Of a stretch of 64,000 nucleotides of DNA, positions 1-64,000 are shown in pieces. The DNA is from Selaginella tamariscina. Taxonomy: Eukaryota > Streptophyta > Lycopodiopsida > Selaginellales > Selaginellaceae. A program made the translations under genes and the position numbers. Every line of letters begins with the position of its first letter. The first letter of the stretch is position 1. Location: the NCBI GenBank assembly GCA_003024785.1, contig PUQB01000047.1, positions 813,292 to 877,291 on the forward strand. The letters are read 5' to 3'. The notes under the pieces were generated by a model, which had not been told where the DNA came from, did no database searches, and saw nothing but the letters and a program-made list of their open reading frames with translations.

Positions 1-375
1 ATGCATCAGGATTCTTCAAGATATTCATGAAGGCAGTTACATCGCTGATATGGGCAAAGCTGGAGTCGATAAGTCGCTTGAGCTCCCTTGGACGGCGGAC
101 CCATGTAAAATATATGTTTGGGGACTCCTCCGCAGATTTAATAACGCGCTGGCATGTCTGTGATGTCTGAGCCAACTCCCGGCAGTCCTCTAACGTCCAG
201 GCCTCCATGTACAGGTATACTCCCTGCTTTGCAAACTCGTAGTCGGACACGCACTGAAGAATTGGTCCTGGACTCTCCACATAGCTTGCAGCACATCGAT
301 GATAAGACAGGTATCCCAGTCGACATCATGGTCAGCCACGAGAACTTGTGGTTGGAGCCTGAGAAGTCGAAGTTC
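1..375 (-). pseudogene. Unrecognised minus-strand coding remnant
   Basis: On the minus strand, positions about 290 down to 1 read as a coherent protein-like stretch with no stop, with phrases such as YVESPGPILQCVSDYEF, VYLYMEAWTLEDCREL and NIYFTWVRRPRELKRLIDS. Upstream of it (about 300-375) a second frame gives VLVADHDVDWDTCLIIDVLQAM, so the gene appears frameshifted near 290 and it runs off the left edge of the window. The balanced amino-acid mix and lack of repeats suggest a former host or low-copy gene rather than chance. The WTLEDCREL phrase faintly recalls P-loop NTPases of the Crinkler/RHS type, but that is only an impression and I do not assign the family. No start codon, promoter or partner gene can be recognised. 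Confidence 0.35.
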
Positions 376-549
376 CTGCCCTTGGTTCTGTAGACGGCCT
401 TACCCTTGCGCTGCGCCTGATATAAGCATTCTTTCTCGAGGGTTCGAGTAATACAGTATGAGCCACATAATTGGTACCTTGCATGGCCACAGGTGCGATG
501 TGAGGGAATTGGCAGTACCTGGAGAACCGGCCATAGGGATGGGTCGTTT

Positions 550-714
550 CGAGTGTACTCCATGCGGCGAGATGTGTTTGATTTTGGAAACCACAGAGGC
601 AAGCACATCAATCAGGTTGATAATGGCTATTTGGAATGGATGGTCAACAACTTCCAAGAGTCTAATCCATGGTGGAAAGCAGCAGTTGATGCCTTGACAA
701 GGAGGGGAAAATGA
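550..714 (+). pseudogene. Small domain remnant resembling the FGKYKGK-type (DUF3820-like) fold
   Basis: A short plus-strand reading frame ends at 714 with the phrases VFDFGNHRGKHINQV, NGYLEWMVNNF and NPWWKAAVDAL. The pattern of FG, a basic residue, RGK, about seven residues, then GYLEWM matches the small domain (DUF3820 / quorum-sensing-regulated factor type) found alone or behind 3'-5' exonucleases. The assignment rests on that one pattern. No recognisable upstream exon or start is present, and the fragment lies between an unrecognised minus-strand remnant and a PPR pseudogene, so it is probably a gene relic. It could also be chance. Confidence 0.3.
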
Positions 715-747
715 GCAATCAGAAATTTTCATGTCCATGATCTCCTT

Positions 748-2087
748 TTCCGACTTAAAGTCCTGTAACCAGGAAAAAGGACCTGCACAAGGGGAAACGA
801 GTCCATGCAAAGGCAGTGGAAACTGGGAACGAGTCGAACATGTATGTTGCAGCAACACTCATCAACATGTACGCCAAGTGTGGCAGCATGGTAGACGCTC
901 GGAGCGTGTTTGATAATATCCAGGAGCCAGACATGGTGTCCTGGAATGCTGTGATCCTGGGATATGCGGACAGTGCACAAGGTCTTACTGCCTTGGACTT
1001 GTTTTTGAGGACGAAGGAGGAGAGAAGATATGTGCCTGATTCTGTGACATATGTTGCTGGCCTCAAGGCCTGCACGGCACTGGCAGCAGATGGAGATGAA
1101 AGTGGAAAGAAAAGATGTCTGGAACGAGGTAGAGAGATCATTTGGAGATTGGTTGCCATATGAATCAGTTCGTGCAGACCACACTCATAGACATGTATGC
1201 CAAGTGTGGCAGTATGGTAGACGCTAGGAGTGTGTTTGATAGTATCCAGGAGCCGGACGTGGTGTCCTGGACTGCTGTGATCCTGGGATATGCAGACAAT
1301 GCACAAGGTCTTGTTGCCTTGGACTTGTTTTCAAGAATGAAGGATGAGAGAAGATGTGCACCTGATTCTATGACATATGTTGCTGCTCTCAAGGCATGTG
1401 GTTCAAATGGGGCCTTGGCCATTGGACGGAGGTTCCATTCAGAGATTAGGAAATTTAATCATGTAGTAACATCTTTAGTAGACTTCTATGCGAAATGTGG
1501 GAGTATGAAAGAGGCTCGTGAGGTATTCGATTTGCACCGCAAGCAAGGAATGTATTAACGTGGAATGCACTCTTAGTAGGTTATGGTAGTTTGGGAATAC
1601 TGATTCTGTTTTTGACCTTTTTGAAATGATGCAATATCAAGATTTTCAACCAAATGCTGTCACATTTTTGTGCATACTTGGATGTTGTAACTATGCAGGT
1701 CTAGTAGAGAAGGCATGGGAGTACCTTGAGGTAATGTGTATGCGGTATGGACTCACCCCTACTGTGATGCATTACACATGCATGATTGACCTTCTGGGTC
1801 GTGCAAACAAGCTAGAGGAAGTTGTTGCTTTGTTACAGAAAATGCCTTGTGAGCCTGATGCAGTGACTTGGATGACACTTTTGGAAAATTGTTACAAATG
1901 GGAGAATGTTGAGATAGGGAAGATGGCTTTTAAGTCTTTAGTGAATTTGGATCAGAAGAAGGCATTTGCTTATATACTTATGGCTGAGATATATAGTAAT
2001 AGGGGTATGTGGGAGGAGCAAGAAAGAGTGTTGGAAACAAAGATGAAGTCTGGTACTTGGAACTGTCTGGACAAGATTATGTTATAG
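748..2087 (+). pseudogene. PPR (pentatricopeptide repeat) protein, PLS class with E motif, decayed
   Basis: PPR proteins of the plant PLS class bind single-stranded organellar RNA, one base per repeat, and guide C-to-U editing or other RNA processing in mitochondria or plastids. Visible modules in order: KGKRVHAKAVETG at about 790-830; LINMYAKCGSMVDARSVFD (about 858-915) followed by DMVSWNAVILGYA; a second near-duplicate LIDMYAKCGSMVDARSVFD / DVVSWTAVILGYA (about 1180-1295); SLVDFYAKCGSMKEAREVFD (about 1470-1530); then NAVTFLCILGCCNYAGLVEKA and an E-type stretch with YTCMIDLLGRAN and PDAVTWMTLLENC (1650-2050). It is a host gene relic. Repeats sit in at least three frames (shifts near 780, between 1100 and 1190, and near 1555-1600), there is no organelle-targeting start, and the protein stops at 2087 with no E+ or DYW domain. 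The two adjacent near-identical repeats suggest internal duplication. Wording is closest to fern PPRs from memory. Confidence 0.85.
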
Positions 2088-2354
2088 ATATACTTAGATT
2101 TGTGGTTGGAGAGGAGGATCCTGCATATGTTTGAAAACAAATTAAAATAATTTCTTAAAGACATGTAAGAACATGGATATGTTTCAAAGACATGTAGGAA
2201 TATAAATCATATAATTTTATAATGAATGATGGAAAGGAAAAGGCATTATGTAGACATATTAAAAGGCATGCTGTTGTTTATGGCATTTTAAATATTCATC
2301 ATGGAAAGGTCATTAAATTGCTAAAAATAAGAGGATGTGTAACAATTGCCATTG
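2088..2354. other. Spacer between PPR relic and first LTR element
   Basis: This is AT-rich sequence with no reading frame, RNA gene or repeat that I can recognise. LTR homology begins softly around 2355, so the left end of the oldest element may lie somewhat inside this stretch. Confidence 0.5.
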
Positions 2355-3497
2355 GTTGACCTTAGGGTAAGACTCTAAGTCTTCTGTTTAACTAGGCATC
2401 TAAGTTAGATTCTTGGGGTCATCTTAAAAGACTTAGGGTTATTTACACATGGTGATGACATTGGATGACCACTAGGTAGCCACGTTTACCACATGTTGAC
2501 TTTCGGGTTAAAACTTTGACAATTGGTATCGGAGCCTATTCTCTGTAGTCAGTAGGACTGTCTAAAGTTGTATGTGTTTCGAGGTTTAGTTAATTTTAAA
2601 TCCTTGAAGTATTCTATCATTTTTAGCTAACATGTCTGAATTCTACACAGAGAGTTGGTTCTGAGATCTATAACTCTTTAAAAAACATCTATTTCATAAG
2701 TGGGTGTGGGTTATGAACTTCAATGACGAAAGTAACATTCAGAAGGCAACTTCTAAGTTGTATGTTAGGTTACTTTACCTTATGGTTGTCCAAGTTAATT
2801 TATAAAACACTTCCACAAGACATGACAAGTTAGTTTGTTCTGGTTTATAAATTAAGTCTTGTGAAGTGGATCATGTGATATACTAAGTTTACACATTATT
2901 GAAAATTTTCATTTTCTTTAAAGTGTTTGAATTTGGGATAACACATGATTTGGAAATAGATAGTGTTCATTGAATTTTGGCTTAGGTCAGAAAATAGTGT
3001 TTAAACGGGGAAAGGCTTATGTTAAATATGTGTCTTTGACTTCGGAAGAAGGAGCATATTCAAACATAAGAGTGAATACTATATTTTGACAGAAGGTATA
3101 AAATAAGCTCTCATTATAATGCATGTTTTCGAGAGTGTAACTTCAGAAGCAGACTATGGTGATTAATTTATAATACATCATATGATGAATATGTTAAGCA
3201 GTTGGTTCGAATGTAATCAAAGTATTGTCTGATGTTCACAATATTTTGATGACACTAGTTACAAGTAACATTAGGTGGAATAGTTTACTAAGTTCAAGTC
3301 ACCTAATTTGAATATGTACAACTTGAAACCTTAGTTGTACGCGTGCACTTTGTATTCAAGTTAGCTAGCTCAACTAACTTGATGATGAAGTTGTCTCATA
3401 TGAGATCATGAGAGAGACTTGGGATAATAGCTTGAGGATATTATTTTGTTATTAATATAGTTTTGGGGAAGATGGCATGATTTACCAGAAACGAAAA
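2355..3497 (+). mobile_element. LARD-A, segment 1 of 3 (LTR stub and start of internal domain)
   Basis: This is the oldest non-coding LTR element in the window. Positions about 2355-2521 match the last ~165 bp of the 1.7-kb LTRs of elements H to M. They are followed at 2522 by the primer-binding-site motif ATTGGTATCGGAGCC, complementary to the 3' end of initiator methionine tRNA as in many plant LTR elements. The internal domain runs to 3497, where solo LTR H is inserted (duplicated target GAAAA at 3493-3497 and 29369-29373). It resumes at 29369 and again at 51769. Most of the left LTR is not represented. Sequence is clearly more diverged than in I, J and L, which agrees with A being the host of all other insertions. 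Confidence 0.8.
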
Positions 3498-3754
3498 TGT
3501 CATAGTTTTTTACTATGACTCAACTCTTTACTTTGGAGGTTGATTATTGTTACCTACTGTACTATGTTTATGGTCCCTAGATGTAGTGAAAACAGCCCTG
3601 CTTAATGCACTTAGGTGTTTAGGGGTAGTTCGACTGGCTATTTTTAGATGTCACAAGAAACTCTAAGCAAAGGTAGCACTTACCATCTAGAAAACCCACC
3701 CTCAATTTTGACGTCCTAGTTAAGATGATTTTGGCATGTTAAATAGGGTTAGGA

Positions 3755-5519
3755 TGTCATAGTTTTTACTATCACTCAACCCTTTACTTTGGACGTTGAC
3801 TGTTGTTACCTACTGTACTATGTTGATAAGCCCTAGGTGTAGAAGAAACAGGCCCGCTTAGTGCACTTGGATATCTAGTGATGGTCCGGCCGGGTGTCAT
3901 TAGGTATTTGTAAGAAACTCTGGGCGAAGCTAGCACTTCCATCTAGAAAACTCTTACCTTGGTTTTCTGTGTCCCGGTTAGATTAATGGCTAGTTCCGGT
4001 GAGTTCGGCATGTCGGATATGCTTAGAAATACCCCAAGTTTGATAGGTTAGGGTTTAGGGGTTGATGGATAACTCACCAAGTATGTTCCCTCTGGGAATG
4101 AGATTTCAGTGCTAGCCCACTTATGTAAACAGGAAAACAGGGGGGGGCCTTTGTCACATAAATAAAGTATATAGGAGTGAGGGTTCCTAGGTTCGTGATT
4201 GAGCTCGTTACTCTTCTCTCGGTGCAAGCTCTAGCTTGTGTCGTCAAGGCACAACCCTCTGTTGTGCCGCCCTAACTCTCAGATGCCAGGAGTATGTCCC
4301 ACCGTCGGGGTAGCTTACCCTTAACGTTGGCGAATCCATGCCTGGGAGGTCTTGTCGGAATGCACGTTCCAAGAGGCAGAGGTTGAGGCTTGTCTCCAGC
4401 CTCCTCCACGTCAAGCTAGGTGTAGCACTCACGGCAAGCAAGGCACATCCGTGTCCTTGTCCAACTGTGGGCGTGGATCTTGTTTGACAGGTTCATGTTA
4501 CTTGGTTCTTGAGGGTTCATTAAGGGGTTCTAGAGTCGGCATTTAGGAGCCACGTTTGTGGCACTTGGTGCAACTCTTGAATCTAAGGGCTATGGCATGA
4601 TAACCACATCGGGGAAGGTAGTGTCACATGGAGATGTGACACTAGGCTAAATGTCACATGGTACAACGCCTAAGGCACGCCCTTTGGGGTTATGTCATGG
4701 GCTTGTCCCAAGGGTTGGATACTTTAGCAAACAGACATGCTTGTGCTTGCACTAGGTGCTAAGCCTTGGGCATCCGCTCAAGGGAGGTTAGGTCTCATAA
4801 CTAGATTTGCTTTGGCACACTTGGCTAGGGGAGTGTTCTCCTTGGAATTCAAGGGTTGAACAACCTAAACATGTTAGCAAGAGCCCTTTTCGTGAGGCAC
4901 TCGCAAGGTCATGTGCTTAGGGTTATCCCAAACCTAGCCTTAGGGAGTTTGCTTAGCAGAACACTCGTGTCCGCCTACGGCGCACACTCGTGTCCTCACT
5001 AAGTACTAGCCCTAGGTCTAGGGTATAACTTGGCCACTCAAACCCTTAGGGGTTAGTTGTGGTTCAGGGTACCCCTTGTCGCCCTAAAGGGTTGTACTCC
5101 CGGATGAGGGTGATTCCTTAAGGGGTAAGTGACAATGCCTTAACTCTGTCATGGGGTATGTGTGGAACACACGTCTCCTTGATGGGGGTTAGGGCATGAG
5201 CCTGTCTAGGTCTTCTAGGGCAGACCCTAAGTCAACTAGGGTTATCCCTCAAGGGTTTTGGGGGTAGACACTCTAGGGAGACTTAGGCTAAACCCTAAGT
5301 CAACTAGGGTTATCCCTCAAGGGTTTTGGGGGCAGACATTCTAGGGAGACTTAGGCTAAACCCTAAGTCTCTTGTTCATTGGGCATTAGAGTCTAACCTT
5401 AGGGGTCATTGAGATTGTTCTAGGAAACTTAGTGTTGCTCACACAGGGTGATGACGCCAAATGGCCACCTGGCAGCCACATGTTGCCACGTGTTGGCCCT
5501 TTGGGTTAAAACTCTGACA
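3755..5519 (+). repeat. LARD-I 5' LTR
   Basis: It starts TGTCATAG and ends CTCTGACA. It belongs to the LTR subtype that carries AATACCCC in the middle (shared with the right LTR of L and with M), and has two 68-bp tandem units near its 3' end (about 5225-5365). Confidence 0.92.
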
Positions 5520-5536
5520 ATTGGTATCGGAGCCAT
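5520..5536 (+). promoter_or_regulatory. Primer-binding site of LARD-I
   Basis: ATTGGTATCGGAGCC directly follows the LTR end. The same motif follows the 5' LTR of A (2522), J (13865), L (21784), D (minus, ending 44707) and E (minus, ending 59964), and as ATTGGTATTGGAGC in C (32975). It is complementary to the 3' end of plant initiator Met-tRNA except near one base. Confidence 0.88.
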
Positions 5537-7504
5537 TCTCTGCGGTCAGCAGGACTGCCTAAAGTTGTAGTGTTTCAGGGTTTAGTTAGTTCTAAATTTT
5601 TGAAGTACTCTATCACTTTTGACTAACGTCTGAATTCTGCGCGGGGAGTTGGTCCTGAGATTTATAACTCTTCAAAGAACATCTACTTAATAAGTGGGTG
5701 TGGGTTATGGACTCCAATGTCGAAGGTTGCACTCGGAAGGCAACTTCCAAGTTGCATGCTAGGTTACTTTTTCTCTAGGTTACTTAACCTTAAGGTTGTC
5801 CAGGTTACTTTACCATATATTTCCACAAGACATGGCGTGTTAGTTTGTTCTGGCTTACAAACTAAGTCTTGTGAAGTGATCTTGTGATATCCTAAGCTAC
5901 ATTATTGAAAATTTTTCTTTTTCTTTAAGGTGTTTGAATTTGGGATAACACATGATTTGAAACAGAGTGTCCTTTGAGTTTTGGCTTGTCAAGATTCAAT
6001 ATCGTTCCACTGTAGTGTTCAAACGGGGAAAGACTTATGTTCAAAGTGCGTCTTTGACTTCGGAGAAGGGGCATATTCAAACATAAGAATGAACACTACA
6101 TTTATAGTGCATGTTTCCGAGAGTGTAACTCTAGAAGCAGACTATGGTGATGAACTTATAATACAACAAAATGTCAAATATTAACATATGATGAATATGT
6201 TAAGCAGTTGGTTCGAAGATCCAATGTAATCAAAGTATTGTCGATGTTCGCAATATTTTGATGACGCTAGCTGCAAGTAACATTAGGTGGAATAGTTTAC
6301 TAATTCAAGTCCCTGATTTGAACAAAGTATAACTTGAAACCTTAGTTAGTTGTAAGCGCGCACTCTGTATTCAAGTTAGCTAGCTCGACTAACTTGATTA
6401 TGAAGTTGTCTCATATGGGATCATGAGAGAGACTTGGATATAGCTTGAGGATTTGTTTCTTATCAATAGTTTTGGGATAGATGGCATGATCTATCAGAAA
6501 GAGTAATGTTGGAAACATACGTTTACATTTTCAGTTTACTGAGTAATAAGGACTTGCATAGTGAAGGCGTTCGGCGCACACTTGTGCATTTTCATTGTTA
6601 ACTCTTTAATCTTGAAATTGTAACGTTGTTTGCAATGGGGATAAGCTCTTGAACAAGGGTGATTCCTTGGTTAAGAAGAGCATGATTTGGGATTCTCCAC
6701 TTGCTTATGACTAAGTAAGGAAACTTGCTAAGTTTGATAACTTATGTTGGTTCAAATGAGTCAAGTTAGTCGGATTTCCATTGGAGGTTTAAGTGCATGT
6801 ACCTCCTCAGAGAGTCGGTATTCGATGAGAATTAAAGTTGATATTGTTTTCAATATCAATTTCATTTTAGAGTCGAATACGATTATTCAAAAGACGGTTT
6901 CTTGACTTGCATCATGGTCGCAAATGTGGGCACTAAAGAACATAAAGTAGTATCTTCATCTTTGGAATATTGAAAAATAGAACTATTCTTGACTCAAGGT
7001 TTGATTGTATTCCTTGGGTTAGTTTTAGTTCTATCTCAAGGTTTGATGGTGTTCCTTGAGTTGGTTCAATATTCTTAAGTGAATAGCGGGATTAGCTCAA
7101 GAAGATGGTCCCTTCTTGATGATTGTGTCAAGTTCAGTATGTCCAATATTCGGTTAAAATATGAGGTTTCCTATCACCTCATCTTGAGATATTTATATTT
7201 AAACTTTGAAAGAATTTGTGACAATCTTTTAAGATTGATTATAAATGACTTGTCAAAGTATGGTATGATATCTCTTCAATATTGAGTTTGGAGCGCTCAA
7301 TATCAAACTTGGTTATGATCACATGAGGTGGCCGTAATCATATAATATAAAGACTCAAGTGGATTTGAGTCTGACACTTTGGTAAGGCACTACCTTAGTG
7401 TTATAACTTGAAACGTGTTTTCAAGTTAGTTGAGAAATGAGACATTTCTCAATACATTGCTTGAGGGGCAATGGATACTTTCTGGATTGCTAGGTGTCTA
7501 GAGT

Positions 7505-7546
7505 GAATAATGTATCTTAGTTCAATACTGAACTAGATATTTATTC
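7505..7546 (+). other. 42-nt stacked hairpin with about 17 pairs
   Basis: Arms 7505-7510/7541-7546 (GAATAA/TTATTC), 7513-7517/7535-7539 (TATCT/AGATA) and 7519-7524/7529-7534 (AGTTCA/TGAACT) stack with only small bulges around a 4-nt loop. Recognisable equivalents occur in J (about 15920-15965) and L (about 23817-23865). Confidence 0.75.
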
Positions 7547-7960
7547 ATGTTTGGGGAGATCTATTGAATTATAAGGTATGACAAAACATGAAGTTGATAT
7601 AACACTTCAGTGTTATGATAACATTTATGTGGAGGTTGATATCTTACTAAATCATTAGATGAACCAGACACTAGTTCATGATTCCTCTTAGTCTCTGAAC
7701 AAAGTTCCTCGAAATACTGTCGTAACATTATATTCCATCTCAAAATTGAAGTTCGGTTCATGTAAACTAAGACCATGTCTATATTATATTGTAGCATTTG
7801 ATAAATTGATATGATTGTAAGTTTATATCGCTAGTATAACAACTAGTTGATAAGCTTAGGATTTGAACGTTAAAACGATCATTATCCATTCGAGAGTATC
7901 AATATCGAAATTGCAACTGTTTATAGAATAAGGATTAGTTTAAAAAGATGTTTATCAAAA

Positions 7961-8017
7961 CACTAATTGCTTCAATTAGTGAAATGCTATACTTCGGTAT
8001 AGTGTTGAGAAACATTT
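7961..8017 (+). other. Tandem hairpins, the second with a UUCG tetraloop
   Basis: CACTAATTG (7961-7969) pairs with CAATTAGTG (7973-7981). It is followed at once by CTATAC-TTCG-GTATAG (7987-8002), enclosed by AAATG (7982-7986) and CATTT (8013-8017). C(UUCG)G is among the most stable known RNA tetraloops. The 16-nt element is identical in J (16399-16414), L (24302-24317) and A (30877-30892). In D the place is taken by a different stem that also has a TTCG loop. Confidence 0.8.
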
Positions 8018-8082
8018 ACGAAATCAGTTTAAGAGTTGGAAATAAATATAATGTTATGAGCGTGCAGTTTGAGTTCAGAGAG

Positions 8083-8142
8083 ACTCTTATCGTGGAAACT
8101 AAGTTTTAAAATTGGTATTTTTGAACTTAGTGAGATAAGAGT
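8083..8142 (+). other. Long two-part hairpin (9 + 8 bp)
   Basis: ACTCTTATC (8083-8091) pairs with GATAAGAGT (8134-8142), and ACTAAGTT (8098-8105) with AACTTAGT (8124-8131). The terminal loop is A/T-rich. It is well kept in J, with small differences in L, and partly decayed in the old copy A. Confidence 0.75.
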
Positions 8143-8353
8143 TAGGAATTATTGAATGGCATCTAGTATGTTGTGCTCTTTGGAGAATGAGTACAATAAG
8201 TGTCAATTAAGACATGTTACTATCTTAGAGATGAGTTGAATTTCCTGGTTTCCACATTGGTTTTAAGAAAGGTATGTTAGCTTATCTGGTCCCTGAACTG
8301 GTCGGTGTTATGAAAGAGTACAAAGTGTTGCGAAAGACATGGTAGTGCTATCA

Positions 8354-8420
8354 CACTTGGTGGATTTGACTGAATTTGATTCCTATCGGGAATAAATTTA
8401 TGTTAATAACACACCAAGTG
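8354..8420 (+). other. Hairpin with 9-bp outer stem and inner stem
   Basis: CACTTGGTG (8354-8362) pairs with CACCAAGTG (8412-8420). Inside, AATTT-g-ATTCC (8373-8383) pairs with GGAATAAATT (8389-8398). A conserved block without indels begins shortly downstream (about 8440-8650). Confidence 0.75.
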
Positions 8421-9175
8421 ATGGCATTGGTGTTGGCAAGACCTTGTTGTATACATGTGTACAGCCATGCGCCTCTGTGATCGCCTCTGGCCAGATTGAC
8501 ATGTTTACAAAGAACAGGGTTTTACGACTTGTACTCTTATATCGGAAAAGAGCTTGATTCCGATAAAAGTCTCATACTTAGTCTGGCGTAGCTATATACT
8601 AATGAGAGATAGGTATAGTAGCAGACCCTTATGAAAAGGGGTAATGAGAAGCACCGAGGGATGCAGAGATGTAAGCTATAATATCGTAACATGTGAATGT
8701 GGGACCATTGGAAAATCAAAAGAAATGCGAAGGTGTTTGGTCAAGCATTTGAGAAGTGCTTGTTGTGCGTTAGACGACAGAGGTCGTCAACAGCATTTAA
8801 TATTAAGGAATAAAGCAAGTCTTTATTTCTTGTTAACCAAGGGGCCGGCAACAACACTAACTAGAGGCCTCCAATATAAATTCTAGTTAAGTAAAGAAAT
8901 TAACCATTGTGTTGTGTGCGTCGGGTGACAGACTTTGCAGACGTGCAAAAGGTCTCCAAGTGACTTCATGTCGCAGGTGGTGCCTCCGGCAGCTAGGTTT
9001 ACAACTTAGTGAACGACGGTTCTGAAGTACTTGGTTTCGCGTAATGCAAGGGGGGTAATAAAATTATGTGAACTTTTGGCTGACTCCGCATAGAGTGATA
9101 TGTTAGTTTTGGTTAGTTTTCTCTAACATTATCTAGTCTTGGAGTTGGACGTCAACGAGGACGTTGACATTTTCA

Positions 9176-9188
9176 AAGGCGGGGAGTG
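9176..9188 (+). promoter_or_regulatory. Polypurine tract of LARD-I
   Basis: AAAGGCGGGGAGTG lies directly before the 3' LTR and is the expected plus-strand priming site for reverse transcription. Counterparts are at 17606-17619 (J), 25480-25493 (L), 38295-38306 (C, AAAGGCGAGGAG), 40808-40821 (D, minus), 52656-52670 (A) and 54581-54594 (E, minus). Confidence 0.85.
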
Positions 9189-9574
9189 TGTCATAGTTTT
9201 TACTATGACTCAACCCTTTACTTTGGACGTTGACTGTTGTTACCTACTGTACTATGTTGATAAGCCCTAGGTGTAGAAGAAACAGGCCCGCTTAGTGCAC
9301 TTGGATATCTAGTGATGGTCCGGCCGGGTGTCATTAGGTATTTGCAAGAAACTCTGGGCGAAGCTAGCACTTCCATCTAGAAAACTCTTACCTTGGTTTT
9401 CCGTGTCCCGGTTGGATTAATGGCTAGTTCCGGTGAGTTCGGCATGTCGGATATGCTTAGAAATACCCCCAGGTTTGACAGGTTAGGGTTTAGGGGTCGA
9501 TGGATAACTCACCAAGTATGTTCCCTCTGGGAATGAGATTTCAGTGCTAGCCCACTTATGTAAACAGGAAAACA

Positions 9575-9612
9575 GGGGGGGGGGCCTCTGTCACATAAAT
9601 GGTAGTATATAG
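9575..9612 (+). promoter_or_regulatory. LTR core promoter: G-run plus TATA-like box
   Basis: A run of ten G (9575-9584) is followed by CACATAAAT and GTATATAGG. The same order, G-run then CACATAAATAAGG then GTATA, recurs in the LTRs of I, J, L, M, D, C and (as C-runs on the given strand) E. The TATA-like box is the likely transcription start region of both the non-coding and the coding family. No start site was measured. Confidence 0.55.
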
Positions 9613-9685
9613 GAGTGAGGGTTCCTGGGTTCATGACTGAGCTCGTTACTCTTCTCCCGGTGCAAGCTCTAGCTTGTGTCGTCAA

Positions 9686-9706
9686 GGCACAACCCTCTGT
9701 TGTGCC
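9686..9706 (+). other. LTR leader hairpin
   Basis: GGCACAAC (9686-9693) pairs with GTTGTGCC (9699-9706) around a 5-nt loop, about 80-100 nt after the TATA-like box, so it should be near the 5' end of the transcript. The LTRs of C and E keep the pairing through G-U pairs (GGTGCAAC with GTTGTGCC). Confidence 0.6.
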
Positions 9707-10060
9707 GCCCTAACTTCCAGATGCCAGGGGTACGTCCCACCTTCGGGGTAGCTTACCCTTAACGTTGGCGAATCCATGCCTGGGAGGTCTTGTCGGAATG
9801 CACGTTCCAAGAGGCAGAGGTTGAGGCTTGTCTCCAGCCTCCTCCTCCACGTCAAGCTAGGTGTAGCACTCACGGCCAAGCAAGGCACATCCGTGTCCTT
9901 GTCCAACTGTGGCGTGGGATCTTGTTTGACAGGTTCATGTTACTGGTTCCTGAGGGTTCATTGAGGGGTTCTAGAGTTGGCATTTAGGAGCCACGTTTGT
10001 GGCACTTGGTGCAACTCTTGAATCTAAGGGCTATGGCATGATAGCCCACATCGGGGAAGG

Positions 10061-10086
10061 CAGTGTCACATGGAGATGTGACACTG
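10061..10086 (+). other. 10-bp perfect inverted repeat in the LTR
   Basis: CAGTGTCACA (10061-10070) and TGTGACACTG (10077-10086) are separated by 6 nt. Just upstream GGGCTA (10028-10033) pairs with TAGCCC (10042-10047). Both pairs recur in most LTR copies of this family. Confidence 0.7.
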
Positions 10087-10662
10087 GGCTAAACGTCACA
10101 TGGTACAACGCCTGAGGCACGCCCTTTGGGGTTATGTCATGGGCTTGCCAAGGGGTTGGATACTTAGCAAACAGACATGCTTGTGCTTGCACTAGGGTGC
10201 TAAGCCTTGGGCATCCGCTCAAGGGAGGTTAGGTCTCATAACTAGGTGTGCTTTGGCACACTTGGCTAGGGGAGTGTTCTCCTTGGAATTCAAGGGTTGA
10301 ACAACCTAACATGTTAGCAAGCCCTTTCGTGAGGCACTCGCAAGGTCATGTGCTTAGGGTTATCCCAAACCTAGCCTTAGGGAGTTTGCTTAGCAGAACA
10401 CTCGTGTCCGCCTACGGCGCACACTCGTGTCCTCACTAAGTACTAGCCCTAGGTCTAGGGTATAACTTGGCCACTCAAACCCTTAGGGGTTAGTCGTGGT
10501 TCAGGGTACCCCTTGTCGCCCTAAAGGGGTTGTACTCCCGGATGAGGGTGATTCCTCAAGGGGTAAGTGACGATGCCTTAGCTCTGTCAGGGGTATGTGT
10601 GGAACACACGTCTCCTTGATGGGGGTTAGGGCATGAGCCTGTCTAGGTCTTCTAGGGCAAGA

Positions 10663-10798
10663 CCCTAAGTCAACTAGGGTTATCCCTCAAGGGTTTTGGG
10701 GGTAGACACTCTAGGGAGACTTAGGCTAAACCCTAAGTCAACTAGGGTTATCCCTCAAGGGTTCTGGGGGCAGACATTCTAGGGAGACTTAGGCTAAA
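10663..10798 (+). repeat. Two 68-bp tandem units with telo-box motif
   Basis: CCCTAAGTC starts recur at 10663, 10731 and 10799, giving a 68-bp period. Each junction reads GGCTAAACCCTAAGTC, which contains the plant telo-box AAACCCTA. Two units are present in I, L and D; only one in J and M. Confidence 0.8.
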
Positions 10799-12160
10799 CC
10801 CTAAGTCTCCTGTCCACTTGGGCATTAGAGTCTAACCCTAGGGGTCGTTGGGGTTGTTCTGGGAAACTTAGCGTTGCTCACACAGGGTGATGACGCCAAA
10901 TGGCCACTGGCAGCCACGTGTTGCCACGTGTTGGCCCTTTGGGTTAAAACTCTGACATAGGAACACCCCTAGAGTTGACTTAACCCTAGGGTTGCCCTAA
11001 CCCACACCCTAAAACCCCCATCCCCCTTGGGTAGGGTTTAGGGGTAGGGGTTAGTGTTCAAACTCATCTCATTAACTAAGGGGCTGGCATTCCACTTTAC
11101 ACATACAGGAAAAGAGGGGAGAGAGGGGAAGGGGGAGGGGGGAGGGGAGGGCTCCATCACATAAATAAGGTAAAGTATGAGTAGGAGAGCTTCTGGGTTC
11201 ATGACTGAGTTCTTTACTCTTCTGCCGGTGCAAGCTCTAACTTGTGTCATTAAAGCACAACCCTCTGTTGTGCCACCCTACCAGATGACAGGGGTACGTC
11301 CCACCTTCGGGGTAGCTTACCCTTAACATTGATGAATCCATGCCTGGGAGGTCTTGTAGGGATGCACATTCCAAGAGGCAGAGGTTAAGGCTTGTCTCTA
11401 ACCTCCTCCTCCACGTCAAGCTAAGTGTAGCACTCATAGCCAAGCAAGGCTCATCCGTGTCCTTGTCCAATTGTGGGCGTGGGATCTTGTTTGACAAGTT
11501 TACATTATCCAGTTCTTAAGAGTTCACCAAGGGTTCTAGAGTTGGCATTTAGGAACCACATTTGTGGCACTCTTGAATCTAAGGGCTATGGCATGATAGC
11601 CCACATCGTGGAAGGCAGTGTCACATAAAGATGAGACACTAGGCTAGACGTCACACGATACATTGCCCGAGGCACGCTCTTTGGGGTTGTGTCATGGGGT
11701 TTGTCTCGAAGGGGTGGATACTCTGGTAAACAGGCATGTTTGTGCTCGCACTAGGGTGCTAATTCTGGGCGTTTACTCAAGGGAGGTTAGGTTTCATAAT
11801 TAGGTGTGCTTAAGCACACTTGGCTAGGGGAGTGTTCTCCTTGGAATCCAGAGGTTGAACAACCTAAGCTTAGCCCTTTCGTGAAGCACTCGCAAGGTCA
11901 TGTACTTAGGGTTATCCAAACCTAGCTTAAGGGAGTTTGCTTAGTAAAACACTCATGTCCGCCTATGGCGCACACTCGTGCCCTCACTAAGTATTAGCCC
12001 TAGGTCTAGGGTATAACTTGATCACTCAAACCCTCAAGGGTATCATGGTTTAGGTACCCCTTGTCGCCCTAAAGGGGTTGTAAGCCCAAATGAGGGTGAT
12101 TCCTCAAGGGGTAAGTGGCGATGCCTTAGCTTTGTCACGGGGGCTGTGTAAAGCACATCT

Positions 12161-13864
12161 TGTCATAGTTTTTATTATGACTCGACCCTTTACTTTGGAC
12201 GTTGACTGTTGTTACCTACTGTACTATGTTGACGGCCCTAAATGTAGTGAGAACAGCCTTCTAGTGCACTTAGGTGTTTAAGGGTAGTCCAACGGCTATT
12301 TTTAGATGTCGTGAGAAACTCTAAGCGAAGGTAGCACTTACCTTCAAAAAACCCACTCCTAATTTTGAAATCCTAGTTAAGATGAGTTTGGCATGTTAAA
12401 TAGGGTTAAACACCCCTAGGGTTGACCTAGCCTAGGGTTGCCCTAACCCACGCCCTAAAACCCCCACCCCCTTGGAAGGTTTAGGGGTAAGGGTTAGTGT
12501 GCAAACTTATCTCATTAACTAAGGCTAGCATTCAGTGCCAACCCACTTACACATATAGGAAAAAGGGGGGGGGCCTCGTCACATAAATAAGGTAGAGTAT
12601 ACGTAGGAGAGCTCCTGGGTTCAATTGAGTTCGTTGCTCTTCTGCCAGTGCAAGCTTTTAGCTTGTTTTTTAAGGTACAACCCTCTGTTGTGCCACTCTA
12701 AACTTCGAGATGATAGGGTACGTCCCACCTTCGAGGTAGCTTACCCTTAACGTTGGCAAATCCATGCCTGGGAGGTCTTGTGAGAATGCACGTTCCAAGA
12801 GGCAGAGGTAGAGGCTTGTCTCCAGCCTCCTCCTTCCATGTCAAGCTAGGTGTAGCACTCACAGCCAAGCAAGGGCACATTCGTGTCCTTTCCAACTGTG
12901 GGTGTGTGATCTTGTTTTGATAGGTTCACGTTACCAATTCCTAAGGTTCACTAAGGGGTTTCTAGAGTTGGCATTTAGGAGCCACGTTTGTGGCACTTGG
13001 TGCAACTCTTGAATCTAAGGGCCATGGCATGATAGCCCACATCGGGAAAGGCAGTGTCACATGGAGATGTGACACTGGGCTAAATGTCACATGGTACAAC
13101 GCCCGAGGCATGTCCTTTGGGGTTATGTCATAGGCTTGTCACAAAGGGGTTGGATACTTTAGCAAACAGACATGCTTGTGCTTGCACTAGGGTGCTAAGC
13201 ATTGGGCATCCGCTCAAGGGAGGTTAGGTCTCATAATTAAGTGTGCTTTGGCACACTTGGCTAGGGGAGTGTTCTCCTTGGAATTCAAGGGTTGAACAAC
13301 CTAAGCGTGTTAGCACGAGCCCTTTCGTGAGGCACTCGGAAGGTCATGTGCTTAGGGTTATCAAAAACCTAACCTTAGGGAGTTTACTTAGCAGAACACT
13401 CATGTCCTCACTAAGTACTAACCCTAGGTTTAGGGTATGACTTGGCCACTCAAACCCTTAGGGGTTAGTCGTGGTTCAGGGTACCCTTTGTCACCTTAAA
13501 GGGTTGTACTCCCGGATGAGGGTGATTCCTCAAGGGGTAGGTGATAATGCCTTAGCTCTGTCATGGGGTATGTGTGAAATACACGTCTCCTTGATGGGAT
13601 TTAGGGCATGAGCCTGTCTAGGTCTTCTAGGGCAAGACCCTAAGTCAACTAGGGTTATCCCTCAAGGGTTTTGGGGGTAGACATTCTAGGGAGACTTAGG
13701 CTAAACCCTAAAGTCTCATGTCCACTTGGGCATTAGAGTCTAACCCTAGGGGTGTTGGGGTTGTTCTGGGAAACTTAGCGTTGCTCACACAGGGTGATGA
13801 CACCGAATGGCCACTGGCAGCCACGTGTTGCCATGTGTTGGCCCTTTGGGTTAAAACTCTAACA
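12161..13864 (+). repeat. LARD-J 5' LTR
   Basis: It starts TGTCATAG and ends CTCTAACA. The 3' LTR of the same element is of the same subtype and almost the same length (1698 bp against 1704 bp). Confidence 0.88.
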
Positions 13865-16800
13865 ATTGGTATCGGAGCTATTCTCTGCGTCAGTAGGACT
13901 GCCTAAAGTTGTAGTGTGTTTCAGGGTTTAGTTAGTTCTAAATTTTGAAGTACTTTATCACTTTTGGCTAACGTCTGAATTCTGCGTAGAGAGTTGGTCC
14001 TGAGATCTATAACTTTTCAGAGAACACCTACTTCATAAGTGGGTGTGGGTTATAGACTCCAATGTTGGGTAGCACTTGGAAGGCAACTTCCAAGTTGCAT
14101 GCTAGGTTACTTTTCTCAAGGTACTTTACCTTATGAATGTTCAGGTTACTTTACCATATACTTCACAAGACGTGGCGTGTTAGTTTGTTCTGGCTTACAA
14201 AACTAAGTTGTGAAGTGGATCATGTGATATGCTAAGTTTACACATTATTGAAAATTTTTCTTTTTCTTTAAGGTGTTGAATTTGGGATAACACATGATTT
14301 GAAACAACATAGTGTCCATTGAGTTTTGGCTTAGTCAAGATTCAATATCGTTTCCAGTAATAGTGTTCAAATGGGGAAAGACTTATGTTCAAAGTGCGTC
14401 TTTGACTTCGGAAGAAGGGGCATATTCAAACATAAGAGTAAACACTACATTTTGACATAAAGTGTAAATAAGCTCTCATTATAGTGCATATTTCCGAGAG
14501 TGTAACTCTAGAAGCAGACTATGGTTGAACTTAATACAACGAATGTCAAATATTAACATATGATGAATATGTTAAGCAGTTGGTTCAAACATCCAATGTA
14601 ATCAAAGTATTGTCCGATGTTCGCAATATTTTGATGATGCTAGCTAGCTAGGTAAAGTATTGAAATAGTTTACTAAGTTCAAGTTACCTAATTTGAACAT
14701 GTACAACTTGAAACCTTAGTTAGTTGTAAGCGCGCACTCTGTATTCAAGTTAGCTAGCTGGCTAACTTGATTATGAAATTATCTCATATGGGATCATAAG
14801 AATGAGATAGAATAATAGATTTTGGTAGTAGACGGATTTAATGTTGCATCCCTATATGCAGCTTTTTGGATGGATGGCATGATCTATCACAAAGAGTAAT
14901 GTTGGAAACATACGTTTACATTTTCAGTTTACTGAGTAATGAAGGACTTGCATAGTGAAGGCGTTCGGCGCACACTTGTGCATTTTTCATTGTTAACTCT
15001 TTAATCTTGAAATCTGTAACGTTGTTTGCAATGTGGGATAAGCTCTTGAACAAGGGTGATTCCTTGGTTAAGAAGAGCATGATTTGGGTTCCACTTTGTT
15101 TATCAAGTAAGGAAACTTGCTAAGTTTGATAACTTATGTTGAGAATTACAAATGAGCTAGTAACAGTCGGATTTCCATTGGAGGTTTAAGTGCATGTGCC
15201 TCCTCAGAGAGTCGGTATTCGATGAGGATTCAAAAGTTGGTATTGTTTTCAATAACGATTTCATTTTAGAGTCGAATACGATTATTCAAAAGACGGTTTC
15301 TTGACTTTGCATCATGGTCGCAAATGTGGGGACTCAAAGAACTTATAAAGTAGGTATCTTCAGTTCTTTAGAATATTGAAAAATTAGAACTATTCTTGAC
15401 TCAAGGTTTGATTGTTTCCTTGGGTTAGTCTTTGGTTCTATCTCAAGGTTTGATGGTGTTCCTTGACCTTGTTCAATATTCTTGAAAGTGAAGTAGCGGG
15501 ATTAGTTCAAGAAGATGGTCTCCCTTCTTGATGATTGTGATACAATGTCATAACGTATGTCCAATATGGTACAAAATATGAGGTTTCCTATCACCTCATC
15601 ATTGAGATATTCATATTCTTAAACTTTGAAAGTATTTATGAAGTCTTTTAAGATTGATTATAAATGACTTGTCAAAGTATAGTATGGTATCTCTTGAATA
15701 TTGAGTTTGGAGCGCTCAATATAAACTTGGTTATGATCACATGAGGTGGCCATAATCATAAATATAAAGACTCAAGCGACTTGAGTCAACACTTTGGTAA
15801 GGCATACCTTAGTGTTATAACTTGAAATGTGTTTTCAAGTTAGTTGAGAAATGAGCATTTCTCAATACATTGCTTGAGGGGCAATGTGTACTTTCTGGAT
15901 TACTAGGTGTCTAGAATGAATAATGTATCTTAGTTCGACATACTGAACTAGATATTATTCATGTTTGGGGAGATCTATTGAATTATAAGGTATGACGGAA
16001 ACATGAAGTTGATATAACACTTTAGTGTTATGATAACATTTATGTGGAGGTTGATATCTTACTAAATCAGTTAGATGAACCAGACACTAGTTCATGATTC
16101 TCTTAGTCTCTGAAAAAGTTCCTCGAAATACTGTCATAACATTATATTTGTCTCAAAATTCAAGTTCGGTTCATGTAAACTAAGACCATATTTATAATGT
16201 AGTTGTAGCATTTGATAAATTGATATGATTGTAAGTTTATATCCTAGTATAACAACTAGTTGATAAGCTTAGGATTTACGTTAAAACGATCATTATCCAT
16301 TCAAGAGTATCAATATCGAAATTGCGACATTTATAGAATAAGGATTAGTTTTAAAAAGATGTTTATAAAAACACTAGTTGCTTCAATTAGTGAAAATGCT
16401 ATACTTCGGTATAGTGTTGAGAAACATTTACGAAATCAGTTTAAGAGTTGGAAATAAATATAATGTTATGGAGGCGTGCAGTATTCTGAATTCAGAGAGA
16501 CTCTTATCGTGGAAACTAAGTCTTAAAATTTGGTATTTTGAACTTAGTGAGATAAAGAGTTAGGAAGTATTGAACGGCATCTAGTATGATGTGCTCTTTG
16601 GGGAATGAGTACAATGAGAGTGACAATTAAGACGTGTTTTTTAAAGATTGTCGATTGAGGCATTAGAGATGGTTGAATTTCCTGGTTTCCACATTAGTTT
16701 GTAAGAAAGGTATGTTAGCTTATCTGGTCCCTGAACTGGTCGGTGTTATAAAGAGTACAAAGATGGTTGCGAAGGACGAATGGTAAGGCTATCACACTTG

Positions 16801-17619
16801 GTCGGATTTGACTGAATTTGATTCCTATCGGGAATAAATTTATGTTAATAACACACCAAGTGAATGGCAGTTGGTAGATTGGCAAGACCTTGTTGTATAC
16901 ATGTGTACAGCCATGCGCCTCTGTGATCGCCTCTGGCCAGATTGACATGTTTACAAAGAACAGGGTTTTACGACTTGTACTCTTATATCGGAAAAGAGCT
17001 TGATTCCGATAAAAGTCTCATACTTAGTCTGGCGTAGCTATATACTAATGAGAGATAGGTATAGTAGCAGACCCTTATGAAAAGGGGTAATGAGAAGCAC
17101 CAGGGATGCAGAGATGTAAGCTATAATATCGTAACATGTGATGTGGGACCATTGGAAAATCAAAAGAAATGCGAAGGTGTTTGGTCAAGCATTTGAGAAG
17201 TGCTTTGTGTGTTAGACAACAGAGGTCGTCAACAGCATTTAATATTAAGGAATAAAGCAAGTCTTTATTTCTTATTAACCAAGGGGCCGGCAACAACACT
17301 AACTAGAGGCCTCCAATATAAATTCTAGTTAAGTAAAGAAATTAAAGTGTTGTGTGCGTCGGGTGACAGACTTTGCAGACGTGCAAAAGGTCTCCAAGTG
17401 ACTTCATGTCGCAGGTGGTGCCTCCGGCAGCTGGGTTTACGACTCAGTGAACGACGGTTCTGAAGTACTTGGTTTCGCGTAATGCAAGGGGGTAATAAAA
17501 TTATGTGAACTTTTGGCTAACTCTGCATAGTTAGTTTTTGGTTAGTTTTCTCTAACATTATCTAGTCTTGGAGTTGGACGTCAACGAGGACGTTGACATT
17601 TTTCAAAAGGCGGGGAGTG
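13865..17619 (+). other. LARD-J non-coding internal domain
   Basis: Same order of hairpins as in I, for example GACTCAAG/CTTGAGTC near 15770-15790, TCAAGAAG/CTTCTTGA near 15508-15532 with a longer loop than in I, and the UUCG hairpin at 16399-16414. The longest open frames are under 80 codons, overlap in several phases and match nothing I know. Confidence 0.75.
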
Positions 17620-19317
17620 TGTCATAGTTTTTTACTATGACTGACTCTTTACTTTGGACGTTGACTGTTGTTCCTACTGTACTATGTTGACGGCCCTAGA
17701 TGTAGTAGAAACAGCCCGCTTAGTGCACTTGGTGTTTAGGGTAGTCCGGCCGGCTATCTTTATGTCAGAAAACTCTAAGCGAAGGTAGAACTTACCTTTA
17801 GAAAAATCCCCCCGATTTTGACGTCCTAGTTAAGATGAGTTTGGCATGTTAAATAGGGTTAGGAACACCCCTAGGGTTGACCTAACCCTAGGGTTGCCCT
17901 AACCCACGCCCTAAAACCCCCACCCCCTTGGTTAGGTTTAGGGGTAGGGGTTAGTGTGCAAACTCATCTCATTAACTAAGGGGCTAGCATTCAGTGCCAG
18001 CCCACTTACACATATAGGAAAAGAGGGGGGGGGGGGCTCCGTCACATAAATAAGGTAGAGTATACGTAGGAGAGCTCCTGGGTTCATGAATGAGTTCGTT
18101 GCTCTTTGCCGGTGCAAGCTTTAGCTTGTGTCGTTAAGGTACAACCCTCTGTTGTGCCGCCCTAACTTCCAGATGCCAGGGGTACGTCCCACCTTCGGGG
18201 TAGCTTACCCTTAACGTTGGCGAATCCATGCCTGGGAGGTCTTGTCGGAATGCACGTTCCAAGAGGCAGAGGTTGAGGCTTTGTCTCCAGCCTCCTCCTC
18301 CACGTCAAGCTAGTGTAGCACTCACAGCCAAGCAAGGCACATTGTGTCCTTGTCCAACTGTGGGCGTGGGATCTTGTTTGACAGGTTCACGTTACTGGTT
18401 CCTGAGGGTTCATAAGGGGTTCTAGAGTTGGCATTTAGGAAGCCACGTTTGTGGCACTTGGTGCAACTCTTGAATCTAAGGGCTATGGCATGATAGCCCA
18501 CATTGGGAAAGGGAGTGTCACATGGAGATGTGACACTGGGCTAAACGTCACATGGTACAACGCCCAAGGCATGCCCTTTGGGTTATGTCATAGCTTGTCA
18601 CTAAGGGGTTGGATACTTTAGCAAACAGACATGCTTTGTGCTTGCACTAGGGTGCTAAGCATTGGGCATCCGCTTAAGGGAGGTTAGGTCTCATAATTAG
18701 GTGTGCTTTGGCACACTTGGCTAGGGGAGTGTTCTCCTTGGAATTCAAGGGTTGAACAACCTAAGCATGTTAGCAGGAGCATTTTTGTGAGGCACTCGCA
18801 AGGTCATGTGCTTAGGGTTATCCAAAACTAACCTTAGGGAGTTTACTTAGCATAACACTCATGTCCTCACTAAGTACTAACCCTAGGTTTAGGGTATGAC
18901 TTGGCCACTCAAACCTTAGGGGTTAGTCATGGTTCAAGGTACCCTTGTCGCCTTAAAGGGGTTGTACTCCCGGATAAGGGTGATTCCTCAAGGGGTAGGT
19001 GACGATGCCTTAGCTCTGTTTACTGGGGTATGTGTGGAACACACGTCTCCTTGATGGGGGTTAGGGCATAAGCCTGTCTAGGTCTTCTAGGGCAAGACCC
19101 TAAGTCAACTAGGGTTATCCCTCAAGGGTTTTGGGGGTAGACATTCTAGGGAGACTTAGGCTAAACCCTAAAGTCTCATGTCCACTTGGGCATTAGAGTG
19201 TAACCCTAGGGGTTGTTGGGGTTGTTCTGGGAAAGTTAGCGTTGCTCACACAGGGTGATGACGCCGAATGGCCACCTGGCAGCCACGTGTTGGCCCTCTG
19301 GGTTAAAAACTCTGACA
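17620..19317 (+). repeat. LARD-J 3' LTR
   Basis: It starts TGTCATAG right after the purine tract and ends TCTGACA before the duplicated CATCT. The middle is rich in CCCTAA/TTAGGG-like words (about 17865-17955). Confidence 0.88.
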
Positions 19318-19952
19318 CATCTCCTTGATGAGGTTAAGTGTCATAGTTTTTATTATGACTTGACCCCTTATTTTGGACGTTGACTGTTGTTACCTACTGT
19401 ACTATGTTAATGAACCCTAGAATGTAGTAGGAAATAGGCCCACTTATTGGACTTGGGTATCTGGTGATGGTCCACCGGGTGTCATTAGTTTTTGTAGGGA
19501 AACTCTAAGCGAAGCTAGAACTTACCTTTTAAAACCCCACTCCCAATTTTGATATCCTAGTTAGGCTGATTGGTTAATGTAGATGAGTTTGGCGTGCTTA
19601 GTAGGGTTAGGAAACACCCCTAGGGTTCACCTAACTCTAGGTTTCCCTAACCCACGTCCTAAAACCCCCACCCCTTTGGGTAGGGTTTTAGGGTTAGAGT
19701 TAGGCTAAGTTAAACACTCTCTCATTAACTTAATAAGGGTCTAGCTAATTTAGTGCCAGCCCACTTACACATATAGGAAAAGAGGGGGGGGATCCGTCAC
19801 ATAAATAAGGTAGAGTATACGTAGGAGAGCTCCTGGGTTCATAACTGAGTTTCTTGCTCTTCTACCCGTGCAAGCTTTGGCTTGTGTCGTTAAGGTACAA
19901 CCTCTGTTGTGCCGCCCTAACTTCCAAATGATAGGGGTACGTCCCACTTCGG

Positions 19953-21783
19953 TGTCATAGTTTTTACTATGACTCGACCCTTTACTTTGGACGTTGACTG
20001 TTGTTACCTACTGTACTATGTTGATGGACCCTAGATGTAGTAGGAAACAGGCCCGCTTAGTGCACTTGGGTATCTGGTGATGGTCCGGCCGGGTGTCATT
20101 AGGTATTTGCAGGAAACTCTAAGCGAAGCTAGAACTTACCTTCTAGAAACCCACCCCCAATTTTGACGTCCCGAATAGGCTGATTGGTCTTTGCAGATGA
20201 GTTCGGCGTGTTAAGTAGGGTTAGGAACACCCCTAGGGTTGACCTAACCCTAGGGTTGCCCTAACCCACGCCCTAAAACCCCACCCCCTTGGGTAGGGTT
20301 TAGGGGTAGGAGTAAGGGTGAGTTATAGGCTCATATTGCTAATTTATCTAAGGGGCTAGAATTCAGTGCCAGCCCACTACACAAATAGGAAAAGAGGGGG
20401 GGGGGGCTCCGTCACATAAATAAGGTAGAGTATACGTAGGAGAGCTCCTGGGTTCATGAATGAGTTCGTTGCTCTTCTGCCGGTGCAAGCTTCAGCTTGT
20501 GTCGTTAAGGTACAACCCTCTGTTGTGCCGCCCTAACTTCCAGATGCCAGGGGTACGTCCCACCTTCGGGGTAGCTTACCCTTAACGTTGGCGAATCCAT
20601 GCCTGGGAGGTCTTGTCGGAATGCACGTTCCAAGAGGCAGAGGTTGAGGCTTGTCTCCAGCCTCCTCCTCCACGTCAAGCTAGGTGTAGCACTCACGGCC
20701 AAGCAAGGCACATCCGTGTCCTTGTCCAACTGTGGGCGTGGGATCTTGTTTGACAGGTTCACGTTACCTGGTTCCTGAGGGTTCATTGAGGGGTTCTAGA
20801 GTTGGCATTTAGGAACCACGTTTGTGGTACTTGGTGCAACTCTTGAATCTAAGGGCTATGGCATGATAGCCCACATCGGAAGGCAGTGTCACATGGAGAT
20901 GTGACACTGGGCTAAACGTCACATGGTACAACGCCGAGGCACGCCCTTTGGGGTTATGTCATGGGCTTGTCGCCAAGGGGTTGGATACTCTAGCAAACAG
21001 GCATGCTTGTGCTTGCACTAGGGTGCTAAGCCTTGGGCATCCGCTCAAGGGAGGTTAGGTCTCATAACTAGGTGTGCTTTGGCACACTTGGCTAGGGGAG
21101 TGTTCTCCTTGGAATTCAAGGGTTGAACAACCTAAGCATGTTAGCAGAAGCCCTTTCGTGAGGCACTCGCAAGGTCATGTGCTTAGGGTTATCCCAAACC
21201 TAGCCTTAGGGAGTTTGCTTAGCAGAACACTCGTGTCCGCCTACGGCGCACACTCGTGTCCTCACTAAGTACTAGCCCTAGGTCTAGGGTATAACTTGGC
21301 CACTCAAACCCTTAGGGGTTAGTCGTGGTTCAGGGTACCCCTTGTCGCCCTAAAGGGGTTGTACTCCCGGATGAGGGTGATTCCTCAAGGGGTAAGTGAC
21401 GATGCCTTAGCTCTGTCGGGGTATGTGTGGAACACACGTCTCCTTGATGGGGGTTAGGGCATGAGCCTGTCTAGGTCTTCTAGGGCAAGACCCTAAGTCA
21501 ACTAGGGTTATCCCTCAAGGGTTTTGGGGTAGACACTCTAGGGAGACTTAGGCTAAACCCTAAGTCAACTAGGGTTATCCCTCAAGGGTTCTGGGGAGAC
21601 ATTCTAGGGAGACTTAGGCTAAACCCTAAGTCTCCTGTCCACTTGGGCATTAGAGTCTAACCCTAGGGGTCGTTGGGGTTGTTCTGGGAAACTTAGCGTT
21701 GCTCACACAGGGTGATGACGCCAAATGGCCACCTGGCAGCCACGTGTTGCCACGTGTTGGCCCTTTGGGTTAAAACTCTGACA
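19953..21783 (+). repeat. LARD-L left LTR
   Basis: It starts TGTCATAG and ends CTCTGACA, 1831 bp, and resembles the LTRs of D. The complement of 20505-20786 is open for 93 codons, which appears to be chance (see the rejected list). Confidence 0.88.
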
Positions 21784-24700
21784 ATTGGTATCGGAGCCTA
21801 TTCTCTACGGTCAGTAGGACTACCTAAAGTGTAGTGTATTTTAGGGTTTAGTTAGTTCTAAATTCTTGAAGTACTCTATCACTTTCGGCTAATGTCTGAA
21901 TTCTGCGTGGAGAGTTGGTCCTGAGATCTATAACTCTTCAGAGTACACCTACTTCATAAGTGGGTGTGGGTTATGGACTTAGAAGGTAGCACTTGGAAGT
22001 CAGCTTCCAAGTTGTATGCCAGGTTATTTTACCTTATGGTTGTCCAGGTTACTTTACCATTTACTTCCACAAGACAAGGCATGTTAGTTTGTTCTGGCTT
22101 ACAAACTAAGTCTTGTGAGATGGGCTTGTGATATCCTATTCTACACATTATTGAAAATTTTTCTTTTTCTTTAAGGTGTTTGAATTTGGGATAACACATG
22201 ATTTGAGAACAGACATGTCCATTGAGTTTTGGCTTAGGTCAAGATTCAATATCGTCCAACTAGTGTTCAAACGGGGAAAGACTTATGTTCAGAAGTGCAT
22301 CTTTGACTTCGGAGAAGGGGCATATTCAAACATAAGAATGAACACTACATTTTGACATAAAGTGTAAAATAAGCTCTTATTATAGTGCATGTTTCCGAGA
22401 GTGTAACTCTAGAAGCAGACTATGGTGATGAACTTATAATACAACGGAATGTCAATATTAACATATGATGAATATGTTAAGCAGTTGGTTCGAAGATCCA
22501 ATGTAATCAAAGTATTGTCCGATGGATAATACTTTGATGACGCTAGCTGCAAGTAACATTAGGTGAAATAGTTTACTAAGTTCAAGTCGTTTGATTTGAA
22601 CAAAGTACAACTTGAAACCTTAGTTGTTGTAAGCGCGCACTTTGTATTCAAGTTAGCTTAACTTGATTATGAAGTTATCTCATGTGGATCTAAGAATGGG
22701 ATAGAATAATATATTTGGCAGTAGACGGATTTAATGTTGCATCCCTATCAATGCAACTTTTGGGATAGATGGCATGATCTATCAGAAAGAGTAATGTTGG
22801 AAACATACGTTTACATTTTCAGTTTACTGAGTAATGAAGGACTTGCATAGTGAAGGCGTTCGGCGCACACTTGTGCATTTTCATTGTTAACTCTTTAATC
22901 TTGAAATCTGTAACGTTGTTTGCAATGTGGGGTAAGCTCTTGAACAAGGGTGATTCCTTGGTTAAGAAGAGCATGATTTGGGATTCTTCACTTGTTATTG
23001 ACTAAGTAAGGAAACTTGCTAAGTTTATAACTTATGTTGGTTCAAATGAGTCGAAGTTAGTCGGTATACATTTTGGAGGTTTAAGTGCATGTACCTCCTC
23101 AGAGAGTCGGTGTTCGATGAGAATTGAAGTTGATATTGATTTTCAATATCAATTTTATTTTAGAGTCGAATACGATTATTCAAAAGACGGTTTCTTGACT
23201 CTGCATCATGGTCGCAAATGTGGGCACTTAAAGAACAAATAAAGTATGTATCTTCAATCTTTCGAATATTGAAAAATAGAACTATTCTTGACTCAAGGTT
23301 TGATTGTATTCCTTGGGTTAGTTGTTAGTTCTATCTCAAGGTTTGATGGTGTTCCTTGAGTTGGTTCAATATTCTTGTAAGTATGATATTGTGTAGCGGA
23401 TTAGCTCAAGAAGATGGTGTCCCTTCTTGATGATTGTAGTTCAAGGTTCGTCCAATATCTTCGAGAATATGAGGTTTCCTATCACCTCATCTGTTGAGAT
23501 ATTTATATTCTAAACTTTGGCAGAATTTGTGACAATCTTTTCAAGATTGGTTATAAATGACTTGTCAAAGTATATATGATATCTCTTCAATATTGAGTTT
23601 GGAGCGCTCAATATCAAACTTGGTTATGATCACATGAGGTGGCCGTAATCATATAATATAAAGACTCAAGTGGATTTGAGTCTGACACTTTGGTAAGGCA
23701 CTACCTTAGTGTTATAACTTGAAACGTGTTTTCAAGTTAGTTGAGAAATGAGACATTTCTCAATACATTGCTTGAGGGGCAATGTGATACTTTCTGGATT
23801 GCTAGGTGTCTAGAGTGAATAATGTATCTTAGTTCAATGTACTGAACTAGATATTTTATTCATGTTTGGGGAGATCTATTGAATTATAAGGTATGACTAA
23901 AACATGAAGTTGATATAACACTTCAGTGTTATGATAACATTTATGTGGAGGTTGATATCTTACTAAATCAATTAGATGAACCAGACACTAGTTCATGATT
24001 CCTCTTAGTCTCTGAACAAAGTTCCTCGAAATACTGTCATAACATTATATTCCATCTCAAAATTGAAGTTCGGTTCATGTAAACTAAGACCATGTCTATA
24101 TTATAGTTGTAGCATTTTGATAAATTGATATGATTGTAAGTTTATATCCTAGTATAACAACTAGTTGATAAGCTTAGGATTTGAACGTTAAAACGATCAT
24201 TATCCATTCGAAGTATCAATATCGAAATTGCAATTTTTATAGAATAAGGATTAGTTTAAAAAGATGTTTATCAAAACACTAATTGCTCAATTAGTGAAAT
24301 GCTATACTTCGGTATAGTGTTGAGAAACATTTACGAAATCAAGTTTAAGAGTTGGAAATAAATATAATGTTACGGAGGCGTACAGTATTACGAGTTCAGA
24401 GACTCTTATCGTGGAAACTAAGTTTTAAAATTTGGTATTTTGAACTTAGTAGATAAGAGTTAGGAAGTATTGAACGGCATCTAGTATGATGTGCTCTTTG
24501 GGAATGAGTACAATGAGAGTGTTAATTAGAGTGTTATCTAAAGATTGATTGAGGCACTAGAGATGGGTTGAATTTCCTGGTTTCCACATTGGTTTGTAAG
24601 AAAGGTATGTTAGCTTATCTGGTCCCTGAACTGGTCGGTGTTATGAAAGAGTACAAAGTTGATTGTGAAAGACGAATGGTAGGCTATCACACTTGTCGTG

Positions 24701-25493
24701 ATTTGACTGAATTTGATTCCTATCGGGAATAAATTTATGTTAATAACACACCAAGTGGATGGCAGTTGTAGATTGGCAAGACCTTGTTGTATACATGTGT
24801 ACAGCCATGCGCCTCTGTGATCGCCTCTGGCCAGATTGACATGTTTACAAAGAACAGGGTTTTACGACTTGTACTCTTATATCGGAAAAGAGCTTGATTC
24901 CGATAAAAGTCTCATACTTAGTCTGGCGTAGCTATATACTAACGAGAGATAGGTATAGTAGCAGACCCTTATGAAAAGGGGTAATGAGAAACACCGAGGG
25001 ATGCAGAGATGTAAGCTATAATATCATAACATGTGGACCATTGGAAAATCAAAGAAATGCGAAGGTGCTTGTTGTGCGCTAGATGACAGGGTCGTCAACA
25101 GCGTTTAATATAAGGAATAAAGCAAGTCTTTATTTCTTATTAACCAAGGGGCCGGCAACAACACTAACTAGAGGCCTCCAATATAAATTCTAGTTAAGTA
25201 AAGAAATTAACCAGTGTTGTGTGCGTCGGGTGACAGACTTTGCAGACGTGCAAAAGGTCTCCAAGTGACTTCATGTCGCAGGTGGTGCCTCCGGCAGCTG
25301 GGTTTACGACTCAGTGAACGACGGTTCTGAAGTACTTGGTTTCGCGTAATGCAAGGGGGTAATAAAACTTATGTGAACTTTTGGCTGACTCCACATAGAG
25401 TGATATGTTAGTTTTGGTTAATTTTTTCTAACATTATCTAGTCTTGGAGTTGGACGTCAACGAGGACGTTGACATTTTCAAAGGCGGGGAGTG
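21784..25493 (+). other. LARD-L non-coding internal domain
   Basis: Its hairpin chain is equivalent to that of I, including the UUCG hairpin (24302-24317) and the block around 24790-24990, which is almost unchanged between copies. No credible protein-coding frame. Confidence 0.75.
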
Positions 25494-27252
25494 TGTCATA
25501 GTTTTTACTATGACTCCTCTTTACTTTGGACGTTGACTGTTGTTACCTACTGTACTATGTTGACAAGCCCTAGATGTAGTGAGAAACAGCCCGCTTAGTG
25601 CACTTAGGTGTTTAGGGGTAGTCCGGCCGGCTGTCCTTAGATATTCGAGAAACTCTAAGCGAAGGTAGCACTTACCTTCTAGAAAACTCTTACCTCGTTT
25701 TCCTGTCCCGGTTGGATTAATGGCTAGTTCCGGTGAGTTCGGCATGTCGGATATGCTTAGAAATACCCCCAGGTTTGACAGGTTAGGGTTTAGGGGTCGA
25801 TGGATAACTCACCAAGTATGTTCCCTCTGGGAATGAGATTTCAGTGCTAGCCCACTTATGTAAACAGGAAAACAGGGGGGGGGCCTCTGTCACATAAATA
25901 AGGTAGTATATAGGAGTGAGGGTTCCTGGGTTCATGACTGAGCTCGTTACTCTTCTCCCGGTGCAAGCTCTAGCTTGTGTCGTCAAGGCACAACCCTCTG
26001 TTGTGCCGCCCTAACTTCCAGATGCCAGGGGTACGTCCCACCTTCGGGGTAGCTTACCCTTAACGTTGGCGAATCCATGCCTGGGAGGTCTTGTCGGAAT
26101 GCACGTTCCAAGAGGCAGAGGTTGAGGCTTGTCTCCAGCCTCCTCCTCCACGTCAAGCTAGGTGTAGCACTCACAGCCAAGCAAGGCACATCCGTGTCCT
26201 TGTCCAACTGTGAGCGTGGGATCTTGTTTGACAGGTTCAGGTTCATGTTACTTGGTTCCTGAGGGTTCATTGAGGGGTTCTAGAGTTGGCATTTAGGAGC
26301 CACGTTTGTGGCACTTGGTGCAACTCTTGAATCTAAGGGCTATGGCATGATAGCCCACGTCGGGAAGGCAGTGTCACATGGAGATGTGACACTGGGCTAA
26401 ACGTCACATGGTACAACGCCTAGGCACGCCCTTTGGGGTTATGTCATGGGCTTGTCGCCAAGGGGTTGGATACTTTAGCAAACAGACATGCTTGTGCTTG
26501 CACTAGGGTGCTAAGCCTTGGGCATCCGCTCAAGGGAGGTTAGGTCTCATAACTAGGTGTGCTTTGGCACACTTGGCTAGGGGAGTGTTCTCCTTGGAAT
26601 TCAAGGGTTGAACAACCTAAACATGTTAGCAGGAGCCCTTTCGTGAGGCACTCGCAAGGTCATGTGCTTAGGGTTATCCCAAACCTAGCCTTAGGGAGTT
26701 TGCTTAGCAGAACACTCGTGTCCGCCTACGGCGCACACTCGTGTCCTCACTAAGTACTAGCCCTAGGTCTAGGGTATAACTTGGCCACTCAAACCCTTAG
26801 GGGTTCGTGGTTCAGGGTACCCCTTGTCGCCCTAAAGGGGTTGTACTCCCGGATGAGGGTGATTCCTCAAGGGGTAAGTGACAATGCCTTAGCTCTGACG
26901 CGGGGTCTTGTGAAGACCTGACAGGCATGCCTAACATAAGGAGACTGTGTCACAAACCCTAAGTCAACTAGGGTTATCCCTCAAGGGTTTTGGGGGTAGA
27001 CACTCTAGGGAGACTTAGGCTAAACCCTAAGTCAACTAGGGTTATCCCTCAAGGGTTCTGGGGGCAGACATTCTAGGGAGACTTAGGCTAAACCCTAAGT
27101 CTCTTGTCCACTTGGGCATTAGAGTCTAACCCTAGGGGTCGTTGGGGTTGTTCTGGGAAACTTAGCGTTGCTCACACAGGGTGATGACGCCAAATGGCCA
27201 CATGGCAGCCACGTGTTGCCACGTGTTGGCCCTTTGGGTTAAAACTCTGACA
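25494..27252 (+). repeat. LARD-L right LTR
   Basis: Subtype of I and M. The segment 26898-26952 replaces the usual sequence around GTGTGGAACACAC with an unrelated stretch, then normal LTR sequence resumes at the 68-bp units. Confidence 0.85.
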
Positions 27253-27269
27253 GTCTTTTTGCCTAATTG

Positions 27270-28979
27270 TGTCATAGTTTTTACTATGACTGAACCCTTT
27301 ACTTTGGACGTTGACTGTTGTTACCTACTGTACTATGTTGATAAGCCCTAGGTTGAAGAAACAGGCTCGCTTAGTGCACTTGGATATCTAGTGATGGTCC
27401 GGCCGGGTGTCATTAGGTATTTGCAAGAAACTCTGGGCGAAGCTAGCACTTCCATTTAGAAAACTCTTACCTTGGTTTTCCATGTCCCGGTTGGATTAAT
27501 GGCTAGTTTCGGTGAGTTTGGCATGTCGGATATGCTTAGAAATACCCCCAGGTTTGACAGGTTAGGGTTTAGGGTCGATGGATAACTCACCAAGTATGTT
27601 CCCTCTGGGAATGAGATTTCAGTGCTAGCCCACTTATGTAAACAGGAAAACAGGGGGGGGGGCCTCTGTCACATAAATAAGGTAGTATATAGGAGTGAGG
27701 GTTCCTGGGTTCATGACTGAGCTCGTTACTCTTCTCCTGGTGCAAGCTCTAGCTTGTGTCGTCAAGGCACAACCCTCTATTGTGCCGCCCTAACTTCCAG
27801 ATGCCAGGGGTACGTCCCACCTTCGGGGTAACTTACCCTTAACGTTGGCGAATCCATGCCTGGGAGGTCTTGTCGGAATGCACGTTCCAAGAGGCAAAGG
27901 TTGAGGCTTGTCTCCAACCTCCTCCTCCATGTCAAGCTAGGTGTAGCACTCACGGCCAAGCAAGGCACATCCATGTCCTTGTCCAACTGTGAGCGTGGGA
28001 TCTTGTTTGACAAGTTCATGTTACTTGGTTCTTGAGGGTTCATTGAGGGGTTCTAGAGTTGGCATTTAGGAGCCACATTTGTGGCACTTGGTGCAACTCT
28101 TAAATCTAAGGGCTATGGCATGATAGCCCACATCAGGGAAGGCATTGTCACATGGAGATGTGACACTGGGCTAAACGTCACATGGTACAACGCCTGAGGC
28201 ACGCCCTTTGGGGCTATGTCATGGGCTTGTCACTAAGGGGTTGGATACTCTAGCAAACAGACATGCTTGTGCTTGCGCTAGGGTGCTAAGCCTTGGGCAT
28301 CCGCTCAAGGGAGGTTAGGTCTCGTAACTAGGTGTGCTTTGGCACACTTGGCTAGGGGAGTGTTCTCCTTGGAATCCAGGGGTTGAACAACCTAAGCTCA
28401 TTAGCAGAAGCCCTTTTGTAAGGCACTCGCAAGGTCATGTGCTTAGGATTATCCCAAACCTAGCCTTAGGGAGTTTGCTTAGCAGAACACTCGTGTTCGC
28501 CTACGGCGCACACTCGTGTCCTCACTAAGTACTAGCCCTAGGTCTAGGGTATGACTTGGCCACTCAAACCCTTAGGGGTTAGTCGTGGTTCAGGTACCCC
28601 TTGTCGCCCTAAAGGGGTTGTACTCCCGGATGAGGGTGATTCCTCAAGGGGTAAGTGACGATGCCTTAGCTCTGTCTAGGGGTATGTGTGGAACACACGT
28701 CTCCTTGATGAGGGTTAGGGCATGAGCCTGTCTAGGTCTTCTAGGGCAAGACCCTAAGTCAACTAGGGTTATCCCTCAAGGGTTTTGGGGGCAGACACTC
28801 TAGGGAGACTTAGGCTAAACCCTAAGTCTCTTGTCCACTTGGGCATTAGAGTCTAACCTTAGGGGTCGTTGGGGTTGTTATGGGAAACTTAGCGTTGCTC
28901 ACACAGGGTGATGACGCCGAATGGCCACCTGGCAGCCATGTGTTGCCACGTGTTGGCCCTTTGGGTTAAAACTCTGACA
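27270..28979 (+). mobile_element. Solo LTR M
   Basis: 1710 bp, from TGTCATAG to CTCTGACA, flanked by a perfect 5-bp duplication AATTG (27265-27269 and 28980-28984) inside the 3' end of LTR K. There is no internal domain, so it is a solo LTR from recombination of a former full element. Same subtype as I. Confidence 0.9.
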
Positions 28980-29368
28980 AATTGGGCTCCTGAGTCAGAC
29001 TCTTAGGGTTATTTTGAAAGACTTAGAGTTGCTCACACAGGGTGATGATGCCGAATGGCCACTTGGCAGCCACGTGTTGCCAGGTGTTGACCCTTTAGGT
29101 TAAAACTCTGACATTAGGGCATGAGCCTGTCTAGGTCTACTGGGATAGGATCCTAAAGTCTAATTGGGATATGCTTTAAGGTTCAAGGGATGGTCATTCT
29201 AGGGGACTTAGGTTAGGACTCTAAGTCTTTTGTTTAACTAGGCATATGAGTTAAACTCTTGAGGTCATCTTGGAAGACTTAGCGTTTCTCACACGGGGAA
29301 TTGATGCCGGAAGACCACTTGGCAGCCACGTGTTACCACGTGTTAGCCTCCGGGTTAAAACTCTGATA

Positions 29369-31169
29369 GAAAATGTTGAAAACATACGTTTACACTTTTC
29401 AGTTTATTGAGTAATGAAGGACTTGCATAGTGAAGGTGTTCAACACACACTTGTGCATTTTTATTATTAACTCTTTAAGCTTGAAATTTGTAACATTGTT
29501 TGTAATGTGGGGATAAGCTCTTGAACAAGGGTGATTCCTTGCTTAAGAAGAGCATGATTTGGGATTCTCCACTTTACTTATTGACTAAGTAAGGAAACTT
29601 GCTAAGTTTGATAAGTTATGTTTGTGGTGTCAAATGAGCCGGAAGCTAGTTGGATATACATTTTGGAGGTTTAAGTGTATGTACCTCCTCAAGAGAGCTG
29701 GTATTTAGTGAGAATTAAAAGTTGGTATTGGGTTTCAATATTGATTTCATTTTAGAGTCGAATACGGCTATTAAAAAAAAAAAAAAATCGATTTCTTGAC
29801 TTGGTATCATGGTCGCAAATATGGGCACTTGAAGAACATATGAAGTATGTATCTTCAGTCCTCTAGATTATTGAAAAGTGAGACTTTGTTTAACTCAAAG
29901 CTTGATGGTGTTCCTTAAGTTCAGTTTAATGTCCATGTAAGTGTAAAGTAGAGTTGCTAAATTAGCTCAAGAAGTTGGTATCCCTTTTTGATGATTATGA
30001 TACAATGTTCCAAGCATACGGTCCAAAATCCGATTCAAGAATATAAGGTTTCCTATCACCTCATCTGTAAAGATATTTATATTCTACACTTTCGAAGTAT
30101 TTGTAACAATCTTTGTAAGATTGGTTATAAATGACTTGGCAAAGGATGAAATAATATTTTGAATATTAAGTTTGGAGCTCTCAATATTGAGACTTGGTTA
30201 TGATCACATGAGGTGGCCATAAAATGAAATATAAAGACTCAAACGAATCTGAGTTCGACACTTTGGTAAGGCAGTACCTTAGTGTAGTAACTTAAAATGT
30301 ATTTTCAAATTAGTTGAGAAATGAGGCGTTTCTTAATACATTGCTTGAGGAGTAATGTGGTACTTTGTGGATGGCTAGGTGTCTAAAATGAATAGTGTAT
30401 CTTAATTCGACATACTGAACTAGATATCTTATTCATGTTTGGGGAGATTTGCTGAATTAAGAGATATGACTGAAACATGAAGTTAGTGTGGTGCTTCAAT
30501 GTCATGATAACATTAATGTAGAAGATAATATCATATTAAATTAGTTAGATGAACCAAGCACTAATTCATAATTCCTCTTAGTCTCTAAACAATTCCTCGG
30601 AATACTGTTGTAACAATATCATGTTCATCTCAAAGCTGATGTTTGGTTCATATCAACTAAGTCCAAAGTCCATATTACAATTCTTGCATTTCAATAAAAT
30701 GATATGTTGTAAAGTCATATCTGCTAATGTAAAACTAGTAGAAAAACTAGAGATTTGAATGTTAAAACATTATTAATTCAAAGGTATCAATATCAAAATT
30801 GCAACTGTTTATGGAATAAGGATTAATTTAAAAAGATGTTTATCAAAAACACTAATTGCTCAAGTTAGTGGAAATGCTATACTTCGGTATAGTGTTGAGA
30901 AACATTTACATAATCAATTTGAGAATTGAAATAAATATAATGTTACGAAATTGTGCAGTATTAAGAGTTCAGGGAGACTCTTATCATGGAAACTAAGTTT
31001 TGAAATTTGGTATTTTGAACTTAGTGAAATAGGGAGTTAGGAATCATGAAATGGCATCTAGTATGTTGTGCTCTTTGGAGAATGAGTACAATGAAAGTGT
31101 CAGTTAAGACACGTGCTATTTAAAGATCGCCAATTGAGGCATTAGAGATGGGTTGAATTTCCTAGTTTC
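29369..31169 (+). mobile_element. LARD-A, segment 2 of 3 (internal domain)
   Basis: Continues the internal domain of A after H, from the GAAAATGTTG junction to GTTTC at 31165-31169, where element B inserted. It is homologous to the middle of the internal domains of I, J and L but visibly older, with several stems weakened. The UUCG hairpin is intact at 30877-30892. It holds a run of about 15 A near 29775. Confidence 0.8.
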
Positions 31170-31530
31170 TGTCAAGCCACGATCCAAGAATTAGGAACCA
31201 CGAACAAAACAAGAGCAGGAGGCAAGGAGCAAAACAAGACAAGACAAAAGATTGATCGTAGAAAGACTGGTGTTGATAGTAACTGATTGTACAACAATTA
31301 GGTCGGAGCTTTTATGCTCACAACTCCAAGCTAATCTGGTCATGAGTCTAATCTAGTCATGAACTAAAAATAGTGACCCTTATCCTCTAGGCATATCCTG
31401 TAGCATATTCTATAGGCATATCTGTAGGAATATCCTGTAGGTATATCTTGTAGGAATATCCTGTAGGAATATCTAGTAGATATATCCAATATCCTATAAC
31501 CCGTATCCTGTATCCTGTATCCGGAATCCA
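31170..31530 (-). repeat. Element B 3' LTR
   Basis: It starts TGTCAAGCCACGATCC on the given strand, matching the reverse complement of the end of the LTR of G. It holds the degenerate 13-bp repeat TATAGG-ATAT-CC at about 31390-31495. The inner boundary is approximate. Confidence 0.7.
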
Positions 31531-31544
31531 GTTCCACGAGTCTT

Positions 31545-31999
31545 GGGACCTAGTTTAGCAGGATAACACCAATGGAAAGCAGCAACTTTGGAAAAAGTAT
31601 GGAGTAAGTTGGATGCAGGTTCCAAGTGCGATCGGTAGGCAAATAACCTTTCCAATTCACCAAGTATTGAAGTTAGCAGCGATGAAGACAAAAATCAAGA
31701 ATGGCTGCAACTTCGTACTCATGTTCACCGTCAATGACCACAGAAGGGGGAGGAGAAGAAGCACAACTAGGAAGAGAAGAAGCACGACCATGAAGAGAAG
31801 AAGGATGATATGGCTCCAACAAAGAGGTGTGAAACACAGGATGAAGTTTCACCATAGATGGTAACTCTAGTAGTATCTGTATAATTTATTTATTATCTAT
31901 CTCTCGGACACACCCGCACACTCCTGTATATACATATACATATACATAAATATACATATACATATATTGACTTCAGTCGCAATCCTGTAAGGGCCAATC
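31545..31999 (-). pseudogene. Element B: end of pol with chromodomain (fossil)
   Basis: Read on the minus strand, [15 protein letters not shown] (about 31855-31810) and [13 protein letters not shown] (about 31720-31685) are the typical integrase tail and the start of a chromodomain of plant Ty3/gypsy chromoviruses. It is separated from the integrase by the nested element C. A TATACA/CATATA microsatellite lies at 31927-31968. Broken. Confidence 0.75.
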
Positions 32000-32974
32000 T
32001 GTCATAGTTTTTATTATGACTCGACCTTTACTTTGGGGTTTGATTGTTGTTACTTACCGAGTTGTGTGACGAACCCTAGTTGTAGTGAGAAATAGCCTCG
32101 CTTAATGCACTTAGGTGTTAAGGGTAGTTTGACTGGCTGTCACTAGTACCTCGAGAAACTCTAGGCGAAGGTAGTACTTACCCTTTAAAAAACTCTCCCC
32201 TAGTTTGACGTTACAAAGATAGGTTTTCTATTAAATATAGCTTGTCAAAAAGGGTTAGGGACACCCCTAGGGTTGACCTAACCCTAGGGTTGCCCTAACC
32301 CCACGCCCTAATACCCCCCCTAGGGGTTAAGTTTAGGGTTAGGTTAGGACAATCATTTTCTCTAAGGGCTGGCATTTCTGTGCCGGCCCACTTTCTCACT
32401 TAAGTAAATAGGGGGGGGGGGGGTTCGTCACATAAATAAGGTAGAGTATATGTAGTGAAGCTTTCTGGGTTCAAAAGAGAGCTCGTTAACCTCCTACCAG
32501 TGCAAGCTAAGCTTGTGTCATCAAGGTGCAACCCTCCGTTGTGCCGCCCAAACTTCTACATGACAGGGTACAACCCACCCAAGGGTTAGACTACCCTTAT
32601 CGTTGGCAGGATCTTGCCTTTGAGATAGGGCATGTCACTTCAAAGGAGTTAGTCAAATTCCTTGGTTCAAAACCTGCTCGCAAGCTCAAAGGCATTGCTT
32701 GAGTTCACGTTCCGCAAAACTAGTGGTTGAGGCCTTGCTCCGGCCGCTTCAACCACTCCAAGCTAGGAACGACACCTAAAGCTCGGCTAGTCAATGTATC
32801 CTGATTCACAAGGTGAGTCTCGTTCATGGACTTAGTCAGCTAGGGGTTTGAGTTCCTAGGGCTTGGGTTCCTAATATGGGTTATTTTACCAGATTCTATG
32901 GGGTTTCTAGAGAGGGGATTTCAGGGTTGGCACCTAGCAAGCCGCCTTTGTGGCATCAGGTAAAAACTTTAACA
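32000..32974 (+). repeat. Element C 5' LTR
   Basis: 975 bp, about half the LARD LTR length. The first ~700 bp follow the LARD LTR word for word in places (TTTTTATTATGACTCGACC, CACCCCTAGGGTTGACC, CACATAAATAAGG), and its 3' part is different. A G-run and TATA-like box lie at 32411-32452. Confidence 0.88.
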
Positions 32975-33275
32975 ATTGGTATTGGAGCAAGTTCTCTGCG
33001 GTCAGTAGGACTGCCTTAAGTCGTAGGGTGTTTCAATGTTTAGATAACTCTAAATTCTTTGTTTGTATTTTGCGCAAAGAATTTGATCCTATGAGTTGTC
33101 AAACTTTGAAGAACACTTGCTCAGTGAGTCGGCGTGAGATTCTAGGTATCTCTGAAAGTCTTATGCTGGTTCAAGCTGATGTGTGTGGGTGTACAACCTG
33201 TGCAGGGTGTTTCCAATTTCACATTGGGAATATTCTAAGCATATTCTTTGAGTGTTGACACTAGGGTTCAATACG

Positions 33276-36200
33276 ATGAGCAAAAGAAAGTAACCAGAGC
33301 TTGAGGCAGAGAGGGTTGTTACAAAGGCTCAAAATGAGGAGATGGATGAGGCTGATCCAAGTTGACCCCTAGAGTTAGACAATGACATGGTTGGCGAGAA
33401 ATAATGATGGATGCCCTAAACGAACTTCGAGGGGATGTATTGGGGTTGAACGACCGAATTGATAATGTTGCCATTCGGATTCTGACGAATACTGTAGTGT
33501 CAGATGTTCCGCAACTAGACGCACGAAAAAAGAAGAAGAAGCATGACTCAGAGTCAGGTTCCTCTGAATTAGATTCTTCGACGAAAGTAGGTGGTAGAGG
33601 TCCCAGTAAATTCAAACCGGTAAAGCCTTCGAACTTCATGGGTTCAAAGGATTACAAGGTTTTGGATGACTGGTTGTATGATATAAAAGCTATTTCGAGG
33701 CTGCTTCCGTGAGAAAGACAGAAAAGGTTGCATGTGCTAAGCAATTTCTTAAAGAAGAAGCTAAGACTTGGTGGCGAATTGTTGAAGGTGAACGTGAATA
33801 CCAAAATAGCTGGAAACACATGAAAAAGAAGATCAAAAAGCAGTATATGCTGGATGATCTCGGTTTGCGATTGCGTGCTGACCTGGCACTTTGTCAACAG
33901 GGAGTTTGGGGAAGTCCAATGGACCACGTTTATCGATTCGAGAGTGTATGGCGATTGGTGCCAAATATGAGCGATGATGAAGCTCGAAGTTGCTTCATGG
34001 CTAGCTTGAATGAGAAGATGCGAAGAGAAATTTTAAGGTACAAGCTAACAAGCTATCGAGAATGTCAAGAGGCAGCTCAAAAGGTTGCTTATGGCATGTC
34101 TGGGTTCAGAAGATTTGATAGATGACCGAATCAGTCACCATCAAATTGAAGTGCAAGTCCCTTCATTGGCAGTTTTAAATTTTTGGATACATCGAGACCA
34201 ATCGGATCTCAGAAGTCGTTGGCGTTACCACCTCCTCAGCAGGCCAAGGGCTCGGCTCCAAAGTCTGCTCCCTTGCAATCCACAGGCAGGGTTCGTAATG
34301 TTATAATTGTAACAAGCCTGGTCATTTTGCTAGAGAATGTCGGCACCCTCACAACAATCAGGACATTTCAAGGCGATGGTAGAAGAGGAAGTTGCTGAAC
34401 CAGAAACGCTTGAAGATCCGGAAGATGAGTCAGAAGAGGTAATGTTGTGCCAGACACAACCTGCCTTATTCGCTATTCAAGACAAAACTGACCCTTTGCT
34501 ATATTTGACAGGAAGGATACGAGGGGACCGAGTCCGAATGATGATCGATACTGGAGCAACATACAACTTCATATCGACTAGTCTAGCTCGTCGATTGAAT
34601 TTGGATGTAATAAAGATGTGTGAAATAAAGATCAATTTTGGCAAAGGTTCTCAAAATACTAATAATATAGCAAGGGCAGTTCCTGTCCAAATCAAAGATT
34701 GGAAGGCTAAGCTAGACTTAGTTGTCTTGAATATGACGGGGTTTGACTTTGTTTTGGGTATGGAATGGTTCCATAAACATGTAATCGAAATGAGGGGTTC
34801 TGGAGATAATCGAATCACGCTTGCAGCAGATAAAGAGGACATTAGAAAGACCACGCTCAAAATGGAAACGCTAACTGATAAGGATTGGAATCCTATGTTC
34901 CTTACCTTAACTCAGTTGCGTAAGGCAGTTAGACATCGGGAACGTGTGTTTCTTGCAATGGTTTTGGATACTGGTGAAGTCAAAATAGGAGATGGTCAAG
35001 AATCTGTTCCTAACCTATTTTGGAAGTCTTGAACATGTTTAAGGATGTGTTGCCAGAAGACTTGCCGCCGAGTTACCTCCACGTCGAGCTGTGGACCACA
35101 GATAGAGATTTTGCCAGGTTCGTCTCCACCGGCAAGAGCCCCATATCGGTTGAATCCTCAAGAGTTAGTAGAATTGAAGAGACAGCTGACAGAATTGATT
35201 GGTCGAGGACACATTCGACCTAGTCGATCGCCGTATGGTGCACCTATCTTGTTTGTAATGAAAAAGGATGGTACGATGCGAATGTGTGTGGACTATCGAG
35301 CGCTAACGCGATAACTATCAAAAATAAGTATCCTCTTCCACGAGTGGACGACTTATTTGATAGGCTATCGAAAGCAAAGTATTTTTCAAGAATAGACTTG
35401 AGATCGGGGTACCATCAGATTCGGGTAGCAGAGAATGACATTGAGAAGACCGCTTTTCGAACGCGTTATGGATCATTTGAGTTTCTAGTCTTGCCATTCG
35501 GGTTGTGCAATGCTCCAGCAACTTTTTGCACAATGATGGATGATGTGTTTAGAGACTATCTAGACGAGTTCGTAGTGGTGTATATTGATGACATTCTGAT
35601 TTTCAGTTCGACAATTGAGGAACATGTGGAACACTTAGAAAAAGTGTTTCAGAGGTTGAGAGAGAACCAGTTGTATGCTAAAGAAAGCAAGTGCGCATTT
35701 GGTCAAACCAAGATAGATTTCTTGGGACACTTGATCTCAGGTGGGGAGGTTGCCATGGACCCAAAGAAAATTCAAGCTATTACTGAGTGGATGACTTTAA
35801 AAGATGTGCATGAAGTTAGATCATTTCTTGGTCTGACAGGGTATTACCGAAGATTCATAAAGGGTTACTCGGAAATAGCGGCCCCATTGACAGATCTTAC
35901 GAAAACATTCCATGGCATTGGACTCCAGAGTGCCAACGTGCGTTCGTCAAACTCAAAGAGGCTATCTCTTCTGAGCCAGTTTTGCAGTTGCCCATCTTTG
36001 AAGATCCCTTTGAAGTAGAATGTGACGCTTCCGACTTTGCAATTGGTGGTGTATTGCAACAAAAGGACATCCAGTGTCCTTTTTCTCGAAGAAGTTAGAT
36101 GCCGCGCAAACTCGATGGCCTACTCACGAAAAGGAGATGTATGCTATTGTTGCTTCCTTGGAGTATTGGCGTCATTATCTTCCAAGTCATGGCACTGTGG

Positions 36201-37939
36201 TTTGGACAGATAGTGTAACTCTAAGGTATTTTGAAACGCAGCCGAAGCTATCGCCGAAGTATGCTAGATGGCAGCAGAAGTTGGCACGATTTCAGCCTGA
36301 AATCAGACATAAGGCGGGAAAGGACAATGTGGTAGCTGATGCACTCAGTAGAAAGGGTCATCTTCGTGTTATGTCAGCACCCGTGTCAACTTTGGTGGAT
36401 GAATTTGTGACGGCGTATCCTCAGGACAAGTTTGCTAAGGAGGCTTTGAGCCTGGTGGCAAAGAGGAAACAAGTTCATCAATTACGAAAGATGGTAATAT
36501 TCCAGCAGGAATAGAAAGTCGAATGGATGCACTCAAACAAGCACATTTTGCAGTACGAGATGGAGTTCTTTATTAAAAGAAAAGAGACTCTATGTTCCAG
36601 AAGGGACATGAAAGGAGGGTTTTTAAGAGAGCATCAAGACGTTCCTTTGACAGGACATGGTGGAAGGCATAAGACATTGGCTTTATTGAAACAGGGATTC
36701 TATTGGCCAGGTATGATAGATGATGTTGCCAAGTATGTCAAGACATGCCCCACATGTCAACAAGTAAAGAGCCAATCGCAAAAACGAGCTGGGAAGTTCT
36801 AATGTATACCGATTCCAGAGCGGCCATTTCAAAGTGTTAATTTGGACTTTATCATGGGATTGCCAAAATCTTGTGCTTTTAACGCGCTTATGGTGGTAGT
36901 CGATTGGTTTTCAAAGGTTGCTCATTTTGTTCCAATTGTAGAAATAATGAATGCAAAACAAGCAGCAAAGTTGTTCTTTCACGAGGTCGAAAGAGTGCGC
37001 GGACTACCAAAAACCATGATCTCAGATCGGGATCCTCAGTTTACGGGGAAGTTTTAGGGGACGTTGTTTAAGTAGTTTGGTACGATGCTGAAGTTCAGTA
37101 CGGCTTACCATCTGCAAATAGATGGTCAAATGAAGAGAGTGAACCTACAAGTCGAGGACTATCTCAGATGCTATGTTCAAGGTGATCAACTTGATTGGGT
37201 TGAACACTTGGATATGGCTGAGATATGTTACAATAACTCGACACACACTACAATCGGATGTAGCCCGATGGAAGTGTTAACTGGGAATAAGGGTGGTATT
37301 TCTTAGAGTATGGTGTTATCAAAAGACGATAGCAATCGGGTTCCATCTGCAATAGAGTTCACGGGACAATTGTATTGGACATGGGAAGCTGCTCGTCAAG
37401 CGATGGCTGCAGCATAGGAAAGGTATCATCAGCAGTACGATAAGCATCAGCGGGATGTAGAGTATCAGGTTGGGGATATGGTATTGTTGAGTACCAAAAA
37501 CCTGAAGGTTCCAACGATTCTTTCGAGGAAGTTTTTGTCGCACTACATAAGTCCATACAAGGTGGTGAAGCAAGTAAGGAAAGTGGCTTATGAGTTAGAT
37601 CTTCCTCTGGAGTTGGAAACAATACACAATGTGTTTCATGTCAATTTACTCGAGCCATTCCACAAGGATGAGAAACATCCGCAGAGATATGAAAGCTTAC
37701 GCCCGCTTCCTGAGCTGGTCGGCGATACGAAGGAGTTCGAAGTTGAGTCGATATTGGATGCAAAGGATATTAAACGCCAAGGGACGCGGAAATGTAAACG
37801 GGAATATCTTGTTAAGTGGAAGGGTTACCCGGCATGCGAGTCGACATGGGAACCATTGGATAATCTACAGAACGCGATGGAGATAGTGAAGGAGTTTGAG
37901 GCAAGGTCTCAAACTGTTAGTAATGATGATGAGAAATAA
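33276..37939 (+). pseudogene. Element C gag-pol (fossil)
   Basis: Order of parts: gag from 33276 (capsid-like region about 33600-34100), a zinc-knuckle region about 34290-34345, aspartic protease with DTGATYNF at about 34547, reverse transcriptase about 35130-35780 with YIDDILIF at 35581, RNase H about 36005-36330 (ECDASDFAIGG), integrase with the His/Cys finger about 36640-36770 (CPTCQQVK) and core about 36840-37300 (MVVVDWFSKVAHF), and chromodomain about 37735-37905 (YLVKWKGYP, STWEPLDNL). The order protease-RT-RNase H-integrase plus a chromodomain places it among Ty3/gypsy chromoviruses. The frame is broken at roughly ten or more places, so it is a fossil. E carries a closely similar copy in the opposite direction. 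Confidence 0.9.
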
Positions 37940-38306
37940 AGTGAACTTATTTCTTATTAACCTAGGGGCCGACAGATAACTTAATAGATGCCTCCAATAT
38001 AAATTCTAGTTAACTTAAAGAAATTAACTAACTTGTTGTCTGTGTTAGGTGATAGACTTTGCAGACGTGCAAAAGGTCTCCAAGTGACTTCTTGTCGCAG
38101 TGGTGCCTCCGACAGCTGAGTTGTCACTTAGTGAACGACAATTCTGAAGTACTTGGCTTCGCGTAATGCAAGGGGGGTAATAAAACTTGTGAACTTTTTG
38201 CTAACTCCGTATAGAGTGATTAGCGTTAGTTTCAGTTAATTTTTCCTAACCTAGTCTAGTCTTAAAGTTAGACGTCAACGAGGATGACATTTCCAAAGGC
38301 GAGGAG
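37940..38306 (+). other. 3' untranslated block of C shared with the LARDs
   Basis: Between the pol stop and the 3' LTR, this block aligns with the last ~370 bp of the LARD internal domains (I 8822-9188). It includes the hairpin formed by AGACTTTGCA and TGCAAAAGGTCT and the tract AAAGGCGAGGAG. It is the clearest evidence outside the LTRs that the non-coding and coding families are related. Confidence 0.85.
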
Positions 38307-38969
38307 TGTCATAGTTTTTACTATGACTCGACCCTTTACTTTGGGGTTTGAGTGTTGCTACCTACCGAGTTGTGTGGCGAACCCTAATTGTAGTGAGAAA
38401 TAGCCCCGCTTAGTGCACTTAGGTGTTTAGGGTAGTTCGGTTGGCTATCACTAGGTACCTCGAGAAACTCTAGGTGAAGGTAGTACTTACCCTCTAAAAA
38501 CTCTCCTTCAGTTTGACGTTACAAAGATAGGTTTTTTGTTAAATATAGCTTGTCAAAAAGGGTTAAGGACACCCCTAGGGTTGACCTAACCCTAGGGTTG
38601 CCCTAAACCCACGCCCTAATAACCCCCCTAGGGTAGGTTTGGTTAGGTTTAGGGTTAGGTTAGGACAACCGTTTTTTCTAAGGGTTGGCATTTCCGTGCC
38701 AGCCCACTTACTCACTTAAGTAAACAGGGCGGGGTGGTGTCCGTCACATAAATAAGGTAGAGTATATGTAGTGAGGCTTCCTGGGTTCAAAAAGAGTTCG
38801 TTAACCTTCTACCGGTGCAAGCTAAGCTTGTGTCATCAAGGTGCAACCCTCCGTTGTGCCGCCCAAACTTCCACACGACAAGGGTACAACCCACCCAAGG
38901 GTTAGACTATCCTTATCGTTGGCAGGATCTTGCCTTTGAGATAGGGGCATGTCACTTCCAAGGAGTTAG
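38307..38969 (+). repeat. Element C 3' LTR, first part
   Basis: It starts TGTCATAG after the purine tract and is interrupted by element D at GTTAG. The LTR resumes at 46546. Confidence 0.88.
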
Positions 38970-40807
38970 TGTCAGAGTTTTAACCCAAAGGGCCAACACG
39001 TGGCAACACGTGGCTGCCAGGTGGCCATTCGGCGTCATCACCCTGTGTGAGCAACGCTAAGTTCCCCAGAACAACCCCAACGACCCCTAGGGTTAGACTC
39101 TAATGCCCAAGTGGACAAGAGACTTAGGGTTTAGCCTAAGTCTCCCTAGAATGTCTGCCCCCAGAACCCTTGAGGGATAACCCTAGTTGACTTAGGGTTT
39201 AGCCTAAGTCTCCCTAGAGTGTCTACCCCAAAACCCTTGAGGGATAACCCTAGTTGACTTAGGGTCTTGCCCTAGAAGACCTAGACAGGCTCATGCCCTA
39301 ACCCCCATCAAGGAGACGTGTGTTCCACACATACCCCCGTGACAGAGCTAAGGCATTGTCACTTACCCCTTGAGGAATCACCCTCATCCGGGAGTACAAC
39401 CCCTTTAGGGCGACAAGGGGTACCCTGAACCATGACTAACCCTAAGGGTTTGAGTGGCCAAGTTACACCCTAGACCTAGGGCTAGTACTTAGTGAGGACA
39501 CGAGTGTGCGCCGTAGGCGAACACGAGTGTTCTGCTAAGCAAACTCCCTAAGGCTAGGTTTGGGATAACCCTAAGCACATGACCTTGCGAGTGCCTTACG
39601 AAAGGGCTTCTGCTAATGAGCTTAGGTTGTTCAACCCCTGGATTCCAAGGAGAACACTCCCCTAGCCAAGTGTGCCAAAGCACACCTAGTTACGAGATCT
39701 AACCTCCCTCGAGCGGATGCCCAAGGCTTAGCACCCTAGTGCAAGCACAAGCATGCCTGTTTGCTAAGTATCCAACCCCTTAGCGACAAGCCCATGACAT
39801 AGCCCCAAAGGGCGTGCCTCGGCGTTGTACCATGTGACGTTTAGCCCAGTGTCACATCCCCATGTGACACTGCCTTCCAAGATGTGGGCTATCATGCCAT
39901 AGCCCTTAGATTCAAGAGTTGCACCAAGTACCACAAACGTGGTTCCTAAATGCCAACTCTAGAACCCCTCAATGAACCCTCAGGAACCAGGTAACGTGAA
40001 CCTGTCAAACAAGATTCCACGCCCACAGTTGGATAAGGACACGGATGTGCCTTGCTTGGCCGTGAGTGCTACAAGTCCTAGTTGACATGGAGGAGGAGGC
40101 TGGAGACAAGCCTCAACCTCTGCCTCTTGGAACGTGCATCCCGACAAGACCTCCCAGGCATGGATTCGCCAACGTTAAGGGTAAGCTACCCCGAAGGTGG
40201 GACGTACCCCTGGCATCTGGAAGTTAGGGCGGCACAACAGAGGGTTGTACCTTAACGACACAAGCTGAAGCTTGCACCGGCAGAAGAGCAACGAACTCAT
40301 TCATGAACCCAGGAGCTCTCCTACGTATACTCTACCTTATTTATGTGACGGAGCCCCCCCCCCCTCTTTTCCTGTTTGTATTAGTGGGCTGGCACTGAAT
40401 TCTAGCCCCTTAGATAAATTAGCAATATGAGCCTATAACTCACCCTTACTCCTACCCCTAAACCCTACCCAAGGGGGGGGGTTTTAGGGCGTGGGTTAGG
40501 GCAACCCTAGGGTTAGGTCAACCCTAGGGGTGTTCCTAACCCTACTTAACATGCCGAACTCATATGCAAAGACCAATCAGCTTATTCGGGACGTCAAAAT
40601 TGGGGGTGGGTTTTCTAGAAGGTAAGTGCCACCTTCGCTTAGAGTTTCTCGCGACATCTAAAGATAGCCGGCCGGACTACCCTTAAACACCTAAGTGCAC
40701 TAAGCGGGGCTGTTTCTCACTACATCTAGGGTCCGTCAACATAGTACAGTAGGTAACAACAATCAACGTCCAAAGTAAAGGGTCGAGTCATAGTAAAAAC
40801 TATGACA
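38970..40807 (-). repeat. LARD-D left (3') LTR
   Basis: 1838 bp, with two 68-bp units and the AACACCCC-type block read in reverse (about 40480-40540). Nearly identical to 44708-46545. Confidence 0.93.
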
Positions 40808-43800
40808 CACTCCCCGCCTTTGAAAATGTCAACGTCCTCGTTGACGTCCAACTCCAAGACTAGATAATGTTAGAGAAAACTAACCAAAACTAACATATCA
40901 CTCTATGCGGAGTCAGCCAAAAGTTCACATAATTTTTATTACCCCCCTTGCATTACGCGAAACCAAGTACTTCAGAACCGTCGTCCACTGAGTCGTAAAC
41001 CCAGCTGCCGGAGGAACCACCTGCGACATGAAGTCACCTAGAGACCTTTTGCACGTCTGCAAAGTCTGTCACCCGACGCACACAACACAATGGTTAATTT
41101 CTTTATTTAACTAGAATTTATATTGGAGGCCTCTAGTTAGTGTTGTTGCCGGCCCCTTGGTTAACAAGAAATAAAGGCTTGCTTTATTCTTTAATATCAA
41201 ACGTTGTTGACGACCTTGTCGTCTTAGCGCACAACAAGCACGTTGAGTCCATCTCAAGTGCTTAATTCAACACCTTTGCATTTCTTGAATTTTCCAATGG
41301 TTTCCACATGGTACGGTATTATAGCCTCACACTTCTGTATCCCTCGGTGTTTCTCATTACTCCTTTACATAAGGGTCTGCTACTATATCTATTCCCGTTA
41401 GTATATAGCTACGCTAGACTAAGTATGAGACTTTCATCGGAAACAAGCTCTTTTCCGATATAAGAGTACAAGTTGTAAAACCCTGTTCTTTGTAAACATG
41501 TCAATCTGGCCAGAGGCGATCACAGAGGCGCATGGCTGTACACATGTATACAACAAGGTCTTGCCTACCAAATGCCATCCACTTGGTGTGTCATTAACAT
41601 AATTTATTCCCGATAAGAATCAAATTCAGTCAAATCTACAACCAAGTGCGATAGCTTTACCATTCGTCTTTCGCAACCAACTTTGTACTCTTTCATAACA
41701 CCGACCAGTTCAGGGACCAGATAAGCTAACATACCTTTCTTATAAACCCATGTGGGGACCAGGAAATTCAACTCATCTCTAATGTCTCCATCGATAACCT
41801 TTAGATAACTTGTCTCTTAATTGTCACTCTCATTGTACTCATTCCCCAAAGAGCACATCATGCTAGATGCATTCAATAATTCCTAACTCCTAATCTCGCT
41901 AAGGCTACATAACTTAATCCTAGAATTAAGTTAAGAGAGTCCAGCTTTATGATAAGAGTCTCCCTAAACTCGAATACTAAATCATCATAATATTATACTT
42001 TTCCAACTCGTAAAACTGATTACACAAGATTTCAATAAGTTAATATTGAAACACAGCAGCGTCACTAATTTGAATCATTCAATTAAAGTAACTTACTTTC
42101 GAAAAAGTAATGCTTTATCATCTAATTCAATTAGTGTTCGTGAAATACCTTCAAACATCCTTATTTCATATAACCTTTGCATTCTTGATATTGATAATAT
42201 TTTGTTCTCGTGATCATTGACTAACCTTGAAGTTCAGAATTTAACAAGTGATGGGTTTGTTAAATACTTCGCATACTCAAGTGCTTTGCTCTTGTGAACG
42301 CATATAGTTACATTATCAAACATAACTACATGAACTATCAAAATATCAAGCTGCGGTAGTTATTATGGAATGAGGACTTAGTTCTTGATATTACCCGAAC
42401 TTCAGTTTCAAGACGGAAATATAATGTTATAATGCATTAAGCAACAGTTCAGGGACCAGGAGGAATCATGAACTAGTGTCTGGTTCATCTAATTGATTTA
42501 GTAAGATATCAACCTCCACATAAATGTTATCATAACACTGAAGTGTTATATCAACTTCATGTTTTAGTCATACCTTATAATTCAATAGATCTCCCCAAAC
42601 ATGGATAAAATATCTAATTCAGTACATTGAACTAAGATACATTATTCACTCTAGACATCTAGCAATCCAGAAAGTATCCCATTGCCCCTCAAGCAACGTA
42701 TTGAAAAATGTCTCATTTCTCAACTAACTTGAAAACATGTTTCAAGTTATAACACTAAAGTAGTGCCTTACCAAAGTGTCGAACTCAAGTCTGCTTGAGT
42801 CTTATATGATTATGGCCACCTCATGTGATCATAACCAAGTTTCAATATTGAGCGCTCCAAACTCAATATTGAAGAGATATCATACCATACTTTGACAAGT
42901 CATTTATAACCAATCTTGAAAAGATTGTCACAAATTTTATCAAAGTCTAGAATATAAATATCTCAATAGATGAGGTGATAGGAAACCTCATATTCTCGAA
43001 CCGGATATTGGACCATACGTTAGGAACCTTGAACTACGATCATCAAGAAGGGACACCATCTTCTTGAGCTAATCCCGCTACACAAATCATACTTACAAGA
43101 ATATTGAACCAACTCAAGGAACACCATCAAACCTTGAGATAGAACCAACAACTAAACCCAAAGAATACAATCAAACCTTGAGTCAAGAGTAGTTCTATGT
43201 TTCAATATTCCGAAAGATTAAAGATACATACTTTATTTGTTCTTTAAGTGCCCACATTTGCGACCATGATGCAAAGTTAAGAAACCGTCCTTTGAATAAT
43301 CGTATTCGACTCTAAAATGAAATCGTTATTGAAAACCAATACCAACTTCTAATTCTCATCGAATACCGACTATCTTAAGGAGGTACATGCACTTAAACCT
43401 CCAAAATGTATACCCGACTAGCTTTTGGCTCATTTGACATCACCAAACATAACTTATTAAACTTAGCAAGTTTCCTTACTTAGTCAATAAGCAGAGTGGA
43501 GAATCCCAAATCATGCTCTTCTTAAGCAAGGAATCACCCTTGTTCAAGAGCTTATCCCCACATTGCAAACAACATTACAAATTTCAAGATTAAAGAGTTA
43601 ACAATGAAAATGCACAAGTGTGCGCCGAACGCCTTCACTATGCAAATCCTTATTACTCAGTAAACTGAAAATGTAAACGTATGTTTCCAACATTACTCTT
43701 TCTGATAGATCATGCCATCTATCCAATAACTATATCGATAAGAAACCGAAATCCTTAAGCTGTTATCCCAAGTCTCTCTCATAATCCCATATGAGACAAC

Positions 43801-44707
43801 TTCATAATCAAGTTAGTCGAGCTAGCTAACTTGAATACCGAGTGCGCGCTTACAACTAACTAAGGTTTCATGTTGTACTTTGTTCAAATTAAACGACTTG
43901 AACTTAGTAAACTATTTCACTTAATGTTACTTGCAGCTAGCGTCATCAAAGTATTACGTCCATCGGACAATACTTTGATTACATTGGATCTTCGAACCAA
44001 CTGCTTAACATATTCATCATATGTTAATATTTGACATTCCGTTGTATTATAAGTTCATTACCATAGTCTGCTTATAAAGTTACACTCTCGGAAACATGCA
44101 CTATAATAAGAGCTTATTTTACACTTTATGTCAAAATGTAGTGTTCATTCTTATGTTTGAATATGCCCCTTCTCCCGAAGTCAAAGATGCACTTCTGAAC
44201 ATAAGTCTTTCCCCGTTTGAACACTACAGTTGGATCCGATATTGAATCTTGACATGAGCCAAACTCAAAGGACACTATCTGTTTCCAAATCATGTGTTAT
44301 CCCAAATTCAAACACCTTAAAGAAAAAGAAAAATTTTCAATAATGTGTAAACTTAGCATATCACATGATCACTTCACAAGACTTAGTTTGTAAGCCAGAA
44401 CAAACTAACACGCCACGTCTTGTGGAAGTATATGGTAAAGTAACCTGGACAACCTTAAGGTAAAATAACCTAGCATACAACTTGGAAGCTGTCTTCCAAG
44501 TGCTACCTTCTAAGTCCATAACCCACACCCACTTATGAAGTAGGTGAACTTTGAAGAGTTATAGATCTCAGGACCAACTCTCCACGCAGAATTCAGACAT
44601 TAGCCAAAAGTGATAGAGTACTTCAAAATTTAGAACTAACTAAACCCTAAAATACACTACACTTTAGGTAGTCCTACTGACCGCAGAGAATAGGCTCCGA
44701 TACCAAT
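40808..44707 (-). other. LARD-D non-coding internal domain
   Basis: 3.9 kb without a credible frame. It carries the hairpin chain in reverse, including a 7-bp stem with a TTCG loop (42093-42110) enclosed by an 8-bp pair (42063-42070 with 42129-42136). This stem is different in sequence from the UUCG hairpin of I, J and L. Confidence 0.75.
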
Positions 44708-46545
44708 TGTCAGAGTTTTAACCCAAAGGGCCAACACGTGGCAACACGTGGCTGCCAGGTGGCCATTCGGCGTCATCACCCTGTGTGAGCAACGCTAAGT
44801 TCCCAGAACAACCCCAACGACCCCTAGGGTTAGACTCTAATGCCCAAGTGGACAAGAGACTTAGGGTTTAGCCTAAGTCTCCCTAGAATGTCTGCCCCCA
44901 GAACCCTTGAGGGATAACCCTAGTTGACTTAGGGTTTAGCCTAAGTCTCCCTAGAGTGTCTACCCCAAAACCCTTGAGGGATAACCCTAGTTGACTTAGG
45001 GTCTTGCCCTAGAAGACCTAGACAGGCTCATGCCCTAACCCCCATCAAGGAGACGTGTGTTCCACACATACCCCGTGACAGAGCTAAGGCATTGTCACTT
45101 ACCCCTTGAGGAATCACCCTCATCCGGGAGTACAACCCCTTTAGGGCGACAAGGGGTACCCTGAACCATGACTAACCCCTAAGGGTTTGAGTGGCCAAGT
45201 TACACCCTAGACCTAGGGCTAGTACTTAGTGAGGACACGAGTGTGCGCCGTAGGCGAACACGAGTGTTCTGCTAAGCAAACTCCCTAAGGCTAGGTTTGG
45301 GATAACCCTAAGCACATGACCTTGCGAGTGCCTTACGAAAGGGCTTCTGCTAATGAGCTTAGGTTGTTCAACCCCTGGATTCCAAGGAGAACACTCCCCT
45401 AGCCAAGTGTGCCAAAGCACACCTAGTTACGAGATCTAACCTCCCTCGAGCGGATGCCCAAGGCTTAGCACCCTAGTGCAAGCACAAGCATGCCTGTTTG
45501 CTAGAGTATCCAACCCCTTAGCGACAAGCCCATGACATAGCCCCAAAGGGCGTGCCTCGGGCGTTGTACCATGTGACGTTTAGCCCAGTGTCACATCCCA
45601 TGTGACACTGCCTTCCAAGATGTGGGCTATCATGCCATAGCCCTTAGATTCAAGAGTTGCACCAAGTACCACAAACGTGGTTCCTAAATGCCAACTCTAG
45701 AACCCCTCAATGAACCCTCAGGAACCAGGTAACGTGAACCTGTCAAACAAGATTCCACGCCCACAGTTGGATAAGGACACGGATGTGCCTTGCTTGGCCG
45801 TGAGTGCTACACCTAGTTTGACATGGAGGAGGAGGCTGGAGACAAGCCTCAACCTCTGCCTCTTGGAACGTGCATCCCGACAAGACCTCCCAGGCATGGA
45901 TTCGCCAACGTTAAGGGTAAGCTACCCCGAAGGTGGGACGTACCCCTGGCATCTGGAAGTTAGGGCGGCACAACAGAGGGTTGTACCTTAACGACACAAG
46001 CTGAAGCTTGCACCGGCAGAAGAGCAACGAACTCATTCATGAACCCAGGAGCTCTCCTACGTATACTCTACCTTATTTATGTGACGGAGCCCCCCCCCCC
46101 TCTTTTCCTGTTTGTATTAGTGGGCTGGCACTGAATTCTAGCCCCTTAGATAAATTAGCAATATGAGCCTATAACTCACCCTTACTCCTACCCCTAAACC
46201 CTACCCAAGGGGGTGGGGGTTTTAGGGCGTGGGTTAGGGCAACCCTAGGGTTAGGTCAACCCTAGGGGTGTTCCTAACCCTACTTAACATGCCGAACTCA
46301 TATGCAAAGACCAATCAGCTTATTCGGGACGTCAAAATTGGGGGTGGGTTTTCTAGAAGGTAAGTGCCACCTTCGCTTAGAGTTTCTCGCGACATCTAAA
46401 GATAGCCGGCCGGACTACCCTTAAACACCTAAGTGCACTAAGCGGGGCTGTTTCTCACTACATCTAGGGTCCGTCAACATAGTACAGTAGGTAACAACAA
46501 TCAACGTCCAAAGTAAAGGGTCGAGTCATAGTAAAAACTATGACA
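44708..46545 (-). repeat. LARD-D right (5') LTR
   Basis: 1838 bp. On the given strand 45710-45991 is open for 93 codons antisense to the LTR. This is discussed and rejected as a gene. Confidence 0.93.
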
Positions 46546-46871
46546 GTTAGTCAGATTCCTTGGTCCAAAAACCTGCTCACAAGCTCAAAGGCATTGCCCG
46601 AGTTCACGTTCCGCAAAACTAGTGGTTGAGGCCTTGCTCCGGCCGTCTCAACCACGCCAAGCTAGGAACGACACATAAAGTCCTGCTAGTTAGTGTATCC
46701 TAATTCACAAGGTGAGTCTCGTTCGTGGACTTAATCAGCTAGGGGTTTGAGTTCCTAGGGCTTGGGTTCCTAATACAGGTTATTTTACAAGATTCTGTGG
46801 GTTTCTAGAGAGGGGATTCCAGGGTTGGCACCTAGCAAGCCGCCTTTGTGGCACCAGGTAAAACTCTGACA
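46546..46871 (+). repeat. Element C 3' LTR, second part
   Basis: Completes the LTR of C after D, ending CTCTGACA at 46871, followed by the duplicated CAATC and the integrase region of B. Confidence 0.88.
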
Positions 46872-49800
46872 CAATCGTTGAAAATCTAACTTAGAAGAAG
46901 GCTTGTTGGTGCGAATATGCCAACAAAGAAGCACACGAAATCACCAATCTTATTTGTAGGTGCCGACTGACGATGAACATCAGCATGATACTTGTACCGT
47001 TCCTGTGCTTGCTGAAGATGAACCTGGAGATCATCCTGTACTGAGGAAGATGCTAGAGACGATTATGTATTGCAGGAGCGGAAGAAGGAGAAGCAAGGAG
47101 GAGCAAAGTCAAAACGTGGATGGTAACCTGTAAGAGCAAGAAAGGTGTCTGGCTTGTAGATGCATGAACGGAGTTGTTGTAAGCAAACTCTGCCATAGGA
47201 AGAAGGTCTAACCAATTATCCTGTTGGTATTTGATAAGCAACAAAGATACTATTCCAAGGTCTGAATTGTGCATTCTAACTGCCCATTAGTTTGCGGATG
47301 ATATTCTGAAGAAAGATCCGCTTTAACATGTAAACTCTGGAGAAGCTCTCTCGCCAAAACTTGGACATGAATTGTAGACCTCGATCATAAACAATGCTCT
47401 CATGAAGAATGGTGTCAGAACACTTCGCGGATCACCAACTCAGCAGTTGTTTGGCTTATAGCAGTCTTGTTACATGGTAGGAAATGAGCCTATTTGGTGA
47501 AATGGTCAACCACCACAAGAACTGCATCAAATATACGAGAAGGAAGATCTATGAGGAAATCCATAAAAATGGATCTCCAAGGAGCAGAAGGAACAGGAAG
47601 AGGACGAAGAAGACTAGAGGGCGCGTGACGAGGCATCTTCGACCTATTGCAAGTGTCACAACTCTGTACAAACTTGTCCACAAAACCTCGCAACCCAGGC
47701 CACTAATAGTTGCGAGTCACCAACTCAACTGTTTTGGCCACACCAAAATGTCCTGTAGCCAGGGTATCATGAGAATCCTGTACCACTCGAGTCCTGCAAA
47801 CACCAACAGGAAACATACAGGAGACCTTCTCGGTATAGGAGTTCATCCTGTATGGCAACAACTTGTAATCTGTATGGGAACTGGAGGAAGAGGAACTTAC
47901 GATGTCATGACTAATGTGTGAAAACATATTCCTTGCCAAGTTGTCTGTAACCAACTGCAAACGGATGTCCTATAGGAGTGTGGAATTTGCTGGAGCCTGA
48001 TGAACTTGTAGTGCTGCAAGCCAAAGTTGATTAGGACCCAACAACACTTGCTTTTGACAGTCATATGCAGGATCGCCCAAGGTCGGTGCAAAGGTAAGAG
48101 CACCTAAACAATGCATCCGCCTTGCCATTTCAAAACCAGGCCTGTAGATGATGACGAAATCAAAACATGATAGGAATTCCGCCCACCTAGCTGTCGCCGA
48201 GTGAGAACTCGAGTCGTTTGAAAATACTTCAGGTTCTTGTGGTTTGTAAGAACTTGTACAGGATGCACAACACCTTCCAGGAAATGCCACCACTCCAAAT
48301 GAATCCACAATGGCCTTGAGTTCCTTGTTGTGAATCTCGTAATTAATCTCCGCCGAAAGGAACTTACAAGAGTGAAAAACTACAGGATGGAGCACTTGTC
48401 TTCTCCAACTTGTGATCGAAACTATCGTGAAGGCGTCCTTGAGTGTTGTGAATGCATGTTCCGCCTGTCGGACCAAGAGAACACTCATGTGTACTTGGTG
48501 AGTTCCATGAGTGGAAGTACATGCTTGGAGAAGTCCTGTATGAAACGTCTGTAAAAGTTTGCAAAGCCAAGGAAACATTGTACGTCTCGTACAAACTTGG
48601 GCCTCTCCCACTCCACGATGTCTTCACCTTGTGCATGTCCATGGAAACGCCAGCAGGAGAGACGATGTAGCCCAAGAACTCCACAGTATCCCTGTCAAAG
48701 AAACACTTCTCCAACTTCACATATAGGCCATGCTCGCGAAGCCTCTGTAGGACTAGTCGTACATGCTGGTCATGAGCTGCCTGGTCCTTGGAGAAATCAA
48801 AATGTCATCTAGGTAGATTACCACAAAACTGGTCCAAGAAGTCACGAAAGATGTCGTTCACCATGTGTTGGAACATGGCTGGGGCATTGGTAAGTTTGAA
48901 AGGCATCACCGTGTACTCAAAGTGTCCATACCTTGTACAAAAGGCAATCTTCCACTCATGGCCTAGACAAATCCATACAAGATTGTAAGCTTCTCATAAG
49001 TCGATCTTCGTGAACACCTTTGCTCCTCGTAGTCGATCGAGAAGTTTCTAGGATCAATGGCAACAGGTACCGGTTCCAAATGGTGACTTGATTCAAACCC
49101 CTGTAGTCCACAACCAAACGCAAACTTCCATCTTTCTTCTTAACAAAGAAGATAGGTGCTCCTGCAGGGGACTTTAAGTGACGAATGAGCCGGATGCCAA
49201 GTTTTCCTCAATGTACTGACGAAGAACCTTCAATTCTATAGGTGACAGTGAATAAATCAGTCCGAATAGTGGAATCTTTCCTTCTGCAAGATCGATAGGG
49301 CAGTTGTAGGACCTGTGAACATGAAGAATTGTAGCCTTGTGCTTGCCAAAAACATCCTGAAAAGGAGTGATGCTTGGATGGTAAGGAAGAAGGGGAGAAG
49401 AAGAAGGAATAGGAAAGGAGATTGAAAAACATGGGAGTCAGATATAGGAAAGGTAGAAGAGGACGTAGGAGTTACTTGGAAGGCAAAAAGATGGAGGGAG
49501 TTGTGACTGAAAAAGAGGAAGGATCTTGGGGGATGGAATAGAAGCAGAGTAACGAAACGAGGCAGGATTGGGAGAAACATGTGTGGATGTTGACAAGTGT
49601 ACAGGATTGGAAGAATTCTGTACAGAAGTGCGTGATGCACAAGAGTGAAGAGAGCCTGTGAGTTGCTGACAAACCAACAAGAGGTGGATCCTGTTGAGGA
49701 GGAACCTTCAACACTGATACAGGATTGGAAAAACCCTGTACAGGAATCCGCAAACTTACAGGAGTGGAGAGAGCCTGCAAATGTGCTAAGGAACTGACAC

Positions 49801-51236
49801 GAGTGAATCCTGTCGAAGAGGAGTCTTCAACATTGATACATGAACAGGCACAATCAATCTTGTAGCTTGTACTGCCTCAAACACTAAGGATGTATCCTGC
49901 ACGCAGGAAGGTGCAGGATTGATCCTGGTTACCGGAGAGGAAAACGTGAGCATCCTAGACCTCCAGTTCATCTATGGATTTGTAACAATGAACCATGGTA
50001 TGCCCAAAATAATGGGAGTTGATCGAGTCTTGATCAAGTTGAAGGAAATCGAAAAGTTGAATGCACCATGACTCCAAGAGAGAGATTTGGTAGCATGGTA
50101 ACTGCATTAAAGCAATTAGACGACCATTGGCCACCTCTACAGGAACTGCACATTTCAACTTCACCACCGAAATGTCATATTGAGTTGCAAAAGTGTCATC
50201 CATGAAGCATGCATTGCCACCAGTGTCTAACAGGGCAAACTCCTTGAGCTCTCGATTATGAGATGAATGTGTATAGGAAACTTGAGTGATGGAATGGTAT
50301 GAGCAGACTAATGGAGCTTGTGCCTACGTTCAACTTTGCGGCTCCTAGACGAAGTGGACATTGAAGTTTTTCGACTGAATTTTAGCTTTAACTTCACGCG
50401 TCTTGAACTTCCTGGCTTTAATAGTACATTCTGCCACCTTGTGTCCTATCTCAACCTCCATAAGAACGACTCCAGAAGGTGTTGCAGGAACATGCACCAC
50501 ACTGCAGGATTGACTTGTAGGAACTGTTGACGGGATTTTTTAACGACACTTCAACAAATGGTTGTCGCAGTGAACAGTATGTTGCATGATCTCTGCTAAT
50601 GTTTGGGCATTCTGTAACGTAAGGAGAAGGTCCTTCACATCATCCCTCAACCCAAAATGGAAGTGTTCAATCAATGCAGTCTCATCCCATTGAATGTTCG
50701 TGCAAAGTTGCTGAAATTCAGATGCATAAACGGAAGCTGGTCGGGATCCTTGTGTGAGCTTTCGTAACTTTGTGCATGCGGAATGGTACTTATTAGGATC
50801 TCCAAGCAGGCTTCAAAGGTAGCCATGAAACCTTCAAAGTCTTCCATCAATGGGTCATCACGCTCCAACAAGGGGGCAACCCAAGCCCATGGAGATCCAC
50901 TTAGTAAGGATGCCAAAAGGCCAACCTTTTGTGCATCAATCGAGTAGCGGCGTGGTTGCATTGCAGATCAAGAGCCGGATCTGATTTAGGAAACCTTGAA
51001 AATCGGCACAATTGCCACTGAACTTTTCCGGCATGTTGATCTTCGGCTCCGAAGAAGAATTCGGTGGAGAGGAAACCACATATGCTGAGAGAGAGCATGT
51101 GTAGCAGCCTTGGAGAATGCATTAGCAACTACATGCGCCGCGTTGGTGGAACCTTGTAGATATGTAACCACTTGGCGCAAAGTGGCTAGCTCATGAAGCA
51201 ACATTTGGTGCTTGCATTGAAAGTGCTCAAATCGGC
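46872..51236 (-). pseudogene. Element B gag-pol up to integrase (fossil)
   Basis: Read leftward: gag from the ATG at 51236, protease region near 50200 (FMDDTFATQYDI follows the active-site area), a serine/proline-rich spacer about 49900-49260 of no recognised fold, reverse transcriptase about 49200-48650 with YLDDI near 48810 and [18 protein letters not shown], RNase H about 48620-48200, integrase finger CDTCNRSK near 47655 and core VLVVVDHFTK near 47500, then a region ending at the insertion of C. The element is a Ty3/gypsy chromovirus of a lineage different from C/E, with other LTRs and no recognisable Met-tRNA primer site. Broken at about ten or more points. Confidence 0.85.
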
Positions 51237-51326
51237 CATGATCTATGAAAGGAAAAAGAAGGAGAAAAAATCAAGAAAAAAAAGTAACTGGGAATCGGAG
51301 AGTTATGAAAGGAATTACTATCAAAC

Positions 51327-51768
51327 TGTTAAGCCATGATCTAAAAATAAGGAAGTGATTAGGATTCTGAGAACAAGGAAGCTTGACTCAAAAGTAGGAC
51401 AAGGAGCAGGACAGGGAGCAGGACAGGGACTAGAGCAGGATAGGAACTAGAACCAGGAACAAGACAAGAGCAGGAGGCAAGGAGCAAGACAAGACAAGAT
51501 TGATCGTAAAAAACTAGTGTTAATAGTAACTGATTGTACAACAATTAGGTCAGAGCTTTTATGCTCACAACTCCAAGCTAATCTGGTCATGAGTCTAATC
51601 TAGTCATGAGCTAAAAATAGTGACCCTTATCCTATAGCATATCTTATAGGCATATCCTGTAGGAATATCCTATAGGAATATCCTGTAGGTATATCCTATA
51701 GGCATATCCTGTAACCCGTATTTTGTATCCTATATCCAGAATCCTGCATCATGTATCGGGTCGTGACA
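51327..51768 (-). repeat. Element B 5' LTR
   Basis: 442 bp, starting TGTTAAGCC and ending TCGTGACA on the given strand. It contains a purine-rich degenerate array (AGGAGCAGGACAGGG, about 51395-51485) and the 13-bp TATAGG-type array (about 51625-51715). Confidence 0.82.
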
Positions 51769-53607
51769 GTTTCCATATTGGTTTGTAAAAAAGGTATGTT
51801 AGCTTATCTGATCTCTGAATTTGTCAGTGTTATGAAAGAGTACAAAGTCGGTTGCAAAAAGTGAATATTAGTGCTATAACATTTGGTAGTAAATTTGACC
51901 TGAATTTAATTCCTATTAGAAATGAAGTTATGTCAATCACAATCAAGTGGATGGGTTAATTTCAAATTGGCAAGACCTTATCGTATATATGTGTATAGCC
52001 ATGCGCCTCTGGCCAGATTGACATGTCTACAAAGAACAGGGTTTTCAAGAATAGTACTTTAATATCAGAAAAGAGCTTGATTTCGATAAAGCCTCATACC
52101 TAGTCTAACGTAACTATATACTAATGGGGGATAGGTATAGTAGCAGACCCTTATGTAAAGGGGTAATGAAAAACACTAAGGGATGCAGAAATGTGAGGCT
52201 ATAATACCGTAACATGTAAAAATATGGAATAATTGAGAAGTGCTTGTTGTGCACTAGACGACAGAGGTCATCAATAGCGTTTGATATTAAGAAATAAAGC
52301 AAGCCTTTATTTCTTGTTAACCAAGGGGTCGGCAACAACACTAACTAGAAGCCTCCAATATAAATTTTAGTTAAGTAAAGAAATTAACTATTGTGTTGTA
52401 TGCATCGGGTGACAGAGTTTGCAGACATGCAAAATGTCTCCAAGTGACTTCATGTTGCAGGTGGTGCTCCCGATAGCTGAGTTTACGACTCAGTAAACCA
52501 CGGTTCTGAAGTACTTGACTTCGCGTAATGCAAGGGGTAATGAAAATTATGAACTTTTTGGTTGACTTTGCATAGAGTGATATGTTAGTTGTTAGTTTTT
52601 TTCTTTAACATTATTTAATCTTAGAGTTGGATGTCAACAAGGACGTTGACATTTTCAAAGGCAGGGAGTGTGTGTAAAGTTTTTATTATGACTCCTTTTT
52701 ACTTTGGACGTTGATTATTGTTACCTACTGAACTATGTTGATAAGCCCTAGGTGTAGAAGAAACATGCCCACTTAGTGCACTTGGATATTTAGTGATGGT
52801 CCAACTGGGTGTCATTAGGTATTTTACAAGAAACTTTGGGCAAAGCTAACACTTCCATCTAGAAAACTCTTACCTAGTTTTTTTCTGTCTCAGTTAAGGT
52901 TTTGGTGGTTTTCGACGAGTTCGGCATGTTGGATATGGGTAGAAACCCCTTAGGGTTGACCTAACCCTAGGGTTGCTCTAACCCTCCCTAAACCTCTCAA
53001 GTTAGGGTTTAGGGCTTAATGGGTCATTAATTAACTCACCAAGTATATTCCCTTTGGAAATGAGATTCCGTGTTAGCCCACTTATGTAAATAGGAAAATA
53101 GGGAAGGGCGGCCTCTATTAGATATATTAAGTAGTACATGTAGGAGAGCTTCTGAGTTCATGACTAAGTTCGTTTCTCTTTTGTTGGTGCAAGCTTTAGC
53201 TTATGTCATTAAGGTACAACCCTTTGTTATGACACCCTAACTTCCAAATAACAGGAGTACGTCCCACCTTCGGGTAGCTCACCCTTAATGTTGGTGAATC
53301 CATGCCTGGAGGGTCTTGTCGAAATGCACGTTCCAAAAGGCAGAGGTTGAGGCTTGTCTCTAGCCTCCTCCTCCACGTCAAGCTAGGTGTAGCACTCATG
53401 GCCAAGCAAGGCACATCCGTGTTCTTGTCCAATTGTGGCATGGGATCTTATTTGACAAGTTCATGTTACCAAGTTCCTAAGGGTTCACTAAGGGGTTCTA
53501 GAGTTGGCATGGCGTTTGTGGCACTTGGTGCAACTCTTGAATCCAACGGGTTATGGCATGATAGCCCACATTGTGGAAGGTAGTGTCACATGAAGATATG
53601 ACACTAG
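51769..53607 (+). mobile_element. LARD-A, segment 3 of 3 (end of internal domain and 3' LTR)
   Basis: The internal domain resumes at 51769 (GTTTCCATATTGG) and ends in the purine tract before 52671, where the 3' LTR starts. The LTR runs to 53607, where element E abuts. The remainder of A is not found to the right of E. It is more diverged from I, J and L than they are from one another. Confidence 0.8.
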
Positions 53608-54580
53608 TGTCAGAGTTTTTACCTAGTGCCACAAAGGCGGCTTGCCAAGTGCCAACCCTGGAATCCCCTCTCTTGGAAACCCCATGGAACCTAGTAAAGT
53701 AACCCATATTAGGAACCCAAGCCTTAGGAAGTCAAACCCCTAGCTGACTAAGTCCACAAATGAGACTCACCTTGTGAATCAGGATTCACAGACTAGCCGA
53801 GCTTTAGGTGTCGTTCCTAGCTTGGCGTGGTTGAGGCGGCCGGAGCAAGGCTCAACCACTAGTTTTTGCAGAACGTGAACTCGGGCAATGTCTTTGAGCT
53901 TGCGGGCAGGTTTTCGGACCAAGGAATCTGACTAACTCCTTTGGAGGTGACGTGCCCCTATCTCAAAAGCAAGATCCTGCCAACGATAAGGATAGTCTAA
54001 CCTAGGGTGGGTTGTACCCCTATCGTTGGAAGTTTGGGCGGCACAACGGAGGGTTGCACCTTGACAACACAAGCTTAGCTTGCACCGGTAGGAGGTTAAC
54101 GAGCTCTCTTTTGAACCCAGGAAGCCTCACTACATATACTCTACTTTATTTGTGACGGACCCCTCCCCCCTGTTTACCTAAATGAGTAAGTGGGTTGGCA
54201 CGGAAATGCCAGCCTTAGAGAAAATGGTTGTCCTAACCTAACCCTAAACCTAACCCCTAGGGGGAGGTATTAGGGCGTGGGGTTAGGGCAAACCTAGGGT
54301 TAGGTCAACCCTAGGGTGTCCCTAACCCTTTTTGACAATCTATATTTAACAGAAAACCTATCTTTTATAATCAAACTGGGGGAGAGTTTTTTAGAGGTAA
54401 GTACTACCTTCGCCTAGAGTTTCTCGAGTACCTAGTGACAGCCGGCGGGACTACCCCTAAACACCTAAGTGCACTAAGCGGGGCTGTTTCTCACTACAAC
54501 TAGGGTTCGGCACACAACTCGGTAGGTAACAACAATCAAACCCCAAAGTAAAGGGTCGAGTCATAGTAAAAACTATGACA
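53608..54580 (-). repeat. Element E 3' LTR
   Basis: It starts TGTCAGAG and ends ACTATGACA on the given strand. Same type as the LTRs of C. Confidence 0.88.
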
Positions 54581-54946
54581 CACTCCCCGCCTTTGGAAAT
54601 GTCAACGTCCTCGTTTGATGTCTAACTCCAAGACTATAGGTTTGGAAAAATTAACTGAAAACTAACACTAATCACTCTATGCGGAGTCAGCCAAAAAGTT
54701 CACAAGTTTTATTACCCCCCTTGCATTACATACTTCAGAATCGTCGTTCACTAAGTGATAACTCAGTTGCCGGAGGCACCACCTGCGACAAGAAGTCACT
54801 TGGAGACCTTTTGCACGTCTGCAAAGTCTGTCACCCAACACAGACAAACAAGTTAGTTAATTTCTTTAAGTTAACTAGAATTTATATTGGAGGCCTCTAG
54901 TTAAGGTTGTCTGTCGGCCCCTAGGTTAATAAGAAATAAGTTCACT

Positions 54947-57900
54947 TTATTTCTCATCATCATTACTAACATTTTGAGACCTTGCCTCAAACTCTTTCAC
55001 TATTCCATCGCGTTCTGTAGATTATCCAATAGTTCCCATGTCGACTCGCATGCGGGTAACCCTTCCACTTAACAAGATATTCTCGTTTACGTTTTTGCCT
55101 CCCTTGGCGTTAATATCCTTTGCATCCAATATCGACTGAACTTCAAACTCCTTCGTATCGCCGACCAGCTCAGGACGGGCGTAAGCTTTCATATCTCTAG
55201 GATGTTTCTTCATCCTTGTGGAATGGCTCAAGTAAACTGACATGAAACACATTGTGTATTGTTCCCAACTCCAGAGGAAGATCTAACTCATAAGCCACTT
55301 TCCCTACTTGCTTCACTACCTTGTATGGACCTATGTAGTGCGACAGAAACTTCCTCGAAGAGTTGTTGGAACCTTCAGGTTTTTGGTACTCAAATACCAT
55401 ATCCCCAACCTGATACTCTACATCCCACCGATGCTTATCGTACTGCTGACGATACCTTTCCTGAGCTGCAGCCATCACTTGACGAGCAGCTTCCCATGTC
55501 CCGTACAATTGTCCCGTGAACTCTGCTACAGATGGAACTTGATTGCTATCGTTTTTCGGTAACACCATACTCTGAGGAATACCACCCTTATTCCCAGTTA
55601 ACACTTCCATCGGGCTACATCCGATTGTAGTGTGCATCGAGTTATTGTAACATATCTCAGCCATATCTAAGTGTTCAGCCCAATCAAGTTGATCACCTTG
55701 AACATAGCATCTGAGATAGTCCTCGACTTGTCGATTCACCCTCTCCGTTTGACCATCAGTTTGCGGATGGTAGGCTGTACTGAACTTGAGCATGTACCAA
55801 ACTGCTTAAACAATGTTCCTCAAAACTTCCCCGTAAATTGAGGATCTCGATTCTGAGATCATGGTTTCCGGTAGTCCGCGCACTCTTATGACTTCGTGGA
55901 AGAACAACTTGCTGCTTGAATTGCATTCACTGTCTCTACAGTTGGAATGAAATGAGCAACCTTTGAAAACCGATCGACTACCACCATGAGCGCATTAAAA
56001 CCACAAGATTTTGGCAATCCCATGATAAAGTCCAAAGTAACACTTTGAAATGGCCGCTCTGGAATCGGTATACACTGCAACTTCCCAGCTTTTTTGCGAT
56101 CGGCTCTTTACTTGTTGACATGTGGGGCATGTCTTGACATTTGGCAACATCATCTATCATACCCGGCCAATAGAATCCCTGCTTCAACAAAGCCAACGTC
56201 TTATGCCTTCCACCATGTCCTGCCAAAGGAACATCGTGATGCTCTCTTAACAGCCTCTCCCTCCATGTCCCTTCTGGAACATAGAGTCTCTTTTCTTTAT
56301 AATAAAGAACTCCATCTCGTACCGCAAAATGCCTGTTTGAGTGCATCCATTCGACTTTCTATTCCTGCTGGAATATTACCATCTCTTCGTAACTGATGAA
56401 CTTGTTTCCTCTTTGCCACCAGGCTCAAAGCCTCCTTAGCAAACTTGTCCTGAGGATACGCCGTCACAAATTCATCCAAAAGTTGACACGGGTGCTGACA
56501 TAACGAAGATGACCCTTTCTACTGAGTGCATCAGCTACCACATTGTCCTTTCCCGCCTTATGTTGATTTCAGGCTGAAATCGTGCCAACTTCTGCTGCCA
56601 TCTAGCATACTTCGGCGATAGCTTCGGCTGCGTTTCAAAATACCTTAGAGTTACACTATCTGTCCAAACCACAGTGCCATGACTTGGAAGATAATGACGC
56701 CAATACTCCAAGGAAGCAACAATAGCATACATCTCCTTTTCGTGAGTAGGCCATCGAGTTTGCGCGGCATCTAACTTCTTCGAGAAAAAGGACACTGGAT
56801 GTCCTTTTGTTGCAATACACCACCAATTGCAAAGTCGGAAGCGTCACATTCTACTTCAAAGGGATCTTCAAAGATGGGCAACTGCAAAACTGGCTCAGAA
56901 GAGATAGCCTCTTTGAGTTTGACGAACGCACGTTGGCACTCTGGAGTCCAATGCCATGGAATGTTTTTCGTAAGATCTGTCAATGGGGCCGCTATTTCCG
57001 AGTAACCCTTTATGAATCTTCGGTAATACCCTGTCAGACCAAGAAATGATCTAACTTCATGCACATCTTTTAAAGTCATCCACTCATAGCTTGAATTTTC
57101 TTTGGGTCCATGGCAACCTCCCCACCTGAGATCAAGTGTCCCAAGAAATCTATCTTGGTTTGACCAAATGCGCACTTGCTTTCTTTAGCATACAACTGGT
57201 TCTCTCTCAACCTCTGAAACACTTTTTCTAAGTGTTCCACATGTTCCTCAATTGTCGAACTGAAAATCAGAATGTCATCAATATACACCACTACGAACTC
57301 GTCTAGATAGTCTCTAAACACATCATCCATCATTGTGCAAAAAGTTGCTGGAGCATTGCACAACCCGAATGGTAAGACTAGAAACTCAAATGATCCATAA
57401 CGCGTTCGAAAAGCGGTCTTCTCAATGTCATTCTCTGCTACCCGAATCTGATGGTACCCGATCTCAAGTCTATTCTTGAAAAATACTTTGCTTTGATAGC
57501 CTATCAAATAAGTCGTCCACTCGTGGAAGAGGATACTTATTTTTGATAGTTATCGCGTTCAGCGCTCGATAGTCCACACACATTCGCATCGTACCATCCT
57601 TTTTCATTACGAACAAGATAGGTGCACCATACGGCGATCGACTAGGTCGAATGTGTCCTCGACCTATCAATTCTGTCAGCTGTCTCTTCAATTCTACTAA
57701 CTCTTGAGGATTCAACCGATATGGGGCTCTTGCCGGTGGAGACGAACCTGGCAAAATCTCTATCCTGTGGTCCACAACTCGACGTGGAGGTAACTCGGGC
57801 GGCAAGTCTTCTGGCAACACATCCTTAAACATGTTCAAGACTTCCAAAATAGGTTCAGGAAAGATTCTTGACCATCTCCTATTTTGACTTCACCAGTATC

Positions 57901-59636
57901 CAAAACCATTGCAAGAAACACACGTTGATGTCTAACTGCCTTACGCAACTGAGTTAAGGTAAGGAACATAGGATTCCAATCCTATCAGTTAGCGTTTCCA
58001 TTTGAGCGTGGTCTTTCTAATGTCTCTTTATCTGCTGCAAGCGTGATTCGATTATCTCCAGAACCCCTCATTTCGATTACATGTTTATGGAACCATTCCA
58101 TACCCAAAAGTCAAACCCCGTCATATTCAAGACAACTAAGTCTAGCTTAGCCTTCCAATCTTTGATTTGGACAGGAACTGCCCTTGCTATATTATTAGTA
58201 TTTTGAGAACCTTTGCCAAAATTGATCTTTATTTCACACATCTTTATTACATCCAAATTCAATCGACGAGCTAGACTAGTCGATATGAAGTTGTATGTTG
58301 CTCCAGTATCGATCATCATTCGGACTCGGTCCCCTCGTATCCTTCCTGTCAAATATAGCAAAGGGTCAGTTTTGTCTTGAATAGCGAATAAGGCAGGTTG
58401 TGTCTGGCACAACATTACCTCTTCTGACTCATCTTCCGGATCTTCAAGCGTTTCTGGTTCAGCAACTTCCTCTTCTACCATCGCCTTGAAATGTCCTGAT
58501 TGTTGTGAGGGTGACACTCTTTAGCAAAATGACCAGGCTTGTTACAATTATAACATTTCACGACCCCGCCTGCGGAACGCGGGGAGCAGACTTTGGAGCC
58601 GATCCTTTGGCTGCTGAGGAGGTGGTAACGCCAATGGTTTCCGAAATCCGGTGGGTCTTGATGTGTCCGAAAACTTGGAACTGCCACAAAGGGACTTGCA
58701 CTTCGAATTGATGGCGATTGATCTGGTCGCCTATCAAACCTTCTGAACCCAGACTTTGGAGGAAACTCCTTGGTTTAGGTTTTGCTTCCTCCCCTTTGTA
58801 CAAGTCTTCTAACGACATGCCATAAGCAACCTTTTGAGCTGCCTCTTGACATTCCCGATAGCTTGTGGCTTGTACCTTAAGATTTCTCTTCGCGTTTCTC
58901 ATTCAAGCTAGCCATGAAGCAACTTCGAGCTTCATCATCGCTCATATTTGGCACCAATCGCCGTACACTTTCGAATCGATAAACGTGGTCCATAGGACTT
59001 CCCCGAACTCCCTGTTGACAAAGTGCCAGGTCAGCACGCAATCGCAAACCGAGATCATCCGGCATATACTGCTTTTTGATCTCCTTTTTCATGTGCTTCC
59101 AGCTGTTTCGGTATCCACGTTCACCTTCAACAATTCGCCACCAAGTCTTAGCTTCTTCTTTAAGAAACTGCTTGGCACATGCAACCTTTTCTGTCTTTCT
59201 CACGGAAGCAGCCTCGAAATAGCTTTCCATATCATACAACCAGTCATCCAAAACCTTGTAATCCTTTGAACCCATGAAATTCGAAGGCTTTACCGGTTTG
59301 AATTTACTGGGACCTCCACCACTACTTCCGTCGAAGAATCTGATTCAGAGGAACCTGACTCTGAGTCATGCTTCTTCTTCTTTTTCCGTGTGTCTGGTTG
59401 CGGAACATCTGGCACTGCAGTATTCGTTGGAATCCGAACGGCAACATTATCGATTCGGTCGTTCAACCCCAAACATCCCCTCGAAGTTCGTTTAGGGCAT
59501 CCATCATTATTTCTCGCCAACCAGGTCGTTGTCTAACTCTAGGGGGTCGACCTGGATCAGCCTCATCCATCTCCTCATTTTGAGCCTCTGCGACAGCCCT
59601 CTCTGCCTCAGGCTCTGGTTGCTTTCTCTTGCTCAT
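54947..59636 (-). pseudogene. Element E gag-pol (fossil)
   Basis: Read leftward from the ATG at 59636 (MSKRKQPEPEAERAV): gag, zinc knuckle CYNCNKPGHFAKEC at about 58556-58512, protease DTGATYNF near 58310, reverse transcriptase about 57720-57090 with YIDDILIF near 57285, RNase H about 56850-56540, integrase finger near 56250-56110 and core about 56040-55560, and chromodomain about 55160-54990. Same order and wording as C. Broken at about ten points, with somewhat longer open stretches than C. It belongs to the same coding family whose ends the LARDs share. Confidence 0.88.
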
Positions 59637-59964
59637 CGTATTGAACCCTAGTGTCAACACTCGGAGAATATGCTTGGAATATTCCCAATGTGAAACTGGA
59701 AACACCCTGCACAGGTTGTACACCCACACACATCAGCTTAAACTAGCATAAGACTTTCGGACATACCTAGAATCTCACGCCGACTCACTGAGCAAGTGTT
59801 CTCCGAAGTTTGACAACTCACAGGATCAAACTCTCTGCGCAGAATACAGACATGTCAACCGAAAGCAATAGAGTATATCAAGAATTTAGAGTTATCTAAA
59901 CATTGAAACACCCTACGACTTAAGGCAGTCCTACTGACCGCAGAGAACTGGCTCCGATACCAAT

Positions 59965-62098
59965 TGTCACAAACCTTTCCCTCTCCCCTTATGCCAACTA
60001 GGCAAAGGGCCAATTGGTGTTTATGAGAGGGCCCCTGGTCATGATGACCCAGGTCCGCTTGGGTCTTTTTGCCCACATATCCACATATCCATAATCTTTA
60101 CCCATGTAGTCAACTCACCAGGTTAGAACTATCTCTCTGTTCGCCACCTTTTGGTGGCGGATCTCTCTATATGCTTGCTACGTGAGTGAAGAACCTTCTT
60201 TGTCATGGCAATTGTGCTTTTGTTGTCGCAGCTTAGGGTGGTGAAATCATGTTGGTGATGTTGGAGTTTCAGCTAACATACGCCTTAGCCAGACTATTTT
60301 TTTTTGCGGCTGTCGATGCGGCTACATACTCTACTTTAGCACTAAAGAGTGCCACTGAGGTTTGTTTCTGGCTTACCCATGAGATAGGGGCTTCACTCAA
60401 TAAGCAACATACTCCAGTGGTAGAGACTCTTGAATCCGGATCTCTGGCCCAATCAACATCGGTAAATGCTTGAAGTACCATGGAACCTCCATTGTTCCTA
60501 GTGTAAAGCAAATCGAAGTGAAGAGTTCCCTACAAATACTTGAGCACTCTCTTGGCGGCATGCCAATAGTCTTGGAGAGGACATGAGTTGAAGCGATTGA
60601 GGACTCCAATGGCAAATGCGATGTTAGGCTGGGTGGTATTTGCTAGGTGGAGAAGCTACCAACGAGGGACCAATATATACTTTGATTTTCAAATGCAAGC
60701 ATACCTTCACATACTAGTTTCCTACCTGTGATCATTGGCGTCGAAGCATGCTAATAGTTGGTCATGTTGAAATGTTTGAGTAGCTCTTGATGTATTGTGG
60801 TTGGCTAAGCTTGACCCTTCTAGCAGCTTCATCTTGTTCTACCTTGATACCGACGATCTTTTCCACTAGTCCCAGGTCCAAGAGTTGATATAGCTGACCT
60901 TGAAACTTTGGAGAAGGTTTTGATTGCTATCGACGAGTAAACAATCGTCTACATATATGCAATGACTAAGAAGCCCTCAGAGGTCACCTTCTGATAGAGG
61001 TTACTGTCAGAGTTGAGCTTGGTGAAGCCATGCTTGTAGAGAAAGTTTGTTGAGACACCTGTACCAATCTCAACGCCTGCTTGAGGCCGTTGCAGCTCAC
61101 ATACCAGTTTCTCCCGTTAGTTCATGTGTACTCAAATCTTTTTGGTTGTCTCTTTCAAGGGAGCGTTCAAAAGGCCGTTTTCACATTGAGGTGGTGTGTC
61201 CGTGAGTTTGAACTATGCAGCAAAAGCCATGAGAACTCGAACAATGGTAACTTTGACAATCGGAGAAAAGGTTCATCAAAGTGTAGTCTCAGCACTTGAG
61301 AGAATCCTTTGGTAACGAAGTGAGCCTTGAAGTCCTTAATGGGTTCAACACCTTTTTGAAAACCCATGGACATATATTGAATCAGAAGCAAAGAGTGGGT
61401 GGTATTTTTTCTTTATAAAGAATGATTATGTCCTATAAGTATAAAGAACTAGATGGTAGTTGCTTTTTCTACTGTATAAACCGAGTTTCAATAAATGAGA
61501 TTTTTTCAGCTACTAAAGGGGTAGAATATATACATTTTCAATAATAGATAAGAAGAAACATAAGCGACTTGCTGGTGTGGCTCCTTTGGCACGAGTGTGA
61601 AGGTCTGGTTGACTCAATGAGAGTCAAGCTCGTTCTACATGGCTTTCATCCACTCCTCAACTTCAGGTGAGCTCTGCGCCTCTAGAAGTTGTTTGGGAGT
61701 GGAAACCTTTGGCTGGGTGACTAGCAGTGCCTTGGGTTTGGGAACCCAAGTTGATTTACCTGACTAATCATGTCCAAGAAACTAAGGATCAAAAGGAAGT
61801 CTTCGTGCCAGGCGATCAACTTGCGGAGCTTGTCGTATCACTAGTTGTGTGTTCAACTCCAATGGTGCAGGGTGAGTTAGTTGTTCTAGTGCAGGCGTAT
61901 CAAGCTGAGCATGTTCTTCCCTTGTGAACTCAAGCTCAACTGCTGGTTCCTCTGATGTGTACTCAGAGTCAACGGTAGGCCTTCCCTCCTCGGCGGCAAG
62001 CCTTCCCTCCTCAATAGACTCATCCTTCCAAAGCCAAGCGTTTGGCTCCGATGCATGTGAAACTTTAGTCGATTGTGCTAGGGAGTTGGTTTGGCAGT
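59965..62098 (-). mobile_element. Ty1/copia remnant (fossil)
   Basis: Read leftward: a spacer rich in acidic residues (about 62098-61780), reverse transcriptase pieces (VTKGFSQ near 61305, YVDDCLLVDS near 60945), and RNase H (VLQAFTDVDWARDPDSR near 60470, CDNKSTIAMTKKV near 60225). The order RT then RNase H at the 3' end and these motifs are those of copia elements. Gag and integrase are not in the window. The left stretch 59965-60120 reads like the end of its LTR (TGTCACAAACC at the edge), but no second LTR is available to confirm it. Broken at several points, and cut at the right by element G. Confidence 0.75.
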
Positions 62099-62679
62099 TG
62101 TCACAACCCGATGCAGGATACAGGATTCCGGATACATGATACAAGATGCAGGATTTCGGATACAGGATACGGGTTACAGGATATACCTGCAGGATATTCC
62201 TATAGGATATACCTATAGGATATTCCTATAGGATATGCCTATAGGATATGCTACATGATATGCCTAGAGGATAAGGGACACTATTCTTAGCTCATGACTA
62301 GATTAGACTCATGACTAGATTAGCTTAGAGTTGTGAAGCATAAAAGCTCCGACCTAATTGTTGTATAATCAATTACTATCAACACCAGTCTTTCTACGAT
62401 CATTCTTGTTCTTGTCTTGTCTTGTCTTGCTCCTTGGCCTCCTGCTCTTGTCTCGCTCTTGGATCCTGTTCTGTTCCTATCTCGCTCTGGATCCTGTCCT
62501 GTTCCTATTTCGCTCCTAGATCCAGTCCTGTTCCTGTCCTACTCCTAGATCCTGTCCTGCGTCTTGTCTTGCTCCTGAGTTCCTAGTTTCCTGTCTTGTT
62601 TCCTATTTCTGCTCCTGAGTCAAGCCTTCCTACTCTTGGAATCCTGCTCACTTCCTGTTTCCTGGATCGTGGCTTGACA
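62099..62679 (+). repeat. Element G 5' LTR
   Basis: 581 bp, longer than the LTRs of B, mainly because its two degenerate tandem arrays (GGATAT type, 62179-62275, and TCCTGTTCC type, about 62395-62600) are longer. Confidence 0.82.
62179..62275 (+). repeat. 13-bp tandem array in the LTR of G
   Basis: About seven units of GGATATNCCTATA (starts at 62179, 62192, 62205, 62218, 62231, 62244, then a 12-bp unit at 62257). Neighbouring units form TATAGG-ATATNC-CTATA, which is self-complementary. Confidence 0.85.
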
Positions 62680-62776
62680 GTTTGATAGTAATTCCTTTCA
62701 TAGCTCTCCGTTCCCAACTACTTTTTTTTCTTGATTCTTTTCCTTCGTTTTTCTCCTTTCTTTCTTTCATAAGATC

Positions 62777-64000
62777 ATGGCTGATTTTGAGCACTTTCAA
62801 CGCGAGCACCAAATGTTGCTTCATGAGCTGGCCACTTTGCGCCAAGTGGTCACCGATCTGGCAAGGCTCCACCCATGCGGCACATGCAGCTGCTGATGCA
62901 TCCTCCAAGGCTGCTGCGCAGGCCTCTCCCAGGCATCGGTGGTTCCTTCTTCATCGAACTTTTCTCCAGAGTCGAAGATCAGCATGCCAGAGAAGTTCAG
63001 TGGCAACCGTGTCGATTTCCAAGGTTTCCTGAATCAGATCCGGCTCTTCATCCGCATGCAACCACGCCGCTACTCGACGGATGCACAAAAGGTTGGCCTT
63101 TTGGCATCCTTACTAAGTGGATCTCCACGAGCTTGGGTTGCTCCTTGCTGGAGCGTGATGACCCATTGATGGAAGACTTTGAAGGTTTCGTGGCTGCCTT
63201 TGAAGCTTGTTTTGGAGATCCCGATAAGTACCGTTCTGCATGCACGAAGTTACGGAAGCTCACACAAGGATCCAGACCAGCTTCCGTTTAATGCATCGAA
63301 TTCCAGCAATTGTGCACGAACATTCCATGGGACGAGACTGCATTGATCGAACACTTCCATTTTGGGCTGAGGATGATGTGAAGGACCTTCTCCTTACATT
63401 ACCGGATGCTCAAACGTTAGCGGAGATCATGCAACAGGCCGTTCGCTGCAACAACCATTTGTTCGAGCGTCGTCAGGAAAAATTCCGTCAGCAGTTCCTG
63501 CCAACCATCCTGTAGCCGTAGCACATGTTCCTACGAACCCTTCTGGAGTAGTTCCTATGGAGGTTAACAAATCCAAGTGTGGCCCACTTTCAACTGCTGA
63601 GAAGCAACGTCGTCGGGGTGAGAACCTATGCTTATATTGTGTGCAGCAGGACACAAGGTGGCGGAATGTCCTAATAAAGTCAGAAGGTTCAAGACGCATG
63701 AAGCCGAAGCTGAAGTTCAGTCGGAAAACTTCAATGTCCACTTCGTCTAGGAGCCGCAAAGTTGGACGTAGGTGCAAGCTCCATTGGTGCTGCTCATACC
63801 ATTCCATCGCTCAAGTTCCTGTACACATTCGCCTCAATAACCGAGAGCTCAAGGAGTTTGCCCTGTTAGACACTGGTGCAATGCATGTTTCATGGATGAC
63901 ACTTTTACAGCTCAGCATGGCATTCGGTGGTGAAGTTGAAGCGTGCAATTCCTGTAGAGATGGCCGATGGTCGTTTGATTGCTTCTGGCGCAGTTACCCA
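62777..64000 (+). pseudogene. Element G gag and protease (fossil, partial)
   Basis: Starts MADFEHFQREHQMLLHELAT, with the capsid-like phrases MPEKFSGNRVDFQGFLNQI and QKVGLLASLLSGSP (about 62980-63130), a zinc-knuckle-like Cys region near 63625-63675, and the protease triad LLDTGA near 63865. The same parts occur in B between 51236 and 50200. Broken at several points, and the rest of pol lies beyond 64000. Confidence 0.8.

Follow-up and report, generated by a model that had tools for sequence, protein, structure and literature searches.

Introduction

The internal domains of the first LARDs reportedly measured about 3.5 kb, and the original 2004 LARD paper is said to have described conserved RNA structure in elements of the Sukkula type, whose LTRs reportedly measure about 4.4 kb. 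That non-coding retrotransposons retain conserved sequence over kilobases calls for an explanation. Excerpts of PMC7215508 state that LARDs and TRIMs have conserved RNA secondary structure; TRIMs such as Cassandra are said there to be non-coding, trans-dependent and to specify conserved RNA structures. Triticeae LARDs (Sukkula type) have a large non-coding internal domain between long LTRs and are presumed to be mobilised in trans. Dasheng / RIRE2 of rice, as described in excerpts of PMC9033089 that mention no folded core, involves a non-autonomous element with ends common to a complete Ty3/gypsy element. The genome-scale ordered RNA structure of RNA viruses consists of consecutive stem-loops with high MFED and constraint at paired sites; excerpts of PMC7642675 give MFED values of 15% for SARS-CoV-2 and 23.4% for the highest virus, obtained with another window size and shuffler than ours.

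Here we examined a window of 64,000 nucleotides from Selaginella tamariscina (the whole stretch analysed), which carries a non-coding, presumably trans-dependent LTR retrotransposon of 7.2 kb that is like each of these systems in the general features just named. Compared with Sukkula, by description only, it comes from another plant and has LTRs of 1.77 kb, and a polymorphism-based selection test was applied to it. It differs from TRIMs, in which the LTRs are short and an internal domain is nearly absent, and from RNA viruses in being non-coding and DNA-borne and in having pair positions largely conserved between lineages. We read the element as a non-autonomous LTR retrotransposon of LARD type. 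Its internal domain (3.67 kb in copy A, 3.90 kb in copy D) is shorter than the 4 kb that a review sets as the lower limit for LARDs (PMC9033089, in excerpt), and because this length threshold is disputed we use the label LARD-type. LARDs with conserved RNA structure have already been described, and the Selaginella element is a strong further case; among titles and abstract openings, a literature search found none on this element family. The fold appears to be kept by selection, and it therefore seems to be the folded RNA that counts in this element. With the private changes of dead copies as a neutral yardstick, our results indicate that the retained trait is base pairing of the transcript. 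Many copies, deep relics and possible helpers are present in one genome, and the role of the fold is therefore directly testable. For one probe, a first search of the genome gave 1568 candidate copies.

Element anatomy and presumed helper

Copy A, its relatives in the window and a Ty3-type element of the presumed-helper type have the following features.

2520..3497, plus strand: relic fragment G, 5' part (comparison)
3750..3754, no strand: target site duplication TAGGA, left copy, flanking the 5' LTR
3755..5519, plus strand: 5' LTR, starting TGTCATAG and ending TGACA
5520..5702, plus strand: 5' leader, common to Ty3-type elements (alignment)
5522..5534, plus strand: putative primer binding site tggtatcggagcc (read by eye)
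5824..8955, plus strand: non-coding hairpin-rich core (inverted repeats, folding)
8823..9188, plus strand: 3' end of the internal domain, common to Ty3-type elements (alignment), with a purine-rich run last (by eye)
9189..10957, plus strand: 3' LTR (LTR comparison)
10958..10962, no strand: target site duplication TAGGA, right copy, flanking the 3' LTR
13865..17619, plus strand: internal domain of copy B (comparison, folding)
21784..25493, plus strand: internal domain of copy C (comparison, folding)
29372..31170, plus strand: relic fragment E of the internal domain, a deep lineage (comparison)
32000..38970, plus strand: Ty3-type element of the presumed-helper type, whose gag, protease, RT, RNase H, SH3 and chromo domains lie in separate ORFs (domain search)
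40808..44707, minus strand: internal domain of copy D, with LTR mismatch of 0.27% and target duplication GTTAG (comparison, folding)
51769..52671, plus strand: relic fragment F, 3' part (comparison)

The earlier note, made from the sequence alone, had read 5824-8955 as a non-coding LARD core, and this reading was borne out: the stretch lies in the internal domain of copy A, which is flanked by LTRs and has a longest ORF of 80 aa, and no retrotransposon protein genes lie between the LTRs. The LTR pair of copy A shows 2.85% mismatch over 1756 aligned bases. The copy is nested in an older LTR, with related LTR sequence at 3498-3751 and from 10958. Short target duplications, as from integrase insertion, were found for copies A (TAGGA) and D (GTTAG); none was seen for copies B and C. 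The putative primer binding site at 5522-5534 is presumably of the initiator-tRNA-Met type, and the purine-rich run just 5' of 9189, read by eye, is a candidate polypurine tract. An Rfam search of 3740-10970 gave 0 matches at E<=1. Copies diverged from A by 3-7%, and D by 10.5%.

The leader matched the minus-strand Ty3-type element at 77% over 189 columns, and its first 82 bases matched the plus-strand one at 84% over 85 columns. The segment 8823-9188 matched Ty3-type elements at 84-86% over 367-375 columns, and 8292-8326 aligned only weakly, over 35 columns, with the pol end. Judging by these common ends, the element is presumed to be mobilised in trans. As a LARD-type element it would be non-autonomous, its transcript a non-coding genomic RNA in which the internal 3.7 kb would fold into a chain of local hairpins, some abutting directly. 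What it may have retained of a Ty3/chromodomain ancestor is limited to the ends, needed in priming, in integration and probably in packaging, with reverse transcription and integration presumably performed by Ty3/chromodomain-element proteins. A compact, hairpin-rich RNA could be favoured by competing well for Gag particles and might also be hard to translate or degrade.

Folding of the internal domain

The following hairpins and domains of the core are referred to below.

6818..6880, plus strand: nested hairpin with inner 12-bp stem 6835-6862 (inverted repeats)
6964..7075, plus strand: three stacked stems, 6964-7075, 6977-7034 and 6989-7022 (inverted repeats)
7210..7251, plus strand: long hairpin that has 19 pairs in the structure predicted from relics
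7300..7720, plus strand: most strongly folded domain (folding vs shuffles)
7404..7428, plus strand: first of three consecutive hairpins, 10-bp stem (predicted pairing)
7429..7453, plus strand: second of the three, 11-bp stem (predicted pairing)
7455..7473, plus strand: third of the three (predicted pairing)
7503..7548, plus strand: long hairpin that has 20 pairs in the structure predicted from relics; prediction finds its best pairs in 14 of 14 relics
7984..8005, plus strand: hairpin whose loop in copy A is UUCG with a closing C-G pair (inverted repeats, folding profile)
8082..8143, plus strand: stacked hairpin with inner stem 8098-8131 (inverted repeats, relic structure)

Spacers between the three consecutive hairpins are zero or one base long, and the loop of 7984-8005 differs from relic to relic. 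Run against the window with a cut-off of E<=10, a covariance model of 7403-7551 gave 13 hits: five (E below 1e-38) were copies A-E and the other eight (E 0.0024-4.1) all lay inside copies A-D, with no match in the Ty3-type elements.

The sense strand of 7300-7720 folded at -138.6 kcal/mol, compared with -94.6 ± 5.5 in 100 shuffles (z -8.05), so that the folding check proposed in the earlier note placed the energy far outside the shuffled range; the antisense strand gave z -5.68. MFED, the excess of folding energy over shuffles, was 19.2-31.3% in every one of the 42 copies tested, a set that leaves out E, F and G. On the antisense strand MFED was equally high, so energy alone cannot assign the strand. 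The mean profile of 8 copies reached 55.4% at 7320-7569, 45.9% at 7470-7719 and 48% at 7770-8019, and an excess over dinucleotide-matched shuffles was seen across most of the internal domain, as in genome-scale ordered RNA structure. The "nearly continuous" chain described earlier thus held for most of the core but not for the weak windows 7620-7869 (3.9%) and 8220-8469 (8.0%).

Constraint on base pairing

To assess constraint, variants of 44 copies were compared at pairs predicted from A in a McDonald-Kreitman-like test; all p-values here and below are uncorrected for multiple testing. Private variants were as dense in paired columns (311 in 1148) as in unpaired ones (439 in 1625), whereas variants in at least 4 copies numbered 84 in the paired versus 210 in the unpaired columns (Fisher p = 1.2e-4). 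At a threshold of 3 copies, pairing-breaking types gave p = 4.5e-4 and pairing-keeping types showed no significant effect (p = 0.27). By piece, p was 0.071 in the core, 0.12 in the 5' piece and 0.0056 in the 3' piece.

Relic-defined pairs were adopted for comparing relics with young copies because, with a structure derived from A, events on the lineage leading to A are counted with a bias. At 508 pairs defined from relics alone in three pieces, with expectations from unpaired columns and L051 and L052 left out, breaking majority changes were depleted (10 against 32.5 expected, an expectation that their p-value takes as error-free). Keeping changes numbered 23 against 29.5, giving a keep fraction of 0.70 versus 0.476 (p = 0.0086). 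The core had a keep:break ratio of 13:3, or 14:3 in an earlier count on a slightly different pair set, and the 5' piece had 6 single events. In the 3' piece taken alone, breaking changes were as many as expected (4 against 4.0). This test replaces a Fisher contrast of fixed with private changes, since their spectra differ: fixed changes are richer in transitions and the p = 4e-5 of that contrast was overstated; between relic-paired and unpaired core columns, p was 0.07. Counts on pairs of young copies (19 keeping, 0 breaking) were discarded for ascertainment bias. A tree-based comparison of internal with terminal branches in the core gave an odds ratio of 1.00 for paired vs unpaired columns, and likewise no effect for keeping vs breaking changes.

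Across 73 pairwise comparisons with permuted differences, broken pairs were below expectation in all 73 (ratio 0.38-0.97); many of these deficits were not significant singly, and we take them as supporting only. An excess of compensatory over one-sided changes, the other mark of selected stems named in the earlier note, was missing from near copies (5 two-sided pair types vs 1-6 in slid controls) and reached p<0.05 in only 2 of the 73 comparisons. It was weakly visible in a 17-sequence alignment, where covariation lay only slightly above shuffles: 18 cells changed on both sides vs 10.9 ± 2.6, and 13 pairs vs 9.7 ± 2.2 (48 of 500 shuffles as high). The evidence for selection is mainly conservation together with wobble-preserving single changes.

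The earlier proposal that the core is selected as RNA gained support from the folding energy, from constraint on shared but not private variants and from the sense pairing described below, and selection on RNA structure is highly probable. As a whole, a folded, hairpin-rich LARD-type RNA, mobilised in trans and selected for compaction that favours packaging, is the best explanation and a reasonably probable one; the step from compaction to packaging, our preferred inference, is more tentative.

Selection could instead concern a few discrete RNA elements, such as packaging, dimerisation or export signals, with the rest of the chain incidental. The uneven profile (46-55% in 7320-7719, 48% in 7770-8019, 3.9% in 7620-7869 and 8-21% from 8070 on) would fit this, as would the variation between pieces in the depletion of breaking changes and the palindrome GCTAGC, which lies at the loop of the hairpin 6371-6397 and through which two RNAs could pair. 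However, stem constraint was also found outside 7020-8232 (pooled odds ratio 1.64, p = 0.003), and we regard this alternative as credible but on the unlikely side.

Conservation of the fold across lineages

Relic lineages, 14-18% diverged, carry many of these hairpins. In the young structure, 185 of 228 relic pairs were found again, and 220 relic pairs were paired in 95.1% of cells, compared with 36-43% when slid. The relic structure and the 508-pair test thus show that RNA secondary structure is conserved in the internal domain, as in LARDs. D was left out of the core alignment, in which its part matching 7756-8126 does not align, and relics L067, L079, L089 and L091 were left out for short or no matches.

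Simulated drift of three copies lowered MFED from 26-29% to 12.5-15.6% at 5% random substitution and to 2.0-6.2% at 16%. Among 18 of the 53 core sequences compared with drift, L051 (11% from A) kept a core-piece MFED of 26.0% vs 6.8-9.9% in five simulations at 11%, and relics E, L049, L054 and L055 (9.0-12.9%) were little above the drift remainder. MFED fell weakly and non-significantly with private divergence (Spearman -0.18, p = 0.25).

The fold might instead guard the RNA or hide it from host nuclease, silencing or translation, like the ordered structure of RNA virus genomes. In favour of this, folding is spread over most of the internal domain at or above the levels of the viruses in the excerpts of PMC7642675. 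Pair positions are, however, largely kept across lineages here and, according to those excerpts, poorly conserved in coronaviruses. We consider protection rather than packaging an unlikely purpose. More improbable is that the core is a dedicated structured ncRNA, its position-specific architecture kept since the deepest sampled lineages, which would act in trans on helper Gag, for example as a superior particle nucleator; the element would then be an RNA satellite with the fold as its sole gene product.

Sense-strand pairing

Among single majority changes, 24 of 34 kept sense pairing, compared with 90 of 272 private changes; by the antisense rule, same-type counts were 4 of 25 and 62 of 243, the core antisense-rule count including two-sided changes. 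Majority changes thus kept pairing through G-U on the sense strand and not via the antisense equivalent, which suggests that the transcript is what selection acts on. Of the 14 keeping changes in the core, 8 were A>G and 6 were G>A, so they do not stem from a mutational bias in one direction. In the 17-sequence alignment, the G-U to A-C ratio was 64:51 vs 175:205 in unpaired columns, not significant by types (p = 0.09); by cells, p was 0.006. Stems with G-U allowed showed no clear asymmetry between sense and antisense.

These counts bear on a mutational origin, in which reverse transcriptase would switch templates within hairpins and perfect imperfect palindromes as a functionless by-product. 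Watson-Crick inverted repeats raise folding equally on both strands, the LTRs fold too (MFED 15-17%), and 8-bp repeats are 3-4 times over expectation in flanking DNA, all of which speaks for such a process. Yet correction of arms should often change both arms, and only 2 doubles were seen in the 508 pairs, with an excess in 2 of the 73 comparisons; it should also ignore sense G-U vs A-C, which the majority changes do not. We consider this origin very unlikely.

Inverted repeats and genome controls

Perfect Watson-Crick inverted repeats with loops of 3-40 were counted against 20 dinucleotide shuffles. The core (5824-8955) had 18 with arms of at least 8 bp (2.6 ± 1.6 in shuffles), 10 of at least 9 (0.8), 30 of at least 7 (9.6) and 65 of at least 6 (34.4): the excess is 7-fold for arms of at least 8 bp and 12-fold for at least 9 bp, and chance accounts for roughly half of the 6-bp arms, which say little by themselves. 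The dense perfect hairpins seen earlier thus exceed AT-rich expectation, and the examples named (7503-7548, 8082-8143, 6818-6880 and 6964-7075, with their inner stems) are present. For arms of at least 8 bp, the internal domains of copies B, C and D had 20 vs 2.6, 19 vs 2.9 and 17 vs 2.2, and relic E 5 vs 1.7. The LTRs had 5 vs 1.3 and 8 vs 1.4, the internal domains of the two Ty3-type elements 8 vs 2.8 and 9 vs 3.0, the left gene region 0 vs 1.5, and the right flanks 7 vs 2.2 (46900-51700) and 10 vs 2.5 (59970-64000). The excess peaks in the LARD-type element, and a 3-4 fold excess is found elsewhere in the window too.

Ten stretches from arbitrary places in the genome served as controls, with MFED taken per strand; one (L096) was all N. 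Seven gave -4.3 to 8.0%. Chance or AT-rich composition, under which 6-bp arms are indeed common (34 expected), is refuted by the shuffles for both repeats and folding, with these seven ordinary controls also speaking against it, and can be dismissed. One control matched the LARD-type element by BLAST, being another copy, and gave 30.6 / 34.3%. Strong folding is unusual in the genome, yet the LARD-type element is not the sole case: control L099 reached 27.5 / 18.4% without any sequence similarity to the window.

Structure of the element

PMC7215508 describes LARDs as specifying well-conserved RNA secondary structures. Structured LARDs are already known; the present element folds strongly, and selection on its RNA pairing was tested directly. 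The label "LARD-type" was chosen because the internal domain of copy A (3.67 kb) falls short of the threshold of more than 4 kb given for LARD internal domains in the review PMC9033089. Self-comparison of the window placed copy A within an older LTR and identified further pieces of the element (the relic fragments E, F and G). The long copies are laid out as follows.

3755-5519, plus strand: 5' LTR of copy A
5520-9188, plus strand: internal domain of copy A
9189-10957, plus strand: 3' LTR of copy A (2.85% mismatch between the LTRs)
3750-3754 and 10958-10962: target duplication of copy A, TAGGA
12161-19292: copy B
19953-27252: copy C
38970-46545, minus strand: copy D

The A internal domain contained no ORF longer than 80 aa in an ORF listing and gave no match in an Rfam search. 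A 701-base probe from its hairpin-rich core returned 1568 first-look candidates in the 300.7-Mb assembly; identity was at least 93% in all 40 that were scored.

Insertions across 2431-59969 are nested in layers, as A is, and next to the cluster lie remnants of PPR protein genes, with an E motif (1142-2087). Judged by LTRs, D is the youngest of the four copies (0.27% mismatch; target duplication GTTAG); it starts where the 3' LTR match of a Ty3-type element ends. Within its internal domain (40808-44707), the segment corresponding to 7756-8126 fails to align with the other copies, which we read as swapped or inserted sequence. The LTRs of C differ by 8.6%, yet its internal domain folds as well as those of young copies; C is perhaps a recombinant.

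Inverted repeats and folding energy

An earlier note had described 5824-8955 as a near-continuous hairpin chain, denser than chance and selected as RNA. The density was borne out: perfect inverted-repeat arms of at least 8 bp were 7 times, and those of at least 9 bp 12 times, as frequent as expected from shuffles. The energy excess over dinucleotide shuffles (MFED) was also present, at 25.4% across 42 copies (sd 2.0). In 250-base windows, sense or plus strand, MFED was 20-26% in the four internal domains, 15-17% in LTRs, 9% in Ty3-type domains and -0.1 to 4.8% in flanks. Mean z in 120-base windows was -1.39 to -2.01 (sense) and -0.99 to -1.54 (antisense) in the four domains, -1.1 to -1.5 in the A LTRs, about -0.7 in Ty3-type internal domains (sense) and +0.14 to -0.45 in flanks. 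Antisense MFED, in %, equalled the sense level, as any perfect inverted repeat predicts. Averaged over eight copies, the MFED profile peaked at 7320-7719 (46-55%) and 7770-8019 (48%) and dipped at 7620-7869 and 8220-8469; the 421-base peak 7300-7720 reached z -8.05 sense and -5.68 antisense. For comparison, PMC7642675, using 350-base windows and a different shuffler, gives 23.4% for the vertebrate virus that scored highest, 15% for SARS-CoV-2, 7.5-10.7% for HCV and 1.1% for unstructured viruses.

Strong folding was seen in one of eight genome controls outside the family. This arbitrary control (L099, 1-2500), without similarity to the window, had MFED of 27.5% / 18.4%; read by eye, its reverse strand resembles a gene for reverse transcriptase, and short TCCTGTA/TACAGGA motifs are repeated. 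In another control (L101, 261-1741), long TC, TA and AG dinucleotide runs probably account for the 42 inverted repeats counted. The flanks 46900-51700 (7 vs 2.2) and 59970-64000 (10 vs 2.5) carry 8-bp inverted repeats at 3-4 times the shuffled level, and despite this excess their folding energy is close to shuffles.

Conservation of the structure

Sequences of relic lineages differing from A by 14-18% in the core were retrieved, and their flanks were included at a later stage. Structures were predicted for 14 relics individually and then voted, a pair being kept if it occurred in at least 5 of 14. The vote predicted 220 pairs arranged in 27 helices, including:

7404-7473: three abutting hairpins
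7503-7548: 20-pair hairpin

Across 17 sequences, 95.1% of cells at the 220 pairs were paired, compared with 36-43% when partners were slid. A second relic vote gave 228 pairs, and a vote among ten young copies recovered 185 of them. MFED was retained in lineages L051 (11% from A; 26.0%), L053 (17%; 19.6%), L050 (16%; 20.3%) and L048 (20.5%), and was lower in E, L049, L054 and L055 (9.0-12.9%). Simulated random drift from A or C left 6.8-9.9% at 11% divergence and -0.1 to 10.1% at 16%; L051, L053, L050 and L048 hold more structure than random drift leaves.

Tests of selection on base pairing

The first test used pairs predicted from A alone in 44 copies, with private variants as the yardstick; these showed the same density in paired as in unpaired columns. 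Variants common to at least 4 of the 44 copies were rarer in stems (84 in 1148 paired vs 210 in 1625 unpaired columns; p = 1.2e-4, uncorrected, like all p-values of the selection tests, for the number of tests). At a threshold of 3 copies the scarcity held for pair-breaking types (p = 4.5e-4) but not for pair-keeping types (p = 0.27). By piece, p was 0.12 for 5520-7019, 0.071 for the core (7020-8232) and 0.0056 for 8233-9188; the pooled outer pieces gave OR 1.64, p = 0.003.

The second test took relic-defined pairs and counted as fixed the majority changes between relics (at least 60% agreeing) and young copies (at least 70%), against the change spectrum at unpaired columns, an expectation that carries its own error. 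Keeping changes numbered 23 (29.5 expected) and breaking changes 10 (32.5 expected), plus 2 doubles. Keeping/breaking counts were 13/3 in the core (18.2/18.3 expected) and, with few events, 3/3 in the 5' piece (10.0/12.8 expected); in the 3' piece alone breaking changes were not depleted (7/4 vs 3.8/4.0 expected).

Under the sense rule (G-U allowed) pairing was kept in 24 of 34 single changes, and under the antisense rule (A-C allowed) in 4 of 25. Causes that operate at the DNA level, or equally on the two strands, do not predict this sense-only preference. Formal covariation, a check proposed by the earlier note, was only slightly above shuffles, and compensatory doubles were scarce. A branch test on the tree was null.

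Relation to Ty3-type elements and proposed role

Two Ty3-type elements in the window resemble the A internal domain at both of its edges. The final 366 bases of the domain match the internal 3' ends of both elements at 84-86%; at the 5' edge, similarity covers the first 183 bases for the minus-strand element (77%) and the first 82 for the plus-strand one (84%). The plus-strand element has five open frames, covering gag, protease, RT, RNase H, and SH3 and chromo domains; two frames tested in the minus-strand element gave SH3 and RT.

The RNA of a non-autonomous LTR element must be packaged by the Gag of another element. The LARD-type element probably retains the ends for priming and integration, which by analogy may also serve packaging, and carry a folded RNA between them. 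A compact branched RNA would plausibly be favored in packaging by another element's Gag, and may additionally resist translation and decay. Alternatively, specific signals within the hairpin chain may matter instead of the compact fold as such; 7300-7720 is the strongest candidate for one.

A hairpin at 6371-6397 has the palindrome GCTAGC in its loop region and is a candidate RNA-RNA kissing site. Within the core, 8292-8326 weakly matches the 3' end of Ty3-type pol (80% over 35 columns, E 0.009), a possible trace of the element's origin.
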